A DNA stretch of 64,000 nt, from contig JAUIEJ010000010.1 in NCBI GenBank assembly GCA_030428885.1, positions 62,001-126,000 on the forward strand, in the 5' to 3' direction. Source of the stretch: Gemmatimonadota bacterium. GTDB lineage: Bacteria > Gemmatimonadota > Gemmatimonadetes > Longimicrobiales > Gaopeijiaceae. The position numbers and the translations under genes are program-made. Shown piece by piece: positions 1-64,000 of this stretch. How positions within the stretch are numbered: position 1 is the first letter of the stretch; each line of letters opens with the position of its first letter. Under the pieces are notes generated by a model. The model had not been told where the DNA came from. It worked only from the letters and a program-made list of their open reading frames with translations, and ran no database searches.

Positions 1-249
1 CTGGGGCACCTCGCCGAGATGGGCCGCTGGGCCGAGCGGCGGCTGGATCGGGACCCCACCTCCCTCCCGCCCCGCCGGACCCTTCTGGACGCCCTCCTGA
101 CCCGCGGCCTGATCCTGGCCCGCCGGGGCGCGCCCGTCCCCGATCTCGACGAGACCCTGGCCCTCTCCGACGGGCTGTCCGCCCAGGGCCATCTCTCCGA
201 CGACGACCTCCGACGCACCGACGAGCTCCGCCGCCTCACCGGGGGGTGA
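1..249 (+). CDS. C-terminal fragment of an unknown protein
   Basis: The reading frame is open from the first base and stops with TGA at 247-249, so the gene begins before the window. The visible 82 residues are rich in Leu, Arg and Asp and look alpha-helical, with no recognisable motif, membrane segment or signal. It could be the helical tail of a repeat protein, like the kinases elsewhere in the window, but that is a guess. It is 65 bases upstream of the kinase gene on the same strand and might share its transcript. Confidence 0.55.
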   Translation: MGHLAEMGRWAERRLDRDPTSLPPRRTLLDALLTRGLILARRGAPVPDLDETLALSDGLSAQGHLSDDDLRRTDELRRLTGG

Positions 250-314
250 TCCCTTCCGACGCCGTTCCGCGCGTGTCCGCATGAAGATCCCACACCGGGT
301 GCAGGAGCGGACGG

Positions 315-2222
315 ATGATCGGCACACAGATCGGGCGGTACCGGATCGACAGCGAGCTGGGTCGAGGAGGCATGGGCGTCGTCTATCGCGGCACCCAGGT
401 CACCCTGGACCGCACGGTGGCGATCAAGATGCTGCCGGCCCATCTGGCCGACGGCGACAACCGGGAACGCTTCCGCCGTGAAGCGCTGACCCTGGCCCGC
501 CTGGCCCATCCCAACATCATCCACATCTACGACGTGGAGGATCAGGACGGCCACTCCTTCATCATGATGGAGCACGTGGGCGGCGGATCCCTGGGCGATC
601 AGATGTCTCCCGGGACCACCTTCTCGGCTGCCCGGTGCGTCGAAATCTTCTCGCCGATCCTCTCGGCGCTCCACGCCGCCCACCTGGCCGGCATCGTCCA
701 CCGGGACATCAAGCCCGACAACATCCTCTTCACCGCCTCGGGCCGCCCCAAGCTCACGGACTTCGGCGTCGCCCACATGCGGGACGCCGGCAGCAAGACC
801 CGCACGGGGGTCATGCTGGGCACGCCGTACTACATGTCGCCCGAGCAGGCCCAGGGCCGGCGCGTCACCGCCGCCGCCGACCTCTACGCCGTGGGTGTGG
901 TGCTGTACGAAATGCTGAGCGGCGGGGTGCCCTTCACCGGCGAAGACCCCCTCTCGGTGGCCCTGAAGCACGTTCAGGAGCCCCCCCGGCCCCTGGCCGA
1001 ACTCCGCCCGGACCTCCCGGCCGAACTCTGCGCCCTGGTCCATCGGGCGCTGGAGAAGGACCCCACCGCCCGCTTCCACTCGGCGGCGGCCATGCAGGAC
1101 GCCCTGGAGTCGGGGTCGTGGGCCCCGGGACGCACCACCCTGGACCCGGATTCGTCGGGGGCCCGGGTGGCGGTCCCGATCCTGCCCGAGGTTCCGGCCC
1201 CCGAAACCCCCGAGCCCCCCGCCGCCGTGTCCGGCGCCCATGATGCGCCCTCCACGTCCGTCGGGGCCGCCACCGCCGCGGGGCCGCCTTCCCTTCCCCC
1301 CCAGCCCGCCCCGGCGTCGTCGTCGGGGACGGGGGACGCCGTTCCCTCGGCGCCCTCCGGAGCCGGATGGGCGACGGGGATGGGCGACACGGGCCGCCGC
1401 ATGGGCGCCTGGCTCGCCCGGCCGGCATGGCGGGGCCTGCCCATGGCCTTCTGGGCCGGGGCCGCGGCGCTGGCGCTGGCGCTGGTGTGGATCGGCGCCG
1501 ACGCCCTGGCGGGCCCCAACCCCGCCTCAGGAGACTCCTCGGAGGAGACCGAAGCCGTGCCCCCGGTGCAGGACGGCGCTCAGGCGTCTCGGGAAACCCC
1601 TCGGGTGCCGGTGGCGGGCCCGTCGTCGGGCGGATCCACCGGGCGCACCTCCAGCCCGGCCGACCCCCGGACCCGGCCCGAACTCTCGGACGAGGAGCGG
1701 GAGGCCCTCCGGACCCTGGCCCGGGGAGGCGAGACACAGGCGAACCCCGCCGACGACCTCATTTCGGACACCGCCCGGACGCAGACCATCATCGACCGCA
1801 TCGATGCGGTGGCCGACGACGACGGTCCCGTGACCCTCGACGACCTTCGGGACCGCGATCCCGATCCTGAACCGGATCCCGACCCCACCCCCACGTCCCG
1901 GGAGCTCGTCCAGAGCCTGGTGGAGCGGCAGATCCGGGCCGTGGAGACGGCCAACCGGGCCCTCTTCCTCCAGGACTTCCACCCCGACGTCCGGGACGCC
2001 GCCGCCGAGGAGTTCGACGGAGCGGCCGGGGTCACCAACGTCCGCAGCACCATCTCCAACCTGAACATCGAGTTCCTCGAGCCCGACTACGCCGTCGTGA
2101 CCTTCGATGTCGACGTCTCGTACACCATCCGCTCCAACGGACAGAGTGGCCGGGAGTCGTACGCCGAGGAGTGGGACGTGCGCCGGGAGGGGAACCGGTG
2201 GTGGATCGTGGCATGGAAATGA
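315..2222 (+). CDS. Membrane Ser/Thr protein kinase with extracytoplasmic NTF2-like domain
   Basis: A 635-residue PknB-type kinase. The glycine loop GRGGMG is at about 16-21, the ATP lysine is K38, the catalytic loop HRDIKPDN begins at 129 and DFG is at 149-151. A Pro/Ala-rich linker leads to one membrane helix at about 375-400. The last 110 residues resemble the NTF2/SnoaL (DUF4440) fold and would lie outside the cytoplasm, a plausible ligand-sensing part. The ATG at 315 follows AGGAG at a good distance, and the kinase core starts almost at once, as in this family. Its stop overlaps the phosphatase start by ATGA, so the two opposing enzymes are translationally coupled. Substrates are probably the FHA-domain partners encoded downstream. 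Confidence 0.9.
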   Translation: MIGTQIGRYRIDSELGRGGMGVVYRGTQVTLDRTVAIKMLPAHLADGDNRERFRREALTLARLAHPNIIHIYDVEDQDGHSFIMMEHVGGGSLGDQMSPGTTFSAARCVEIFSPILSALHAAHLAGIVHRDIKPDNILFTASGRPKLTDFGVAHMRDAGSKTRTGVMLGTPYYMSPEQAQGRRVTAAADLYAVGVVLYEMLSGGVPFTGEDPLSVALKHVQEPPRPLAELRPDLPAELCALVHRALEKDPTARFHSAAAMQDALESGSWAPGRTTLDPDSSGARVAVPILPEVPAPETPEPPAAVSGAHDAPSTSVGAATAAGPPSLPPQPAPASSSGTGDAVPSAPSGAGWATGMGDTGRRMGAWLARPAWRGLPMAFWAGAAALALALVWIGADALAGPNPASGDSSEETEAVPPVQDGAQASRETPRVPVAGPSSGGSTGRTSSPADPRTRPELSDEEREALRTLARGGETQANPADDLISDTARTQTIIDRIDAVADDDGPVTLDDLRDRDPDPEPDPDPTPTSRELVQSLVERQIRAVETANRALFLQDFHPDVRDAAAEEFDGAAGVTNVRSTISNLNIEFLEPDYAVVTFDVDVSYTIRSNGQSGRESYAEEWDVRREGNRWWIVAWK

Positions 2223-3526
2223 TCGAAGCCGGGTTGCCGGCCTTTCCCGACGCCCCCCTCCGGGCCGCCCTGGCCACCGACACCGGTCGCCACCGGGAGC
2301 ACAACGAGGACGCCGTGGGTGCCTACCACCCCGGCGACCTCGCGCCCGACGACGCCCCGGTGGAGCTGGCCCTGGTGGTGGCCGACGGCGTGGGCGGCCA
2401 CGCCGGGGGCCAGCAGGCCTCCCGCTTCGTGGTGGACGCCGTCCGCGACACCCTGGGGGCCCAGACGGGGCCGATCCCGTCGCTGCGCCCCTGGATGGAC
2501 CGCCTGCTCCAGTCGATCCACGCCGAACTGCTGGCCGAGGCCAAGGCCCGGGGCGCGCCGTCGTCCCTGGGGAGCACGGCCACCATCGCCGTCTTCCGGG
2601 GCCGGACCATGACCCTGGCCCACGTGGGCGACTCCCGGGCCTACCGGCTGCGCAACGGCCTTCTCGAGCAGCTCACCCGGGACGACTCCTGGGTGGCGGA
2701 ACAGCTTCGGGCCGGCGTGCTGAGCGACGACGATCCCGAGGCCATGGCCAAGAAGAACGTCCTCACCCAGTGCCTGGGCATCGGGGCCAGCCTCAAGGTC
2801 CAGACCCTGGACGAGGCCCTCTCCCGGGGCGACCGCTATCTGCTGTGCAGCGACGGGCTCCACGGCGTCGTGACCGACGACGAACTCCGGTCGGAACTGG
2901 CGGCGGATCGGACCCCCGAGGAAGTGGCGGCCCGACTCGTCGACCTGGCCAACGAGCGGGGGGGGCCGGACAACATCTCGGCGGTGGTGTTCGACGTGGG
3001 CACGCCCGCCGCCTACGGGTCGTCCACCGCCGACTCCCCCGCCGCCCCCGCCGTGGAGGCCTCCGCCCCCACCGACCCCGGAGCCACCCAGGACCGGGCT
3101 CCGGCCGTGGCCATGGCGGCCTCGCCGGCCTCCGGGCCCCGGGGCCAGCGCGCCGGCACGTGGGTCACCGGGCTGGGAGCCGCGCTGATCATGGTCGGCG
3201 CGGGCTCGTGGATGACCACCCAGGTCAGCGCCCGGGGAACCGCAACGCCGGTTCCTGCGGCCGAGTCCGCCCCGGCCCCTCCCACCGCCTCCGAATCGGG
3301 CCCCTCGGCCCCCCGGGCCGCCACGCCGTCCGCGGCCAACCCCGACCCCGTCTCCGCTCCCGCGCCCCCCCCGGAGACCGTGCCCGATTCCATGCTCCCG
3401 GACCCGGCGCGTCCGGATTCCACGCCGCCGGACACCCTGTCCCCGGTCCCCGATTCCATCTCTGCCGCGCCCGACACCACGGCGCGCCCCGACACCCTGT
3501 TCCGTCCCATCCCCCGCGAGGAGTAG
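2219..3526 (+). CDS. PP2C-family protein phosphatase with C-terminal membrane helix
   Basis: A 435-residue Stp1/PrpC-like metal-dependent phosphatase that should reverse the action of the upstream kinase. Seen motifs are the N-terminal D-T-G-R-x-R-x-H-N-E-D block at 21-31, the metal site V-A-D-G-V-G-G-H at 54-61, G-D-S-R-A-Y, and the closing G-G-P-D-N-I-S. After the roughly 250-residue catalytic domain come an Ala/Pro spacer, one membrane helix at about 314-337 and a long Pro/Ser/Asp-rich tail that would be extracytoplasmic. I chose ATG 2219 because it overlaps the kinase stop as ATGA and puts the first motif at the usual distance; ATG 2213 and an earlier in-frame start at 2171 are possible. 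Confidence 0.9.
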   Translation: MIEAGLPAFPDAPLRAALATDTGRHREHNEDAVGAYHPGDLAPDDAPVELALVVADGVGGHAGGQQASRFVVDAVRDTLGAQTGPIPSLRPWMDRLLQSIHAELLAEAKARGAPSSLGSTATIAVFRGRTMTLAHVGDSRAYRLRNGLLEQLTRDDSWVAEQLRAGVLSDDDPEAMAKKNVLTQCLGIGASLKVQTLDEALSRGDRYLLCSDGLHGVVTDDELRSELAADRTPEEVAARLVDLANERGGPDNISAVVFDVGTPAAYGSSTADSPAAPAVEASAPTDPGATQDRAPAVAMAASPASGPRGQRAGTWVTGLGAALIMVGAGSWMTTQVSARGTATPVPAAESAPAPPTASESGPSAPRAATPSAANPDPVSAPAPPPETVPDSMLPDPARPDSTPPDTLSPVPDSISAAPDTTARPDTLFRPIPREE

Positions 3527-3530
3527 TCCC

Positions 3531-3977
3531 ATGTCCGACCCCGGCAAGACCCAGCAGACGCCCAACCCCGCCCTGGCCCGCACGGTCCGGATCGACCCCG
3601 AGGAAGCCGCGCCGAAGAAGGCCGACGACCCCATGCGGCGCACCGTGGTCATGAACAAGCCCCCGGAGATCGGCGCGGTGGCCTGGCTCGTCTCCGACCG
3701 GGGCGCGTCGAAGGGCACCGTGCACCGCATCGACGGCGAGCGCTCGATCCTGGGGGCCGCCGGCGCCGACGTGGTCATCGACGATCCCCACGTGTCGGAG
3801 CAGCACGCCAGCCTCCGTTTCGCCGACGGTGTGTTCACCCTCACGGACCTGGACAGCACCAACGGCACCCGACTCAACGGCGAGGCGCTCCAGAAGGCGG
3901 AGCTCGCCGACGGCGACCGCATCGGCCTCGGCGAATCGAGCTGGGTCTTCAAGTGCGTCGTCTTCGAGAACGACTGA
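3531..3977 (+). CDS. FHA-domain phosphothreonine-binding protein
   Basis: A 148-residue soluble protein. After about 45 polar residues rich in Thr-Val-Arg stretches, possible phosphorylation sites, comes a forkhead-associated domain (about 50-145). It has the strand signature with S-x-x-H (S-E-Q-H-A) and the D-S-T-N-G-T-R-L-N-G turn that holds the phosphopeptide. FHA domains read phosphothreonine, so this is a likely substrate and adaptor of the upstream kinase, in the manner of GarA or Fha proteins. The gene begins five bases after the phosphatase stop, with GAGGAG overlapping that stop as a ribosome site. Confidence 0.88.
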   Translation: MSDPGKTQQTPNPALARTVRIDPEEAAPKKADDPMRRTVVMNKPPEIGAVAWLVSDRGASKGTVHRIDGERSILGAAGADVVIDDPHVSEQHASLRFADGVFTLTDLDSTNGTRLNGEALQKAELADGDRIGLGESSWVFKCVVFEND

Positions 3978-4015
3978 CCGCAATCCCCCCGAACCGCACC
4001 CAAGGAGTCCGAACC

Positions 4016-5707
4016 ATGAACAACCCACGGAAGCGGCGCACCCCGGCCCGGGGACTGCGGGCGGCCCTCACCGGCCTCGCCCTCGTCGCCCTCGCCACGC
4101 CGGCCGCCCAGGCCCAGGACCTGGATCAGGAGGGGCGCCAGCGCCTCTTCGCCCAGGTGAAGCCCGCCGTCGTCCTCATCTACTCCCAGGTGGAGGCCGA
4201 CATCACCATTCCCCGGGACGGAGCCGCCCCCCTGAGCCTGAACACGCAGACGGCGTCGGCGGGCTCGGGGTGGATCGTCACCCCCGACGGCTTCATCATC
4301 ACCAACGGCCACGTCGTGGAGATGTATCACGACAGCAACGAGACCGAGCTTCGCCAGGGACTGCTGTTCCAGGCCCTCAACGAGGCCGGCGTCTTCGACG
4401 AGGTCGACCCGGAAACGGGCCGTCTGCCCACCGAGAGCGAAGCCATCGAGCAGACCCTGGAGATCTACACCCGGGCCGACATCGTCCTGAAGAAGGACCT
4501 GGTGGCGATCCTGCAGAACGGGCGCACCCTCGAGGCGTCGGTGCGGGAGTACTCGCCTCCGGTGGTGGCGCTCCCGGGCAAGACGTCGATCCCGGGTGTG
4601 GGCACCTTCGACAACGGGCGGGACGTGGCGGTGCTCAAGGTGAGCGGCCGGGACCTGCCCACCATGACCCTGGGCAACTCCGACGGCGCAGCCATCGGTG
4701 AGGAGGTCTTCGCGGCGGGCTACCCCGGCGCTGCGGCCCTGGACGCCGTCTCCGACGCCTCGACGCTCGAGGCCAGCATCACCCGGGGGCAGATCGCCAG
4801 CCTCAAGGCCGCCGTGGGCGGGGAAGATCTCATCCAGATCGACGCCGCGGCGGGACCGGGCTCCAGCGGCGGGCCCGTGTTCGACCGGGACGGCGAGGTC
4901 CTGGGCATCGTCACCATGGGCGAGAGCGAGAGCTTCGGCTTCGCCGTGACGGCCAACACGATCCGGGACTTCTTCCGGGCGTCGGGCGCCGTGGCGGGTG
5001 AGAGCATGTTCGACCGCACCTGGAACCGGGCCCTGGACGCCTACTACGGCTCCGACTACGCCGGGGCCATCGAGGGCTTCGACGAGGCGCTGCGCATCAT
5101 GCCCGACCTCCCCGACGCCATCAACCTGCGCCGGGAGGCCATGGCGCTCCGGGACGACCCGGACCGCCCCCGGCCCGTGACCCCGGACCCGGAGCCGAAT
5201 CCGAACCCTGAACCCCCGGCCCCGCCCCCCGGACCCGACGGCATCCCCACCTGGCTCATGGGCGTCCTGGCCCTGGGCGTGGTGCTGGTGGGCGCCGGCC
5301 TGTTCATGCGGCGTCAGCCCGCCACGGCCGCGGCCGGCGGCGGCGGCGGCGGCATGGCCTCCCGCGGCGCCGTCTCCAGCGCGTCGGCGGCGGCCACCAT
5401 CGCGGCCCCGGCCGCGTCGGCGGCCCATCTGGTGGTGAAGGGCGGCCCGCTCCAGGGCAACCGGTTCGAGATCGGCCCCGACGGGGTGCGCATCGGCCGG
5501 GATCCGGGGGTGTGCCAGATCGTCCTCAGCGAGGCCAGCGTCTCCCGGGAGCACGCCGTGGTGCGCCGCAGCGGCGGGGCCCTCACCATCAAGAACCTCT
5601 CCGGCACGAACCCCACGTACGTCAACGACCGGGCCATTCAGGAAGCGACCCTGTCGTCGGGCGACACGCTGAAGATCGGCGACTCGATCTTCGAGGTGGA
5701 CGCGTGA
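4016..5707 (+). CDS. Membrane-anchored HtrA-like serine protease fused to an FHA domain
   Basis: A 563-residue protein. It has an N-terminal signal or anchor (about 10-33) and a trypsin-like S1C domain with H99 (T-N-G-H-V-V), D203 (G-R-D-V-A-V-L) and S284 (G-S-S-G-G-P). A single TPR-like helix pair sits near 330-375. A Pro-rich linker, one membrane helix (about 409-432) and a poly-Gly stretch lead to a C-terminal FHA domain (about 470-563). There is no PDZ domain, unlike standard HtrA/Deg. The order implies an extracytoplasmic protease with a cytoplasmic phosphothreonine reader, so kinase activity could gate proteolysis across the membrane. ATG 4016 follows AAGGAG and starts the signal; an in-frame start at 3953 inside the previous gene is less likely. 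Confidence 0.87.
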   Translation: MNNPRKRRTPARGLRAALTGLALVALATPAAQAQDLDQEGRQRLFAQVKPAVVLIYSQVEADITIPRDGAAPLSLNTQTASAGSGWIVTPDGFIITNGHVVEMYHDSNETELRQGLLFQALNEAGVFDEVDPETGRLPTESEAIEQTLEIYTRADIVLKKDLVAILQNGRTLEASVREYSPPVVALPGKTSIPGVGTFDNGRDVAVLKVSGRDLPTMTLGNSDGAAIGEEVFAAGYPGAAALDAVSDASTLEASITRGQIASLKAAVGGEDLIQIDAAAGPGSSGGPVFDRDGEVLGIVTMGESESFGFAVTANTIRDFFRASGAVAGESMFDRTWNRALDAYYGSDYAGAIEGFDEALRIMPDLPDAINLRREAMALRDDPDRPRPVTPDPEPNPNPEPPAPPPGPDGIPTWLMGVLALGVVLVGAGLFMRRQPATAAAGGGGGGMASRGAVSSASAAATIAAPAASAAHLVVKGGPLQGNRFEIGPDGVRIGRDPGVCQIVLSEASVSREHAVVRRSGGALTIKNLSGTNPTYVNDRAIQEATLSSGDTLKIGDSIFEVDA

Positions 5708-6582
5708 CCCGGAACCGCCGCTCCGGGGTCGGCCTCGCCCTTCTGGGCGGGGCCCTCCTCGGAGGGGCGGGCCCCGCCGCCGGGCAGATCGGTGCCCTGG
5801 CGGCGGCGGCCGCGGCCGCCGGGGCCGGGGGCGAATACGCCCTGGCCGGGGCCCCGGTCTTCGCCGAGAGCGGCCTGGTCCTGAACGAGGGATGGTCCGG
5901 CGGCGCCTTCGGCGTCATGACCAGCCAGGGCGTCACCCTCTTCGACGGCTTCGGCGGCACCCTGGACGGCGACATCACCCAGACGAGCCTGTCCACCGGC
6001 GTCTTCGTGGCGGCCGGCGAGCGGGCCATGCTCGGGGCGGTCCTGAACCCCTACGTGTCGGCTGAATACTCGGCCGGGGGCTTCTCGGAGACCTTCAGCG
6101 GACTCGGCAACCTGAACCTCCTGGGCAAACTCGCCCTCACCAGCTCGGGGGCCACCCGCCTGGCCGGCACCGTATCGGTCAGCCTTCCCACCGGCGACGA
6201 AGAGGTGGTCTCCCAGCAGACGTCGGTGTCGGCGGGCCTGGGGGCGTCGCGGCGGATCGACGCCACCACGTCGCTCCACGGCGGTGCGGCCCTCACCTTC
6301 ACCGGCGACGACACGGACAACGGCATCGAGGGGGGGACCGGATTCGGCTTCAACGGGGCGGTGGTGAAGCAGCTCAACCCGAAAGCCTGGCTGTCCGGGG
6401 AGTTCCTGGGCTCGAGCTTCGACGGCGCCTGGCAGGTCCTTCTGGCCCCCGGAGCCCGTTTCCGGGCCGGGGAGCGCCTCTTCATCGACGTGGGACTCGC
6501 GTTCGGCGCCCTGTCCAGCGACGACGTCGAACCCATCGACTACGGCCTGGCCGTGGGCGCGACCTTGATTCCCGGACGATGA
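5704..6582 (+). CDS. Probable outer-membrane beta-barrel protein
   Basis: A 292-residue protein starting at GTG 5704, which overlaps the stop of the protease-FHA gene. The first 28 residues form a signal peptide (basic start, Leu/Gly core, Ala-x-Gly-Gln end). The rest alternates polar and hydrophobic residues with many Gly, Ser and Thr turns, as in outer-membrane barrels of the transporter or phenol-degradation-meta type. No ligand motif is visible. The frame stays open upstream to 5512, but that stretch lies inside the FHA coding region. Its place in the operon suggests that it is the outer-membrane component or a client of the envelope protease. Confidence 0.7.
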   Translation: MTRNRRSGVGLALLGGALLGGAGPAAGQIGALAAAAAAAGAGGEYALAGAPVFAESGLVLNEGWSGGAFGVMTSQGVTLFDGFGGTLDGDITQTSLSTGVFVAAGERAMLGAVLNPYVSAEYSAGGFSETFSGLGNLNLLGKLALTSSGATRLAGTVSVSLPTGDEEVVSQQTSVSAGLGASRRIDATTSLHGGAALTFTGDDTDNGIEGGTGFGFNGAVVKQLNPKAWLSGEFLGSSFDGAWQVLLAPGARFRAGERLFIDVGLAFGALSSDDVEPIDYGLAVGATLIPGR

Positions 6583-7424
6583 TGGACGGCGTGGCGAGAC
6601 GCCTCGCCACCGCGCTGATCTGTGGGATGTGCCTGGGCCCCGGGGTTTCCGACCTCGGGGCCCAGGCGACTCCGGACCATGGGCTCGAGGCGGTGGACGG
6701 CGCGGGGCAGTACTGGTACACCGGTCGCCAACTGCGGCGGCCGCTGGTGGTGGAACTCCGGGGGGAGGACTCCCGCACCTGTCCGGCCCGCCGGGTGACC
6801 TTCGACGCCGGAGACGACGGCGACGTGTCGCCCCGGGCCGCATCGGCCCGATGGATCGACGGACGATGCGTGGCCGAAGGGTGGTGGAGCCTGGGTGGCA
6901 CCGTGGGGATCCAGCACGTGCAGGCCCGCCTCGACGGCGGCGGCGAGGTCACGTTCCGGGCCGTGGCGCGGCAGGGCGCCCGGATCTTCTTCGGCGGGGC
7001 CTGGACCCCCCGGGAGGAGGGGTGGGTGGAACGGGTGGAGCCCGACGACGGCGCGCCCTACCTCCGGGAGAACGACCCCGGCGGCGTGTTCCGCCCCATC
7101 ATCGGCGTCGACTTCGCCCTCTGGCCTTCGTGGCGGAAGGTGCGGATGGGCGTGGGCGCCAGCGCCCGGGAAATCGACCGGTACTTCTACTTCGGCCTGT
7201 CGGCCCTGCAGGCCTTCGTCTTCGGCCCGGGCCAGGAGGGCTCGGCCGTGGACGTCCACGTGGGCCTGCAGCTCTCCCGGAGGGACGTGGGGGTCAGCGG
7301 GCCGTCGTGCGCTCCCGAATCGGTGTGCACCCGCCGGGACCTCCGCTTCAGCGGCCTGACCTTCATGGTGACGGTGGACGGCGCCTCGGCCTTCCGGGGC
7401 CTCGCCGGCGCCGTGCTCCGGTAG
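6579..7424 (+). CDS. Exported protein of unknown function
   Basis: A 281-residue protein whose start codon overlaps the previous stop (ATGATG at 6579). Residues 1-29 look like a signal peptide ending in Leu-Gly-Ala-Gln. I do not recognise the family. Residues 40-125 contain two Cys-containing stretches compatible with a small beta-sandwich, and the remainder has alternating strands that could be a small barrel. It is the last gene of the kinase-phosphatase-FHA operon and converges on the STAND gene across nine bases. Membership of the operon is the only functional clue. Confidence 0.65.
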   Translation: MMDGVARRLATALICGMCLGPGVSDLGAQATPDHGLEAVDGAGQYWYTGRQLRRPLVVELRGEDSRTCPARRVTFDAGDDGDVSPRAASARWIDGRCVAEGWWSLGGTVGIQHVQARLDGGGEVTFRAVARQGARIFFGGAWTPREEGWVERVEPDDGAPYLRENDPGGVFRPIIGVDFALWPSWRKVRMGVGASAREIDRYFYFGLSALQAFVFGPGQEGSAVDVHVGLQLSRRDVGVSGPSCAPESVCTRRDLRFSGLTFMVTVDGASAFRGLAGAVLR

Positions 7425-7433
7425 GCGAGGCGA

Positions 7434-10400
7434 TCAGCCCCCCTCCAGGGCCCGGGCCTCCTCCAGCGCCCCGGCCCGAAGGGGGTGCTGAGCTCCCAGG
7501 AGTTCCTCGGCCCAGGCGGCGGCCTCCCGATACGCCGCTGCCGCCTGCGCCGGAGTCCCCACCTCCGTCAACGCCAGGGCCCGTCGCATCATGGCGTCCA
7601 CGGCGTCCGCGGTTCGTCCCCGATCCCGGAGCCGTCGGGCCACGTCGGCCTCCCGGTCGGCGACGCGCTGGTATTCGTTCAGGATCGCCCAGACGTCCGA
7701 GACGGCCTTGAACGCCGGAAGCCACCCGGGATCGTCCATGGAGACCGCGTCGATCATGGCCTGGGCCTCGGCGAGTTGTTCGTCCACCCGCGCGCGCCAC
7801 CCGGACACCGAGTCCCTCATCCCCCCGAGAGCGTCCCACCAGGTGGCGTCGGCCAGGGAATTGGCCAGCTCCGCCGACCCCCCGGGATCGAGTGCCCGGC
7901 GGATCTCCAGCGCCTTCCGGGCCGCGCGCTCCGAGGGCCCGTACACGTCGGCGTTGAAGAGGAGGTTCTGGAGATCGTCCAGATAGTACGCCTCCTGCCG
8001 GGGGTCGCCGACGAGTGCGGCCGAGGCGAAGGCACGCGCCACCGCCTCTTCCTCCTGCACCGAGTCCTGGGCTTCGTGGGCCACGTCGGCCCAGCGGCCG
8101 GCCGTGTAGAGGGCCTCGTCGTGGCGGTGGGTCAGGGAGTCCAATCGGTAGGCCGCCCGAAACGCCGCCAGGGCCGAGTCGGCCATGCCCCGGAAACGGA
8201 AGAGCGCTCCCCGGTTCTGGAGGGCCACCGACACGTCCTGGTTCTGGGGCGCCGTGCGGCCCAGCCCGTCCAGGGCCCGCACCAGGAGCCGGTCGGCCTC
8301 GTCCCAGGTGGTGGGGTCGTAGCTCAGCATCTCCCCCAGGTTGATCATGGCCGCCGCCGTCCGGGGGTGGTCGGGACCCAGGGCGCGGCGGCCCACGTCG
8401 ATGGCCTCCCGAAGCCACGCCTCGGCGGCCTCCCGCTCCCCCAGTTCCTGGGCGTTCAGGGCCAGGTTGTTCAACGAGACCACCAGACTCGGGTGGTCGG
8501 CCGGAAGGATCCTGCGCTCGATGGCCAACCCCGCCCGGAAGAGGGAATCGGCCTGCCCCAGATCGCCCTGGAGGGCCCGGGCTCGGGCGAGGTGGCTCAG
8601 GAGCACGGCGTAGTCGGCCAGGCGGTAGCCCGGGTACTCCTGCCAGATCGTCTCGGCCCGGCGCAGGAGGGCCTCCGCCTCCACCCCCTCGCCCCGGGCC
8701 ATGAGGCGGAGGGCTTCGTTGGAGAGGGAGACCGCGTAGTCGAGTCCGGTGGTGTCGTTGGCGGCGAATCCCAACGCCATGGCCCGGTCCATGAGGGAAT
8801 CGTAGGCGGCCAGGTCGCCCTGCTCCCGTCGCGCGGCCGCCAACCCCGTGAGGGCGTTGGCCTCCATGGCGGGGTCGATGTCGGCCCACACGGGAATGGC
8901 CCGCTCCAGGTGGAGGGCCGCCGAGTCCAGGGCCCCCAGGCTCTGGTGGATCTCGCCCAGGAGGGTCCACCCCTCGGCCCGGACCGAATCGGTGACGGTT
9001 CCATCGACTTCGGCGAGGGAGTCGGCGGCCCGGGCCAGGAGCAGGGCCTGGTCCAGGTCCCCCAGGGCGACGTAGGAGCCCGCGAGGTCGCGCATGGCCC
9101 AGGCCGCGGTGGCCGGCACGTCGCTGAGTTCGCCGCTCAACAGGCGGTACTGGCCCGCTTCCAGGAGGTCCCGCACCGTGGTTTCCCGCCCCTGGGCGAT
9201 GCTGGGGCGCGCCAGGGAGAGGAGCCCGGTGACGAACTGCTGGGTGCGGATCGCCGAGCGAGCCTGGAGTTCGGCCCGTTCCGCCGAGCGTCGGGCGGCC
9301 CACCCCGACACCCCCGCCACCAGGGCCATGAGCGTCACCGCCGCGAAGGCCAGGGTGCGGAAGCGGGAGTACCGGCGCGCCCTCCGCTCCGACTCGGCGA
9401 CGAAGGTCGATTCCAGTTCGGTGAGGGCGGCCCCGGCGGCCACGACCGACCGGGCGTCCTCCAGGGGCTTGCCCTGGGTCAGGAGCAGATCGTCGTCCCG
9501 CTGGGCCTCGGCCCACCGGAACGCGGCGGCGCGGAGGCGTCCCCGACTCTTGAGCACCTCCTGGTCGCCTTCGAGCCACTCGGTGAGGCGCGGCCAGTGA
9601 CGAAGGAGCGCCTCGTGGGCCACCCGCACCACGGCTCCCCCGTCGTGGGAGAGGTCGGTCACCAGGAGGCGGGCCCGGACCAGGGCGTCCACCAGGCGGG
9701 TGCCGGCGTCGTCGGCCCCGAACCGGTCCAGCGACGCGGGCCGGGACGCCACGGTGGTGCCCTCGGCGTTCTCCACCATGGTGACGAGCTGGCGCATGAC
9801 CTCCGGGAAGGCGGCCCGGACCTCGTCGGGGAGGGCGGCGAACACCTCCTCGGCGCGTCGGGCGAGGCTTCCCTCCACCCCACCGAGTTCGTCGAAGGCC
9901 TCCAGGGTCAGGGTCCCGTCGTCGGTGCGGAGCCGGTAGAGTTCCTCGAGGGTGAACTCCAGGAGCGGGAGGGTTCCCGGGCGGCCCACGGCGGCGTCCA
10001 GAAGGCGATCCTCCAGGCGGCGGCCCGACGCCGCGTCGACCTCCAGGGCCAGCCCCGCCGCTCCCACGGGCTGGCGAATCATCTGGGTGATCTCGCTGGC
10101 CGACGGCGCCAGGAGATCGTACTGCCCTTCCCCCTCCTTGAGCTCCACGAGCTCCGGCACTTCCGCCAGCCGGGGGTAGAGGTCGCTGCGGAGGGTGGCC
10201 ACCACCCACACCCGCCCGGACCGCACCAGGGCGTCCACGACCTGCCCGAAGGCCCGCCGCTCCAGCTCCGAGAGGCCCCGAAGGGTGAAGAGCTCCTCGA
10301 GCTGGTCCACCACCAGGGCCAGGCGGGCGTCGGGCTCGACGCCCTCGAGGGCGGCCCGCACCAGGGGCACCAGGGCCGCCGGAGAGGTCCGGGCCAGCTT

Positions 10401-11393
10401 GGCCACTTCGGCGTCGCTCGTGCCCGACTCCCGGATCCCGGGCAGGGCGCCCTCCCGCCCCAGGGCCACCGCCAGGGAGAGGAAGGGGTCCCCCCCCTCG
10501 TCGGCGGGGCGCAGGACGGCTCGCCGCCACCGGGGCACCCCCTCCACCACCCCCGGTCGGGTGAGGAGGGGCAGTACGCCGGCCCGCACCAGCGACGACT
10601 TCCCGCCCCCGCTCATGCCCACCACCGCCACGAAGGGACGCCCCCGGGCATCCTGGGCCCGCAGGTGATCCAGCACCTCGCTCACCGCCCGGGTCCGGCC
10701 GAAGAAGACCTCGGCGTGGGCCTCGTCGAAGGGCTCCAGCCCCCGGAACGGCGAGCCGGCGGTCCAGCGAGCCACCGGGGCGGCGGCGGGTCCGGCCTCG
10801 TCGGACGACACCTTCGGGGCCCGGCGGTCGATGAGGCGGCGGAGGTGCCGCTCCAGGGTGGATTCGAACTCCTCCGGCGTCTCGAACTGGTGGTAGGCCG
10901 CACGGAGCGACCCGTCCTCGTGGTCGTGGAACCACTTGCCCACGAACCCGTCCAGGGCCTGCCGCTGCCGGAGCTTCTCCAGGAGGGCGTCGGGGTCGAG
11001 AAGGCTCACCAGCGGTTCGGCGGTCTTGCGATAGACCAGGAGGTCGGGGCGGCCGTGGGCCTTCCATCCCGCCAGAGCGTCCTCGAACTCGAACTCCGTC
11101 CCGGAGTCGTACCGGCTTCCGTCGGGGCGTCGGAACCGCGCCGGCAACCGCGTGCCGAGACGCGACCAGAGGATGCAGACCACGATGTCGGTTTCCGACG
11201 GCCGCACGATCTGGTCCTGGAACGAATCCGTGGCCAGGAGCGGCTCGTGCTCCCAGAACACGGGCTCCAGGCGCACTCGCCGCCCGAACTCGCCCTGGAG
11301 CCGGCGCAGCACCCCCTCGGTCAGGGCCCGCTCCTGGGCCACGTCGCCGGGAGACGACACGAAGATCGAGAGGGTGGGCCGGACTCCGCTCAC
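7434..11393 (-). CDS. DUF4062-STAND ATPase-TPR receptor-like protein
   Basis: A 1319-residue NLR-like protein. Residues 5-120 are a DUF4062 domain (I-F-V-S-S-P-G-D-V start), a TIR/SLOG-like fold. The STAND NTPase follows, with Walker A G-M-S-G-G-G-K-S-S near 259-267 and a Walker B hhhh-D-Q-L-E-E-L-F near 357-368, typical of nSTAND1. A membrane helix lies at about 676-698. The final 600 residues are degenerate tetratricopeptide repeats, the probable sensor. The start is GTG 11393, which overlaps the upstream stop as GTGA; the frame continues upstream only as a shadow of that gene. It is the third gene of the patatin-SLOG-STAND operon and would be its ATP-driven sensor. It could instead be an ordinary signalling ATPase. 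Confidence 0.85.
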   Translation of the reverse strand: MSGVRPTLSIFVSSPGDVAQERALTEGVLRRLQGEFGRRVRLEPVFWEHEPLLATDSFQDQIVRPSETDIVVCILWSRLGTRLPARFRRPDGSRYDSGTEFEFEDALAGWKAHGRPDLLVYRKTAEPLVSLLDPDALLEKLRQRQALDGFVGKWFHDHEDGSLRAAYHQFETPEEFESTLERHLRRLIDRRAPKVSSDEAGPAAAPVARWTAGSPFRGLEPFDEAHAEVFFGRTRAVSEVLDHLRAQDARGRPFVAVVGMSGGGKSSLVRAGVLPLLTRPGVVEGVPRWRRAVLRPADEGGDPFLSLAVALGREGALPGIRESGTSDAEVAKLARTSPAALVPLVRAALEGVEPDARLALVVDQLEELFTLRGLSELERRAFGQVVDALVRSGRVWVVATLRSDLYPRLAEVPELVELKEGEGQYDLLAPSASEITQMIRQPVGAAGLALEVDAASGRRLEDRLLDAAVGRPGTLPLLEFTLEELYRLRTDDGTLTLEAFDELGGVEGSLARRAEEVFAALPDEVRAAFPEVMRQLVTMVENAEGTTVASRPASLDRFGADDAGTRLVDALVRARLLVTDLSHDGGAVVRVAHEALLRHWPRLTEWLEGDQEVLKSRGRLRAAAFRWAEAQRDDDLLLTQGKPLEDARSVVAAGAALTELESTFVAESERRARRYSRFRTLAFAAVTLMALVAGVSGWAARRSAERAELQARSAIRTQQFVTGLLSLARPSIAQGRETTVRDLLEAGQYRLLSGELSDVPATAAWAMRDLAGSYVALGDLDQALLLARAADSLAEVDGTVTDSVRAEGWTLLGEIHQSLGALDSAALHLERAIPVWADIDPAMEANALTGLAAARREQGDLAAYDSLMDRAMALGFAANDTTGLDYAVSLSNEALRLMARGEGVEAEALLRRAETIWQEYPGYRLADYAVLLSHLARARALQGDLGQADSLFRAGLAIERRILPADHPSLVVSLNNLALNAQELGEREAAEAWLREAIDVGRRALGPDHPRTAAAMINLGEMLSYDPTTWDEADRLLVRALDGLGRTAPQNQDVSVALQNRGALFRFRGMADSALAAFRAAYRLDSLTHRHDEALYTAGRWADVAHEAQDSVQEEEAVARAFASAALVGDPRQEAYYLDDLQNLLFNADVYGPSERAARKALEIRRALDPGGSAELANSLADATWWDALGGMRDSVSGWRARVDEQLAEAQAMIDAVSMDDPGWLPAFKAVSDVWAILNEYQRVADREADVARRLRDRGRTADAVDAMMRRALALTEVGTPAQAAAAYREAAAWAEELLGAQHPLRAGALEEARALEGG

Positions 11394-12010
11394 GGCGCCC
11401 CCGACGCCTGGTGGGCGTCCAGAAGCGGGCCCAGCCCGTGGGCCAGGTCGCCCCGGAAGGGCCCGTGGACGTCCTGCATGTCGGCGAACCGCACCCGGTG
11501 GGGAGGGCGGGCATGGATCCACACCACCGGGTGCCCGGCTTCCAGGGCGTGCTCCACCACGTCTCCCGTTCCCCCGGCGCCTCGAGCCGGCCGCCCGTCC
11601 CACACCGCCACCAGGACCTGGAGGCGGGACACCAGAATGCGGCCCTGCACGGCGTAGGGCCCCTGGCGATCCGTGCGCCCGGGGGTGCCGGGGGCGATCT
11701 CCACCGAGGCAGACCGCGACAGAAGCCGGCGGAAATCGGCGCGGGAGCCCGCGTCGGCGAAGTCCTCCTCGTAGCGCTCGGGGGGGAAGGGCAACAATGC
11801 CCGGACCGACCATCCCGCCCGAAGGGCCCGCCGAGCCACCAGACGATCGGCTCCCTCGGCCAGGCCCGAGATCAGCTCCGCCGCCCCCCGCTGGGCCAGG
11901 ACCTCCAGGACCCCGTCGACCCGGCGACGAAGCAGCTCCCGGTCGGCGTCGGCCAGGGCGTCGTCTCGATGCCCCGTGACGCCCACGATGCGTCGAAGGG
12001 GTGGCGTCAC
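11390..12010 (-). CDS. SLOG/LOG-like nucleotide-binding domain protein
   Basis: A 206-residue soluble protein with a Rossmann-type pattern: G-V-T-G-H-R near the N terminus, S-G-L-A-E-G-A-D in the middle, then L-L-P-F-P followed by a D-F pair, and a strand ending V-A-V-W-D. This spacing matches the SLOG superfamily (DprA/LOG/TRPM-like), which binds nucleotides or NAD-derived ligands; the assignment is by motif memory and not a search. It starts at GTG 12010, overlapping the patatin stop as GTGA, and ends in the same overlap with the STAND gene. That placement suggests it makes, binds or destroys a nucleotide signal between sensor and phospholipase. Confidence 0.65.
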   Translation of the reverse strand: MTPPLRRIVGVTGHRDDALADADRELLRRRVDGVLEVLAQRGAAELISGLAEGADRLVARRALRAGWSVRALLPFPPERYEEDFADAGSRADFRRLLSRSASVEIAPGTPGRTDRQGPYAVQGRILVSRLQVLVAVWDGRPARGAGGTGDVVEHALEAGHPVVWIHARPPHRVRFADMQDVHGPFRGDLAHGLGPLLDAHQASGAP

Positions 12011-13167
12011 GACGCCTCACCCGTAGGGTCGAAGACCCGGGGCCAGTGGCTCTCGTGGAGCTGGGCTTCCGCCGCCGCCACGCCGATGCGCTCGAGGCGA
12101 TCCACCTGATCCGCCCCGTCCAGGGCCCGGAGCCGGTCCAACTCGGCGGGCTCGGCGCTCTCGCCCAGAGCCTCCAGCGCCTCGTGGGTGAGGCGCACGT
12201 CGTAGCGCAGGTAGGTCAGGAGCGGCTCGGGGGTGAGGCGGTCGGTCTGGAGGTCGCCGATCTGGAGGTCGATGGCCCGGGCCGTGGGGCTGTGGGACAT
12301 CCACTGGAGGAGCGTTTCCCCGAGTTCGGAGGCCTCCTGGAGGAGCTGGACCATGAGCTGGCCGAGCCACTGGACCTGGCGGTATCCCCGGATCGATTCG
12401 CTGGACGGAGCGGCGTTGTAGGCTCCGGTCCCCACCGAACAGAGCAGGATCCGGTCGGCCCCGGGGGTCCACCGCAACCCGAACCCATCGAGGCACGCCA
12501 CCATGAACATCTGGAGCGCCGGATTGGAGTGCATGGAGACGGATCCGTCCACGAACACCGCCGATTCCCCGGCGCCCACGTCGGCCATGCGTTGGGGATC
12601 GAAATAGGTGGGCGCGGCGCTGGAGGCCCGGAGCACTTCCCAGATCCGCAGATGTCGGTTCATCTCGTAGAATCGATGGCCGGGCACGTTGGTGAGCTGC
12701 CAGACCGACGCCGTATCCGCCCGCTTGGCCACCACCACCAACCCGGAGCGGAAGCCCTCGTCGTCGAGGCGCATCTCGCCGATCTCGGTGCGGATCGCGT
12801 GTTCGAGAGGTCGCTCGTCGAACTTCGAACCCACCAGACGAGCCAGGGGTCCCAGGAGCGAACGACGGGGTCGAAACACATCGCTGGCCAGGGTCCGATA
12901 CAGCCCCACCACCTTCTCCACCGGCCACCCCAGGGCGAGGGACGCGGCGATGAGGGCTCCGGTGCTCGTGCCGCCCATGAGATCGAAGTAGTCGGACAGC
13001 ACCAGGTCCGGCCGGCCGGTCCGCTCGCGCAGGACGGTCTCGAGCCGCTGGAGGTACCCCAGGGTGATGAGCCCCCGGATGCCGCCCCCGTCGAGGGACA
13101 GGATCCGTTTGGGACCCGGGGCGGAAAGGCGGCGGACGAGGTGGGCAGGAGGAGGCGGGGCAGTCAT
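12007..13167 (-). CDS. Patatin-like phospholipase
   Basis: A 386-residue patatin-family acyl hydrolase. The oxyanion motif D-G-G-G-I-R-G is at 26-32 and the nucleophile elbow G-T-S-T-G at 66-70, with Ser68. The partner Asp is in D-G-S near 207, where Gly or Ala usually follows instead of Ser. The family cleaves membrane phospholipids using a Ser-Asp dyad, and related enzymes (CapV) are effectors of CBASS immunity. I chose ATG 13167 because it precedes the conserved core by about 20 residues; a GTG at 13299 would add 44 low-complexity residues. It is the first gene of a GTGA-coupled operon with a SLOG-like protein and a STAND ATPase. Confidence 0.85.
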   Translation of the reverse strand: MTAPPPPAHLVRRLSAPGPKRILSLDGGGIRGLITLGYLQRLETVLRERTGRPDLVLSDYFDLMGGTSTGALIAASLALGWPVEKVVGLYRTLASDVFRPRRSLLGPLARLVGSKFDERPLEHAIRTEIGEMRLDDEGFRSGLVVVAKRADTASVWQLTNVPGHRFYEMNRHLRIWEVLRASSAAPTYFDPQRMADVGAGESAVFVDGSVSMHSNPALQMFMVACLDGFGLRWTPGADRILLCSVGTGAYNAAPSSESIRGYRQVQWLGQLMVQLLQEASELGETLLQWMSHSPTARAIDLQIGDLQTDRLTPEPLLTYLRYDVRLTHEALEALGESAEPAELDRLRALDGADQVDRLERIGVAAAEAQLHESHWPRVFDPTGEAS

Positions 13168-13310
13168 GGAACCGGGAGTGGGGGGTGGAGACGTCCTCAC
13201 GTGTTCACGCGCGATTCGAGGCCGTGGGGGATCGCCGGCCGTGATCCCTTCCGTCCCGACGCTGCGCGGGAGGGAGTGAAGACGGTCGTTCCCCGCCACC
13301 GGAGGACATC

Positions 13311-13760
13311 ATGCGCTCCCTCGTCCCCACCGCCCTGCTCACTCTGGCGCTGGCCGCGGTCCCCGCGGCGCCCGCCCACTCCCAGCTTCCCCGCGGGGTC
13401 GCCGCGTCGGAGACCGCCGGCGGAACGGCGTGGCAGGCGGGCCAGTTCTGCTGGGCCTGGTACGAGCCCCACTCGGCGTGGTACGCCGCCCACGTGACGG
13501 CAGTGACCCCCGACAGCATCCGGGTGGAGCACTTCGACGGGTACGACGACACCGTGGTGCCGGCCTGGGTGAGGGACGACTTCGTGGCGGTGGGCGACAC
13601 CGTGGGGGCCTACTACGTACCGGACTCCCAGTGGTACTCGGCCGTGGTCCTGGAACGGCGGGGTATGGAGATCGTGGTGGAGTACTCCGACGGCGAACAG
13701 GAGACCACGTGGCTCAAGCAGATCCGGATCTTCGAGGCCGCGCCCGACGCGGGAGGTTGA
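13311..13760 (+). CDS. Exported protein with two Tudor-like repeats
   Basis: A 149-residue protein with a clear signal peptide (1-25, ending in His-Ser-Gln). It is followed by two consecutive beta-barrel-like repeats at about 42-92 and 93-140. Each has an aromatic W/Y-Y or A-W-Y pair, a D/H-S-x-W-Y-x-A element, a hydrophobic strand and D-G-x-x-x-T-x-W closing residues. This is the pattern of Tudor/Agenet-like domains, most familiar from eukaryotic proteins that bind methylated residues. GGAGG precedes the ATG closely. It diverges from the patatin operon. What it binds in the periplasm is unknown. Confidence 0.65.
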   Translation: MRSLVPTALLTLALAAVPAAPAHSQLPRGVAASETAGGTAWQAGQFCWAWYEPHSAWYAAHVTAVTPDSIRVEHFDGYDDTVVPAWVRDDFVAVGDTVGAYYVPDSQWYSAVVLERRGMEIVVEYSDGEQETTWLKQIRIFEAAPDAGG

Positions 13761-13819
13761 GGGTCCGAAGCCGCCGGGTAGCCTTGCGCGGCGTGGGACC
13801 CGGCGACAAGTAGAACGGC

Positions 13820-14425
13820 ATGGAGTCCGAGTCCTCGCCCGTCACCCGTCTCCTCCACGACGCCAGTCACGGCAACCGGGAGGCCTTCGACCGCCTGCTG
13901 CCGATGGTGTACGACGAACTCCGCCGGGTGGCGGCGAACCAGATGTCCCGCGAACGGGCGGGACACACCCTGAGCGCCACGGCCCTCGTCCACGAGGCCT
14001 ACGTGAAGCTCGTGGGGCAGGACCGGGTGGAATGGGCCGGGCGGTCGCACTTCTTCGCCGTGGCCTCCCAGGCCATGCGGCGGGTGCTGGTGACCTACGC
14101 CGAGTCCCGGCGCGCGAAGAAGCGGGGGGGCGGCGCCGTCCACGTGCCCCTGGACGCCGTTCCCACCCTCACCGCGGCCCAGGCCGACGACGTCCTGGAT
14201 CTCCACGAGGCCATGAACCGTCTGGCGGCGTTCAACCCCCGGGGCGCCCGGGTGGTGGAGTGCCGGTTTTTCGGGGGCATGGCCCATCCGGAGATCGCCG
14301 AGGTGCTGGGGGTCTCCGAACCCACGGTGCGGCGGGCGTGGTCGGCCGCCCGGGCCTGGCTCCGCCGGGAGTTGGGCGACGGACGGGATCCGGCGGTGAC
14401 CCTGGGCCTCCGGGACGCGGGCTGA
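13820..14425 (+). CDS. ECF-type RNA polymerase sigma factor (first of three)
   Basis: A 201-residue sigma factor of the sig-70_X6 type. Region 2 lies at about 8-95 and region 4 at about 125-190 (G-A-R-V-V-E-C-R-F-F-G-G, then E-I-A-E-V-L-G-V-S helix-turn-helix). The acidic D-A-E-D patch that usually precedes L-V-Q-E in region 2.2 is replaced by S-A-T-A (residues 52-55), next to T50. Such a patch deficiency is known in sigma factors activated by kinase phosphorylation (EcfP with PknT in Vibrio). No anti-sigma gene is nearby; a TPR kinase follows after four bases, so phospho-control is the likely mode. Confidence 0.88.
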   Translation: MESESSPVTRLLHDASHGNREAFDRLLPMVYDELRRVAANQMSRERAGHTLSATALVHEAYVKLVGQDRVEWAGRSHFFAVASQAMRRVLVTYAESRRAKKRGGGAVHVPLDAVPTLTAAQADDVLDLHEAMNRLAAFNPRGARVVECRFFGGMAHPEIAEVLGVSEPTVRRAWSAARAWLRRELGDGRDPAVTLGLRDAG

Positions 14426-14429
14426 CCCG

Positions 14430-17171
14430 GTGGACGCCCTGCGCTGGCAGCGGATCGAGGCCCTCTTCGCCCAGGCCATGGAGCGCCCCCCCACCGTTCG
14501 CACCGCTTTCGTACGGGACGTGTGCGCCGACGACTTCGATCTCGCCCGGGAGGTGTTGAGCCTCGTGGGGTCGGCGGCCACCGACGCCGACTTCCTGGAA
14601 ACGCCCCTGGTGGACCTGGCCTCGACCCGCCCCCCGGCCGACGCCCCCGACACGGCCCGCTGGATCGGACGCTACCGGTTGGTGCGTCGCCTGGGTCGGG
14701 GCGGCATGGGAGACGTCTACCTGGCCGTCCACCAGGGCGAGGGGTTCGAACGCACGGTGGCGGTGAAGCTGATCCGGGCGGGGCTGGACTCCCCGGAGGC
14801 CGTGGCTCGGTTCGCCCGGGAGCGTCGCATGCTGGCGCGGCTGCGCCACCCGAACATCGCGGGACTGCTGGACGGCGGCACCACCGACGACGGAGTCCCC
14901 TACGTCGTCATGGAGTTCGTGGACGGCGTTCCCATCGACCGCCACTGCGATCAGCGGCGTCTCGACGTGGCCCACCGGGTGCGCCTCATTCTCGACGTCT
15001 GCGACGCGGTGCGCCACGCCCACGCCAACCTGGTGCTGCACCGGGACCTCAAGCCCTCCAACATCCTGGTGGACGACGCGGGGGTCCCGAAGCTCCTGGA
15101 CTTCGGGATCGGCAAGCTGCTGGACGAAGACGACGGTGCGGCCCGGACGCGCACCGGAGTGCGGCTCCTCACACCCGAGTACGCGGCCCCGGAGCAGATC
15201 CGGGGGGAACCGGCCAGCACCGCCTCCGACGTCTTCGCCCTGGGGGTGGTGCTCTACGAACTCCTGGCCGGCGTCCACCCCTGGCCCGACCTCTCCGAGC
15301 CCGAGCGCCTGGCGGCCATCGAGTACGGCCCTCCCACCCGCCCCAGCGAGGCCGCCACCGCGTCCACGGCTTCCGGGACCGTTCCCGATCCCGCCCGCCT
15401 CCGCCGTCGGCTGGCGGGCGACCTGGACACGATCCTCCTCAAGGCCCTCCGGTCCGACCCCGACCGGCGGTATCCCACGGTGGATGCGCTGGCCGACGAT
15501 CTCCGCCGTCACCTCGACGGCCGCCCGGTGTCGGCCCGGCCCGACACCCTGGGCTATCGCACGAGCCGCTTCGTGCGGCGCAACCGGACGGCCGTGACCG
15601 CGGGGTCGCTGGTGCTCCTCACGGTGGTGGGGGCTTCGACGGTCCTGGCGGTCCAGCGGAGTCGGGCGGCCCACCGGGTCGAGGCGGAGCGGGACAAGCT
15701 CCTGGAAACCCGGGACTTCCTGCTGGAGATGTTCGGCGCCGTGGGACCCGAGGAGAGCGGCGGCGGCGACGTCAGCGCCCGGGCGCTCCTGGACGCCCAG
15801 GCGGCCCGGGCCGACGACTACGCCGACCGGCCCGAACTCCAGGCCGAGGTGCAGTACGTCCTGGCCGACGGATACCAGCGCCTGGGCCTGGTGGACGAGG
15901 CCCGCCCCCTGGCCGCCGCCGCCCTGGCCACCCGGGAGTCGATCCTGGGTGCCGGGCATCCCGACGTGGCTCGGGCCCGGGGCCTCCTGGGGTGGATCGA
16001 GCGGGAGGGAGGCGACCCGGCGACGGCCGAGACCACCCTTCGGGAGGCGGTGGCCCGGGCCCGGGACGCCGACGACCCGGGGCGGGCCGGCCTCTCCAAG
16101 GCCCTCAACGACCTGGGCGTGGTGCTGGGCGATCTGGGCCGTCACGACGAGGCCCTCGCGGTTCTGGGCGAAGCGATGGCGCTTCGGGACGCCGCCGTGG
16201 CCGGGGGTCGGGGCGACGGTCGGGCCGTGGGCATCACCGCCAACAACCTGGCCAACGTCTACTGGCAGCTCGGCCGGGGGGACGAGGCGGTGGGCATGAT
16301 GGAACGCTCCGTCGAGGCGCTGGAGGGGGCCCTGGGACCGGAGCACGGCCGGGTGTGGCTGGCCCGGGCCAACCTCCTGGCCTTCCGCACCGAGGGCACG
16401 CCCGGCGAGGAGAAGATCGCGGCGTGGCGGGAGCACCGGGCCGGCGCGGAACGCCTCTTCGGACCGGTTCATCGGGAGACCGCCCGGGCCAACCAGTACC
16501 TGGCGGGCTACCTCCTCCAGAACCTCCCGGGGCCCGACGGGGCCGCCGCCCGGGTTCGGGAGGCCAGGGCCCTCTACGATCGGGCACTGGAGGTGGCCGA
16601 CCTCACCTTCGGCCCGGTCCACCCGCGCACCGCCGACATCCTCGTGGGCCGCTCCCACACCGCTCTCCTCCTGGGCGACTACGGCGCGTCCATCGCCGAC
16701 CGGGAACGGGCGGTGGAGATCTTCCGAGCGGTCCAGGGCGAGGACTCGCCCGACGCGGGCCACGCTCTCCGGGCCATCTCCCAGGCGTACTTCCGCGCCG
16801 GCGACGAGGCGGCGGGCGACCGGGTGGCCCTGGAGGCGCTCCGCCAACTCCGGGCGGCCTTCGGACCGCGACACCGCTTCACCCTCACCCAGCAGGCCGG
16901 CGTGGCCCGCCGTCTCGTGGCCACGGGGTCGGCCGACGAGGCCGTGCCCCTCCTCCGGGAAGCGGTGGACGGCTTCGAGGCCCTGGAGCCCCCCAACCCT
17001 CCGGTCCTGGCCCAGACCCGGGCGTCGCTGGCGTGGGCCCTGGCCCGGATCGGAGAGAGGGACGAGGCCGCCTCCCTGCTCGACGTGATCCGCCCCGACC
17101 TCGACAGCCTCCCCGCCGCCGTGCGCCAGCAGTTCGAGCAGGCGGAAGCGGCCGTGGGACGAGGGGGCTGA
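14430..17171 (+). CDS. Ser/Thr protein kinase with membrane helix and TPR tail (first of three)
   Basis: A 913-residue kinase. A 75-residue N-terminal helical region starts M-D-A-L-R-W-Q-R and is shared with the other two kinases here. The kinase domain (about 79-360) has G-R-G-G-M-G, K113, H-R-D at 204-206 and D-F-G from D224. One membrane helix follows at about 387-409, then about 500 residues of tetratricopeptide repeats outside the cytoplasm. The TPR part probably senses or binds an envelope partner. The start is GTG, four bases after the sigma-factor stop, so the pair is an operon. The most likely substrate is that sigma factor. It converges on the PKS/NRPS cluster. Confidence 0.9.
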   Translation: MDALRWQRIEALFAQAMERPPTVRTAFVRDVCADDFDLAREVLSLVGSAATDADFLETPLVDLASTRPPADAPDTARWIGRYRLVRRLGRGGMGDVYLAVHQGEGFERTVAVKLIRAGLDSPEAVARFARERRMLARLRHPNIAGLLDGGTTDDGVPYVVMEFVDGVPIDRHCDQRRLDVAHRVRLILDVCDAVRHAHANLVLHRDLKPSNILVDDAGVPKLLDFGIGKLLDEDDGAARTRTGVRLLTPEYAAPEQIRGEPASTASDVFALGVVLYELLAGVHPWPDLSEPERLAAIEYGPPTRPSEAATASTASGTVPDPARLRRRLAGDLDTILLKALRSDPDRRYPTVDALADDLRRHLDGRPVSARPDTLGYRTSRFVRRNRTAVTAGSLVLLTVVGASTVLAVQRSRAAHRVEAERDKLLETRDFLLEMFGAVGPEESGGGDVSARALLDAQAARADDYADRPELQAEVQYVLADGYQRLGLVDEARPLAAAALATRESILGAGHPDVARARGLLGWIEREGGDPATAETTLREAVARARDADDPGRAGLSKALNDLGVVLGDLGRHDEALAVLGEAMALRDAAVAGGRGDGRAVGITANNLANVYWQLGRGDEAVGMMERSVEALEGALGPEHGRVWLARANLLAFRTEGTPGEEKIAAWREHRAGAERLFGPVHRETARANQYLAGYLLQNLPGPDGAAARVREARALYDRALEVADLTFGPVHPRTADILVGRSHTALLLGDYGASIADRERAVEIFRAVQGEDSPDAGHALRAISQAYFRAGDEAAGDRVALEALRQLRAAFGPRHRFTLTQQAGVARRLVATGSADEAVPLLREAVDGFEALEPPNPPVLAQTRASLAWALARIGERDEAASLLDVIRPDLDSLPAAVRQQFEQAEAAVGRGG

Positions 17172-17200
17172 GGGAGCGTCCCGGGCGTCAGCCCGCTCCC
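17172..17200. terminator. Hairpin between convergent genes
   Basis: A seven-base inverted repeat (GGGAGCG at 17172-17178 and CGCTCCC at 17194-17200) encloses a second small stem, GGGC-GTCA-GCCC. It lies at the meeting point of the kinase gene and the glycosyltransferase gene and overlaps the stop of the latter. There is no T-run, so it would be a GC-type or Rho-assisted terminator at best. Seen in sequence; function inferred. Confidence 0.35.
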
Positions 17201-18360
17201 CGGCCCACCACGGTCTCCGCCAGCTCCAGGAGACCTCGGGCCTGACGCGACCAGGTGAACGACGTCTCGGCCCGCGCGCGCCCGGCGACCCCGAGTCGGC
17301 GCGCCCGCTCCGGATCGTCGAGGAGACCCAGGATGGCCGCGGCCCCCGCCTCGGGATCGGCCGGAGGAACCAGAAGACCGGTCTCGCCGTCGACCACGGC
17401 CTCGGCCACGCCGCCGCTGTCGGCTCCCACCACGGCGCGGCCCGAGGCCCCGGCCTCCAGGTAGACGATCCCGAAACCCTCGACGTCGACGCCGTCGTCT
17501 TCCTCCCGGGCCAGCATGACGAACAGCGTGCACTCCCGGTACAGCGCCGGGAGGGCCTCCTCCGACACCGGCCCTCCCAGGTCGACGGCATGGGCCACGC
17601 CCACTTCCTCGGCGAGGCGGAGGTACGGCTCCCGATTCCCTTTCCCCCGCACCCGGTAGATCACGTCGGGACGTCGTCGGAGGATGCCGGGCATGGCCCG
17701 GATCACGGTGTCGATGCCCTTGCGGGCGGCATAGCGGGCCACGGTCAGGAGCACGGGCGGCCCGTCGCCGGGAGGAGCCTCCCCGGGGCGGAACCGCTCC
17801 ACGTCCACTCCAGGCCGCACGACGCCCCACGGGCGCCCGTCGAGCCAATGGGGAAAGTGCTCCTCCATCAGTCCGGCGGTGAACGACGTATTGAAGACGA
17901 ATCCGCCGGCCCCTCGGGCAATGCGTTCGAAGAGACGCCGACGCCACCGGCTGGACGCCCCGCGCACCTCGAGCCGCATGAGGTCGAGGCCGTGGAACAC
18001 GACGACGTAGGGGACTCCGTGCCGGCCCCCCACCCGTCGGGCGAGTTCCCCGAACGGCCGGAAATTGCCCGCCACCAGAAGGTCGGGGCGGCTCTTCCGA
18101 ACGACGGCGTCGATCTCCCGCGTGGCGACCCGCCAATCCAGCCACGTCCGCAGGCCCCGGGGGGGACGGGAGAGGCGATGGACCGGAAACGGAAAGTCCC
18201 CGGGTCCGCCCCCGCCATGGGCCTCGGCTCGAGCCGACACAACGGCCCCCGTGCCCCGGGGGAGCGCCCGGAAGAGCTCGTCGTAGTACCGGGCCATCCC
18301 GCCGAACTTCGGGGGGAAGTCCTGGGTGAGGAGCAGGAGGCGCGGGGCCGCCGTCGTCAT
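17188..18360 (-). CDS. Glycosyltransferase family 4
   Basis: A 390-residue GT-B glycosyltransferase. The N-terminal half begins with a strand then D-F-P-P-K-F-G-G-M-A-R-Y-Y. The C-terminal half has V-A-R-Y-A-A-R-K-G and the donor-site E-x7-E motif E-G-F-G-I-V-Y-L-E. It would move a sugar from a nucleotide-sugar to an acceptor. It is the last gene of the PKS/NRPS run and its ATG at 18360 overlaps the hydrolase stop as ATGA, so glycosylation of the product is the simple reading. An envelope-polysaccharide role cannot be excluded. Confidence 0.85.
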   Translation of the reverse strand: MTTAAPRLLLLTQDFPPKFGGMARYYDELFRALPRGTGAVVSARAEAHGGGGPGDFPFPVHRLSRPPRGLRTWLDWRVATREIDAVVRKSRPDLLVAGNFRPFGELARRVGGRHGVPYVVVFHGLDLMRLEVRGASSRWRRRLFERIARGAGGFVFNTSFTAGLMEEHFPHWLDGRPWGVVRPGVDVERFRPGEAPPGDGPPVLLTVARYAARKGIDTVIRAMPGILRRRPDVIYRVRGKGNREPYLRLAEEVGVAHAVDLGGPVSEEALPALYRECTLFVMLAREEDDGVDVEGFGIVYLEAGASGRAVVGADSGGVAEAVVDGETGLLVPPADPEAGAAAILGLLDDPERARRLGVAGRARAETSFTWSRQARGLLELAETVVGRGAG

Positions 18361-19196
18361 GGCGAGGGCGGGTACACTCGGGCGAGCCAGGTCAGGAGGA
18401 TCGCCTCGAGCTCGGCGGCCGATTCGTGCCGGGAGAAGGTGTGGTCGGCGTCGGGGAGGATCACCACCGTGCTCACCGGGTCCAGGTCGAGATCGGGGAA
18501 GGCGTCCACGAGCTGGTCCGGGTAGTTGAACACGTCGTGCCGATCGCCGGTGGCCACCAGGCAGAGCTGCACGCCCCGCCCCCGGAGGTGCCGCAGGGGC
18601 TCCTCCAGGAGGGCCCGGGCGTCCTCGGCGGCGGGGGTGTCGTCGCCTTCGCCCGCCGCCGGCGCCAAAACCCGGCCGGCCAGCCGGCCGGCCCCCCGCA
18701 CCCACACGGCCGGATTCCACAATCGGGGTAACCGGCTGCCCAGGGCCCGCATCCGGGCTCGGGTCGTGGGGACCACGACGTTGGGGTCCACCAGGCCCGC
18801 CCCCACGACCCGGGGGTCGGTGGCGGCCACCCGGAACGACAGATCGGCGCCGGAGCAGAGCCCGGCCATGACGAACCGCCGGGCCACCCCCTGCTGCTCC
18901 AGAAGGTCCACGGCGGCCCTCACCGCGGCGAGGTACGCCCGCTCCAGGTCGGTGCCCATCTCCTTCGGCAGGGGGCTGTCGCCGATGCCGGGCAGGTCCA
19001 TGCGCAGGGTGGGGAATCCCCGGGAGGCGAACGCCCGGGCCAGGCGCACGTAGAGCCGGTTGGGTCCGACCCGATGGATCAGCCCCGGGTTGACCAGCAC
19101 CACGGCCTCCGACCGGGCCTCCGCCTCGGGGGACGGAGCGGTGAGGACGCCCACCAGCGCCGACCCGGGCCCGAATTCCACCACCGACTCCTTCAT
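18357..19196 (-). CDS. Alpha/beta hydrolase with Cys at the nucleophile elbow
   Basis: A 279-residue alpha/beta hydrolase. A strand ending N-P-G-L and the elbow G-L-C-S-G (112-116) place Cys114 where serine hydrolases have Ser. Other expected parts are R-M-D-L-P-G-I-G-D-S near 65-74, and D-A-D-H-T-F near the C terminus as the His region. The sequence resembles hydrolases that accompany exosortase and NRPS/PKS loci. It is coupled by ATGA overlaps on both sides. As the synthetase line ends without a thioesterase domain, this enzyme is a candidate for releasing or trimming the product. Confidence 0.75.
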   Translation of the reverse strand: MKESVVEFGPGSALVGVLTAPSPEAEARSEAVVLVNPGLIHRVGPNRLYVRLARAFASRGFPTLRMDLPGIGDSPLPKEMGTDLERAYLAAVRAAVDLLEQQGVARRFVMAGLCSGADLSFRVAATDPRVVGAGLVDPNVVVPTTRARMRALGSRLPRLWNPAVWVRGAGRLAGRVLAPAAGEGDDTPAAEDARALLEEPLRHLRGRGVQLCLVATGDRHDVFNYPDQLVDAFPDLDLDPVSTVVILPDADHTFSRHESAAELEAILLTWLARVYPPSP

Positions 19197-19927
19197 GGCC
19201 GGCGGAGGCGCTGGATCATGTACTCCAGCGCCGCTGCGGGGATCGGGCCGGCCCAGACCACCGGATCTTCCTCCCACGCCGGCGGCTGGGCCATGCGGGT
19301 GGGAACCACGCCTCCCACCACGGGCGCCCGCCCCGGGTCCGGCTCGTCGGGAGGCGTCTGGGTCACCAGGACGTGGAGCTGGGCCGGGATCCGGTCGGGA
19401 TACGAGCCGGCGTCCACGGCGAGAAGCTCGTCGAGGAACGAGCGCCGCACCACGGTTCGATCGAGTTCGACGTCGCCGCCGTCCACGGGTCGCCAGGAGC
19501 GCTCCTCCACCCACCGTCGTCCGTCCACCAGGGGATCCCAGAGCACCATGCGGTCGACGTCGCGACGGCCCACCGCGGCCCGCGACGCCACCAGACCGCC
19601 GAGGCGCAGTCCCACGAGATCCACCCGGGGACGTCCCGACAGGGCCCGGAGCTCGTCGAGGGCGGTCCCCGCGTCGCCCACCCACCGGTCCAGATCCGCC
19701 TCGGTGGTGTCGCCCCACGAGTCCCCGGTGCCCGCGTAGTCGAACCGAAGCACGAAGTGCCCGTCGTCGGCCAGGAGTTCGGCCAGCCGGGTCATGGCCC
19801 GGTGGGCGTACTCGTACTCCCGGGCCCAGGGGCCGCACAGGAGCACGGCCCCCCGATCGGGCCCGGCGGCCTCGTGGAAGTACCCGAAGAGCTGGGCGCC
19901 CGGGGGACCGAAGTAGAAGGCGCTCAC
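19193..19927 (-). CDS. Alpha/beta hydrolase lacking a canonical nucleophile
   Basis: A 244-residue alpha/beta hydrolase fold protein starting at GTG 19927, which overlaps the NRPS stop as GTGA. Residues 60-71 carry the R-F-D-Y-A-G-T-G-D-S segment typical of the fold. The elbow reads G-L-R-L-G (106-110), putting Arg108 at the nucleophile position. From memory, a G-L-R-L-G elbow is also seen in one class of exosortase A-associated hydrolases. Either it uses another residue or it serves as a non-catalytic partner of the next hydrolase. Longer upstream extensions of this frame are shadow of the NRPS. Confidence 0.72.
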   Translation of the reverse strand: MSAFYFGPPGAQLFGYFHEAAGPDRGAVLLCGPWAREYEYAHRAMTRLAELLADDGHFVLRFDYAGTGDSWGDTTEADLDRWVGDAGTALDELRALSGRPRVDLVGLRLGGLVASRAAVGRRDVDRMVLWDPLVDGRRWVEERSWRPVDGGDVELDRTVVRRSFLDELLAVDAGSYPDRIPAQLHVLVTQTPPDEPDPGRAPVVGGVVPTRMAQPPAWEEDPVVWAGPIPAAALEYMIQRLRRP

Positions 19928-22900
19928 GAGACCGGTTCCGGCTCGGGGAGCGAGGTGGCGATCTCGGCCAGGGAGAGGAAGAAGAGAGCCCGGGGGTCGA
20001 TGCGCATCCCCGTCCGCTCTTCCAGATCCGTCACCACCTGCATGGCCAGGAGGGAGTGCCCCCCGAGGTCGAAGAAGTTGTCGGTGGCGCCCACCGCGGG
20101 GAGGTCCAGCGCCGACGCCCACACCGCGGCCACCAGCTCTTCCCGGGGACCCCGGGGCGGGCGCCCCGCCCGCTCGGCCCCGCGCTCCTGCTGGGGATCG
20201 GGCAGGGCCTTGCGATCGACCTTCCCGTTGGGCGTCAGGGGCAACCGGTCGATGGAGACGAAGGCCGAGGGCATCATGTAGCCCGGAAGGCGCCCCGCCA
20301 CCCAGCGCCGCAGATCCACGGACCGGACCTCGGCGCCCTGGGGAACCAGGTACGCCACGAGCCGATCGTCCCGGGCCGCCACCACGGCGTCGGCGACCCC
20401 GTCCAGGGCCCGGAGACAGCTCTCCACCTCCCCCAGCTCGATGCGGAAGCCCCGGACCTTCACCTGGTGATCCAGGCGGCCCAGGTGTTCGAGTCGACCG
20501 TCGTGGCGCATGCGGACCAGATCGCCGGTGCGGTACACGGCCTCGCCCTCGTGGAAGGGCGCGTCGAGGAAGCGCTCCGCCGTGAGTTCGGGTCGGCCGT
20601 GGTAGCCCAGGGCCACCCCCTCGCCTCCGATCCACAACTCGCCGGGCACGCCCACCGGGGTGGGCTGCCCGCCGGGCCCCACCACGTAGACCGACGTGTT
20701 GGCGATGGGGCGACCGATGAGGATGGGTTCGCCGGCCTCCACCCGCTGGAGCGTCGACCAGACCGTGGCCTCCGTGGGGCCGTACATGTTCCACAACTCG
20801 CCCACCACCGGACGGAGTCGGTCGGCCAGGGCCGGAGGGAGGGGCTCGCCGCCGCACAGGGCCCGCAGCCCCTCCCGACCTTCCCACCCCGCCGCCAGGA
20901 GCAGCTTCCAGGTGGCGGGGGTGGCCTGGAGAACGCTCACGTCCTCGTCGTCCATCAACCCGGCCAGACGGTGGCCGTCCAGGGCGTCCCGTTCGGTGGC
21001 CAGGACCACCCGCGCACCGAGGGTGAGGGGCAGGTACAACTCCAGCACCGCGATGTCGAACGAGATCGTGGTGATGGCCAGGAGCCTGTCGTCGGGCGAG
21101 AGTCCCGGCTCGGCGGCCATGGAGGTGAGGAAGTTGGCCAGAGCCCGGTGGGGCACCGCGACGCCCTTGGGCGTACCCGTGGTCCCGGAGGTGTAGATGA
21201 CGTAGGCCGGGCTGTCCCCCGGCACGTCCACGAAGGGACGGGGCGCGGGGGGCATCCACCGGTCCAGGTCCAGGACCGGAAGCCCCAGATCGAACCGGTC
21301 GTGGAGGTCCCGATGGGACACCACGGCCACGGCCCCGGACTGGCGCGCCATGAACTCCACCCGGGTCTCGGGATACCCGGGATCCACGGGCACGTAGGCG
21401 GCGCCCGCACCGAGGATGCCCAGCATTCCCGGGACCAGATCCCGTCCCCGCTCCATGAGGATCACCACCCGGTCTCCCGGCTCCACCCCCATGGCCCCCA
21501 GGGCGGCCGACACCCGACCCGCCGCCTCCAGGAGCGCCGCGTAGGTGAGGGACCCCTCGTCGGTGACCACGGCGATCCGGTCCGGAGTCCGAGCCGCCTG
21601 GTCGGCGACGAGGGCGTGGAGGGGCCGCCGGGGGAACGGCTCACCTCGTCGATTCACCCGCTCCAGACGGGCCCGCTCCGACGGCACCACCGCCGACAGG
21701 TCCTCGAGATCGAGGTCCGGGTCCTCCATGCCGCGCCGAAGAATGGACGCGTAGTGCGTCACCATGGACTCGGCCGTGGCGGGGGCGAAGAGGGAGGCGT
21801 TGTAGGTCAGGTGGATCCGGGCGCCGTCGGGCTCGAGCATGACGTTGAAGTCCAACTCGAACTGGGCGCCGTTGCGCCGCAGGGGCAGATCCTCGGCTCG
21901 ATAGCCCGGCTCCTGCGTCCGCTCGGGGATCCGGACCATGTTGAAGAGGACCTGGACCAGGGGCGGTCGGCTCCCGTCCCGCCCCTTCTGGAGTTCGTTC
22001 ACCAGGACCTCGAACGGCATCTCCTGGTGCTCGAATGCCTCCAGGGCCGTGGTCCGCACCCGGGCCACCAACTCGCGGAAGGTGGGGGCGCCGGAGAGAT
22101 CGTTCCGGTGCACCACCGTGTTCACGAAGGTCCCCACCAGGGACTGGAGCGACGGGTGGATCCGGTGGGACACGGGAACCGCCACCGCCAGGTCCACCTG
22201 CCCCGACCGTTGATGGAGCAGCACGAAGAAGGCCGCCAGCAGTACCATGAACTCGGTGGCGCCCTCCTGGGCGGCGAACTGCCGCAGATCCCGGAGGAAG
22301 GCGGCGGGGAGCCGGGTGTGGGTCGCGCCCCCCTCGGATTCCAGGATCGCCGGCCGGGGGTGATCCAGGGCCAGGTCGAGGGTGGGGAGTCCCTTCAGAC
22401 GCCCGTGCCAGTAGTCCCGCTGCCCCTGGAGGATCCCCGACTCGAACCACTCTCGTTGCCAGGCCGCGAAGTCCCGGTACTGCACCTCCAGGGGCGGCGA
22501 GGAGGCCACCGAACCCGGTACCTCGTAGGCCTGTCGGACGCTCTCCCCGAAGTGGATCAGGGAGAGGAGGTCGCTCACGATGTGATGCATGCCCAGGCCG
22601 AGGACGTGCCGGTCGTGGTCCAGCCGGGCATGGACGATCCGCACCAGGGGGCCCGTCTCCAGGTCGTACGGCGCGTTGAAGATCTCCGACAACCGGTCCG
22701 TGGCCGCCGGGAGTCGATCGCTCTCGGGGAGGTGGGAGACGTCGAAACGCACCGCGTCGAAGCGCTGGGGCGGCCCCGTCACGGCCCGGGGTCGCCCATC
22801 CCTGAAGACGAACCGGCTGTGGACGACGTGATGTCGTCGCAACACCTCGTCCATGGCGTTCTCCAGCCGGTCCAGGTCCAGCGGGCCCTCCAGGAGGGTG

Positions 22901-23184
22901 GCGCCTCCCATGTTGTACGCGGTGCCCCGGGGATCCAGGTGTTGGGCCACCCACATGCGCTCCTGGGAGAACGACAGAGGGGCCGACTCCCCCAGGTCCC
23001 GGGGACCGAGGTTCGGCACGCCGTCGTCCAGGAGGGTCAACAGCGCCGGCTTGTGCCGGGCCAACGCCTCCCGGAGCTCGGCGGTGATCCGGCCCGGAGG
23101 GGCCGCGACCCGGAGCCGGTCGCCGGAGCGGGACAGGCGAATGCCCCGCTCGGCGAGGGTCCGCACCAGGACGTCGAGCTTCAT
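19924..23184 (-). CDS. Nonribosomal peptide synthetase, TubC docking-C-A-PCP
   Basis: A 1086-residue single module. Residues 1-50 match a TubC-type docking domain, used to accept chains from a PKS. The condensation domain (about 65-500) has the H-H-I-V-S-D active site near 198. The adenylation domain (about 510-990) has Y-T-S-G-T-T-G-T-P-K-G near 661. Its specificity pocket reads D-I-L-(Q/A)-L-G-M-V-W-K by my manual alignment, close to codes known for glycine. The carrier domain has D-L-G-G-H-S-L near 1040. There is no thioesterase, reductase or epimerase, so release must be by a separate enzyme. ATG 23184 lies one base after the PKS stop. Confidence 0.92.
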   Translation of the reverse strand: MKLDVLVRTLAERGIRLSRSGDRLRVAAPPGRITAELREALARHKPALLTLLDDGVPNLGPRDLGESAPLSFSQERMWVAQHLDPRGTAYNMGGATLLEGPLDLDRLENAMDEVLRRHHVVHSRFVFRDGRPRAVTGPPQRFDAVRFDVSHLPESDRLPAATDRLSEIFNAPYDLETGPLVRIVHARLDHDRHVLGLGMHHIVSDLLSLIHFGESVRQAYEVPGSVASSPPLEVQYRDFAAWQREWFESGILQGQRDYWHGRLKGLPTLDLALDHPRPAILESEGGATHTRLPAAFLRDLRQFAAQEGATEFMVLLAAFFVLLHQRSGQVDLAVAVPVSHRIHPSLQSLVGTFVNTVVHRNDLSGAPTFRELVARVRTTALEAFEHQEMPFEVLVNELQKGRDGSRPPLVQVLFNMVRIPERTQEPGYRAEDLPLRRNGAQFELDFNVMLEPDGARIHLTYNASLFAPATAESMVTHYASILRRGMEDPDLDLEDLSAVVPSERARLERVNRRGEPFPRRPLHALVADQAARTPDRIAVVTDEGSLTYAALLEAAGRVSAALGAMGVEPGDRVVILMERGRDLVPGMLGILGAGAAYVPVDPGYPETRVEFMARQSGAVAVVSHRDLHDRFDLGLPVLDLDRWMPPAPRPFVDVPGDSPAYVIYTSGTTGTPKGVAVPHRALANFLTSMAAEPGLSPDDRLLAITTISFDIAVLELYLPLTLGARVVLATERDALDGHRLAGLMDDEDVSVLQATPATWKLLLAAGWEGREGLRALCGGEPLPPALADRLRPVVGELWNMYGPTEATVWSTLQRVEAGEPILIGRPIANTSVYVVGPGGQPTPVGVPGELWIGGEGVALGYHGRPELTAERFLDAPFHEGEAVYRTGDLVRMRHDGRLEHLGRLDHQVKVRGFRIELGEVESCLRALDGVADAVVAARDDRLVAYLVPQGAEVRSVDLRRWVAGRLPGYMMPSAFVSIDRLPLTPNGKVDRKALPDPQQERGAERAGRPPRGPREELVAAVWASALDLPAVGATDNFFDLGGHSLLAMQVVTDLEERTGMRIDPRALFFLSLAEIATSLPEPEPVS

Positions 23185-23185
23185 G

Positions 23186-29530
<6,345 letters not shown>

Positions 29531-29573
29531 TCGTGATCCGTTCAGGTGCGAGTGGCGTGATGGAATCCGGGGC

Positions 29574-31790
29574 TCAGTACCCCAGTTCTTCCAGTTCCTG
29601 GAGGAGGTCCGCTTCCAGCTCTTCTTCGGTGGGCGCGGGGCCCACGGTCTCCCCCGGGGGGCCGACGGGGGAGGTCGGGGACACCACCTCGATGAGGTGG
29701 GCCGTCAGGAGTTCGATGGTGGGGTGCTCCAGCAGCAGCGTGCTGGGCAGCCTCTCCCCGATGGCGGTGCCCAGGCGACTGGCCAGCTCCACCGCCATGA
29801 GGGAGTCGAGGCCCAGGTCCACGAACCCCGTGCGGGGATCGGGGACCCGGGCCGTACCCACGCCCAGGACCGCCGCCAGTTCTTCCCGGACCAGACGGCC
29901 CACGGCCGCCGGTACGGCACGCCCCGACAGCTCCCGCTGCATCAGGGGCACGGGGGCGCGCCGACCGGTCTCCAGCCAGCACTCCTCCCGTTCCATGGGG
30001 TGGAGGGGCAGATCGATCCAGACCGCCGGGGCGGGTACGGGCGCCGATTCGTCGATGTCGGCGCCGTCCACGAAGGCCCGGGCCAACTCGTCCAGGGAGC
30101 GGGGCGGAGGGGCATCGCGGGCGGGGGCGTCGGTGCCGAACACCGACCCCGTCCGGACTCCGGGGGCCTCCGGGTCCTCGATCCAGTCCCGGAGGGCCCG
30201 GGCCAGGCCGGGACCGTCGGGTGCCACCACCGCCAGGCGATGCCGGCGGCGCGTCCGGCGATGCCACGCTCCGGCGCAGACGGCGGCGGGGTCGGCGCCG
30301 CCCTCAAGGAGGGTGGCGTAGTCGTCGGCCAGCGTCTCGAGGGCCTGGGGTCGGAACGCCGAGAGGGCCAGGAGGTGGGGGCCCGGCGCGGACTCGGGCG
30401 CTTCCCGGGGGGCGGCGCCGTCGTACTGGCGCACCACCACGTGGGCGTTGGTGCCGCCGAACCCGAAGGAACTGACGCCCGCCACCCGGGGACCCGGGGT
30501 CGACCACGGCACCGCCTCGGTGGCCAGGCGCAGGCGCGATCCGTCCAGGGAGAGGAGGGGGTTGGGCTCGGACAGGTGGAGGTTCGGCGGGATCGCGCCC
30601 CGTTCCACGGCGAGCACGGCCTTCATGAGCCCCGCCAGTCCCGCGGTCCCCTCGGCGTGCCCGATGTTGGTCTTCACGGCGCCGAGCCAGCAGGGATCGT
30701 CACCCTCGCCCAGCACGGTGGCCAGCGCCTCGACCTCGATGGGGTCGCCCAGCCGCGTGCCCGTGCCGTGGGTCTCCACGAACGTCACCTCCCGGGCGTC
30801 CACCCGGGCGTCGGCCAGAGCGGCCCGGATCACCCGCTCCTGGGACCGTCCGTTGGGGGCGGACAGGCCGTTGGTGCGGCCGTCCTGATTCACGGCGGAT
30901 CCCGCCAGGACGGCCAGGATCCGGTCTCCGTCCCGCTCGGCGTCGGCCAGGCGCTTGAGCACGATCACTCCCACGCCTTCGGCCCGGACGATGCCGTCGG
31001 CCGACGCGTCGAAGGTCCGACACCGACCCGAGGGCGAGAAGAGGCGCATCTTGGAGAAGGCCACCGTGGGCGCCGGCTGCAGCACCAGGTTGGCGCCGCC
31101 GGCGAGAGCGAGATCCACCTCGCCCGACCGCAGGCTGCGCATGGCCAGATGGACCGCCACCAGGGACGCCGAGCACGCCGTGTCCACCGTGTAGCTCGGG
31201 CCGTGGAGGTCCAGCCAGTAGGAGAGGCGGTTCGCCAGGATGCTGTGGCCCGTGGCGGTGGCCGTGTGGGGGTCGATGGACTCGGGGTGACCCAGTTGGA
31301 GGGCGGCGTAGTCGTCGCTGTAGCTGTGGGCGCCCACCATCACGCCCGTGGCCGACCCCGTCAGGGCGTCCAGGGCGATCCCCGCTCGCTCCAGGGCCTC
31401 GTGGGTGACCTCGAGGAGCAGGCGCTGCTGCGGGTCCATGGCCCGCGCTTCCCGGTGGGGAATCCCGAACAACTCCGGATCGAAGGTGCGCACGTCGTCG
31501 AGGAAGCCCCCCCATCGGGTGGTCATGCGACCGGGAGCGTCCAGGTCCGGATCGAACCACGCGTCGGCGTCCCAGCGATCCGGGGGAACCGGACCCACCG
31601 CGTCCACTCCGTCCCGGAGCAGGGTCCAGAACGCCTCGGGACTCGCGACCCCCCCGGGGAATCGGCACCCCATGCCCACCACGGCGATGGGGGCCCGGGA
31701 GGTGGCCTCCACCCGGTCGAGGCGCGCCCGGAGCTCCCGAAGCGCCGTCAGGGCCTTGCGCAGCCGTCCGTCGCCGGTGTCGTGGCTCAT
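29574..31790 (-). CDS. Polyketide synthase KS-ACP protein lacking its acyltransferase
   Basis: A 738-residue protein: N-terminal coiled docking helix, intact KS with Cys206 (D-T-A-C-S-A-S), H-G-T-G-T and N-I-G-H-A-E, and an ACP with G-L-D-S-L near the C terminus. No AT domain lies between them, yet both of its normal flanks remain. One is the KS-AT linker (L-S-A-F-R-P-Q-A-L and L-A-D-D-Y). The other is the post-AT strand (D-L-P-L-H-P-M-E-R-E). This looks like a clean loss of the AT. The extender must come from another AT in the cluster or from outside. ATG 31790 overlaps the previous PKS stop as ATGA; frames extending to 33698 are shadow. Confidence 0.9.
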   Translation of the reverse strand: MSHDTGDGRLRKALTALRELRARLDRVEATSRAPIAVVGMGCRFPGGVASPEAFWTLLRDGVDAVGPVPPDRWDADAWFDPDLDAPGRMTTRWGGFLDDVRTFDPELFGIPHREARAMDPQQRLLLEVTHEALERAGIALDALTGSATGVMVGAHSYSDDYAALQLGHPESIDPHTATATGHSILANRLSYWLDLHGPSYTVDTACSASLVAVHLAMRSLRSGEVDLALAGGANLVLQPAPTVAFSKMRLFSPSGRCRTFDASADGIVRAEGVGVIVLKRLADAERDGDRILAVLAGSAVNQDGRTNGLSAPNGRSQERVIRAALADARVDAREVTFVETHGTGTRLGDPIEVEALATVLGEGDDPCWLGAVKTNIGHAEGTAGLAGLMKAVLAVERGAIPPNLHLSEPNPLLSLDGSRLRLATEAVPWSTPGPRVAGVSSFGFGGTNAHVVVRQYDGAAPREAPESAPGPHLLALSAFRPQALETLADDYATLLEGGADPAAVCAGAWHRRTRRRHRLAVVAPDGPGLARALRDWIEDPEAPGVRTGSVFGTDAPARDAPPPRSLDELARAFVDGADIDESAPVPAPAVWIDLPLHPMEREECWLETGRRAPVPLMQRELSGRAVPAAVGRLVREELAAVLGVGTARVPDPRTGFVDLGLDSLMAVELASRLGTAIGERLPSTLLLEHPTIELLTAHLIEVVSPTSPVGPPGETVGPAPTEEELEADLLQELEELGY

Positions 31791-34700
31791 TCCGGGCCTC
31801 CGAGCCAGTCGTCCAGTTCGGCGAGTTCCCGATCCAGGAGGCGCTCGATGGATTCGGGGGAATCGTCCGGCGGGGCCGGGCTCGACGCCGCTCCCCCCTG
31901 CGGACGAGCGCCCTCGTGGAGCGCCGCGAGATGGGCCGCGAGGCCGTCGGGGGTGGGGTGGTTCCAGACGACCGTGGCCGAGAGCCCGAGGCCGAGATCC
32001 CGCTCGAGGCGGTTCCGGAATTCCAGCGACATCAGCGAGTCCATCCCCATGGAGCGAAACGTCTGCGAACCATCGATCTGCGTCCGGTCGAGGTGGAGCA
32101 CCTCCGACAGGCGATCTCGCACCGTGGCACGGATCAGGCGCCGGCGGGCCTCGGGAGACCCGGCCCCGTCCAGTCGAGCCCGGGGGGCGGTCTCGTCGTC
32201 GGTGGGGGGCGCCACCCCGTCGACTCGGCGGTACCACACCGAGGTTTCCCGGAAGGGGTGGAGAGGGAACGGCACTCGAGGCCCGGCGAAGGGCACCACC
32301 ACGGACCAATCCAGTTCCACTCCCTCCTCCCAGAGGCGCGCGCAGGCTTCCAGCATTCCCAGGCGTCCGCCGCCGTCGCGGCGGAGCGTGCCCATGGCCC
32401 GAGCCGCCCCGTCCTCCACCCGGACCGTCTCGTCCACGGCGTGGGTCAGGACCGGGTGGGGGCTCACCTCCAGGAACAGCGCCCTGCCCCCCCGATCCCG
32501 GGCCCCCCGGGCGAGGGACTGAACCGTCGGGGCGAGACGAACGGGGTGTCGCAGGTTCCCTACCCAATAGTCGGCCCCTACGCTTTCGCCGTCCACCTTT
32601 GCGGCCGTCACCGTGGAATGGAAGGGGACGCGCCCGGGAGCCGGAGCCAACGAGGCCAGCGACTCCCGGAGGTCGGGGGTGAGGGGGTCGACCTGGGGAC
32701 TGTGGGACGCCACGTCCACGGCGACGGACCGGACGTAGACCCCGGCTCCCTCCAACTCCGTCCGGAGGGCGTCCACGGCGTCGGGGTCCCCGGAGAAGAC
32801 CACCGACCGCACCCCGTTCCAGGCGGCCAGATCCATGCCCGGGCGCCCCGCGAGCACCTCCCGGGCTTCGTCCATGGAGAGCTCCGCCATGAGCATGGCT
32901 CCCCGACCCGCGATGCGCCGGAGGAGGAGGCTCCGCCGGCACACCACCTCGATGGCGGCCTCCAGGGTGAGGATCCCCGCCACGTGGGCGGCGGCGACCT
33001 CGCCCATGCTGTGCCCCACCACGGCGGCCGGGCGGAGTCCCCAGGCCTCCCACAGCGAGGCCAGCGCCAGGTAGACCGACACCAGGACCGGCTGGATCAC
33101 GTCCACCCGGTCCATGGCCCACCGGGGATCGTCGGGATCCAGGCGGAGCTGCTCGACCAGGGACCAGTCGACCCAGGGGCGCAGGGCCTCCTCGCACCGT
33201 TCCACGGTGGCCCGGAACGTCGGTTCCTCCAGGAGCCCGCGGCCCATCCCCACCCATTGGGGGCCCTGACCGGGAAAGACCCACACCACCTCGGGGGTGG
33301 CGGCGGCGGCAGGGAAGTCGCCGGCACGGCCCACGGCCTCCCGGAGAGCCGCGGCCAGCCCGGCGGGACTCGGCCCCGCGGCCCCGAGGCGCAGGCCGTG
33401 GCGAACCCGCTGTCGGGCCAGCCCCGCGGCCAGCGCCGCCACCGTTTCCGGCGAGGCCGTGTCCAGGTCTCGGGCCACCTGTCCGGCAAGGTCCCGAAGC
33501 CCCGCAGGGGAGTCGGCGGACAGAAGGAGGAGGGTCTCGGGCGGCCCCGGACGCCCCACGTCCCGCCGGGGCGCCGGCCCCAGCACCAGATGGGCGTTGG
33601 TGCCGGCCAGCCCGAACGAACTCACGCCGACCCGGGGGTCGACCCCGCCGCCCAGGGGCACGGGCGCCCCGGGGACCCGGAGGCCCAGTGGGCCCCATGG
33701 CACCGACGGAGTGGGCTCCCGGAGGTGGAGGCTCGGGGGAACGACGCCATGGTGGAGGATCAGGGTGGCCTTGATGAGCCCCAGGACCCCGGCGGCCGCC
33801 TCCGCGTGCCCGAAGCCCGTCTTCAGCGAACCCACCAGGCAGGGAGCCCCAACGTCTCCGGCGCGCCCCACCACGGCTCCCAACGCCGCCAGTTCCACCG
33901 GGTCACCCGTGGGCGTACCCGTGCCGTGGGCCTCCACGTAGGCGGCGGTCCGGGGGTCGTCTCCGGCGTCGCTCCAGGCGGCCCGGAGCACGTCGATCTG
34001 GCCCTCCACCTCGGGGCGCACGAAATGCTCGCCCCTCCCTCCGTCGTTGTTCACCGCGCCGCCCCGGATGACGGCCCACACCGGGTCGCCGGCCTCCATA
34101 GCGGCCGCCAGGGGCTTCAGGATCACCACACCCACCCCTTCGCTCCGGACGAACCCGTCGGCCGACGCGTCGCCGAACTTGCAGCGGCCGTCGGGAGCCA
34201 GCATCCCGGCCCGTTGGTAGGCCGCCGTGACATGGGGCGACAGGATCACGTTGGCGCCGCCGGCCACCGCCACGTCGCATTCGCCGGCTCGAAGGCTCAC
34301 GCAGGCCCGGTGGACGGCCACCAGCGACGACGACGCCGCCGTATCCACCACCAGGGCCGGTCCCCCCAGTCCGAAGACGTGGGCGATCCGGCCCGCCGCC
34401 GCGTACCGGCCGGTGCCGGTGGTCATGTGGAAGTCGAGGGTGCCCCGATCCTCCAGGAGCCGCGTCTCGAAGTCCTGGCTCCACAGGCCGACCCAGACAC
34501 CGGTGCGGCACCCCGTCAGGGCCGCGGGCGACGACCCCGCATGCTCCACGGCGTCCCAGGTGGCCTCCAGGAGCAGGCGCTGCTGGGGGTCCATGACCTC
34601 GGCTTCCCGGGGCGAGAGCCCGAAGAGGCCGGGGTCGAACCGGTCGATCCCGCCCAGTCGCCCGGCGCCGGGGCCGCCGGCGGTGTCGGCGCCCGGAGGC

Positions 34701-34840
34701 AGAAGCCCATGCCGGTCCGGCTGCTCCGCCGCCAGGGCGTCGGTGCCGTCGAGGAGGGCGGCCCACAGCGCCTCGGGGCCCCGGATGCCCCCGGGCAGGC
34801 GGCAGCCCATGCCGATGATGGCGATGGCGCGATCAGCCAT
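31787..34840 (-). CDS. Loading polyketide synthase, KS(Ala)-AT-ACP
   Basis: A 1017-residue protein starting directly with the KS, without the docking helix seen in the other PKS proteins. The active-site motif reads D-T-A-A-S-S-S-L: residue 169 is Ala (GCG at 34336-34334) in place of the essential Cys. H-G-T-G-T and the G-H-A-E histidine remain. Such a KS cannot condense but may decarboxylate, like the KSQ domains of loading modules. The AT has G-H-S-M-G, R-V-D-V-I-Q-P and V-A-S-H, the methylmalonyl-type pattern, predicting a propionyl starter. The ACP has G-M-D-S-L. It is the first PKS read in the cluster, as expected of a loader. Confidence 0.92.
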   Translation of the reverse strand: MADRAIAIIGMGCRLPGGIRGPEALWAALLDGTDALAAEQPDRHGLLPPGADTAGGPGAGRLGGIDRFDPGLFGLSPREAEVMDPQQRLLLEATWDAVEHAGSSPAALTGCRTGVWVGLWSQDFETRLLEDRGTLDFHMTTGTGRYAAAGRIAHVFGLGGPALVVDTAASSSLVAVHRACVSLRAGECDVAVAGGANVILSPHVTAAYQRAGMLAPDGRCKFGDASADGFVRSEGVGVVILKPLAAAMEAGDPVWAVIRGGAVNNDGGRGEHFVRPEVEGQIDVLRAAWSDAGDDPRTAAYVEAHGTGTPTGDPVELAALGAVVGRAGDVGAPCLVGSLKTGFGHAEAAAGVLGLIKATLILHHGVVPPSLHLREPTPSVPWGPLGLRVPGAPVPLGGGVDPRVGVSSFGLAGTNAHLVLGPAPRRDVGRPGPPETLLLLSADSPAGLRDLAGQVARDLDTASPETVAALAAGLARQRVRHGLRLGAAGPSPAGLAAALREAVGRAGDFPAAAATPEVVWVFPGQGPQWVGMGRGLLEEPTFRATVERCEEALRPWVDWSLVEQLRLDPDDPRWAMDRVDVIQPVLVSVYLALASLWEAWGLRPAAVVGHSMGEVAAAHVAGILTLEAAIEVVCRRSLLLRRIAGRGAMLMAELSMDEAREVLAGRPGMDLAAWNGVRSVVFSGDPDAVDALRTELEGAGVYVRSVAVDVASHSPQVDPLTPDLRESLASLAPAPGRVPFHSTVTAAKVDGESVGADYWVGNLRHPVRLAPTVQSLARGARDRGGRALFLEVSPHPVLTHAVDETVRVEDGAARAMGTLRRDGGGRLGMLEACARLWEEGVELDWSVVVPFAGPRVPFPLHPFRETSVWYRRVDGVAPPTDDETAPRARLDGAGSPEARRRLIRATVRDRLSEVLHLDRTQIDGSQTFRSMGMDSLMSLEFRNRLERDLGLGLSATVVWNHPTPDGLAAHLAALHEGARPQGGAASSPAPPDDSPESIERLLDRELAELDDWLGGPE

Positions 34841-35585
34841 GGCCCTGGCCTGGCCCGGGGAGCGCGGGGGTGAGGGCGCGGAAGAACGCCTCCGGATGCT
34901 CCTGGAAGAAGAAATGCCCTCCCGGCAGGATCACCACCTCCACGTCGCCCGTGGTGGCGTCGTGCCAGCCGTCCATCGAGGCGGGCGGGGCCACTCGATC
35001 CGACGCTCCCCCCAGGGCCAGGATCGGGGTCGAGATGGGGCCGTGCCCTCGGGGGTCGTATCTCTCCAGGGCCCGGAGGTCGGCCCGGAGCGCCGGAAGA
35101 AGGGCCCGCAGCAGGTCGGGGGCCTGCAGGACCTCGTCGGGCACTCCCCCGTACCGGGACCGGACCGACCGCAGGAGGTCGTCGTCGTCCAGCCCGTGGA
35201 GGGGCGGCAGGAGGTGCCCCCACGCGGGCGCCTGCCGACCCGAGACCACGAGGCGCACCGGCGCCCGTCCCCGAGCTTCGAGTCGGCGCACGACCTCCCA
35301 CCCGAGCCACGCCCCCAGGGAGTGGCCGAACACCGTAAACGGCCGGTCCACCCATTCCCCCATGGCCTCTTCGGCCGCATCGGCCAGGGCGTCGAGGTCG
35401 CCGACGGGGGGTTCGGCGAAGCGGGAGCCGCGCCCCGGAAGGGCCAGGGCCACGGGGACCGTGCCGGTGGGTAGTCGGCCGGCCCAGTCGCGAAACACGG
35501 CGGGACCGCCTCCGGCGTGGGGCAGACAGAACAGCAGGGTGTCGGCGCGGCGCCGATCACCGAACGGCAGGAACCAATCGACCAT
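34833..35585 (-). CDS. Type II thioesterase
   Basis: A 250-residue alpha/beta hydrolase of the editing thioesterase family. It has L-P-H-A-G-G-G at 21-27, the nucleophile elbow G-H-S-L-G at 87-91 (Ser89), an Asp in G-A-S-D-R-V, and G-G-H-F-F-F around the catalytic His. It normally clears stalled or wrong acyl groups from carrier domains and may also load or release chains. I prefer ATG 35585, which begins the family-typical M-V-D-W-F; GTG 35621 would add 12 residues. It overlaps the loading-PKS start by eight bases. Confidence 0.9.
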   Translation of the reverse strand: MVDWFLPFGDRRRADTLLFCLPHAGGGPAVFRDWAGRLPTGTVPVALALPGRGSRFAEPPVGDLDALADAAEEAMGEWVDRPFTVFGHSLGAWLGWEVVRRLEARGRAPVRLVVSGRQAPAWGHLLPPLHGLDDDDLLRSVRSRYGGVPDEVLQAPDLLRALLPALRADLRALERYDPRGHGPISTPILALGGASDRVAPPASMDGWHDATTGDVEVVILPGGHFFFQEHPEAFFRALTPALPGPGQGHG

Positions 35586-35625
35586 GGGCCGGTGTGACGG
35601 ACCGGAATAGAGAGGGAGCACGGCG

Positions 35626-36447
35626 CTACCGCTCGAGCAACGACAGAACGGACAGATGCCGGACCGGAAAGATGCGCTCGATCAGAGCGGCGATGCGGGC
35701 GTCGCGGCCCACGACTACACGGGTCCGGCGGGCGTCCACCGCCTTGAGGATCGACCGGGCCGCCCGCTCCGGCGGCAAGGTCAACCAGCGGCGGGATTCG
35801 GCGATCCCCCGGTCGTGCTCCCGAGGCTCCACACTCTGTCCGCGACGGGTCCTCTCCGCAAGACCCGTGGCCAATCCGCCGGGATAGACCGTGGTGACCC
35901 GGACGCCGGTGTGGGCGAGCTCGGAGCCGAGGGCCGCGCCGAAGCCCCGCATTCCGAACTTGGCGGTGCAGTACGCCGTGTATCCCGGGGGGGCGATGAT
36001 GCCGAAGATGCTCGAGATGTTGACGATCTGGGCCCGGGGCCGCTCCAGCAGCAGAGGCAGGAACGCCCGGGTGACCCGGATCGTCCCCAGGAGATTCACC
36101 GCCAGCAGATCGTCGAAGTCGTCGTCGGAGAGCTGGTGGAACCACCCACTGACGTTGACGCCGGCGTTGTTGAAGAGCAGGTGCACCGGCCGCCCCGTTC
36201 CCCGCACGTCGGCGGCGAAGGCCCGCGTGGCGTCGGGATCCGAAACGTCGATGACGCGCGTGCGCACGAGGCCCGCCCCGGCCGCGGCCCGCACGTCCGT
36301 CGCCACGGTCTCGAGCCGGTCCGGGGCCACATCGGCCAGTTCCAGCCCCCAGCCCCGCCCTCCGAGTTCCCTGGCCAGAGCCGACCCCAGCCCTCCGGCC
36401 GCGCCGGTGATGACCGCGGTTCTTTCGGGTTCGTCGAGCCAGCGCAT
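35626..36447 (-). CDS. Short-chain dehydrogenase/reductase
   Basis: A 273-residue classical SDR. T-G-A-A-G-G-L-G at 14-21 binds the nucleotide, N-N-A-G is at 93-96, and Ser145/146, Tyr159 and Lys163 form the catalytic set. A hydrophobic C terminus may contact membrane or substrate. ATG 36447 sets the nucleotide-binding strand at the usual distance. It is the first gene of the cluster on the minus strand and may act on the product or supply a building block. It could instead be a neighbour with housekeeping work, as the family is very broad. Confidence 0.88.
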   Translation of the reverse strand: MRWLDEPERTAVITGAAGGLGSALARELGGRGWGLELADVAPDRLETVATDVRAAAGAGLVRTRVIDVSDPDATRAFAADVRGTGRPVHLLFNNAGVNVSGWFHQLSDDDFDDLLAVNLLGTIRVTRAFLPLLLERPRAQIVNISSIFGIIAPPGYTAYCTAKFGMRGFGAALGSELAHTGVRVTTVYPGGLATGLAERTRRGQSVEPREHDRGIAESRRWLTLPPERAARSILKAVDARRTRVVVGRDARIAALIERIFPVRHLSVLSLLER

Positions 36448-36544
36448 ATCATGCCCACACGGTAAGGGTCCGGTCCGTTTCCAGCATCGGCACTTGCGTT
36501 CCCGCGCTGGATCCTCGAACGGTGGAGCCCTCAGGACCGAGCCC
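36448..36544 (-). promoter_or_regulatory. Divergent intergenic region with a possible ECF-type promoter for the PKS/NRPS cluster
   Basis: This 97-base gap separates the cluster from the second sigma-kinase cassette. Reading toward the cluster, GGAAAC is followed after 15 bases by CGTG, then the start codon within 15 bases. GGAAC and CGT elements are common to promoters read by ECF sigma factors, though the spacing is slightly short. Because the divergent gene is itself an ECF sigma factor, control of the cluster by that factor is a reasonable hypothesis. No other operator is visible. Confidence 0.3.
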
Positions 36545-37171
36545 ATGACCCACCTCCCGCCCGACCCCGGGGACCCGTCCCCCGTCACCCGACTCCTTCG
36601 GGAAGCCAGCTTCGGCAACCGAACGGCGTTGGACGACGTGTTGCCTCTGGTCTACGACGAATTGAAGTCGCTGGCCCGTTCTCACCTTCGCCGGGAACGG
36701 GCCGAGCACACCCTCAATGCCACGGCCCTGGTCCATGAAGCCTGGGTGCGCCTCGTCGGTCAGGATCAGGTGGAATGGGCGGGCCGATCGCATTTCTACG
36801 GCATCGCCGCCCAGGCCATGCGCCGCGTGCTGGTCAACTACGCCGAGGCTCGCAACGCCCTGAAGCGCGGGGGCGGTGCCGAACACCTGGCCCTGGACGA
36901 GGCCCGAGCGGCTCTGTCGGTGGACGAGGCGACCGACCTCCTGGAACTCGACGAAGCGCTGCGACGCCTACAGGACTTCAACGAGCGGGGCGCCCGGGTG
37001 GTGGAATGCCGGTTCTTCGGCGGCCTCTCCTACGACGAGATCGCCGATGTGCTGGGGGTCTCGAAGATCACGGTCCGACGGTCCTGGGAGGTGGCCAAGG
37101 CATGGCTGAGCCGGGAACTGGGGGAGGCGCACAACCGCCGAACCACGGCCCTTCTCGGCGGCGGAGGCTGA
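36545..37171 (+). CDS. ECF-type RNA polymerase sigma factor (second of three)
   Basis: A 208-residue paralogue of the factor at 13820, similar along its whole length (P-V-T-R-L-L start, D-Q-V-E-W-A-G-R-S-H-F, and the C-terminal V-E-C-R-F-F-G-G and helix-turn-helix). The region 2.2 acidic patch is replaced by N-A-T-A, with T56 and T60 available for phosphorylation. The start at ATG 36545 gives the same N-terminal length as its paralogue; the open frame continues upstream without similarity. A TPR kinase begins one base after its stop. It is transcribed away from the PKS/NRPS cluster. Confidence 0.88.
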   Translation: MTHLPPDPGDPSPVTRLLREASFGNRTALDDVLPLVYDELKSLARSHLRRERAEHTLNATALVHEAWVRLVGQDQVEWAGRSHFYGIAAQAMRRVLVNYAEARNALKRGGGAEHLALDEARAALSVDEATDLLELDEALRRLQDFNERGARVVECRFFGGLSYDEIADVLGVSKITVRRSWEVAKAWLSRELGEAHNRRTTALLGGGG

Positions 37172-37172
37172 C

Positions 37173-39935
37173 GTGGACGCCGCAACCTGGGGCCGCATCG
37201 AGGCCATCTGCGCCGAGGCGCTGGAACGGCCCCGACCGGAGCGGGACGCGTTCGTGGATCGGGCCTGCGCGGGAAACGCCGAACTCGCCCAGGAGGTGCG
37301 CAGCCTCCTCCGTTCCCACGACGCCGACCCGGCGTTCCTGGAAGATCCCATCGCCCGACTCGGGGGTGACGGATCGAAGCCCGAGGGGAGGAATCCGACC
37401 ACGGTGGGGCCGTGGCGCATCGTCCGGTCTCTCGGGGTCGGAGGCATGGGCGAGGTGTATCTCGTCCGCCGCACCGCGGACGGGTTCGAGCAGGAAGCCG
37501 CCCTGAAGCTCATCCGGCGCGGCCTCGATTCGCCCGAGGTCACGGCGCGTTTCCGGCAGGAGCGGCGCATCCTCGCTCGCCTCAAACACCCGGGGATCGC
37601 CTCCCTTCTGGACGGGGGCAGCACCGACGACGGCGTCCCCTGGGTCGCCATGGAATACGTCGACGGCATCCGACTCGACCGGTACTGCGACCGGGAGGGG
37701 CTGGATGTGCCGGCCCGCCTACGCCTCATGCTGGAGGTGTGCGATGCCGTCCAACACGCCCACGCCTCCCTCGTGGTTCATCGGGACCTGAAGCCGGGCA
37801 ACGTGCTGGTTGACCCCGACGGTCGCCCGCGGCTCCTGGACTTCGGGATCGGCAAACTCCTGGACCCCATGGACACGGTCGTCCCCCTGACCCGGACCGG
37901 GCTGCGCCTGTTGACCCCCGAGTACGCGGCTCCCGAACAGCTCCGGGGAGAGCCGGTGACCACGGCATCGGACGTGTTCTCCCTGGGCGTCATCTTCTAC
38001 GAACTCCTCACCGGGGTACACCCCTGGGCCGAGGCGGGATCGGACCCCTTCTCCAGAGAGGCCGCCATTCGTACCGGGGCACCTCGGCGGCCCTCCGACG
38101 CGGCCGCCACGGCCCGGGGCGGGCCCGGGGACGCCCCGACCTTCGACCCGGCCCGGCGACGCCGCACCCTGGCGGGAGACCTGGACGTGATCCTCCTGGA
38201 GGCCCTCCGTCACGAACCGGAACGGCGCTACGCCTCGGTGGAGGCCCTGGCCGAAGACGTGCGGCGCTTCCTCGCCGGACTCCCGGTCCGGGCCCGGCCC
38301 GACACCTTGTCGTATCGCGTGGGGAAGTTCGTCCGGCGCAACACGGCGGCGGTGGCAGCCGCCGGCCTGGCCACGGCCGTCCTCCTCGGGGCGACCGTGG
38401 TGGTGGCGGCCCAGAACACCCGGATCCGCGCCGAATCGGAGCGGGTGGCTGCGGAACGGGACAAGGCCCTGAGCACGCAGGGAATCCTCCTGGAGATGTT
38501 CGGAGCCGTGGGGCCGGATCAGACCGAGGGGGGTGAGGTGACGGCCCGGGCTCTTCTGGACGCCCAGGCCGCCCGCCTCGACGCGTACGACGGACAGCCC
38601 GAACTCCAGGCGCAACTCCAGTACGTCCTCGCCGACGGATACCAGCGCCTGGGGCTCATGGACGATGCGGCCCCCCTGGCGGAGGCGGCCCTGGCCACCC
38701 GTCGGGAGATACTGGCCCCGGGTCACCCGGACCGGGGCCACGCACTGAACCTCCTGGGGTGGATCCGGAAGGAGCAGGGCGACGCCGACGAGGGCGAACG
38801 GCTGTTGCGGGCCGCCGCAGAACTCTGGAGGGAGGCCGGCCCCGAGGGGGCCCTTCCCCTCTCCAGGGCGCTGAACGATCTGGGGGTTCTCCTCACCGAC
38901 CGACGGGAACTCGACGAGGCCCTTTCCTTCCTGCAGGAAGCCCTGGCGATCCGGCTGGCGGACCTCGGCCCCCGGCACCGGGCCGTGGGCATCACGGCCA
39001 ACAACGTGGCGGCCGCGCTCTGGTCGTCGAATCGGGCCGCAGAAGCCGCAGAGCACGCGCAGATCGCGGTGGATGCCCTGGAGGCCAGCCTGGGTCCCGA
39101 CCACGGTCGAGTGTGGATCGCCCGGTCGAATCTGATGGTGATGGTCGCCCGGAGCGCGACGCCGGACTCCACCATCGCGGCCCGGCGCGCCCATGTGCAG
39201 CGGGCCGAAGAGGTCTTCGGGCCCGACCATCGGGAGACGATCTGGGGGGTGAGCCAGTTGGCCACCACCCTGCATCAGGCCGGCGGCAGCGACCGCATCG
39301 ACGAGGCCCTCGACCTCCACGCCCGTGCGGTCGCCGGAGCCAGGGGCGCCTACGGTCCGGACCATCCCAACACGGCCGCGATTCTGGCCGGCTGGGCGGC
39401 AGCCCTCGCCGCAGCCCGCCGATACGCCGAATCCATCGCGGTGAGGGAGCAGGCTCGGGAGGCCTACGCGGCCGCCTACGGCCCCGACAACGCCCAGGTC
39501 GGCCTCCAGATCCGGGAACTGGCCCGCACGTGGTTCGCGGCGGGAGACGACACGCGAGGCGACGCCTGGCTCGAAGCCTCGTACGATCACCTGCGGAGGT
39601 CCCTGGGACCGACGCACCCCGTGACCCTCTCGGAACGGGTCAGCCTCGGGCGACGGATGTTGAACCGGGGCGAGGTCGAGGCCGGCGTCGCCTGGGCGCG
39701 GTCACTCGTCGCCGTCATCGACTCGCTCCCCGCCCCCCATCCCCAGGTCGCCGCGGAGGCCCGGCTCACCCTGGCCCAGGGGCTGCTGGATTCCGGCCGG
39801 GAGGCCGAGGCCGACTCCCTCCTCGCGGCGGTGCGGGACGAAATCGAGGGACTCCCGGCCGGCACCCGTGCGTTCCTGGCCCAGGTCGAGGGTCGGGGCA
39901 AGGTCACCGAGGGAGCACCGCCGGGAGGGGAATGA
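37173..39935 (+). CDS. Ser/Thr protein kinase with membrane helix and TPR tail (second of three)
   Basis: A 920-residue kinase closely similar to the one at 14430 from end to end. It has the N-terminal helical region, a kinase domain with K112, H-R-D at 203-205 and D-F-G from D223, a membrane helix at about 391-413 and a long TPR region. Shared stretches include Q-Y-V-L-A-D-G-Y-Q-R-L-G in the TPR part, which shows recent common ancestry. The start is GTG 37173, one base from the sigma-factor stop. Its likely job is to phosphorylate that sigma factor in response to an envelope signal. Confidence 0.9.
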   Translation: MDAATWGRIEAICAEALERPRPERDAFVDRACAGNAELAQEVRSLLRSHDADPAFLEDPIARLGGDGSKPEGRNPTTVGPWRIVRSLGVGGMGEVYLVRRTADGFEQEAALKLIRRGLDSPEVTARFRQERRILARLKHPGIASLLDGGSTDDGVPWVAMEYVDGIRLDRYCDREGLDVPARLRLMLEVCDAVQHAHASLVVHRDLKPGNVLVDPDGRPRLLDFGIGKLLDPMDTVVPLTRTGLRLLTPEYAAPEQLRGEPVTTASDVFSLGVIFYELLTGVHPWAEAGSDPFSREAAIRTGAPRRPSDAAATARGGPGDAPTFDPARRRRTLAGDLDVILLEALRHEPERRYASVEALAEDVRRFLAGLPVRARPDTLSYRVGKFVRRNTAAVAAAGLATAVLLGATVVVAAQNTRIRAESERVAAERDKALSTQGILLEMFGAVGPDQTEGGEVTARALLDAQAARLDAYDGQPELQAQLQYVLADGYQRLGLMDDAAPLAEAALATRREILAPGHPDRGHALNLLGWIRKEQGDADEGERLLRAAAELWREAGPEGALPLSRALNDLGVLLTDRRELDEALSFLQEALAIRLADLGPRHRAVGITANNVAAALWSSNRAAEAAEHAQIAVDALEASLGPDHGRVWIARSNLMVMVARSATPDSTIAARRAHVQRAEEVFGPDHRETIWGVSQLATTLHQAGGSDRIDEALDLHARAVAGARGAYGPDHPNTAAILAGWAAALAAARRYAESIAVREQAREAYAAAYGPDNAQVGLQIRELARTWFAAGDDTRGDAWLEASYDHLRRSLGPTHPVTLSERVSLGRRMLNRGEVEAGVAWARSLVAVIDSLPAPHPQVAAEARLTLAQGLLDSGREAEADSLLAAVRDEIEGLPAGTRAFLAQVEGRGKVTEGAPPGGE

Positions 39936-40003
39936 GCACGCTCGAGGCGTTCTCCGGCGTGGGTGGGTGAAGAGCGATCCCACCCCCACCCAGGAGCGCC
40001 GTC

Positions 40004-41170
40004 ATGCTCAGGCCCCGCCTCACCCCCCGGCCCGTCGTCCTCATCCTTCTCGCCGCCCTCACCACCGGGTGCGGGGGGGCCGACGGGAGCCCCGTCCTTC
40101 CGGACGTCGAAGAGACGTTCGCCATCGTCCTCGCCGATCTCCTCACCCGGGAATCCGACCCGCTGACGGAGTTCAGCTTCAGCGCCCACATCCAGGGCGA
40201 TCAGGGCACCACCCCCCCGAACGATCTGGCACTGGACCTGCCTTCGGCCCTCGAACTCCTGGCCACGCTCGACGAAGGATCCCTACGCACCTTCACGCTC
40301 CGAGCGATCGGACTCGGGAGCCACGACATCGCGGTGGAGTCCCCGTCCCTGGGAATCGCCCAGACGCTGTCGTGGACCACGCTGCCGGCGTCCCTGGACG
40401 TGGGGGGGGCCAACTACGTCCTGCCGGGCGAGACCGCCACCGTGGTGTCCCGGCTCCGGGGAGCCGCCGGTGGGTGCCCCCTGGCCGGTGGGGGCGACGA
40501 AATCACGCTGGAGGTGGAGTCCGACGTCCCGGGCGCCGACGGGTCGAACGTCTCCGCGAGGATCACCGACTACGAGGGCGACGACGAGTGCGCCCCCGCC
40601 GCGCGGGCTCAGTTCGAGACCGACGTGACCTACGTCGCTCCGGGACGACTCGCCCTGAGGTTCGACACCCACCTGTCGACCGAACCGGAGCCCCAGGAAC
40701 ACACCATCGCCGCTCTGGACGGGGCGTCGGCCGGATTCCTGGATGGTCGCACCCTGACCTTGCGTTCCACCGAGAGTAGCCCGAACAACTCCTGCGATGT
40801 GGACATCGCGGCCGACCTGGCCGTCACCTTGGCCGTGCTCGACCCCACGGCGCCGGCGCGGCTCAGTCTCGCCATCGCCACCCTGGGGACCCACCTCGCC
40901 TTCGTGCCGGTGCCGTGGACGCTGGTCTTCGAAGGGGAGCGCCGACTCCTCGAGCCCGGCCGGCATCTTCGACTCACCGGCGACATTCGGTACCGGCTGG
41001 AGCGTGCCGGCGCAGGATCGCCGAACGCGACCGGACCCACGCCCCAGGCGGGCGCACTGGAGATCCGGGGCGAGGGGAGTGGCAACCTCGCCATCTGGGA
41101 CGCCCCCACCGGCGGGAACCGGATCTGCGCCAACTTCTACACCTTCGAGCTGTTCGGACCCGTGTCCTGA
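40004..41170 (+). CDS. Lipoprotein of unknown function
   Basis: A 388-residue exported lipoprotein with a signal ending in the lipobox L-T-T-G-C. The mature part is acidic and Ser/Thr/Gly-rich, with predicted strands and several Cys pairs (G-C-P, E-C-A, S-C-D, I-C-A) that could form disulfides. I do not recognise a family. CCAGGAG stands ten bases before the ATG. It follows the second kinase cassette by 68 bases and might be a partner of its extracytoplasmic TPR domain; nothing in the sequence tests that. Confidence 0.7.
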   Translation: MLRPRLTPRPVVLILLAALTTGCGGADGSPVLPDVEETFAIVLADLLTRESDPLTEFSFSAHIQGDQGTTPPNDLALDLPSALELLATLDEGSLRTFTLRAIGLGSHDIAVESPSLGIAQTLSWTTLPASLDVGGANYVLPGETATVVSRLRGAAGGCPLAGGGDEITLEVESDVPGADGSNVSARITDYEGDDECAPAARAQFETDVTYVAPGRLALRFDTHLSTEPEPQEHTIAALDGASAGFLDGRTLTLRSTESSPNNSCDVDIAADLAVTLAVLDPTAPARLSLAIATLGTHLAFVPVPWTLVFEGERRLLEPGRHLRLTGDIRYRLERAGAGSPNATGPTPQAGALEIRGEGSGNLAIWDAPTGGNRICANFYTFELFGPVS

Positions 41171-41185
41171 GGGTCGGGAACGGCG

Positions 41186-41398
41186 TCAATCCCCCTTGTA
41201 CACCGCCGCATGGAGCGCCGCGATGATGTGGCCGATCCAGCCGAGGGTGCCGAACGACACCAGCCAGATGATGCCCGAGAGCACGAACATGAAGACGGCC
41301 GCGAAGAGCCGACCCTGGGCGAGCTGCCCCAGGCCCGGGATGATGAAGCTCGCGATGGCCGCCACCACGTTGCCCGTCGATCCTCGTCCGCCCGCCAT
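41186..41398 (-). CDS. Small TM2-like membrane protein
   Basis: A 70-residue protein with two hydrophobic segments (about 10-26 and 30-52) joined by the short basic turn G-Q-L-A-Q-G-R. The segment I-I-P-G-L-G-Q at the start of this region is characteristic of TM2-type small membrane proteins of unknown function. It stands alone between convergent and divergent neighbours and ends 15 bases from the lipoprotein stop. AGGAG lies close upstream of its start. Confidence 0.7.
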   Translation of the reverse strand: MAGGRGSTGNVVAAIASFIIPGLGQLAQGRLFAAVFMFVLSGIIWLVSFGTLGWIGHIIAALHAAVYKGD

Positions 41399-41497
41399 CT
41401 GGTCTGTCTCCTCTTCGGGGGTGTGTGTGAGCGTCCCTACGGTCGGGGGGGGAGAGCCGGTTTCGCCGGCTCCCCTGCCCCGCCTTCACACCCCCGC

Positions 41498-41509
41498 TAC
41501 GTTCGGGCC
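41498..41509 (+). promoter_or_regulatory. Possible -10 element for leaderless transcription
   Basis: TACGTT at 41498-41503 ends six bases before the ATG of the M20 peptidase, and no ribosome-binding site lies between. That geometry places the transcript start on the start codon. No convincing -35 element is seen. Inference from spacing only. Confidence 0.3.
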
Positions 41510-42802
41510 ATGGACACACCTTCACTGCCCCTCTCCCCGATGGAGGCTCGGGTGGCCGCCGCCGTGGACGTGGACGGCCTGATCTCCACGGCCTCGGACC
41601 TGATCCGGATTCCGTCGTGGAACGGCCGGGAGACCGCCGCCCAACGCTTCGTGGCCGCCGCCATGGAGTCCCGGGGCCTGGAACTCGACCTCTGGGAGAT
41701 CGACCTCGACCAAGCCCGGGCCCACCCCCATTACACGGCCGAGATCGGGCGGGACGAAGCGCTGGGGGTCGTGGGCACCCTTCCCGCCGGTGGCCCGGGA
41801 GGGCGCAGCCTGATCCTCAACGGGCACGTGGACGTGGTGCCCCCGGGCGATCCGACGCTCTGGTCCCGGCCGCCCTTCTCCGGCGAGGTGGCCGACGGCC
41901 GGCTCCACGGGCGGGGCGCCCTGGACATGAAGGGACAGCTCGTGGCGGGGCTCTTCGCCCTGGACGCCCTGCGACGGTCGGAGGTGGGGCTGGCCGGGCC
42001 GGTCCACCTCATGAGCGTGGTGGGCGAGGAGGACGGGGGGCTGGGCACCCTGGCGGCCCTGCTCCGAGGGTGGACGGCCGACGGCGCCGTGGTCATGGAG
42101 CCCACGGCGGGCACGGTGGCGCCGGCCCTGGCCGGCTGCCTGAACTTCCGGATCCGCATCGTCGGGCGAGCCGCCCACGGGGCGGTGCGCCACGAAGGCG
42201 TGAATGCGCTGGACAAGCTCGAGGCGGTACTCGCCGGCCTTCGGGCCCTGGAAGGCCGCCGTACCCGGCGACTGGGGGGCGACCCGCTGTTCGCTTCCTA
42301 CCCTCACCCCTTCGCCCTCTCGGTGGGCACGGTGCGGGGGGGCGACTGGGCCTCGTCGGTGCCCGACCACGTGACGGTGGAAGGGCGCCTGGGCGTGGCC
42401 CCGGGCGAGGCGCCGGACGACGCCCGGGAAGAGATGGCCGCGGCGCTGAGAGAGGTCGCCGAGACCGACCCCTGGCTCGCCCGGCACGTGCCCGAACTGG
42501 AGTGGTGGGGCGGCCGTTTCCTGGCGGCTCGCACCGACCCGAGCCACCCGCTGGTTGCGGCGGTCCGCGGGGCGGCCGAGGCCGTACGATCCACGCCGGT
42601 GGCCCTGGAGGGGATGCCCTACGGAGCCGATATGGGACTCCTGGCCGTCGTGGGCGGCATTCCCACGGTGCTGTGCGGAGCCGGCGACATTCGGGACGCC
42701 CATCGCCCCGACGAGTCCGTCGCCGTCGACGCACTCGCGTCGCTCGCCCGGACGCTGGCGGTGGCGGCGATGCGGTTCTGCGGGGTGGCCGCCGGGCCCT
42801 GA
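41510..42802 (+). CDS. M20-family metallopeptidase (ArgE/DapE-like deacylase)
   Basis: A 430-residue zinc-dependent amidohydrolase. The first metal ligand is H106 in N-G-H-V-D-V-V-P, and D139 in G-R-G-A-L-D-M-K-G bridges both metals. E173/E174 in V-G-E-E-D-G-G is the general base region, with a dimerisation domain in the middle. The family includes acetylornithine deacetylase, succinyl-diaminopimelate desuccinylase and carboxypeptidases; the substrate cannot be told from sequence alone. It stands alone, with no arginine or lysine genes nearby. Longer upstream frames lack family similarity. Confidence 0.88.
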   Translation: MDTPSLPLSPMEARVAAAVDVDGLISTASDLIRIPSWNGRETAAQRFVAAAMESRGLELDLWEIDLDQARAHPHYTAEIGRDEALGVVGTLPAGGPGGRSLILNGHVDVVPPGDPTLWSRPPFSGEVADGRLHGRGALDMKGQLVAGLFALDALRRSEVGLAGPVHLMSVVGEEDGGLGTLAALLRGWTADGAVVMEPTAGTVAPALAGCLNFRIRIVGRAAHGAVRHEGVNALDKLEAVLAGLRALEGRRTRRLGGDPLFASYPHPFALSVGTVRGGDWASSVPDHVTVEGRLGVAPGEAPDDAREEMAAALREVAETDPWLARHVPELEWWGGRFLAARTDPSHPLVAAVRGAAEAVRSTPVALEGMPYGADMGLLAVVGGIPTVLCGAGDIRDAHRPDESVAVDALASLARTLAVAAMRFCGVAAGP

Positions 42803-42881
42803 AGGGACGGTGTCCGGTTCGGCGCCTCCTCGGCGCGAGCAGGGTCGAGACACCCGTCCACCCTCGACCCGGAGGTCGACC

Positions 42882-43427
42882 ATGACCCGCTCCAGTCTCA
42901 AGCTCCCCTCGGCCGCGTGTGCCGGCCTTGCCCTGCTCCTCACCGCGGCAGCCCCGCTGGCCGCCGACGGCCCTGCCCGGCGCACCCATCGCGTCGAGCT
43001 CACCGCCGAACGCCAGAAGACGCTCCGCGCGGCCCCGTCCGAGGTGCGGGAGGCGCTGGTGATCCGCCGCGGGTTCGTCACGGCGGCCCGGGGCTTCACC
43101 CTCTACGAGGATGCCTACGGCCTGATCTTCATCGTGCGTGCCGAGCTTCAGCAGCCGTCCGTGAACCCCCGTCCCGTGAAGGGGGGCGACCGGGTGTTCG
43201 TTCAGCCGCCGGACGGTTCGTCCAACTCGGGCTGGATGATGATCGCCTGCGAATGCGACGGTCGGACCGACGAGGACTGTACCCTCGTGAAGGACACGTC
43301 GGGCAACCTGATCCTCGACGAGAACCAGGAAGTGCAATGCGAAGGGGACAACTGCTGCGAGGTCAAGATCTTCGGCGTGAACGGCGCCGGCACCACGGTG
43401 CACATCACCGGCGGCGTCTCGATGTGA
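42882..43427 (+). CDS. Exported protein of unknown function
   Basis: A 181-residue protein with a signal peptide (about 1-28, ending Pro-Leu-Ala-Ala) and a strong GGAGG site nine bases before ATG 42882. The mature protein has a Cys-rich patch near 127-156 (A-C-E-C-D, D-C-T, Q-C-E, N-C-C), suggesting disulfides or metal binding. No family was recognised. It lies 79 bases after the peptidase gene and may be read with it. Confidence 0.65.
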   Translation: MTRSSLKLPSAACAGLALLLTAAAPLAADGPARRTHRVELTAERQKTLRAAPSEVREALVIRRGFVTAARGFTLYEDAYGLIFIVRAELQQPSVNPRPVKGGDRVFVQPPDGSSNSGWMMIACECDGRTDEDCTLVKDTSGNLILDENQEVQCEGDNCCEVKIFGVNGAGTTVHITGGVSM

Positions 43428-43446
43428 CCGGCGCGGGCCCGCGCTC

Positions 43447-43469
43447 CCGGACCGGGGGCGCGGGTCCGG
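43447..43469 (+). terminator. Hairpin after the exported-protein gene
   Basis: CCGGACC (43447-43453) pairs with GGTCCGG (43463-43469) across a nine-base loop. A second palindrome, GCGCGGGCCCGCGC, lies just before it. There is no T-run. Position 20 bases after a stop and 44 before the next gene favours termination or attenuation. Confidence 0.3.
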
Positions 43470-43512
43470 CTGCGGCTTGCGCCCACGGCCGTCGCCTCGT
43501 CGATTGGCGACC

Positions 43513-44088
43513 ATGGACGAATCGGGCGGCATCACCCACTGGCTGCACCGTCTCGACGGCGGGGACGACGCCGCCCTCGAACATCTCGTGCCCCTCGTCT
43601 ACACCGAGCTGCGGGCGGTGGCGGGGCACTACATGCGCAGTGAACGCGACGATCACACCCTGAGCGCGACCGCCCTCGTCCACGAAGCCTATCTGCGCCT
43701 CTCCCGACAGCGCCGGATCCGGGTCGAAGACCGGAATCACTTCCTCTCGGTGGCCGGCACCATGATGCGCCGGGTGCTCGTGGACTGGGCCCGAGCGAAG
43801 AAGCGGGACAAACGGGGCGGCGGACAGGCTCCCGTTCCCCTGGACGCCGTGGAGGAGTTCCTCTCCGACGACGATGTCGACGAGGTCATCGCCCTGGACG
43901 ACGCCCTGCGCCGTCTGGCCGAGATCAACCCTCGAGGCTCCCAGATCGTGGAACAGCGGTTCTTCGCGGGACTCCAGATGGAGGAGATCGCCGCGTTGCA
44001 CGGCCTGTCGGCTCGCACGGTCCGCCGGGACTGGGTGGCGGCCCGGGCCTGGCTCCGGAAGGAAGTGGACCACGACCTTCGGGGTTGA
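43513..44088 (+). CDS. ECF-type RNA polymerase sigma factor (third of three)
   Basis: A 191-residue sigma factor of the same type as the other two but more diverged. It shares H-T-L-S-A-T-A-L-V-H-E-A-Y in region 2.2 (T49, S51, T53) in place of the acidic patch. The region 4 helix-turn-helix differs (E-I-A-A-L-H-G-L-S). The ATG at 43513 is preferred over an in-frame start at 43477, which adds only basic residues. Its kinase neighbour lies on the opposite strand, converging with six bases between stops, so the pair is not co-transcribed here. Confidence 0.87.
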   Translation: MDESGGITHWLHRLDGGDDAALEHLVPLVYTELRAVAGHYMRSERDDHTLSATALVHEAYLRLSRQRRIRVEDRNHFLSVAGTMMRRVLVDWARAKKRDKRGGGQAPVPLDAVEEFLSDDDVDEVIALDDALRRLAEINPRGSQIVEQRFFAGLQMEEIAALHGLSARTVRRDWVAARAWLRKEVDHDLRG

Positions 44089-44094
44089 CGCCCG

Positions 44095-46539
44095 TCAGCC
44101 CGATGGCTCCCGGTAGCGGTCCGCCTCGTCGGCCCGACCCAGTTCCTCGTAGATCTGGGCGAGGCGCTCCCGGATCTGTCGAACCTGGACGTGGTCGTCG
44201 CCGAACACGGCCCGGTGGATCTCCAACGCCTCCACCAGAGCCCCTTCCGCCTCCGCCCACCGGCCGAGGTCCTGAAGTACGATCCCCAGGTTCTTCACGA
44301 CGAGCCCGAGGTTGGGGTGGGTCGGCCCGAACGACGCTCGGGCCAGGGCCACCGACCGGCGGGCGTAGGGTACGGCCTCCTCCAGGCGTCCGGCGAGGCG
44401 CAGGCCCTGGGCCATGTTGTTGATGACCGGAGCCACGGCAGGGTGGTCGGGACCGTAGATCGCCTCTCGCCGGCGCAGCACTTCGTCGTAGAGGGCCAGG
44501 GCTTCGTCGAAACGCTCCTGCCGAAGCAGCGCCTCGGCCAGGAGGTTCCGGGCGGCGGCCACGTTGGCGTGGTCCTCTCCCCACGCCCCGCGCTGCACGT
44601 CCACGGCCCGACGCAGGGTCGCCTCGGCCCCCCCGGGGTCGCCGAGGCGCACCATGGCCAGGCCGAGATTCGAGAGAGCGGCGCCCAGAACGTCCGGCTC
44701 GTCGGTGTCGGGACCCTCCAGGATCTCCACCGCCTCCTCGAACGAGGCCCGAGCCTCGTCGACCTTCCCCAGCCGGAACTGGGCCGCGCCGAGAGAGGCC
44801 AGGGCGAAGGCCACGCCCCGGCCGGCTCGATCATCGACTCCCCGCTGGATCTCCAGGGCCTCGGCCAACAAGCCGGCGGCCGCCTCGTATTCGCCCCGAG
44901 CATCCATGCGAAGGTCGGCGAGGGCGTTGAGGGACAGGGCCACGTCGGGGTGAAGGTCTCCCAGAGAGCTCCGGCGGAGCGCCAACGCCTCCTCCAGGAG
45001 CGGCTCGGCTCGTTCGTACTCGGCCAGCCCATGGAAGGCCCGGCCGATGGAGTTGAGAACCGCCGCCCGTGCGGTGGGCTCGTCGGCCAGTTCATCGGCC
45101 CGTTCGGCGCCTCGCTCCAGGAGGTCCCGGGCCGTCAGGCGGTCGGCCGTGTCGTCCGGATTGGCCGCGTCGAACAACCCCACGAGGAAGTCCGTGACGG
45201 CCCGGGATTCGTCCAGGGCGGTGCGCGTCCGGGTCTGTTCGGCGGACAGCCGCGTGTTGAGTACCGTCATGGTGGCGGCCAGCGCGGCGACCAGCCCGGC
45301 CACTGCGGTGGTGGCCGCCACGGCCAGCCGGTGCCGTCGCACGAACGACCCGACCCGGTACCCCACGGAATCGGGGCGGGCGGTGACCGGGTGCCCCGCG
45401 AGGTGGCGGCGCACGTCCATGGCCAGTTCCCGGGCCGAGGCGTACCGACGCTCGGGCTCCTTGCGGAGCGCCATGAGCACGATGGCATCGAGGTCGCCCT
45501 TCAAGCTTCGGGCCAGCCCTTCGGGGCCGGTCCGGCGAAGCCGCGCGGGGTGGGTCACCTGCTCGCTCTCCACCGGATCGGCGGGCCTCGCGGCCTCTTC
45601 GCTGGGTCGGGTCGGGGGATCCTCCAGGATGCGGCGGTGGAACTCCAGAGGCGCCGTCTGCGCCGAACGAAACGGGCGACGGCCCGTGAGAAGTTCGTAC
45701 AACAGGATTCCCAGGGCATAGACGTCCGTAGCCGTGGTGATGGCCTCGCCCGCCACCTGCTCGGGGGCGGCGTGCTCGGGCGAAAACATGCGAACGTCGC
45801 CGGTGGGCGGATGATCGTGGTCGCCCCCCCCTTCCAGGATCTTGGCGATCCCGAAGTCGAGAAGCTTGGGGTGTCCGTCGTCGCCCACGAGGATATTGGA
45901 CGGCTTCAGATCGCGGTGCACCACGAGGTTGGTGTGGGCGTAGTGCACGGCGTCGCAGACCGTGGCGAACAACTCCAGCCGCCGGCGAATCCCGAGTTGG
46001 GCTTCGTCGCAATGGGTGGTGATGGGAAGGCCCGGCTCGTACTGCATGACCAGGTACGGGCGCCCATCGTCGGTCACGCCGCCGTCGAGGAGCGTGCTGA
46101 TGTGGGGATGCTGCAACTGGGCCAGAATCTGTCGCTCCGCCAGGAACCGCTCTGCAAGTAGTGCCCCGTCGTAGTCGTCCCGCACCACCTTGAGGGCCAC
46201 GCGCTGGCGGTACTGGTCCGTTCGTTCCGCGAGATAGACCCGCCCCATTCCTCCCCGACCCAGGAGGTCGCGGACGACGTAGGAGCCGATGCGCGTGCCC
46301 CGCGGGATCTCCGCCGTCGTCTTCGCCGGGGCGGTCTCGGTCTCCATGGCCGCGTCGAGGCGCCCCACCCAGGTGAATCCCCCGTCCGTCGCTTCGGCAG
46401 CGAGCATGGCGACCACCTCGTCCCGAAGTGCGGCATCCCCTCCGGTCGCCTCGTCGAGGTACGCCTCTCGGGCGGGAAGGGAGCGCCCCAACGCTTCGAG
46501 AAAGACGGCCTGCAGTCGGTCCCACCGTGAATCGCCCAT
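44095..46539 (-). CDS. Ser/Thr protein kinase with membrane helix and TPR tail (third of three)
   Basis: An 814-residue kinase with the family N-terminal helical region. The glycine loop is G-R-G-G-M-G at 94-99, with K117, H-R-D at 208-210 and D-F-G from D228. A membrane helix follows at roughly 400-420, then about 390 residues of TPR repeats. ATG 46539 is chosen because AGGAG stands six bases upstream and the resulting start, M-G-D-S-R-W-D-R-L, matches the paralogues; ATG 46575 would add 12 residues. The gene converges on the third ECF sigma gene and likely acts on it. Confidence 0.88.
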   Translation of the reverse strand: MGDSRWDRLQAVFLEALGRSLPAREAYLDEATGGDAALRDEVVAMLAAEATDGGFTWVGRLDAAMETETAPAKTTAEIPRGTRIGSYVVRDLLGRGGMGRVYLAERTDQYRQRVALKVVRDDYDGALLAERFLAERQILAQLQHPHISTLLDGGVTDDGRPYLVMQYEPGLPITTHCDEAQLGIRRRLELFATVCDAVHYAHTNLVVHRDLKPSNILVGDDGHPKLLDFGIAKILEGGGDHDHPPTGDVRMFSPEHAAPEQVAGEAITTATDVYALGILLYELLTGRRPFRSAQTAPLEFHRRILEDPPTRPSEEAARPADPVESEQVTHPARLRRTGPEGLARSLKGDLDAIVLMALRKEPERRYASARELAMDVRRHLAGHPVTARPDSVGYRVGSFVRRHRLAVAATTAVAGLVAALAATMTVLNTRLSAEQTRTRTALDESRAVTDFLVGLFDAANPDDTADRLTARDLLERGAERADELADEPTARAAVLNSIGRAFHGLAEYERAEPLLEEALALRRSSLGDLHPDVALSLNALADLRMDARGEYEAAAGLLAEALEIQRGVDDRAGRGVAFALASLGAAQFRLGKVDEARASFEEAVEILEGPDTDEPDVLGAALSNLGLAMVRLGDPGGAEATLRRAVDVQRGAWGEDHANVAAARNLLAEALLRQERFDEALALYDEVLRRREAIYGPDHPAVAPVINNMAQGLRLAGRLEEAVPYARRSVALARASFGPTHPNLGLVVKNLGIVLQDLGRWAEAEGALVEALEIHRAVFGDDHVQVRQIRERLAQIYEELGRADEADRYREPSG

Positions 46540-46748
46540 GGCGAACTCCTGAACGCGTTCGATCGCCTTCTCCATACGGCCGGAGCACGGAGAAAGTCGA
46601 GAATCCCGTGCAATGGCGCGTCGTCCGTGGCGTGAGGCGGACACGACGACGCCCGGCTTCCGCCCCTTCCGTCGTACTGGCCCCCGCGCACGGCACCACG
46701 CATCATTGCCGCATCGACCGTCCCTGATCGCCCCCCGCCCCGCCTACC

Positions 46749-47345
46749 ATGGTTCGAGCCGTCCCCTCGTGGTGTCTCAACGCCGTCGTCGGGTGGAGCG
46801 TCATGGCGGGTGCGGGCCCCGCCCAGGGCCAACTCGATGAGCTCCACCGGGCCGAAGCGGCCCTGGGACTGGCCGGCTGGGCCGGGGCGCAGGCGGGCCG
46901 ATTCCAGCCCGGGTTCCGGGGCGTCGTGGGCCTCCAGGTAGAGGTGGCCTTCCGTCGGCAGATCGGCCTCGAGGTGTTGTACGGACGGTTCGGCCCCGAT
47001 GGACCGGGCTCCACGGTGCGGGAGACCGGCATCGCCTTCACCGGCCGCCACACCCTGGAGCGCTGGAGGTCGACGACCCCCTACCTACAGGCCCGCCTCG
47101 GCGCCCACCGACTCGACGGAACGGGGTCAAGATCCGAGGCCCGGCAGTTCGGCCTCCAACTCGGACCCGAAGTGGGACTCCTGATCCCCACGGCGCGGGA
47201 CGACCTGGCGATCCTCGCGGCCTTCGAGCTCACCGGGCTGTGGTACGCCGACGCCCGGGACGAGTCCGGCCGGGCCCCGGATTCGGGCGGCTATTCGTTT
47301 CGCTGGGGACTGCGTCTCGGCGTGTCCGTCGATCCGGCCCGTTGA
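46749..47345 (+). CDS. Probable outer-membrane beta-barrel protein
   Basis: A 198-residue protein with a signal peptide (1-28, ending Gln-Gly-Gln). It is followed by alternating amphipathic strands rich in Gly, Arg and aromatic residues, with turn residues between, as in eight-stranded OmpA/OmpW-like barrels. No function-specific motif is seen. It diverges from the third kinase across about 200 bases that hold nothing I could identify. Confidence 0.6.
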   Translation: MVRAVPSWCLNAVVGWSVMAGAGPAQGQLDELHRAEAALGLAGWAGAQAGRFQPGFRGVVGLQVEVAFRRQIGLEVLYGRFGPDGPGSTVRETGIAFTGRHTLERWRSTTPYLQARLGAHRLDGTGSRSEARQFGLQLGPEVGLLIPTARDDLAILAAFELTGLWYADARDESGRAPDSGGYSFRWGLRLGVSVDPAR

Positions 47346-47502
47346 ACTCTCCGCGCCTCGTCCACCCACGAGGCCGCCCGTTGTCCCGGTCAGAGGACGA
47401 AGCCCGTCGCCGGGTCCGGTCTCGCTGCGCCGCGGCGCCCGGCACGGATGCTGCTTCCCTGCTGGGGCGCCGCCCGCTCCCTCCCCCAGCCGGACCGCCG
47501 CC

Positions 47503-48522
47503 ATGATCCGCGCATCTCGCCGCCTCACCGGAGCCGTGCTTCTTCTCGCCCTCGGGGCCTGCGAGGACCCCCTCGACCCCGACGCCATCACGGAGCACGG
47601 CATGACCGTGCGGGCCCAGCGGTACATCGACGACGCCCTGGCCATCGTCGCCTCCAACTGGATGTTCCGCGACGGCATGAACTGGGACTCGGTCCGCGCC
47701 GCGACCTACGCCGACGCCCAGGGCGCCGACCTCACGGCCGACACCTGGGACGCCCTGGACACCATGCTCCGGGGCCTCGGCGACGGCCACTCCCGGCTCA
47801 ACACCGCCTCGAGCCGCCCCAGCGCCGTGGCGGCACCCGCCGGCGCACTCCAGACCGGCCCGCGCATCGTGGCCGACCGACTCGCCTTCTACCCCGTGGC
47901 CCCGTCCAACCTCAGTGGCGAGCTGGGCGACGCGTGGGCGAGTGCCATCGCCCGCCAGGTGACCGATCTGCAGGCCCAGTCGCCGTGCGGGTGGATCGTC
48001 GACCTCCGGACCAACACCGGTGGGAACATGTGGACCATGCTCGCCGGACTGGGGGGGCTCATGGGCGTGGGCCGCATCGGCGCACTCGTCGACCCCGGCG
48101 ATCCCGCCGACTCCTTCGAATGGCGCTATCAGTCCGGTCGGTCGTGGTACGACGGTCAGCCGGTGGCCCATGCCACCGACGCCCCCGAGTTCGACCCCCT
48201 CCCCCCGGTTGCCGTCCTCACGGGCGACGACACGTTCAGCGCGGGCGAGGCCGTGGCAGTGGCCTTCCGGGGTCGCCCGGACACCCGGAGCTTCGGCAGC
48301 GCCACCGGCGGCGGCTCCAACGGATTCCGGGCCTACACCCTGTACGACGGAGTCACCCTGATTCTGGCCGAACTCGCCTTCGCGGATCGTGAGGGCACGC
48401 TGTTCGGACGCGAGGTCCCCCCGGACGAGACGGTGGCGGGAGAGCTCACCCGGGAACTCGACACCGACGCCGTCATGGCCCGGGCGGCGGAATGGCTCCT
48501 GGCCTCCAGCGCCTGCTCCTGA
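47503..48522 (+). CDS. S41-family peptidase, lipoprotein
   Basis: A 339-residue exported lipoprotein (lipobox L-A-L-G-A-C, Cys20) related to tail-specific proteases. It has the family helical N-terminal part, I-V-D-L-R-T-N-T-G-G-N near 165-175, and the nucleophile segment D-T-F-S-A-G-E-A with Ser246. F-G-S-A-T-G-G-G follows. The general-base Lys found in CtpA is not evident, so it may belong to the tricorn/IRBP-like branch or have altered activity. No PDZ domain is seen. It is monocistronic. Confidence 0.8.
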   Translation: MIRASRRLTGAVLLLALGACEDPLDPDAITEHGMTVRAQRYIDDALAIVASNWMFRDGMNWDSVRAATYADAQGADLTADTWDALDTMLRGLGDGHSRLNTASSRPSAVAAPAGALQTGPRIVADRLAFYPVAPSNLSGELGDAWASAIARQVTDLQAQSPCGWIVDLRTNTGGNMWTMLAGLGGLMGVGRIGALVDPGDPADSFEWRYQSGRSWYDGQPVAHATDAPEFDPLPPVAVLTGDDTFSAGEAVAVAFRGRPDTRSFGSATGGGSNGFRAYTLYDGVTLILAELAFADREGTLFGREVPPDETVAGELTRELDTDAVMARAAEWLLASSACS

Positions 48523-48538
48523 CCCCTCGGGCCGTGGA

Positions 48539-48649
48539 TCAGGTCACCGACATCACCGACCGGATGAGCCAGTCCCGGAACAGGATCCAGGCGACGACGG
48601 CCAGGATCACGGCCCACAGGGTGCGCTGAAGCCAGCGAGGCAGTCCCAC
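48539..48649 (-). CDS. Possible 36-residue single-span membrane protein
   Basis: A short frame from GTG 48649 to TGA 48541-48539 encodes a basic, Trp-containing start, a continuous hydrophobic run of about 17 residues (A-V-I-L-A-V-V-A-W-I-L-F) and a short Arg-containing tail. It begins seven bases after the formate dehydrogenase alpha stop on the same strand. No good ribosome site is visible; coupling to the upstream stop would be needed. If real, it could anchor the dehydrogenase. It may be chance. Confidence 0.3.
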   Translation of the reverse strand: MGLPRWLQRTLWAVILAVVAWILFRDWLIRSVMSVT

Positions 48650-48656
48650 GGGGAGA

Positions 48657-51413
48657 TCAGTCCGCCGCCACGTCGCCGGCCCCGGGCCGCGGCGGACCCT
48701 CGTGGGGCTCCAGTCGCACCGGACAGACCTTGAGTTCGGCGGTGTCGGTCACGGGGTCGTAGCCGGCCCCGGTGAGGATGTTCACGGGGACGTCGTTGTA
48801 CGAGAACGACGCGAACACCGTGCCTCGGGGGGAACGGGTCGTGGCCTTCACCTGCACCACCACTTCGCCTCTGCGACTCGCCATGCGGGCGAAGCCGCCG
48901 TCCCGGAGTCCCCAGTCTTCGACGTCGCCGGGATTCACCTCCAGCACCTCGTGCGGCGCCAGGTAGTCGATGCCCGCGGACCGGCCCGTTTGGGTGCGGG
49001 TGTGGTAGGTCTCCAGCCGACGGCCCGTGGTGAGCCAGACGGGATAGTCGTCGTCCACCACTTCGGCGGGATCCCGGTATCGGATCTGCTTGAAAACGCC
49101 TCGACCGTTGATGAAGCCGTCCTCGTGGAGCCGCGGCGTGCCCGGGTGGCCGTCGAAGGGCACGGGCCAGTGGTAGTTGGCCCCCGCGGCGCTGACCTTC
49201 GCCCAGTTCACGCCATGGTAGGTGGTGGACACCCGGCACAGTTCGTCGAACACGTCGGCCGCACGTTCGTAGTCGAAGCCGGGCGCACCCAACCGCTTCG
49301 CGATCTGCGACACGATCCACCAGTCGGGTCGGGCGTCCCCCGCCGGAGGCACCGCGGCCCGGAGGCGCTGGATGCGGCGGTCGGTGTTGGTGCAGGTGCC
49401 GTCGGTCTCGGCCCACGACGTGGCCGGGAGGACCACGTCGGCCAGTTCGGCCGTCTCGGTGAGGAAGATGTCGATGACCACCAGGTGGTCGAGGCTCTTC
49501 AAGGCGTGCTCGCAGTGCTCCCGGTCGGGGTCGCTCACCACGGTGTTCTCGCCGTCGATGATCATGGCCCGGATCTCGGTGCCCGCCAGGTCCAGCGCCT
49601 TCACCTTGGTGATCCCCTTCTCCAGCTCCACCCGGCGCCCCCACGCCTGTTCGAACTTGGCCTGGTTCGCCGGATCGGTGACGGGTTGGAACCCCGGATA
49701 GTTGTTGGGAATCGCCCCGCAGTCCCCGGCCCCCTGGATGTTGTTCTGCCCCCGCATGGGATTGATGCCCGTACCCTCCCGGCCGATGTTGCCGGTCATG
49801 AGGGCCAGGTTGCAGAGGGACTGCACGTTGTCCACGCCGCACACGTGTTCGGTGATGCCCAGCGTGTAGAAGATGGCGCCTCGATCCGCCCGGCCGTACA
49901 GCAGGGCCGCGGCCTCGATATCGGCGGGAGGGAGTCCCGTGATCTCCGAGGCCCACTCCGGCGTGAACTCCTCCACGTGGGCGAGGAATGCCTCGGCTTC
50001 GGTGGTGCGATCGGCCACGAAGGCCTCGTTCACCAAACCCTCCCGGGCGATGACGTGGGCCATGGCCAGCAGCAGCGCCGCGTCCGACCCCACCCGCAGG
50101 GGCAGGTAGAGGTCGGCCATCTCCGACAGGCCGATCCGCCGGGGATCGGCCACGATCATCTTCGCCCCCCGGGCCAGCGCCTTCTTCAGGCGCGTGGCGG
50201 CCACGGGGTGCGCCTCGGTCATGTTGGTGCCGATGCAGAAGATGACGTCGGGCTTCTCCATGTCCGGGAGGGGGTTCGACATGGCGCCCCGCCCGATGCT
50301 TGCCGCCAGACCGGCGACGGTGGGAGCGTGTCAAGCACGGCTGCAATTGTCGATGTACGAGGTCCCCAGCCCCGCCCGCACCAGCTTCTGCATGGTGTAG
50401 GCCGCTTCGTTCGGGGCCCGCCCCGACGCCACGGCGTAGACCGAATGACGACCGTGTTCGTTCACGGCCTCCAACAGCCCGGCGGCAGCCTTGTCGAGAG
50501 CCTCGTCCCAACTCGCCGGCACCAGGTGCCCGTGATCGTCCCGGATCAGGGGCGTGGTCAGGCGATCGGGGTGGTGGACGAAGTCGAAGGCGAACTGGCC
50601 CTTCACGCAGAGGGCCCCCTCGTTGGCCGGACCGTCCATGGCCGGGTGGATGCCCACGACGCGGTCGCCGCGGGTGAGCACGTCGACGCTGCACCCGACG
50701 CCGCAGTACGGGCAGATCGTCCGGGTCTTCTCCGTCTCGCCCTCCCGGGCCCGGTGGGCCAGAGCCTTGAGGTCGGCCAGGGCGCCGGTGGGACAGGTCT
50801 GGACGCACTGGCCGCAGAAGGTGCAGGCCGAATCCTTGAGGATCCCGTCGAACTCCACGGTGATCTGCGTGTCGAAGCCCCGGTTCTTCACGCTGATGGC
50901 GTAGTCGCCCTCCTGCTCGGCGCACACCCGCACGCACCGGTAGCACGAGATGCAGTTCTCGTAGTCCCGGAGAATGAACGGGTTGGGATCGTCGGGGCGC
51001 GAGGCGCCGCTACCGGCGCCGGCGAAGCGGCCGGTGCGGGCGTCGTAGCGGTCCACCAGGGTGGACAGTTCCTGGGACGCGTAGCCCGACAGAGGATCGA
51101 CGTCCACGTCGCGCTGCTCCGAGGCCACCATCTCCAGCAGCACGCGCCGGTGCATCTCCAGGGCGCCCCCCTTCGTGGTGACCCGCTGGCCGGCCTCGGC
51201 GCGGGTCGTGCACGAGGCCACGGGATTCCGGCCCCCCTCCACCGACACGATGCAGAGTCGGCAGCCCCCGAAAGGCTCGAGGCGGTCGTCGTAGCAGAGG
51301 GTGGGGATCTCCCGTCGATGACGCTCCGCCACCTGGTAGATCGTCTCACCGGGAGTGAAGGCCACCTCCTCGCCGTCCAGCACGAGAGTGGGGCCCTTCG
51401 TGTCCTGCGCCAT
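48657..51413 (-). CDS. fdhA: Selenocysteine-containing formate dehydrogenase, alpha subunit
   Basis: A 918-residue molybdopterin oxidoreductase that oxidises formate to CO2. It has an N-terminal 2Fe-2S domain (C40, C51, C54, C68), two 4Fe-4S clusters (C154/157/160/164 and C197/200/203/207) and the catalytic-domain 4Fe-4S site (C234, C237, C241, C269), followed by the bis-MGD domain. The in-frame TGA at 50333-50331 is codon 361, in the context N-C-S-R-A-U-H-A-P-T-V-A-G-L, where this family has the Mo-ligating Cys or selenocysteine. A SECIS hairpin follows it. Both halves are in one frame and align continuously with the family, so this is one gene and not two or a pseudogene. ATG 51413 follows GAGGTG. 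Confidence 0.9.
50302..50333 (-). promoter_or_regulatory. SECIS element with its selenocysteine UGA
   Basis: The UGA is at 50333-50331. Twelve bases later GUCGCC (50318-50313) pairs with GGCGGC (50307-50302), closing the five-base apical loop GGUCU. The E. coli fdhF SECIS carries the same GGUCU loop, and it also begins 18 bases after its UGA, as here. SelB would bind this loop to direct selenocysteine insertion. The selA, selB, selC and selD genes are not in the window. Confidence 0.85.
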
Positions 51414-51574
51414 CGTCACCTCGCGGATCCACGCGGGTCGGGACGGGTCGGCCGAAGGCCGAATCCATGAGCCATCATGGATAACAGGTACGGCGCAGGG
51501 CGGTCCTGCCGCAAGCACCGCTCCTCGACGCCCGAACCGCCACCCGGCGGCGCCGGCGGCGCGGGTCCGGGGCG

Positions 51575-51952
51575 TCAGGGTCCGGCGTCTCCCGGGAGCA
51601 GGTCCCGTGCACCGGACTCCAGAGCCTCCAGATCGGCGCGCAGCGCCATGGCCTGCCGCTCGAGGCGACCCACCTCCCGCTTCGATCGCAGGGCCCGGGC
51701 GCTCTCCAGCACACACACGATGAGGACCACCGCCACCACCGCGCCGCCCCCCCACTCGGTGAGGGCGAAGAGCGCCGGCAGGAGGAGGCTGGGAGACATG
51801 CCCAACACGACCCAGGTCACGTGGCGGCGGTAGGCCCGGTCGGCCTTCTCCAGCCGCCGCTCCACGTCGGCGAGTTCGGATTCGAGCACGGCCCGCTCGC
51901 CTCTGGACGCGGGATCCGGGAACTCCGACGGAAGCGTGGGAAGATCGGTCAC
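51575..51952 (-). CDS. Small membrane protein with flanking coiled coils
   Basis: A 125-residue protein of unknown family. Residues 15-42 form a charged Leu-heptad helix. Two hydrophobic segments follow at about 45-65 and 69-85, and a second charged helix lies at about 88-115. Function unknown; it lies 161 bases upstream of the formate dehydrogenase gene on the same strand, so it could be co-transcribed with it. A ribosome site is not obvious. Confidence 0.6.
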   Translation of the reverse strand: MTDLPTLPSEFPDPASRGERAVLESELADVERRLEKADRAYRRHVTWVVLGMSPSLLLPALFALTEWGGGAVVAVVLIVCVLESARALRSKREVGRLERQAMALRADLEALESGARDLLPGDAGP

Positions 51953-52015
51953 CCCGGCATCATGGGGTACCGTGGTCCGGGACGTCCAGCCGCGACGGAC
52001 GACGACCCGGGGGGG

Positions 52016-52058
52016 CGTCCGGGCGCGCAGGACCCGGACGGTGGGGGGCCAGGCCCCC
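52016..52058 (-). terminator. GC-rich double hairpin after infA
   Basis: On the infA-sense strand, five G residues and five C residues close a short loop just after the stop (52058-52044). They are followed by CGTCCGGG pairing with CCCGGACG (52040-52016, nine-base loop). No T-run follows. The position directly after infA suggests a terminator of the GC-rich kind. Confidence 0.35.
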
Positions 52059-52063
52059 GAAGC

Positions 52064-52282
52064 CTACTTGTAGCGGTACGTGACCCGACCCCGGGTCATG
52101 TCGTAGGGCGACATCTCCACCTTCACGGGGTCGCCTTCCAGCACACGGATGTAGTGCTTCCGCATCTTGCCGGAGAGATAGGCCAGAATCTCGTGGCCGT
52201 TCTCCAGCTCCACGCGGAAGTTGGCGCCGGGGAGCACCTCGCTCACCACGCCTTCGAGTTCGATCGATCCTTCTTTCGCCAT
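52064..52282 (-). CDS. infA: Translation initiation factor IF-1
   Basis: A 72-residue OB-fold protein, the normal length for IF-1. It begins [13 protein letters not shown] and contains the family sequences L-P-G-A-N-F-R-V and H-I-R/Y-I-R-V-L-x-G-D. It ends [10 protein letters not shown]. It binds the A site of the 30S subunit during initiation. AGGAAAGG precedes the ATG. It stands apart from ribosomal protein genes, which is common in this part of the tree. Confidence 0.97.
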
Positions 52283-52340
52283 ACGTTTCGTTGCCTTTCC
52301 TGAGTTTATCCAGCCCATAATGTTAATGGGATGCCCTGTC
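52283..52340 (-). promoter_or_regulatory. Probable infA promoter region
   Basis: An unusually AT-rich island for this window (about 52303-52323, with CATTAT and GATAAA elements on the infA-sense strand). TGGACA lies 14 bases before CATTAT. The geometry fits a housekeeping promoter only loosely, but the base composition contrast and the position upstream of an essential gene support it. The divergent asparaginase promoter may share the gap. Confidence 0.35.
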
Positions 52341-52393
52341 CAGAGGAACCGAGACGGGTCCTCGTCGCCCCCTGATACCCCACGGAGTTCCCC

Positions 52394-53395
52394 ATGCCCG
52401 ACCGTCGCACGTTCCTCAAGTCGTCCGCCCTGGGCGCCGCCGCGGGTCTGCCGCTCCTGGCGGCCTGCGCACCCGAGACGCCGGACGTGGCCCAGGATCC
52501 GGACGAGGGTGCGGTGGCACCGATTCGGCCCGTGGCCCTCTCCACCTGGAACCACGGCCTGGCGGCGAACCGCGAGGCATGGCCGATTCTCGAGAGCGGG
52601 GGCCGGGCCCTGGACGCCGTGGAAGCGGGAGTGCGGGTGCCCGAAGCCGATCCGGCCATCACCTCGGTGGGATACGGCGGGGCGCCCGACCGGGAGGGAC
52701 ACGTCACCCTGGACGCCTGCATCATGGACGAGGCGGGGCGCTGCGGGTCCGTGGCCTTCCTCCGGGAGATCCTCCACCCCATCTCGGTGGCCCGGAGGGT
52801 CATGGAGGAGACGCCCCACGTCATGCTCGTGGGACAGGGCGCCCAGGACTTCGCCGTGGCCCAGGGGTTCGAACGCCAGAACCTCCTCACCCCGGAGGCA
52901 GAGGCCAACTGGCGCACCTGGCTCGAGCGGAACGGCGAGACCGGACCGCCCCCGGTGAACACCGAAAACCACGACACCATCGGCATGCTCACCCTGGACA
53001 TGGACGGCAATCTCTCGGGAGCGTGCACCACCAGCGGGGCCGCCTACAAGCTCCACGGGCGGGTCGGCGATTCGCCCATCATCGGCGCCGGGCTCTACGT
53101 GGACAACGCCGTCGGGGGCGCCACGGCCACGGGATGGGGAGAGGCGGTGATCCGCGCGGTGGGCTGCTTCCTGGTCGTGGAACTCATGCGCCAGGGGCAC
53201 CCGCCCCAGGAGGCGTGCCGCCTCGCCGTGGAGCGGGTGATCGAGAAGAACCCGGACTGGCAGGAGATCCAGGTCGGCTTCATCGCCCTGGACCGGCAGG
53301 GCCGCTACGGGGGCTACTGCATCGCCCCGGGCTTCGACTACGCGGTGAAGACCCCCGACATCGACGAACTGGTGGACGCCCCCAGCCGACTCTGA
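52394..53395 (+). CDS. Glycosylasparaginase / isoaspartyl peptidase family Ntn hydrolase, exported
   Basis: A 333-residue N4-(beta-N-acetylglucosaminyl)-L-asparaginase homologue. It begins with a Tat-type signal (D-R-R-T-F-L-K) ending in a lipobox-like L-A-A-C, so it is probably exported folded. The precursor is cut autocatalytically before Thr195 in N-H-D-T-I-G-M, and that Thr is the nucleophile of the mature enzyme. Downstream are S-G-A and the G-x-G-x-Y-V-D-N and G-A-T-A-T-G-x-G substrate-site sequences. It removes asparagine from N-linked glycan stubs or acts on beta-aspartyl amides. GGAG precedes the start. Confidence 0.9.
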
Positions 53396-53466
53396 GGCCC
53401 GGCCCCTCCGACGCCGACCGGGCGATCCCGCCCGCCGCCAGGTCTCCCGAACTGCCGGGGCCACCC

Positions 53467-53516
53467 CGGGATTGGAGGATTGGGGACACCGGGGCACCCC
53501 CGATCCTCCAATCCCG
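53467..53516. terminator. Long inverted repeat between convergent genes
   Basis: Two 19-base arms (53467-53485 and 53498-53516) are complementary at all but one position, and that pair becomes G-U in RNA, around a 12-base loop. It sits 71 bases after the asparaginase stop and faces the GOLPH3-family gene from the other side. No T-run is present. A bidirectional terminator or an intergenic repeat element are both possible. Confidence 0.5.
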
Positions 53517-53660
53517 CCGGTCACCGAGGCGGTTGGGAGGGTTGAGGGGCCCCAGGGCGCACGAACCCTCCAGGAGTGCCCGGCCGGTTACACGTGTGGA
53601 GGGTCGAGGACAGCCGCCCGGCCTGGTCTAAGGACGGCCGCACGTGCGGAGGATCGGGCG
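53474..53660 (+). repeat. Degenerate repeats around a GGAGG core
   Basis: Four copies of a short motif, roughly GGAGG(A/G)T(T/C)G followed by G-rich bases, start near 53474, 53536, 53598 and 53648. The spacings are 62, 62 and 50 bases. The last two are also preceded by CACGTG. The second has its own eight-base inverted repeat partner at 53564-53571. The region has no gene. Origin unknown: decayed tandem repeats or protein-binding sites. Confidence 0.4.
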
Positions 53661-53672
53661 AGGGTCCGCCCC

Positions 53673-54386
53673 TCAGCCCGCGGCCGCCGACGCCGTCGCG
53701 GCCGTGATGGCGGCGGTGGTGGCCGCCACCGCGGCGGCCTGGGCGGCGCGAATGGCCTCGCCCGCGGCCTCGGCCCCCGCCCCGGCCTGCTCGGACAGCT
53801 CGGCCACCCGACCCTTCAGGGCCTTCAGCTCCTTCCGGGAATAGACGGCTCGGAGCGCCGATGTGGCATGAGCCAGGGCCACCAGGAGGATCGTGCGGTC
53901 GTCGGGCGCCTCGGCGCCGTCGAGAGCCGCCCGGATCCGGGCGATGAGCGCCCGCTCGGGACCGGGATCGAGGGTCGGGTACACCCGGCGCTTGAAGAAC
54001 AGCAGCACCTGATCTTCCGTCGCCCGAAGCACGCCGCGCTGCGCCAGCTCGCGACCCACGTCGTGGCGCAGGCCCTTGATGCCGGCGAGGCGCGTCACCG
54101 TGTTCTTCGGTGAAGCGCGCCGCTTCGCCTCGGAGAGCTTCTTCAGGGCGGCATCCATGACTCCTTCGCCGAATCGAGTCCCCTCCACCACTTCCACGAA
54201 CTGCTTCGTCTTGCGGCCCCGGGGCTCGTCGACGATGGCGATCCGCCCCTCCAGGAGCAGTTCGGCGAAGACGGCGCCCGCCAGTCCCACGTGTTGCATC
54301 TGGCCGAACGCCAGGGTGCCCTTTTCGTCGTGGAGGGCGAGGAGCAGCAACTCGTGATGCGCGCGGAGGCGGGGACGGGGGGTCAT
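53673..54386 (-). CDS. GOLPH3/GPP34-family protein
   Basis: A 237-residue protein whose N-terminal part (H-H-E-L-L-L-L-A-L-H-D-E-K-G-T) matches the GOLPH3 (Vps74, GPP34) family. In eukaryotes these proteins bind phosphatidylinositol 4-phosphate at the Golgi; bacterial members have no settled role. The body (about 10-190) is helical. The C-terminal 45 residues are almost all Ala, Gly and Thr, a low-complexity tail. It begins two bases after the TonB-receptor stop, so the two are one transcript. Confidence 0.8.
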   Translation of the reverse strand: MTPRPRLRAHHELLLLALHDEKGTLAFGQMQHVGLAGAVFAELLLEGRIAIVDEPRGRKTKQFVEVVEGTRFGEGVMDAALKKLSEAKRRASPKNTVTRLAGIKGLRHDVGRELAQRGVLRATEDQVLLFFKRRVYPTLDPGPERALIARIRAALDGAEAPDDRTILLVALAHATSALRAVYSRKELKALKGRVAELSEQAGAGAEAAGEAIRAAQAAAVAATTAAITAATASAAAG

Positions 54387-54388
54387 GG

Positions 54389-56428
54389 TCAGAACACCCG
54401 GAGCTGGAACTGGAGCAGGCGGCCCGCTCGGGGAAGCCCGCACTGGTCGTAGAGGGCGGTGTCTCCCAGGTTCGAGGCCGACACCCGGGCCTCCACGCGG
54501 CGGCCGAGATTCCGGCTCGGGGCGAGGGTGAAGACCTTCGACAGGGCGGCGTTCAGCCACGTTCCGCCGGAGAGCTTCACATCGGATCCCGAGTCGGGGT
54601 CCTGGCAGAACTGCGACCCGGTGTACTCGGCCTCGGCCCGGGCGTCGATGCCCGCCAGGAGGGGGAACCGAACCCAGGCACGGCCGGCCCGCTCGGGCAT
54701 GTTTTCCGGCTCCACCGAGGCCGCCGCGCCGGGATCGGTGAGGACCACGTCCTGGAGCAGGACATCGCCCCCCACCTCCCACGCGCCGAACGACCGGGAC
54801 GCCAGCACCTCCAGCCCCGTGCTCCGCAACTCGTCGGAGTTGATCCGCATCCGCTTGCCGCCCTCCAGGGTGACCCGGCGAATGGCCCCGTCCAGGGCGT
54901 TCCGGAACCCCACGATCTGGACCTCGCCCCGGCCCAGACGGGTGGTCACGCCGCCCTCGAACGACACCAGGTGCTCCGGCGCGAGATCGGGATTGGGCAC
55001 GAAGCGGTTCAGGGCCTCGGAGTAGCTCTCCCGGAGCGCCGGAAAACGCCCCCGCCGGCTCAGGCCCGCGTGGACCAGGGTGTTGCCCTCGTCGAAGAGG
55101 GCCGACAGGCCGACGCGGCCGCCCCAGTCGTCCAGGGTGCCCAGGGACTCCCGGCCGGCGGTGCGAGGCGTGGTGCCCCGGTCCCAGGCGGCTCCCAGGC
55201 TGAGGCGCAGCCCGTCCAGCGCCCCCACCGGCTCGTCCACGAGCTGCCACAAGGTCTCGCCGGCCAGGCTCATGAGGCGTTGCTGGAACCGATCGGACGC
55301 CCCCTCGACGGTGGAGGTGTGGTGGATGTCGGCCAGGGTGAAGGCGCCCCGCAGATCGCCGCGGGACCCCAGGGTGTGGTCACCCAGGATCCGGAGCGTC
55401 GTGGTGCGGTCGTCGCCCTCCTCGGTCTCCACGACCTGGTCGTAGGCCCGGGTGGCGTAGCTGTCGATCACCGTGGTGCCGGCGTCGTAGCCCAGGCTCA
55501 TCTCCAGGTCGCCCCGCCCCCAGGGGGTGTCGTGGAAGCCCGTGCCGCCCGAGGCGGCCACCACCGTCCGGGTCATGTCGGGGTACCGCCAGAGTCGCGG
55601 CTCCTCGGCGCCCAGTTCACCGGCGATGCCCCGCTCGGCATCGAACGAGGCCGCCGACACGCTGGTCCAGGCGCCCCCGTCGGAGGCGTAGCGCAGCGAC
55701 AGGAAACCGTTGACGTTGCGGGTGTCGGTGTTGAGGCGAAGGCCGTCGGAGGGCACGGGCTCGGCCACCCCTCCCGGCAGGGGGAACCCCGGCGTGTCCC
55801 GGTACCCCACACCGGCCCGGACCGCCCCTTCGCCACCGTCGGTGTGGAAGGGCCGTTCGCCCACGGCCGTGGCCCCGAAGCCCCCTTCGCTGTCGCCGCC
55901 CACCGAGACCGACACGGACGAGCGGGTCGGCATCACCCCGGCGGTGCCCACGTTCATCTCCACCACGCCCCCCAGCACGTTGGGCCCGTGGAGGATCGAC
56001 GACAGCCCCCGGACCACCGTGACTTCCTGCACCGCTCCCGCCGGAAGGATCGAGACGTCGGTGCGGGCGTCCCAGCCCAGGGTGAGGGGGACCCCGTCGA
56101 AGAGCACGGCCACCTGCCGGCTCTCCGAACCCCGCACCGTCACCTCGGCCTCGCCCCGTGAATTGGTCCGGATATGGAGCATGGGAAGCTCCCGCAGCAC
56201 CTCTTCGGTGGTGGCCGCCGCGGGCAGGAGCAGGGAATCGAGGGTGACCTCGATGGCGCTGGCGCCTCCCACGGTGGTCACGGGCCGGACCGCCTGGACC
56301 CGGATGCCCTCCACCCGGAAGACCGTGGTGTCCCGGGCGGTGGTGGAATCGGGCACCTGGGCGCCGGCGGGAGCGGCCAGGGCCCCCACGACCAGCGCGA
56401 GAGTGGAACGAACAGCGGTGCACTTCAT
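54389..56428 (-). CDS. TonB-dependent outer-membrane receptor
   Basis: A 679-residue receptor with a signal peptide (1-23). The plug domain (about 40-165) contains the V-R-G-S-E-S-R-Q-V-A-V-L-F-D-G-V-P and V-R-G-L-S-S-I-L-H-G-P-N-V-L-G-G-V pieces. A 22-strand barrel follows and ends in Phe, as outer-membrane proteins require. It imports siderophores, cobalamin, metals or similar ligands using TonB energy; no ligand is deducible. No riboswitch was recognised upstream, though a small inverted repeat is present. It is followed directly by the GOLPH3-family gene. Confidence 0.9.
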   Translation of the reverse strand: MKCTAVRSTLALVVGALAAPAGAQVPDSTTARDTTVFRVEGIRVQAVRPVTTVGGASAIEVTLDSLLLPAAATTEEVLRELPMLHIRTNSRGEAEVTVRGSESRQVAVLFDGVPLTLGWDARTDVSILPAGAVQEVTVVRGLSSILHGPNVLGGVVEMNVGTAGVMPTRSSVSVSVGGDSEGGFGATAVGERPFHTDGGEGAVRAGVGYRDTPGFPLPGGVAEPVPSDGLRLNTDTRNVNGFLSLRYASDGGAWTSVSAASFDAERGIAGELGAEEPRLWRYPDMTRTVVAASGGTGFHDTPWGRGDLEMSLGYDAGTTVIDSYATRAYDQVVETEEGDDRTTTLRILGDHTLGSRGDLRGAFTLADIHHTSTVEGASDRFQQRLMSLAGETLWQLVDEPVGALDGLRLSLGAAWDRGTTPRTAGRESLGTLDDWGGRVGLSALFDEGNTLVHAGLSRRGRFPALRESYSEALNRFVPNPDLAPEHLVSFEGGVTTRLGRGEVQIVGFRNALDGAIRRVTLEGGKRMRINSDELRSTGLEVLASRSFGAWEVGGDVLLQDVVLTDPGAAASVEPENMPERAGRAWVRFPLLAGIDARAEAEYTGSQFCQDPDSGSDVKLSGGTWLNAALSKVFTLAPSRNLGRRVEARVSASNLGDTALYDQCGLPRAGRLLQFQLRVF

Positions 56429-56469
56429 GAAGCGGGGGGGTCGAAGGGCGTGTGTACGTGCCTCGCCCT

Positions 56470-56498
56470 CAACGACACGTCGGTGTGGCAGGTCGTTG
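56470..56498. promoter_or_regulatory. Inverted repeat upstream of the TonB receptor gene
   Basis: CAACGAC (56470-56476) and GTCGTTG (56492-56498) are perfectly complementary around a 15-base centre that holds a further ACAC/GTGT pair. It lies 41 bases before the receptor start and 21 after the formate dehydrogenase beta stop. It could be an operator for a dimeric repressor or a terminator stem; no evidence separates them. Confidence 0.3.
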
Positions 56499-56519
56499 AC
56501 GATGCCCCGCGCCGGCGCC

Positions 56520-58184
56520 TCATCCCTCGACGTGGGCCCGGACCCGTTCGGGGAAGTAGCGGACGAGACTTTCGGTCACCAACGGCGCCGCCTGCCCGAG
56601 CCCGCAGGCCGAGGTGCTCTTCATGGTCTCGTGGAGGTCGGCCAACTCGTCGAGCCACGCCGCCAGGCTCCCGGGCCCGGCCGCGCCGGCCAGCCGTTCG
56701 GTGAGCCGGGTGGTCCCGATGCGGCAGGGGAAACACTTCCCGCACGACTCGTGGGCGAAGAACGCCATGGCGTCGTGGGCCACCTGCAGCATGTCCCGGG
56801 TCTCGTCGAACACCATGATGCCCCCGGCCCCGAGGAAGGACTTCCGGGCCCGGATCGAGGGCTCGTCCAGGGTGACCTCGAGATCGGGCCCGGCCAGGAA
56901 CCCTCCCGAGAGTCCCGCCATGGTGACCGCCTGGATCGCCCGCCCGCCCCGACCCCCTCCCGCCCAGTCGTGGAGGAGCGTGGCCAGGGGGAGTCCCAGG
57001 GGCACCTCGTAGTTGCCGGGACGCTCGATGTCGCCCGAGAGGGAGATCAGCTTCGTGCCCGCGTGGTCGCCGCGACCGAGATTCCGGTACCACTCGGCCC
57101 CCAGGGAGACGATGGGGGGTACCGAGGCCAGCGTCTCCACGTTGTTCACCGCCGTGGGCGTGGACTCGTACCCGTGGGTCACGGGATAGGGCGGCCGGTT
57201 GCGGGGAAACGGGTGGCGACCCTCCAGGGAGTTCAGGAGGGAGGTTTCCTCTCCGCAGATGTAGGCCCCGGCGCCCCGGCGGAGATGGAGTTCGATGCCC
57301 CGCCCCACGTACCCCGCCTCCCGGGCCTCGTCCAGGGCCCTGGCCAGAACGGCGGCGGTCTCGGGGTACTCGTACCGGAGATACAGGAAGCCCCGGGTAG
57401 CGCCGGTGGCCACGGCCGCCAGGAGCATGCCCTCGATGACCGCGTGGGGATCGTGGTCCATGAGCACCCGGTCCTTGAAGCATCCGGGTTCGCCCTCGTC
57501 GGCGTTGCACACCACCGTCTTCGGCCCGCCCGAAGCCTGGCGCACGGCTCGCCACTTCCGGCCCGTGGGGAACCCCGCCCCACCCCGCCCCGCCAGTCCG
57601 GCGGCCTCCACCACCGCCAGCACCGCTTCGCCGTCGCCGTCCCGGACCGACTCGAAGGCCCGGTACCCGCCGGTGGCCCGATACCCGTCGATGCCGGAGC
57701 GGCCAGGGGTCCGGATGTGGCGGAACACACATTCCTCCACGCCGTCGACGGGGGCGGGAGGGAGAGGCGAGGGGCGGGACCGAAGGGAGCCGTCGGCCGA
57801 CCCCACGAAGGTGTCGTGGCCCCGGATCACGGGGATGGGGTCGTCGCACCGCCCGCTGCACGGCATGGCGGTGGCCCCCTCGAGGTGCTCCAGCAGATCG
57901 TCGGCGCCCCGGAGCCGGCACACCGGCCCGGTGCAGACCCGGGGAGCGGTGAGGCCCCCGGGCTCCCGGGCGAAATGGTGGTAGAAGGTGACCGTGCCAT
58001 ACAGATCGGCCAGGGGAATCCGGAGGCCCTCGGCCACGGCCCGGAGAGCCTCTTCGCTCAAGTACCCGTCCCGGTCGTGGAAGGCGTGGAGCAGCGGGAG
58101 GAGCGGCGCCTCCCGGTCCCTCCATCGGTCCACCAGGGCCCGGTCCCCCGGGGCCATGGGCAGCCGAACCGTGGGTCGGTTCAT
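56520..58184 (-). CDS. fdhB: NAD-dependent formate dehydrogenase beta subunit (NuoE-NuoF fusion)
   Basis: A 554-residue fusion. Residues 15-135 are a NuoE-like thioredoxin-fold 2Fe-2S domain (C-T-G-P-V-C and C-S-G-R-C). The remainder is NuoF-like: G-R-G-G-A-G-F-P-T-G-R-K-W for FMN/NADH, N-A-D-E-G-E-P-G, and a 4Fe-4S site, S-C-G-K-C-x-P-C-R-x-G with a later Cys. It passes electrons from the alpha subunit to NAD. The partner alpha gene is about 5 kb downstream on the same strand with other genes between. ATG 58184 overlaps the amidohydrolase stop as ATGA. It could serve another NAD-linked hydrogenase, but none is in view. Confidence 0.87.
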   Translation of the reverse strand: MNRPTVRLPMAPGDRALVDRWRDREAPLLPLLHAFHDRDGYLSEEALRAVAEGLRIPLADLYGTVTFYHHFAREPGGLTAPRVCTGPVCRLRGADDLLEHLEGATAMPCSGRCDDPIPVIRGHDTFVGSADGSLRSRPSPLPPAPVDGVEECVFRHIRTPGRSGIDGYRATGGYRAFESVRDGDGEAVLAVVEAAGLAGRGGAGFPTGRKWRAVRQASGGPKTVVCNADEGEPGCFKDRVLMDHDPHAVIEGMLLAAVATGATRGFLYLRYEYPETAAVLARALDEAREAGYVGRGIELHLRRGAGAYICGEETSLLNSLEGRHPFPRNRPPYPVTHGYESTPTAVNNVETLASVPPIVSLGAEWYRNLGRGDHAGTKLISLSGDIERPGNYEVPLGLPLATLLHDWAGGGRGGRAIQAVTMAGLSGGFLAGPDLEVTLDEPSIRARKSFLGAGGIMVFDETRDMLQVAHDAMAFFAHESCGKCFPCRIGTTRLTERLAGAAGPGSLAAWLDELADLHETMKSTSACGLGQAAPLVTESLVRYFPERVRAHVEG

Positions 58185-61100
58185 CGCCCGATCCCGGCGG
58201 CGGGAACGGGCACCGGCGCCTCGTCGTTCCAGTAGAACGGACCGGCCTGGAGCTGACGCGGCCACACCTCATCCAGGGTGGCGGCGTCCCGGAGGCGGCC
58301 GTTGAGCATCACCCGCCAGACGTCGTCGCTGTTGCGCAGGTCGGCCAGGGGGTCGGCGTCCAGAATCACCAGGTCGGCCACCTTGCCCACCTCGATGGAT
58401 CCCAGGTCGTCGTCCAGTCCCAGGGCCGCGGCCCCCACGATGGTGGCCATGCGCAGCGCCTCGTGGGGCGTGACGTCGGGACCCATGCCCATGGCCCACA
58501 GCTCCCAGTGGTACCCCAGACCCTGGAGCTGGCCGTGGCTGCCGATGCCGCCCCGGCCTCCGGCCTCCACCACCCGGTCCACGAAGTCGGCGATGAGAGG
58601 GAACGGATACTGGTTGTCGTGGAACCACCCGTTGTCGCCGGCCCCCGTGGGGCCCGGTCGCCGCAGGGTGCGCTGCATGACGTCCTCGAAGGGCGTGAAG
58701 GCCCGGAGGCGCTCGTTCTCGAAGGCGTCTTCCCGGGAGTAGAAGTAGTTCTCCGCCCAGGGGCCGCCGTAGGTCACGAGCATGGTGGGCGTCGACGCCA
58801 TTCCCGATTGGGCCACGAGCTGGACCACGTCGTCGTAGTGGGGCATCCCCGGCAGGTTGTGCTCGGTGCCCGAATACCCGTCCTGAGCCATGGTGAGGTT
58901 TTCCTCGAAGTCGAGCCCGCCCTCGGTGGTGGGCATGATCTCGAGCTCCCGGGCGGCCTGGACGATCCACTGGCGCTGCTCCCGGTTGCCGGCGCCGTAC
59001 ATCTTGACGGTCTTGGTGTCGTAGTAGTCGGCGTAGCGCCGGAGCACGTCCCGGGCGTGGTCCAGATCCCGGACGTTTTCGCTGGAGAAGATCCCGGGCC
59101 CGGTGGAGTAGATCCGGGGGCCCAGGGTCCGGCCGGCCCGGACCATGTCTTCGTAGGTGAGCACGTCGGTGCTGCCGGTCTGGGGATCCCGGGTGGTGGT
59201 GACCCCGAAGGCCAGGTTGGCGGCATAGGCCCACGGCTGGGGCCGATGGAAGCCGTACGCGGCCCGGAGATGGGCGTGGGTGTCCACGTACCCGGGCAGG
59301 ACCGTGCGCCCCGATACGTCGATCTCGGTGGCGCCCGCCGGAATGTCCACGCTGCCCCGGGGACCCACCGCCACGATGCGATTGCCCCGCACCACCACGT
59401 CACCGTCGTCGATGATCTCGTCGCCGCGCATGGTGATCACCCGCCCGCCTCGCAGGGCCACGACGCCCTCGGGGAGGTCGCGCCCGTACTCCACCTCGAC
59501 GCGGAACTCCACCGGGCGATACCCGGCCTCGTCTTCGTCCTCGTCCTCGTCCTCATCCTCGGCCTCGTCGTCCCCCGGGGCGTTGGCCGCGGCGGCCACG
59601 CTGTCGTCGTAGGCCCGGGCGGCGTCGAGATCGTAGATCACGTGGGCGTTGCCCACCGACCAGTGGACCGTGGTGCCGTCCCGTCCCCACGTGGGGAACT
59701 GGCCGCCGATCTCGGTGAGCTTCCGGGCCGGGAATGTGGCGTTGTCGGGGTTCGACACGTTGATGGTGGGCGCCTCTCCCCCCACCCGGGGCACGGTGAC
59801 CACGTAGAGATCGTTGACGATCTGGGCCAGAGCCCGATCCTCGCCCGGAGCCATGAAGATGGCCCCGGCATTCTGCCCCTGGCCTCCCCCGGCCGAGGGC
59901 CGGCCCCGCACCTTGAGCCACGACTTCCGGTCGGTGAGGTCCCACCGCATGGACACCAGGCCGTCGGCGAAGGAGTTGGCCCAGATCCGCTCCGGATCGT
60001 CGGTGAAATGGAAGTTGGAGAGTCCGGACGTGGGCCCCAGTACCTCCACGTCACCGCCCGTGGCCGGCACCCGGACCAGGTCGGACGGTTCCCCCAGGAT
60101 GCCCCGCTGGAGCGACGCCTCGTACGTCCGGGCCGAAGCCCGCACCGCCAGGATCCACGCACCGTCGGGCGACCATTCGGGGTCGCGATAGAGGGCCGGG
60201 TCGGTGGTGAGGCGCTCGGGCTCACCCGATCCGTCGGCCCTCACGCGCCAGAGGGACCCTCCTTCCGCGTCGGACCAGCTTCCGAAGGCGATCCACCGCC
60301 CGTCGGGAGACCAGGTGGGGTTCTGCTGCACCTCGCCCACCCCCTCGGCCAGACGCACCGGGGTCCCGTCGGGGACGGCCACGACCTGGAGGTCGTTCAA
60401 GGTGGAGAAGGCCAGCCGCCGGCCGTCGGGCGAGGGGACCGCGTCCTGGATCTGCTTCGCCGTGAAGGTGGGGGAGTCGTCGATCCGGTAGGCGAAGTCC
60501 ACCAGGGGTCCCATGGGGAGTTCCACATCCACCGAAAACGGGATCTCCGTCGCCGGCGTGCCGTCCACCGGGACCCGCCACAGCCTGCCGCCGTACGAGG
60601 CGACCACCGCCTCGGAATCGGGGGTGAACGACATGCCGGGATAGGCGTCCCGGGTGGCGGCGGCCTCCTGATCGTCCCGCTGGACCGGCCAGGCGAGCCA
60701 CCGCTCCGCCCCGGTCTCCAGGTCCCGGATCCGGAGTCCCGTATCGGCGATGTGACGGGAGGCGTAGACCAACCACCGTCCGTCGGGGGAGAGGGTGGGC
60801 CGAAAGCCCCCGCCCCACCGGTCGCTCCGCCCCGAGATCTCGCCCGTGTCCCGGTCGTAGACGGCGAGCTGATAGATGTTCATGCCGTTGTTGTACCCGC
60901 CCCCGGTGCGCCCGCCGAACCAGATCCAGCGGTCGTCGGCGCCGAAGGCCGCGCCCATGGTGCGCAGGGCCGCGGGTTCGTCGATGAGCTGCACGCCGCT
61001 GCCGCCCGTGCGGTGGATCATCCACAGCTTCGAGCCCTTGGTGACCACCACGTAGTCGCCGTCGGGGGTGAACTCGGGGGAGATGTAGCTGTCGTGACTG

Positions 61101-61558
61101 CCCCGGGTCAGCTTGGTGGTGTCGGTGAGATCGAGAGACAGGATCCAGACGTTCTCGCCGCCATCGCGGTCGGAGGTGAACACCACCGACTCCCCGTCGG
61201 GAGAGAATCGGGGCTGGGCGTCGAAGCCCATACCCCGCGTGAGGGGCGTGGCGGTGCCGCCGGTCACGGGCAACGTGTAGAGGTCGCCCAGGAGATCGAA
61301 AACGAGGGTGGCCCCGTCGGGGCTCACGTCCACCGACATCCACGAACCCTCCGTGGCCTCCATGCGCAGCGTCCGGGTGGGCTCCAGGGGCAGGCCCTCC
61401 TGCAGGGGGTTCGTCTCGCTCTCCACGGTGTCGGCGGGAGCGGCGGGAGGCTCCTGCCCCGCTGCGGACGCCGGCTGGGAGGCGCCCCAGAGAAGGAAGG
61501 CCAGGAGGAACGGGGCGAACCGAAGGGCTCCGGACGGGAACGGGAGGGACCGGGTCAT
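58181..61558 (-). CDS. Exported TolB-like propeller and amidohydrolase fusion protein
   Basis: A 1125-residue protein with a signal peptide (about 1-33). It has many WD40/TolB-type blades (repeated S-P-D-G-R/E and F-T-P-D units, about 60-690), an acidic Glu/Asp run near 680 and a metal-dependent amidohydrolase domain (about 710-1110). The metal site D-T-H-A-H-L opens that domain; it later has G-T-E-H-N, G-I-G-S-H-G and a closing D-L-V-I-L-D. Such fusions are thought to be exported peptidases or imidazolonepropionase-like hydrolases; the substrate is unknown. Its stop overlaps the formate dehydrogenase beta start, an odd coupling of unrelated functions. Confidence 0.85.
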   Translation of the reverse strand: MTRSLPFPSGALRFAPFLLAFLLWGASQPASAAGQEPPAAPADTVESETNPLQEGLPLEPTRTLRMEATEGSWMSVDVSPDGATLVFDLLGDLYTLPVTGGTATPLTRGMGFDAQPRFSPDGESVVFTSDRDGGENVWILSLDLTDTTKLTRGSHDSYISPEFTPDGDYVVVTKGSKLWMIHRTGGSGVQLIDEPAALRTMGAAFGADDRWIWFGGRTGGGYNNGMNIYQLAVYDRDTGEISGRSDRWGGGFRPTLSPDGRWLVYASRHIADTGLRIRDLETGAERWLAWPVQRDDQEAAATRDAYPGMSFTPDSEAVVASYGGRLWRVPVDGTPATEIPFSVDVELPMGPLVDFAYRIDDSPTFTAKQIQDAVPSPDGRRLAFSTLNDLQVVAVPDGTPVRLAEGVGEVQQNPTWSPDGRWIAFGSWSDAEGGSLWRVRADGSGEPERLTTDPALYRDPEWSPDGAWILAVRASARTYEASLQRGILGEPSDLVRVPATGGDVEVLGPTSGLSNFHFTDDPERIWANSFADGLVSMRWDLTDRKSWLKVRGRPSAGGGQGQNAGAIFMAPGEDRALAQIVNDLYVVTVPRVGGEAPTINVSNPDNATFPARKLTEIGGQFPTWGRDGTTVHWSVGNAHVIYDLDAARAYDDSVAAAANAPGDDEAEDEDEDEDEDEAGYRPVEFRVEVEYGRDLPEGVVALRGGRVITMRGDEIIDDGDVVVRGNRIVAVGPRGSVDIPAGATEIDVSGRTVLPGYVDTHAHLRAAYGFHRPQPWAYAANLAFGVTTTRDPQTGSTDVLTYEDMVRAGRTLGPRIYSTGPGIFSSENVRDLDHARDVLRRYADYYDTKTVKMYGAGNREQRQWIVQAARELEIMPTTEGGLDFEENLTMAQDGYSGTEHNLPGMPHYDDVVQLVAQSGMASTPTMLVTYGGPWAENYFYSREDAFENERLRAFTPFEDVMQRTLRRPGPTGAGDNGWFHDNQYPFPLIADFVDRVVEAGGRGGIGSHGQLQGLGYHWELWAMGMGPDVTPHEALRMATIVGAAALGLDDDLGSIEVGKVADLVILDADPLADLRNSDDVWRVMLNGRLRDAATLDEVWPRQLQAGPFYWNDEAPVPVPAAGIGR

Positions 61559-61918
61559 GGCGCTGGGGGCTCGGGCTCGGAGGAGTCGCCTGACGTTATG
61601 GCCGCCGGAGTAGCTTCGCCACCGATCCCCGCGCGCGGGGGCGCCTCCGGCCTCCCCGCCGAGGTGGCCCGACGATCGTTGCGGCAATGCCACAGGGTGA
61701 CGGGCAGATCGCAACGCCCCCGAGGGGCAGTGCACCCGGCCTGGACGGGGCGGTCGGGGCCCGATCGTGGCCGTTCGCCGCCACGAATCGCCGTTCCGGA
61801 GGCCACAGCCGGGCCGCTGGTACGCCGGTTGCTGGTACGGGCTCCTCCCGAGCGTCCCCTCCAGCCCCACGCCGGCGAGGCCCATGCGGTTCAGCGTCCA
61901 ACCTACCCTGGAGTCCCC
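61559..61918. other. Intergenic region of 360 bases without a recognised gene
   Basis: This gap separates divergent genes. Open frames cross it but none has a start, ribosome site or recognisable protein. CTACCCT about ten bases before the next GTG could be a -10 element. CATAAC, reading left, could serve the amidohydrolase. Nothing else is seen. Confidence 0.4.
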
Positions 61919-62545
61919 GTGAGCCCGGACTCCGGTTCCGGCCGTCCTCCGGGGTGGGCCCGAACGCCCAGTGCGTTCCGTATCCGGGGCAGTTCCCTCT
62001 TCCCCCTCTCCGATTCGGCCGGGCGGCGCCCGGGCTCTACGCCGCCGGAGTCGCCGGCCCACACCGACGCCCTGGCGAGGCTGGAAGTACCGGCTCGGAT
62101 CACCGCCCTTCTGGTCGTCTTCGCGCCCCTGCTCGACCTGCTCTTCCTCTTCTCGCCTCCTCTGTGGGAGTCCCGGGCGTGGCGGATCGGTGTGGCCAGC
62201 ACCCTTCCAGGCACGCTGACCCTCCCCACCGTGGGCGCCCTCGCCCTGGCCCTCCTGGCGGTGGCGCGTCCCGGACCCACGGCCCGGGTGCTGGCTTTGA
62301 GCGCCTCGGCGTGCTGCGCCGCACTGGCCGGTCTGGCGGCGGGGGTCCTGGCCGCCGAGCTGCTGCCGACGTCGGGGCTCCCCTACGCCGCCCGGGGTTC
62401 GGTGGTGTGGTCGGCCTCCCTGGCCCTGGCCACGGCCCTGGCCAACGGCGCCATGGCCTGGGCCGTGGCCCAACACGCCGTGGTGCCTCTCCGGGGCGCC
62501 GCCCTTCCCCGACCCCGCTCTCCGGGGATCGAACTGCTGGACTGA
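61919..62545 (+). CDS. Membrane protein of unknown function
   Basis: A 208-residue protein with a polar, Arg/Ser/Pro-rich N-terminal 55 residues and four hydrophobic segments (about 62-80, 96-116, 121-145 and 155-180). Small residues dominate the helices. No family is recognised. I chose GTG 61919, which has GGAG six bases upstream; the same frame is open far to the left only as a shadow of the opposite-strand gene. Confidence 0.55.
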   Translation: MSPDSGSGRPPGWARTPSAFRIRGSSLFPLSDSAGRRPGSTPPESPAHTDALARLEVPARITALLVVFAPLLDLLFLFSPPLWESRAWRIGVASTLPGTLTLPTVGALALALLAVARPGPTARVLALSASACCAALAGLAAGVLAAELLPTSGLPYAARGSVVWSASLALATALANGAMAWAVAQHAVVPLRGAALPRPRSPGIELLD

Positions 62546-62572
62546 GGGAGTGTCGGGGCGCATACTGGCCCC

Positions 62573-62920
62573 ATGCGAAATCTGATCGTTCGGATCGTGA
62601 TCAACGCCCTGGCGCTCTGGGCCGCGGCCTCGTTCGTCGACGGCATCCAGCTCACCGACGACCTGGGGGGCGTGGTCGTGGTGGCCCTGGTCTTCGGAAT
62701 CGTGAACGCGATTCTGAAGCCCATCCTGAAGCTCATCTCGTTTCCGTTCCTCATCGCCACCCTGGGCCTCTTCGCCCTGGTGGTGAACGCGGCCCTCCTC
62801 ATGGTCACGGCCCGGCTCACCGACGGGCTCACCGTGAGCGGGTGGGGCCCGGCCATCGTGGGCAGCATCGTGGTGTCGCTGGTGACCATGCTGCTCGGCG
62901 GACTCAAAGACGACGACTGA
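62573..62920 (+). CDS. Phage-holin-superfamily-IV-type membrane protein (PF04020-like)
   Basis: A 115-residue four-helix membrane protein matching the widespread bacterial family first named for mycobacterial phage holins. It has N-A-L-A-L-W-A-A-A at the first helix, G-I-V-N-A-I-L-K-P-I-L-K in the second, and N-A-A-L-L near the third. There are no phage genes around it, so the holin name does not imply lysis. No clear ribosome site precedes it; TACTGG six bases before the ATG allows leaderless reading. Confidence 0.85.
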   Translation: MRNLIVRIVINALALWAAASFVDGIQLTDDLGGVVVVALVFGIVNAILKPILKLISFPFLIATLGLFALVVNAALLMVTARLTDGLTVSGWGPAIVGSIVVSLVTMLLGGLKDDD

Positions 62921-62924
62921 CCCG

Positions 62925-64000
62925 GTGGAACTCTTCGTCCAGTCGGCGCCCGGCCTCGAACCCGCCCTGGACGAGGAACTCCGGGACCTGGGCTACCCCG
63001 GGACGGTGGAGCCCGGAGGCGTGTCGTTGGAGTCCGACGACCCCTCCCTCGTGGCCCGGCTCAACCTCCGTCTCTCCACAGCGTCCCGCGTCCTCGTGAC
63101 CCTGGGGCGGTTCACGGCCTCGGCTCTCCCCGAGCTCGAGCGAAAGGCCGGCGGCCTTCCCTGGGACCGCTTCCTGGACGAGGGACGTCGACCGGCCTTC
63201 CGGGTCACCTGTCGGAAGTCCCGTCTCTACCACACCGGCGCGGTGGCGGAGCGGCTGACCCGGGCGGCGGGACGGGATCCGGCCATGGATCCCTCCGCCC
63301 CCGACACCACCCCGTTCATCGTGCGCATCGTCCGGGACCGGGTGGTGGTCCGGGCCGACTCCAGCGGCGTGCACCTCCACCGCCGGGGGTACCGCCTGGC
63401 CAGCACCCGCGCCCCCCTCCGGGAGACCCTGGCCGCCGGGGTCCTGCGCCTGGCGGGGTGGGACCCGGACCGGCCGTTGGTCGACCCGCTGTGCGGCTCG
63501 GGCACCTTCGTCATCGAAGCGGGGCTCCGGGCGTGCCGACGCGCCCCCGGCGAGAACCGGACCTTCGCCTTCCAGGCGTGGCCCGGCGCCGATCCGGACC
63601 GGGTACGGGCCCTGCGCGCCGAGGCCCTGGCCGGAGTGCGGCCCGCCCCTGCGCCCCTCCGCGGGTCGGACCGGGACGCCGGCGCCGTGGAATCGGCCAC
63701 GGCCAACGGAGCCCGGGCGGGCGTGGCCGGAAGCGTCCACTTCGAGCGCCGGGCGATCTCGGAGGTGACGCCGCCGGACGGGGCCCTCGGGCCCGGGCTC
63801 CTGGTGGCCAACCCGCCCTGGGGTCGACGGGTGGGCCAGGCCCGGGCCCTCCGGGACCTCCACGCCCGCCTGGGTCAGGTGGCCCGACGGGAGTTCTCCG
63901 GGTGGACCCTGGCCCTGGTCTCCCCCTCCGACACCCTGGTCCGTCAGGCCGATCGCCGGGCCGAGTGTATCGCCACGATCCCGTCCGGGGGCGTGTCGGT
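62925..64000 (+). CDS. THUMP-domain class I SAM-dependent RNA methyltransferase, partial
   Basis: The frame opens at GTG 62925, four bases after the previous stop, and is still open at the window end, giving 358 visible residues. The N-terminal 150 residues resemble a THUMP RNA-binding domain. The Rossmann methyltransferase starts with D-P-L-C-G-S-G-T-F-V-I-E near 187-198 for S-adenosylmethionine. It has the catalytic N-P-P-W-G near 296-300. This is the RlmL/YpsC type, which makes N2-methylguanosine in 23S rRNA. The C terminus lies outside the window. Confidence 0.88.
   Translation, partial: MELFVQSAPGLEPALDEELRDLGYPGTVEPGGVSLESDDPSLVARLNLRLSTASRVLVTLGRFTASALPELERKAGGLPWDRFLDEGRRPAFRVTCRKSRLYHTGAVAERLTRAAGRDPAMDPSAPDTTPFIVRIVRDRVVVRADSSGVHLHRRGYRLASTRAPLRETLAAGVLRLAGWDPDRPLVDPLCGSGTFVIEAGLRACRRAPGENRTFAFQAWPGADPDRVRALRAEALAGVRPAPAPLRGSDRDAGAVESATANGARAGVAGSVHFERRAISEVTPPDGALGPGLLVANPPWGRRVGQARALRDLHARLGQVARREFSGWTLALVSPSDTLVRQADRRAECIATIPSGGVS

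What the first reader, a model, noticed from the sequence alone, without database searches (positions are those of the whole stretch)
29574..31790. KS-ACP protein with a scar where an AT was lost
The KS-to-AT linker and the post-AT strand are both present and joined directly, about 280 residues short of a normal module. This looks like a precise domain deletion inside a cis-AT cluster and not a trans-AT lineage. The module must borrow an AT or be skipped.
Basis: partly seen in the sequence, partly recalled or inferred. Interest (0 to 1): 0.6.

Follow-up and report, generated by a model that had tools for sequence, protein, structure and literature searches.

The report
Polyketide module missing its loading domain
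This bacterial polyketide assembly line has a working-looking module from which the domain that picks up building blocks was cleanly lost, so another enzyme must feed it; such gaps are known and seem to arise repeatedly.

Summary
The gene at 29574-31790 (- strand, 738 aa) encodes docking helix, KS, KS-AT linker domain (LD), post-AT linker (PAL), ACP and docking helix, with no AT. Seventeen residues separate LD from PAL; neighbouring modules have 310-313 (AT included) there, so about 295 are missing. KS and ACP catalytic residues are intact. The junction has no shared repeat longer than 14 nt and no break in codon composition, so an assembly artefact is unlikely.

KS trees place it on the cis-AT side; ten trans-AT references form a separate group (100/100). 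The genome has four ATs: two in this cluster, one in a remote PKS, and FabD. No dedicated trans-AT was found.

Caution: LD joined straight to PAL is the normal layout of trans-AT modules, so the 'scar' proves nothing alone; KS ancestry and context carry the argument. A same-genus genome has another AT-less module whose KS lies elsewhere in the tree, and similar modules recur in several phyla: AT loss looks repeated.

Best reading: a live extension module charged in trans, most likely by a neighbouring AT, possibly FabD; skipping is not excluded. Mixed cis/AT-less lines are known (haliamide; 473 of 8,799 catalogued). New member of a known kind.

The parts
29574..31790 (-). AT-less PKS module gene (P0001): docking helix, KS, LD, PAL, ACP, docking helix; 738 aa
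   Evidence: translation without internal stops; Pfam domains, no Acyl_transf_1
31692..31790 (-). N-terminal docking helix (residues 1-33)
   Evidence: helix 6-31 in the model; aligns with CurL from residue 9
30411..31691 (-). KS domain (residues 34-460), catalytic Cys/His/His intact
   Evidence: Pfam PF00109/PF02801; motifs
30147..30383 (-). KS-to-AT linker domain, LD (residues 470-548)
   Evidence: PF22621 CurL-like_PKS_C at 472-531; pLDDT about 90-96
30096..30146 (-). junction where an AT (about 310 residues in neighbours) is absent; 17 residues 549-565
   Evidence: length comparison; no repeats
29967..30095 (-). post-AT linker, PAL (residues 566-608, ends LPLHPMEREECWLE)
   Evidence: aligns with the linker ends of AT-less and trans-AT modules; pLDDT mostly 67-89
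29694..29894 (-). ACP (residues 633-699), Ser motif LGLDSLM
   Evidence: PF00550; motif
29577..29639 (-). C-terminal docking helix (residues 718-738)
   Evidence: helix 722-735; sequence TEEELEADLLQELEELGY
31787..34840 (-). P0002: loading-type KS(Cys to Ala)-AT-ACP; AT has methylmalonyl-type motifs (RVDVIQ, GHSMGE, VASHS)
   Evidence: Pfam, motifs; overlaps the P0001 gene by 4 bases
32354..33286 (-). AT domain of P0002, candidate donor
   Evidence: PF00698 519-829
23186..29530 (-). P0003: KS-AT-DH-ER-KR-ACP; AT has malonyl-type motifs (GHSLGE, HAFHS)
   Evidence: Pfam, motifs
26948..27853 (-). AT domain of P0003, candidate donor
   Evidence: PF00698 560-861
19924..23184 (-). NRPS module C-A-PCP with TubC-type docking domain
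   Evidence: Pfam
34833..35621 (-). stand-alone thioesterase (type II)
   Evidence: PF00975
35626..36618 (-). short-chain dehydrogenase, likely part of the operon
   Evidence: PF00106

Best explanation
P0001 is an extension module of a small cis-AT PKS-NRPS line (loading KS-AT-ACP, then P0001, then KS-AT-DH-ER-KR-ACP, then C-A-PCP). Its ancestor carried an AT that was lost between the linker domain and the post-AT linker, leaving a folded KS-LD-PAL unit like that of a trans-AT module. The KS is catalytically complete and, by inference, still elongates. Its ACP would be charged in trans by an AT already in the line, most simply that of the upstream loading protein or the downstream malonyl-type AT, with FabD as the alternative. 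Shown: anatomy, intact catalytic residues, cis-AT ancestry of the KS, no dedicated trans-AT in the assembly. Inferred: the loss event, elongation, and who loads the ACP.
For: Anatomy and missing length. KS on the cis side, nearest rows are KS-AT modules incl. same-family and same-genus genomes. Only four ATs in the genome, FabD the only free one. Intact KS and ACP motifs, one operon with ATs on either side, folded KS-LD-PAL model matching both CurL KS-AT and whole trans-AT KS structures such as OzmH KS7. In most loci with AT-less cis-type modules an AT-bearing module lies close by.
Against: No acyl transfer can be shown from sequence. The assembly is 95.4% complete, so a free AT could be in a gap. 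No orthologue retaining the AT was found in 121 genomes of the family. One AT-less KS-ACP module with a cis-type KS (L026) lies in a line with trans-AT KSs, so a trans-AT partner is conceivable here too.
Confidence: 0.6

Rival explanations
1. The module is skipped or is a relay: P0002 passes its chain through P0001 (KS then ACP) without extension, or straight to P0003.
For: No AT of its own; the N-terminal docking stretches of P0001 and P0003 look alike, so P0002 could in principle dock to P0003; no reductive domains.
Against: KS and ACP catalytic residues intact and reading frame uninterrupted; helices typical of docking kept at both ends.
Confidence: 0.2
2. FabD of the fatty acid synthase (contig C8), not a cluster AT, supplies malonyl to this ACP.
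For: The only free AT in the genome is FabD in plsX-fabH-fabD-fabG-acpP-fabF; in G147, whose locus L067 has three AT-less modules, the only AT found is one 286-aa protein.
Against: Two ATs are present in the same operon; nothing in the sequence shows FabD recognition of this ACP.
Confidence: 0.25
3. True trans-AT module imported into a cis-AT line, with a discrete AT missing from the assembly.
For: LD-PAL layout and length (70 residues between two markers, trans-AT references about 58-86) match trans-AT modules.
Against: KS excluded from the trans-AT side (100/100) and joining it to L146 KSs rejected (p 3e-5); no discrete AT.
Confidence: 0.08
4. Assembly error that removed an AT.
For: PKS genes are repetitive (general knowledge); no reads were available to check the join.
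Against: Longest shared word near the junction 14 nt, in-frame join with its own 17-residue linker and no AT ends, steady GC3; the same architecture found in G001.
Confidence: 0.03

Closest known systems
Haliamide PKS-NRPS of Haliangium ochraceum (PMC6274090)
   Same: Cis-AT PKS-NRPS line in which individual modules (2 and 5) lack AT; loading by an enzyme outside the module is proposed.
   Different: There a standalone malonate-type AT in the genome is proposed as donor; here only FabD and in-line ATs were found. Product here unknown.
Trans-AT PKS modules (bacillaene, oxazolomycin)
   Same: KS-LD/FSD-PAL joined without AT, ending in the LPTYPFx5W-type motif that PMC11260071 reports in both families; model covers OzmH KS7 with TMt 0.88-0.90.
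   Different: KS ancestry is cis-AT; neighbours carry their own AT; no discrete AT found.
CurL of curacin A synthase (4mz0)
   Same: Among the closest solved KSs by sequence and the best fold match; alignment includes the N-terminal docking helix.
   Different: CurL has its AT.
Mixed cis/trans-AT assembly lines (catalogue in PMC10394414: 122 PKSs plus 351 PKS-NRPS hybrids of 8,799)
   Same: AT-bearing and AT-less modules in one line.
   Different: The catalogue counts such lines; it was not checked here which of them lack a discrete AT.

Membership tests
Cis-AT type I modular PKS | KS of cis-AT lineage | tested here: met
Cis-AT type I modular PKS | AT domain within each extension module | tested here: not met
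   no PF00698 in P0001; met in P0002 and P0003
Trans-AT type I PKS | extension module without integrated AT, with KS-linker-PAL retained | tested here: met
Trans-AT type I PKS | KS groups with trans-AT KS domains | tested here: not met
   trans-AT rows one side at 100/100 without P0001; AU p 3e-5 against joining the L146 pair
Trans-AT type I PKS | discrete AT encoded with or near the line | tested here: not met
   four ATs in genome, none discrete except FabD; assembly 95.4% complete
Trans-AT type I PKS | LINKS helices in the linker domain | tested here: inconclusive
   junction predicted as coil at low confidence; segment length overlaps trans-AT range
Mixed cis-AT line with AT-less module | AT-less and AT-bearing modules in one line | tested here: met
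Mixed cis-AT line with AT-less module | AT-less ACP is charged in trans | not testable with these tools
   needs an acyl-transfer assay

The most novel reading that the evidence does not exclude
Cis-AT modules repeatedly lose their AT at the same two boundaries (LD end, PAL start) and stay active by sharing an AT already in the line, with no dedicated trans-AT: a naturally evolved, AT-sharing intermediate between cis-AT and trans-AT organisation.
Probability: 0.4. Interest if true: 0.55.

Novelty: new member of a known kind. Interest (0 to 1): 0.36.

Why it matters
If the module works, the LD/PAL borders are natural cut points for removing an AT, and this small line (2 ATs for 3 PKS ACPs) is a convenient system for asking whether one in-line AT can serve a neighbouring ACP. 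Two apparently independent AT losses in one genus, plus degenerate ATs in other genomes, would let the path from intact AT to excised AT be followed.

Tried and rejected
Widespread conserved KS-ACP family: the related-loci hits first suggested many contiguous KS-ACP matches, but domain maps showed most were an upstream ACP plus the KS of a normal KS-AT module; rejected. Orthologue with AT retained: searched 58 relatives and 121 family genomes, none close enough to show the deletion event. Absence of LINKS helices as proof of cis origin: lengths overlap trans-AT modules, dropped. AU test of P0001 with all trans-AT rows as one split was uninformative because the quick free tree was suboptimal and the split allows a basal position. 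Test of P0001 and P0008 as sisters did not finish; their separation rests on starred branches. Direct paper searches for 'lacks an AT domain' phrases gave nothing relevant beyond haliamide.

Full report
What is there. On the minus strand the operon reads SDR (35626-36618), type II thioesterase (34833-35621), P0002 (31787-34840), P0001 (29574-31790), P0003 (23186-29530), an NRPS C-A-PCP (19924-23184), and then an alpha/beta hydrolase and a GT4 glycosyltransferase whose starts are uncertain. P0002 is KS-AT-ACP without an N-terminal docking helix and with the KS Cys replaced by Ala (DTAASSSL), so it looks like a loading module; its AT has methylmalonyl-type motifs. P0003 is KS-AT-DH-ER-KR-ACP with malonyl-type AT motifs (motif meaning from general knowledge of PKS ATs). 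P0001 between them is KS-LD-PAL-ACP with docking-type helices at both ends and no AT.

The gap. From the last LD strand to the PAL helix there are 17 residues in P0001 and 310-317 in P0002, P0003 and the related Streptomyces protein P0009. The join is in frame, has its own short linker (GTDAPARDAPPPR...), shares no word longer than 14 nt with the neighbouring PKS genes and shows no change of codon composition. KS, LD and most of the PAL are predicted with good confidence as one unit (mean pLDDT 83.5 for the whole protein; the 10-residue block at the junction about 61). Foldseek ranks CurL KS-AT first, and the model covers whole trans-AT KS structures such as OzmH KS7 with TMt 0.88-0.90.

What the gap does not prove. 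LD joined to PAL and ending in an LPTYPFx5W-type motif is what trans-AT modules normally have (PMC11260071, PMC11907408; alignment; lengths).

Ancestry of the KS. In a 73-row tree P0001 lies in a 5-row set (97) with four cis-AT KSs, including one from the same genus and one from the same family, on the cis side of a 97 branch. In two careful trees all trans-AT reference rows form one side (100/100 and 100/98, in 100% of bootstrap trees) that does not include P0001; within the cis side its exact neighbours are unresolved. Holding P0001 with the trans-AT pair of L146 costs 90.6 log units (AU p 3e-5). A looser test that allowed a place next to all trans-AT rows was not rejected (p 0.71). By BLAST the best KSs are cis modules at about 60% identity; the best KS from a trans-AT-type line (L026, 54%) is itself on the cis side of the tree.

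Who could load it. The genome (5.39 Mb, 95.4% complete) has four Acyl_transf_1 matches: P0002, P0003, a single-module PKS on contig C4, and FabD in plsX-fabH-fabD-fabG-acpP-fabF on C8. There is no dedicated trans-AT. The in-line ATs are the nearest donors, FabD the next.

Is it alone? Same-genus genome G001 has an AT-less module KS-LD-PAL-MT-ACP (P0008) inside a line whose other modules have ATs; its gap is 18 residues, and the only free-standing AT frame there is 340 aa, of FabD size. P0008 groups away from P0001 (with Roseomonas KSs, 97/88), so the two gaps look independent. Across the fetched loci AT-less cis-side KSs occur in Planctomycetota, Verrucomicrobiota, Pseudomonadota and Actinomycetota; the trees need at least 4 to 6 changes of the AT-less label. 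Unrooted trees cannot tell loss from gain, but the trans-AT rows are all on one side. Some modules hold AT remnants: L058 keeps a 40-bit AT match in which the nucleophile motif reads GHALGE, L039 a 14.5-bit trace with GIGTGQ, and segments of L098 and L087 have no AT match left though a long insert remains.

How it most likely works. P0002 makes and passes the starter to the P0001 KS; a neighbouring AT (or FabD) charges the P0001 ACP; the KS condenses; the chain moves to P0003 and then to the NRPS. Everything after the anatomy is inference. Skipping is the main rival.

Known or new. Lines that mix AT-bearing and AT-less modules are known: 473 of 8,799 in one catalogue (PMC10394414), and haliamide lacks AT in modules 2 and 5 (PMC6274090). 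This is a new member of that kind. The possible extra is recurrence without a dedicated AT.

Noticed in passing
window 31787-34840: The KS of P0002 has Ala in place of the active-site Cys (DTAASSSL) and KTGFGH for KTNIGH; KSQ loaders have Gln there. A Cys-to-Ala loading KS with a methylmalonyl-type AT would be worth a decarboxylation test.
   Followed up: partly
L103:15876-19469: Same-genus genome G001 carries an AT-less module, KS-LD-PAL-methyltransferase-ACP, in an otherwise cis-AT line; its KS is not next to P0001 in the tree.
   Followed up: yes
L058:11787-13046, L039:6563-7822, L098:8009-9268 and 11750-13009, L087:1248-2507: Degenerate AT remnants or long inserts after the KS without the GHSxGE motif (GHALGE in L058), possible intermediates of AT loss.
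   Followed up: partly
L067 (Verrucomicrobiales MAG): Three AT-less KS modules; the genome shows a single AT match, a 286-aa frame of FabD size.
   Followed up: no
L026:2631-4445: KS-LD-PAL-ACP module with a cis-type KS inside a line that also has trans-AT KSs.
   Followed up: partly
window 13820-17171 and 43477-46644: ECF sigma factor genes beside Ser/Thr kinase-TPR genes, twice in the window.
   Followed up: no
L115:6778-13452: The remote PKS on contig C4 has KS-AT-KR-DH-ACP with an AMP-binding_C-like stretch (2058-2133) just before the ACP.
   Followed up: no
window 22853-29536 (+): A 2,227-aa open frame opposite the PKS genes; likely a by-product of 72% GC, not a gene by codon-position composition.
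   Followed up: no
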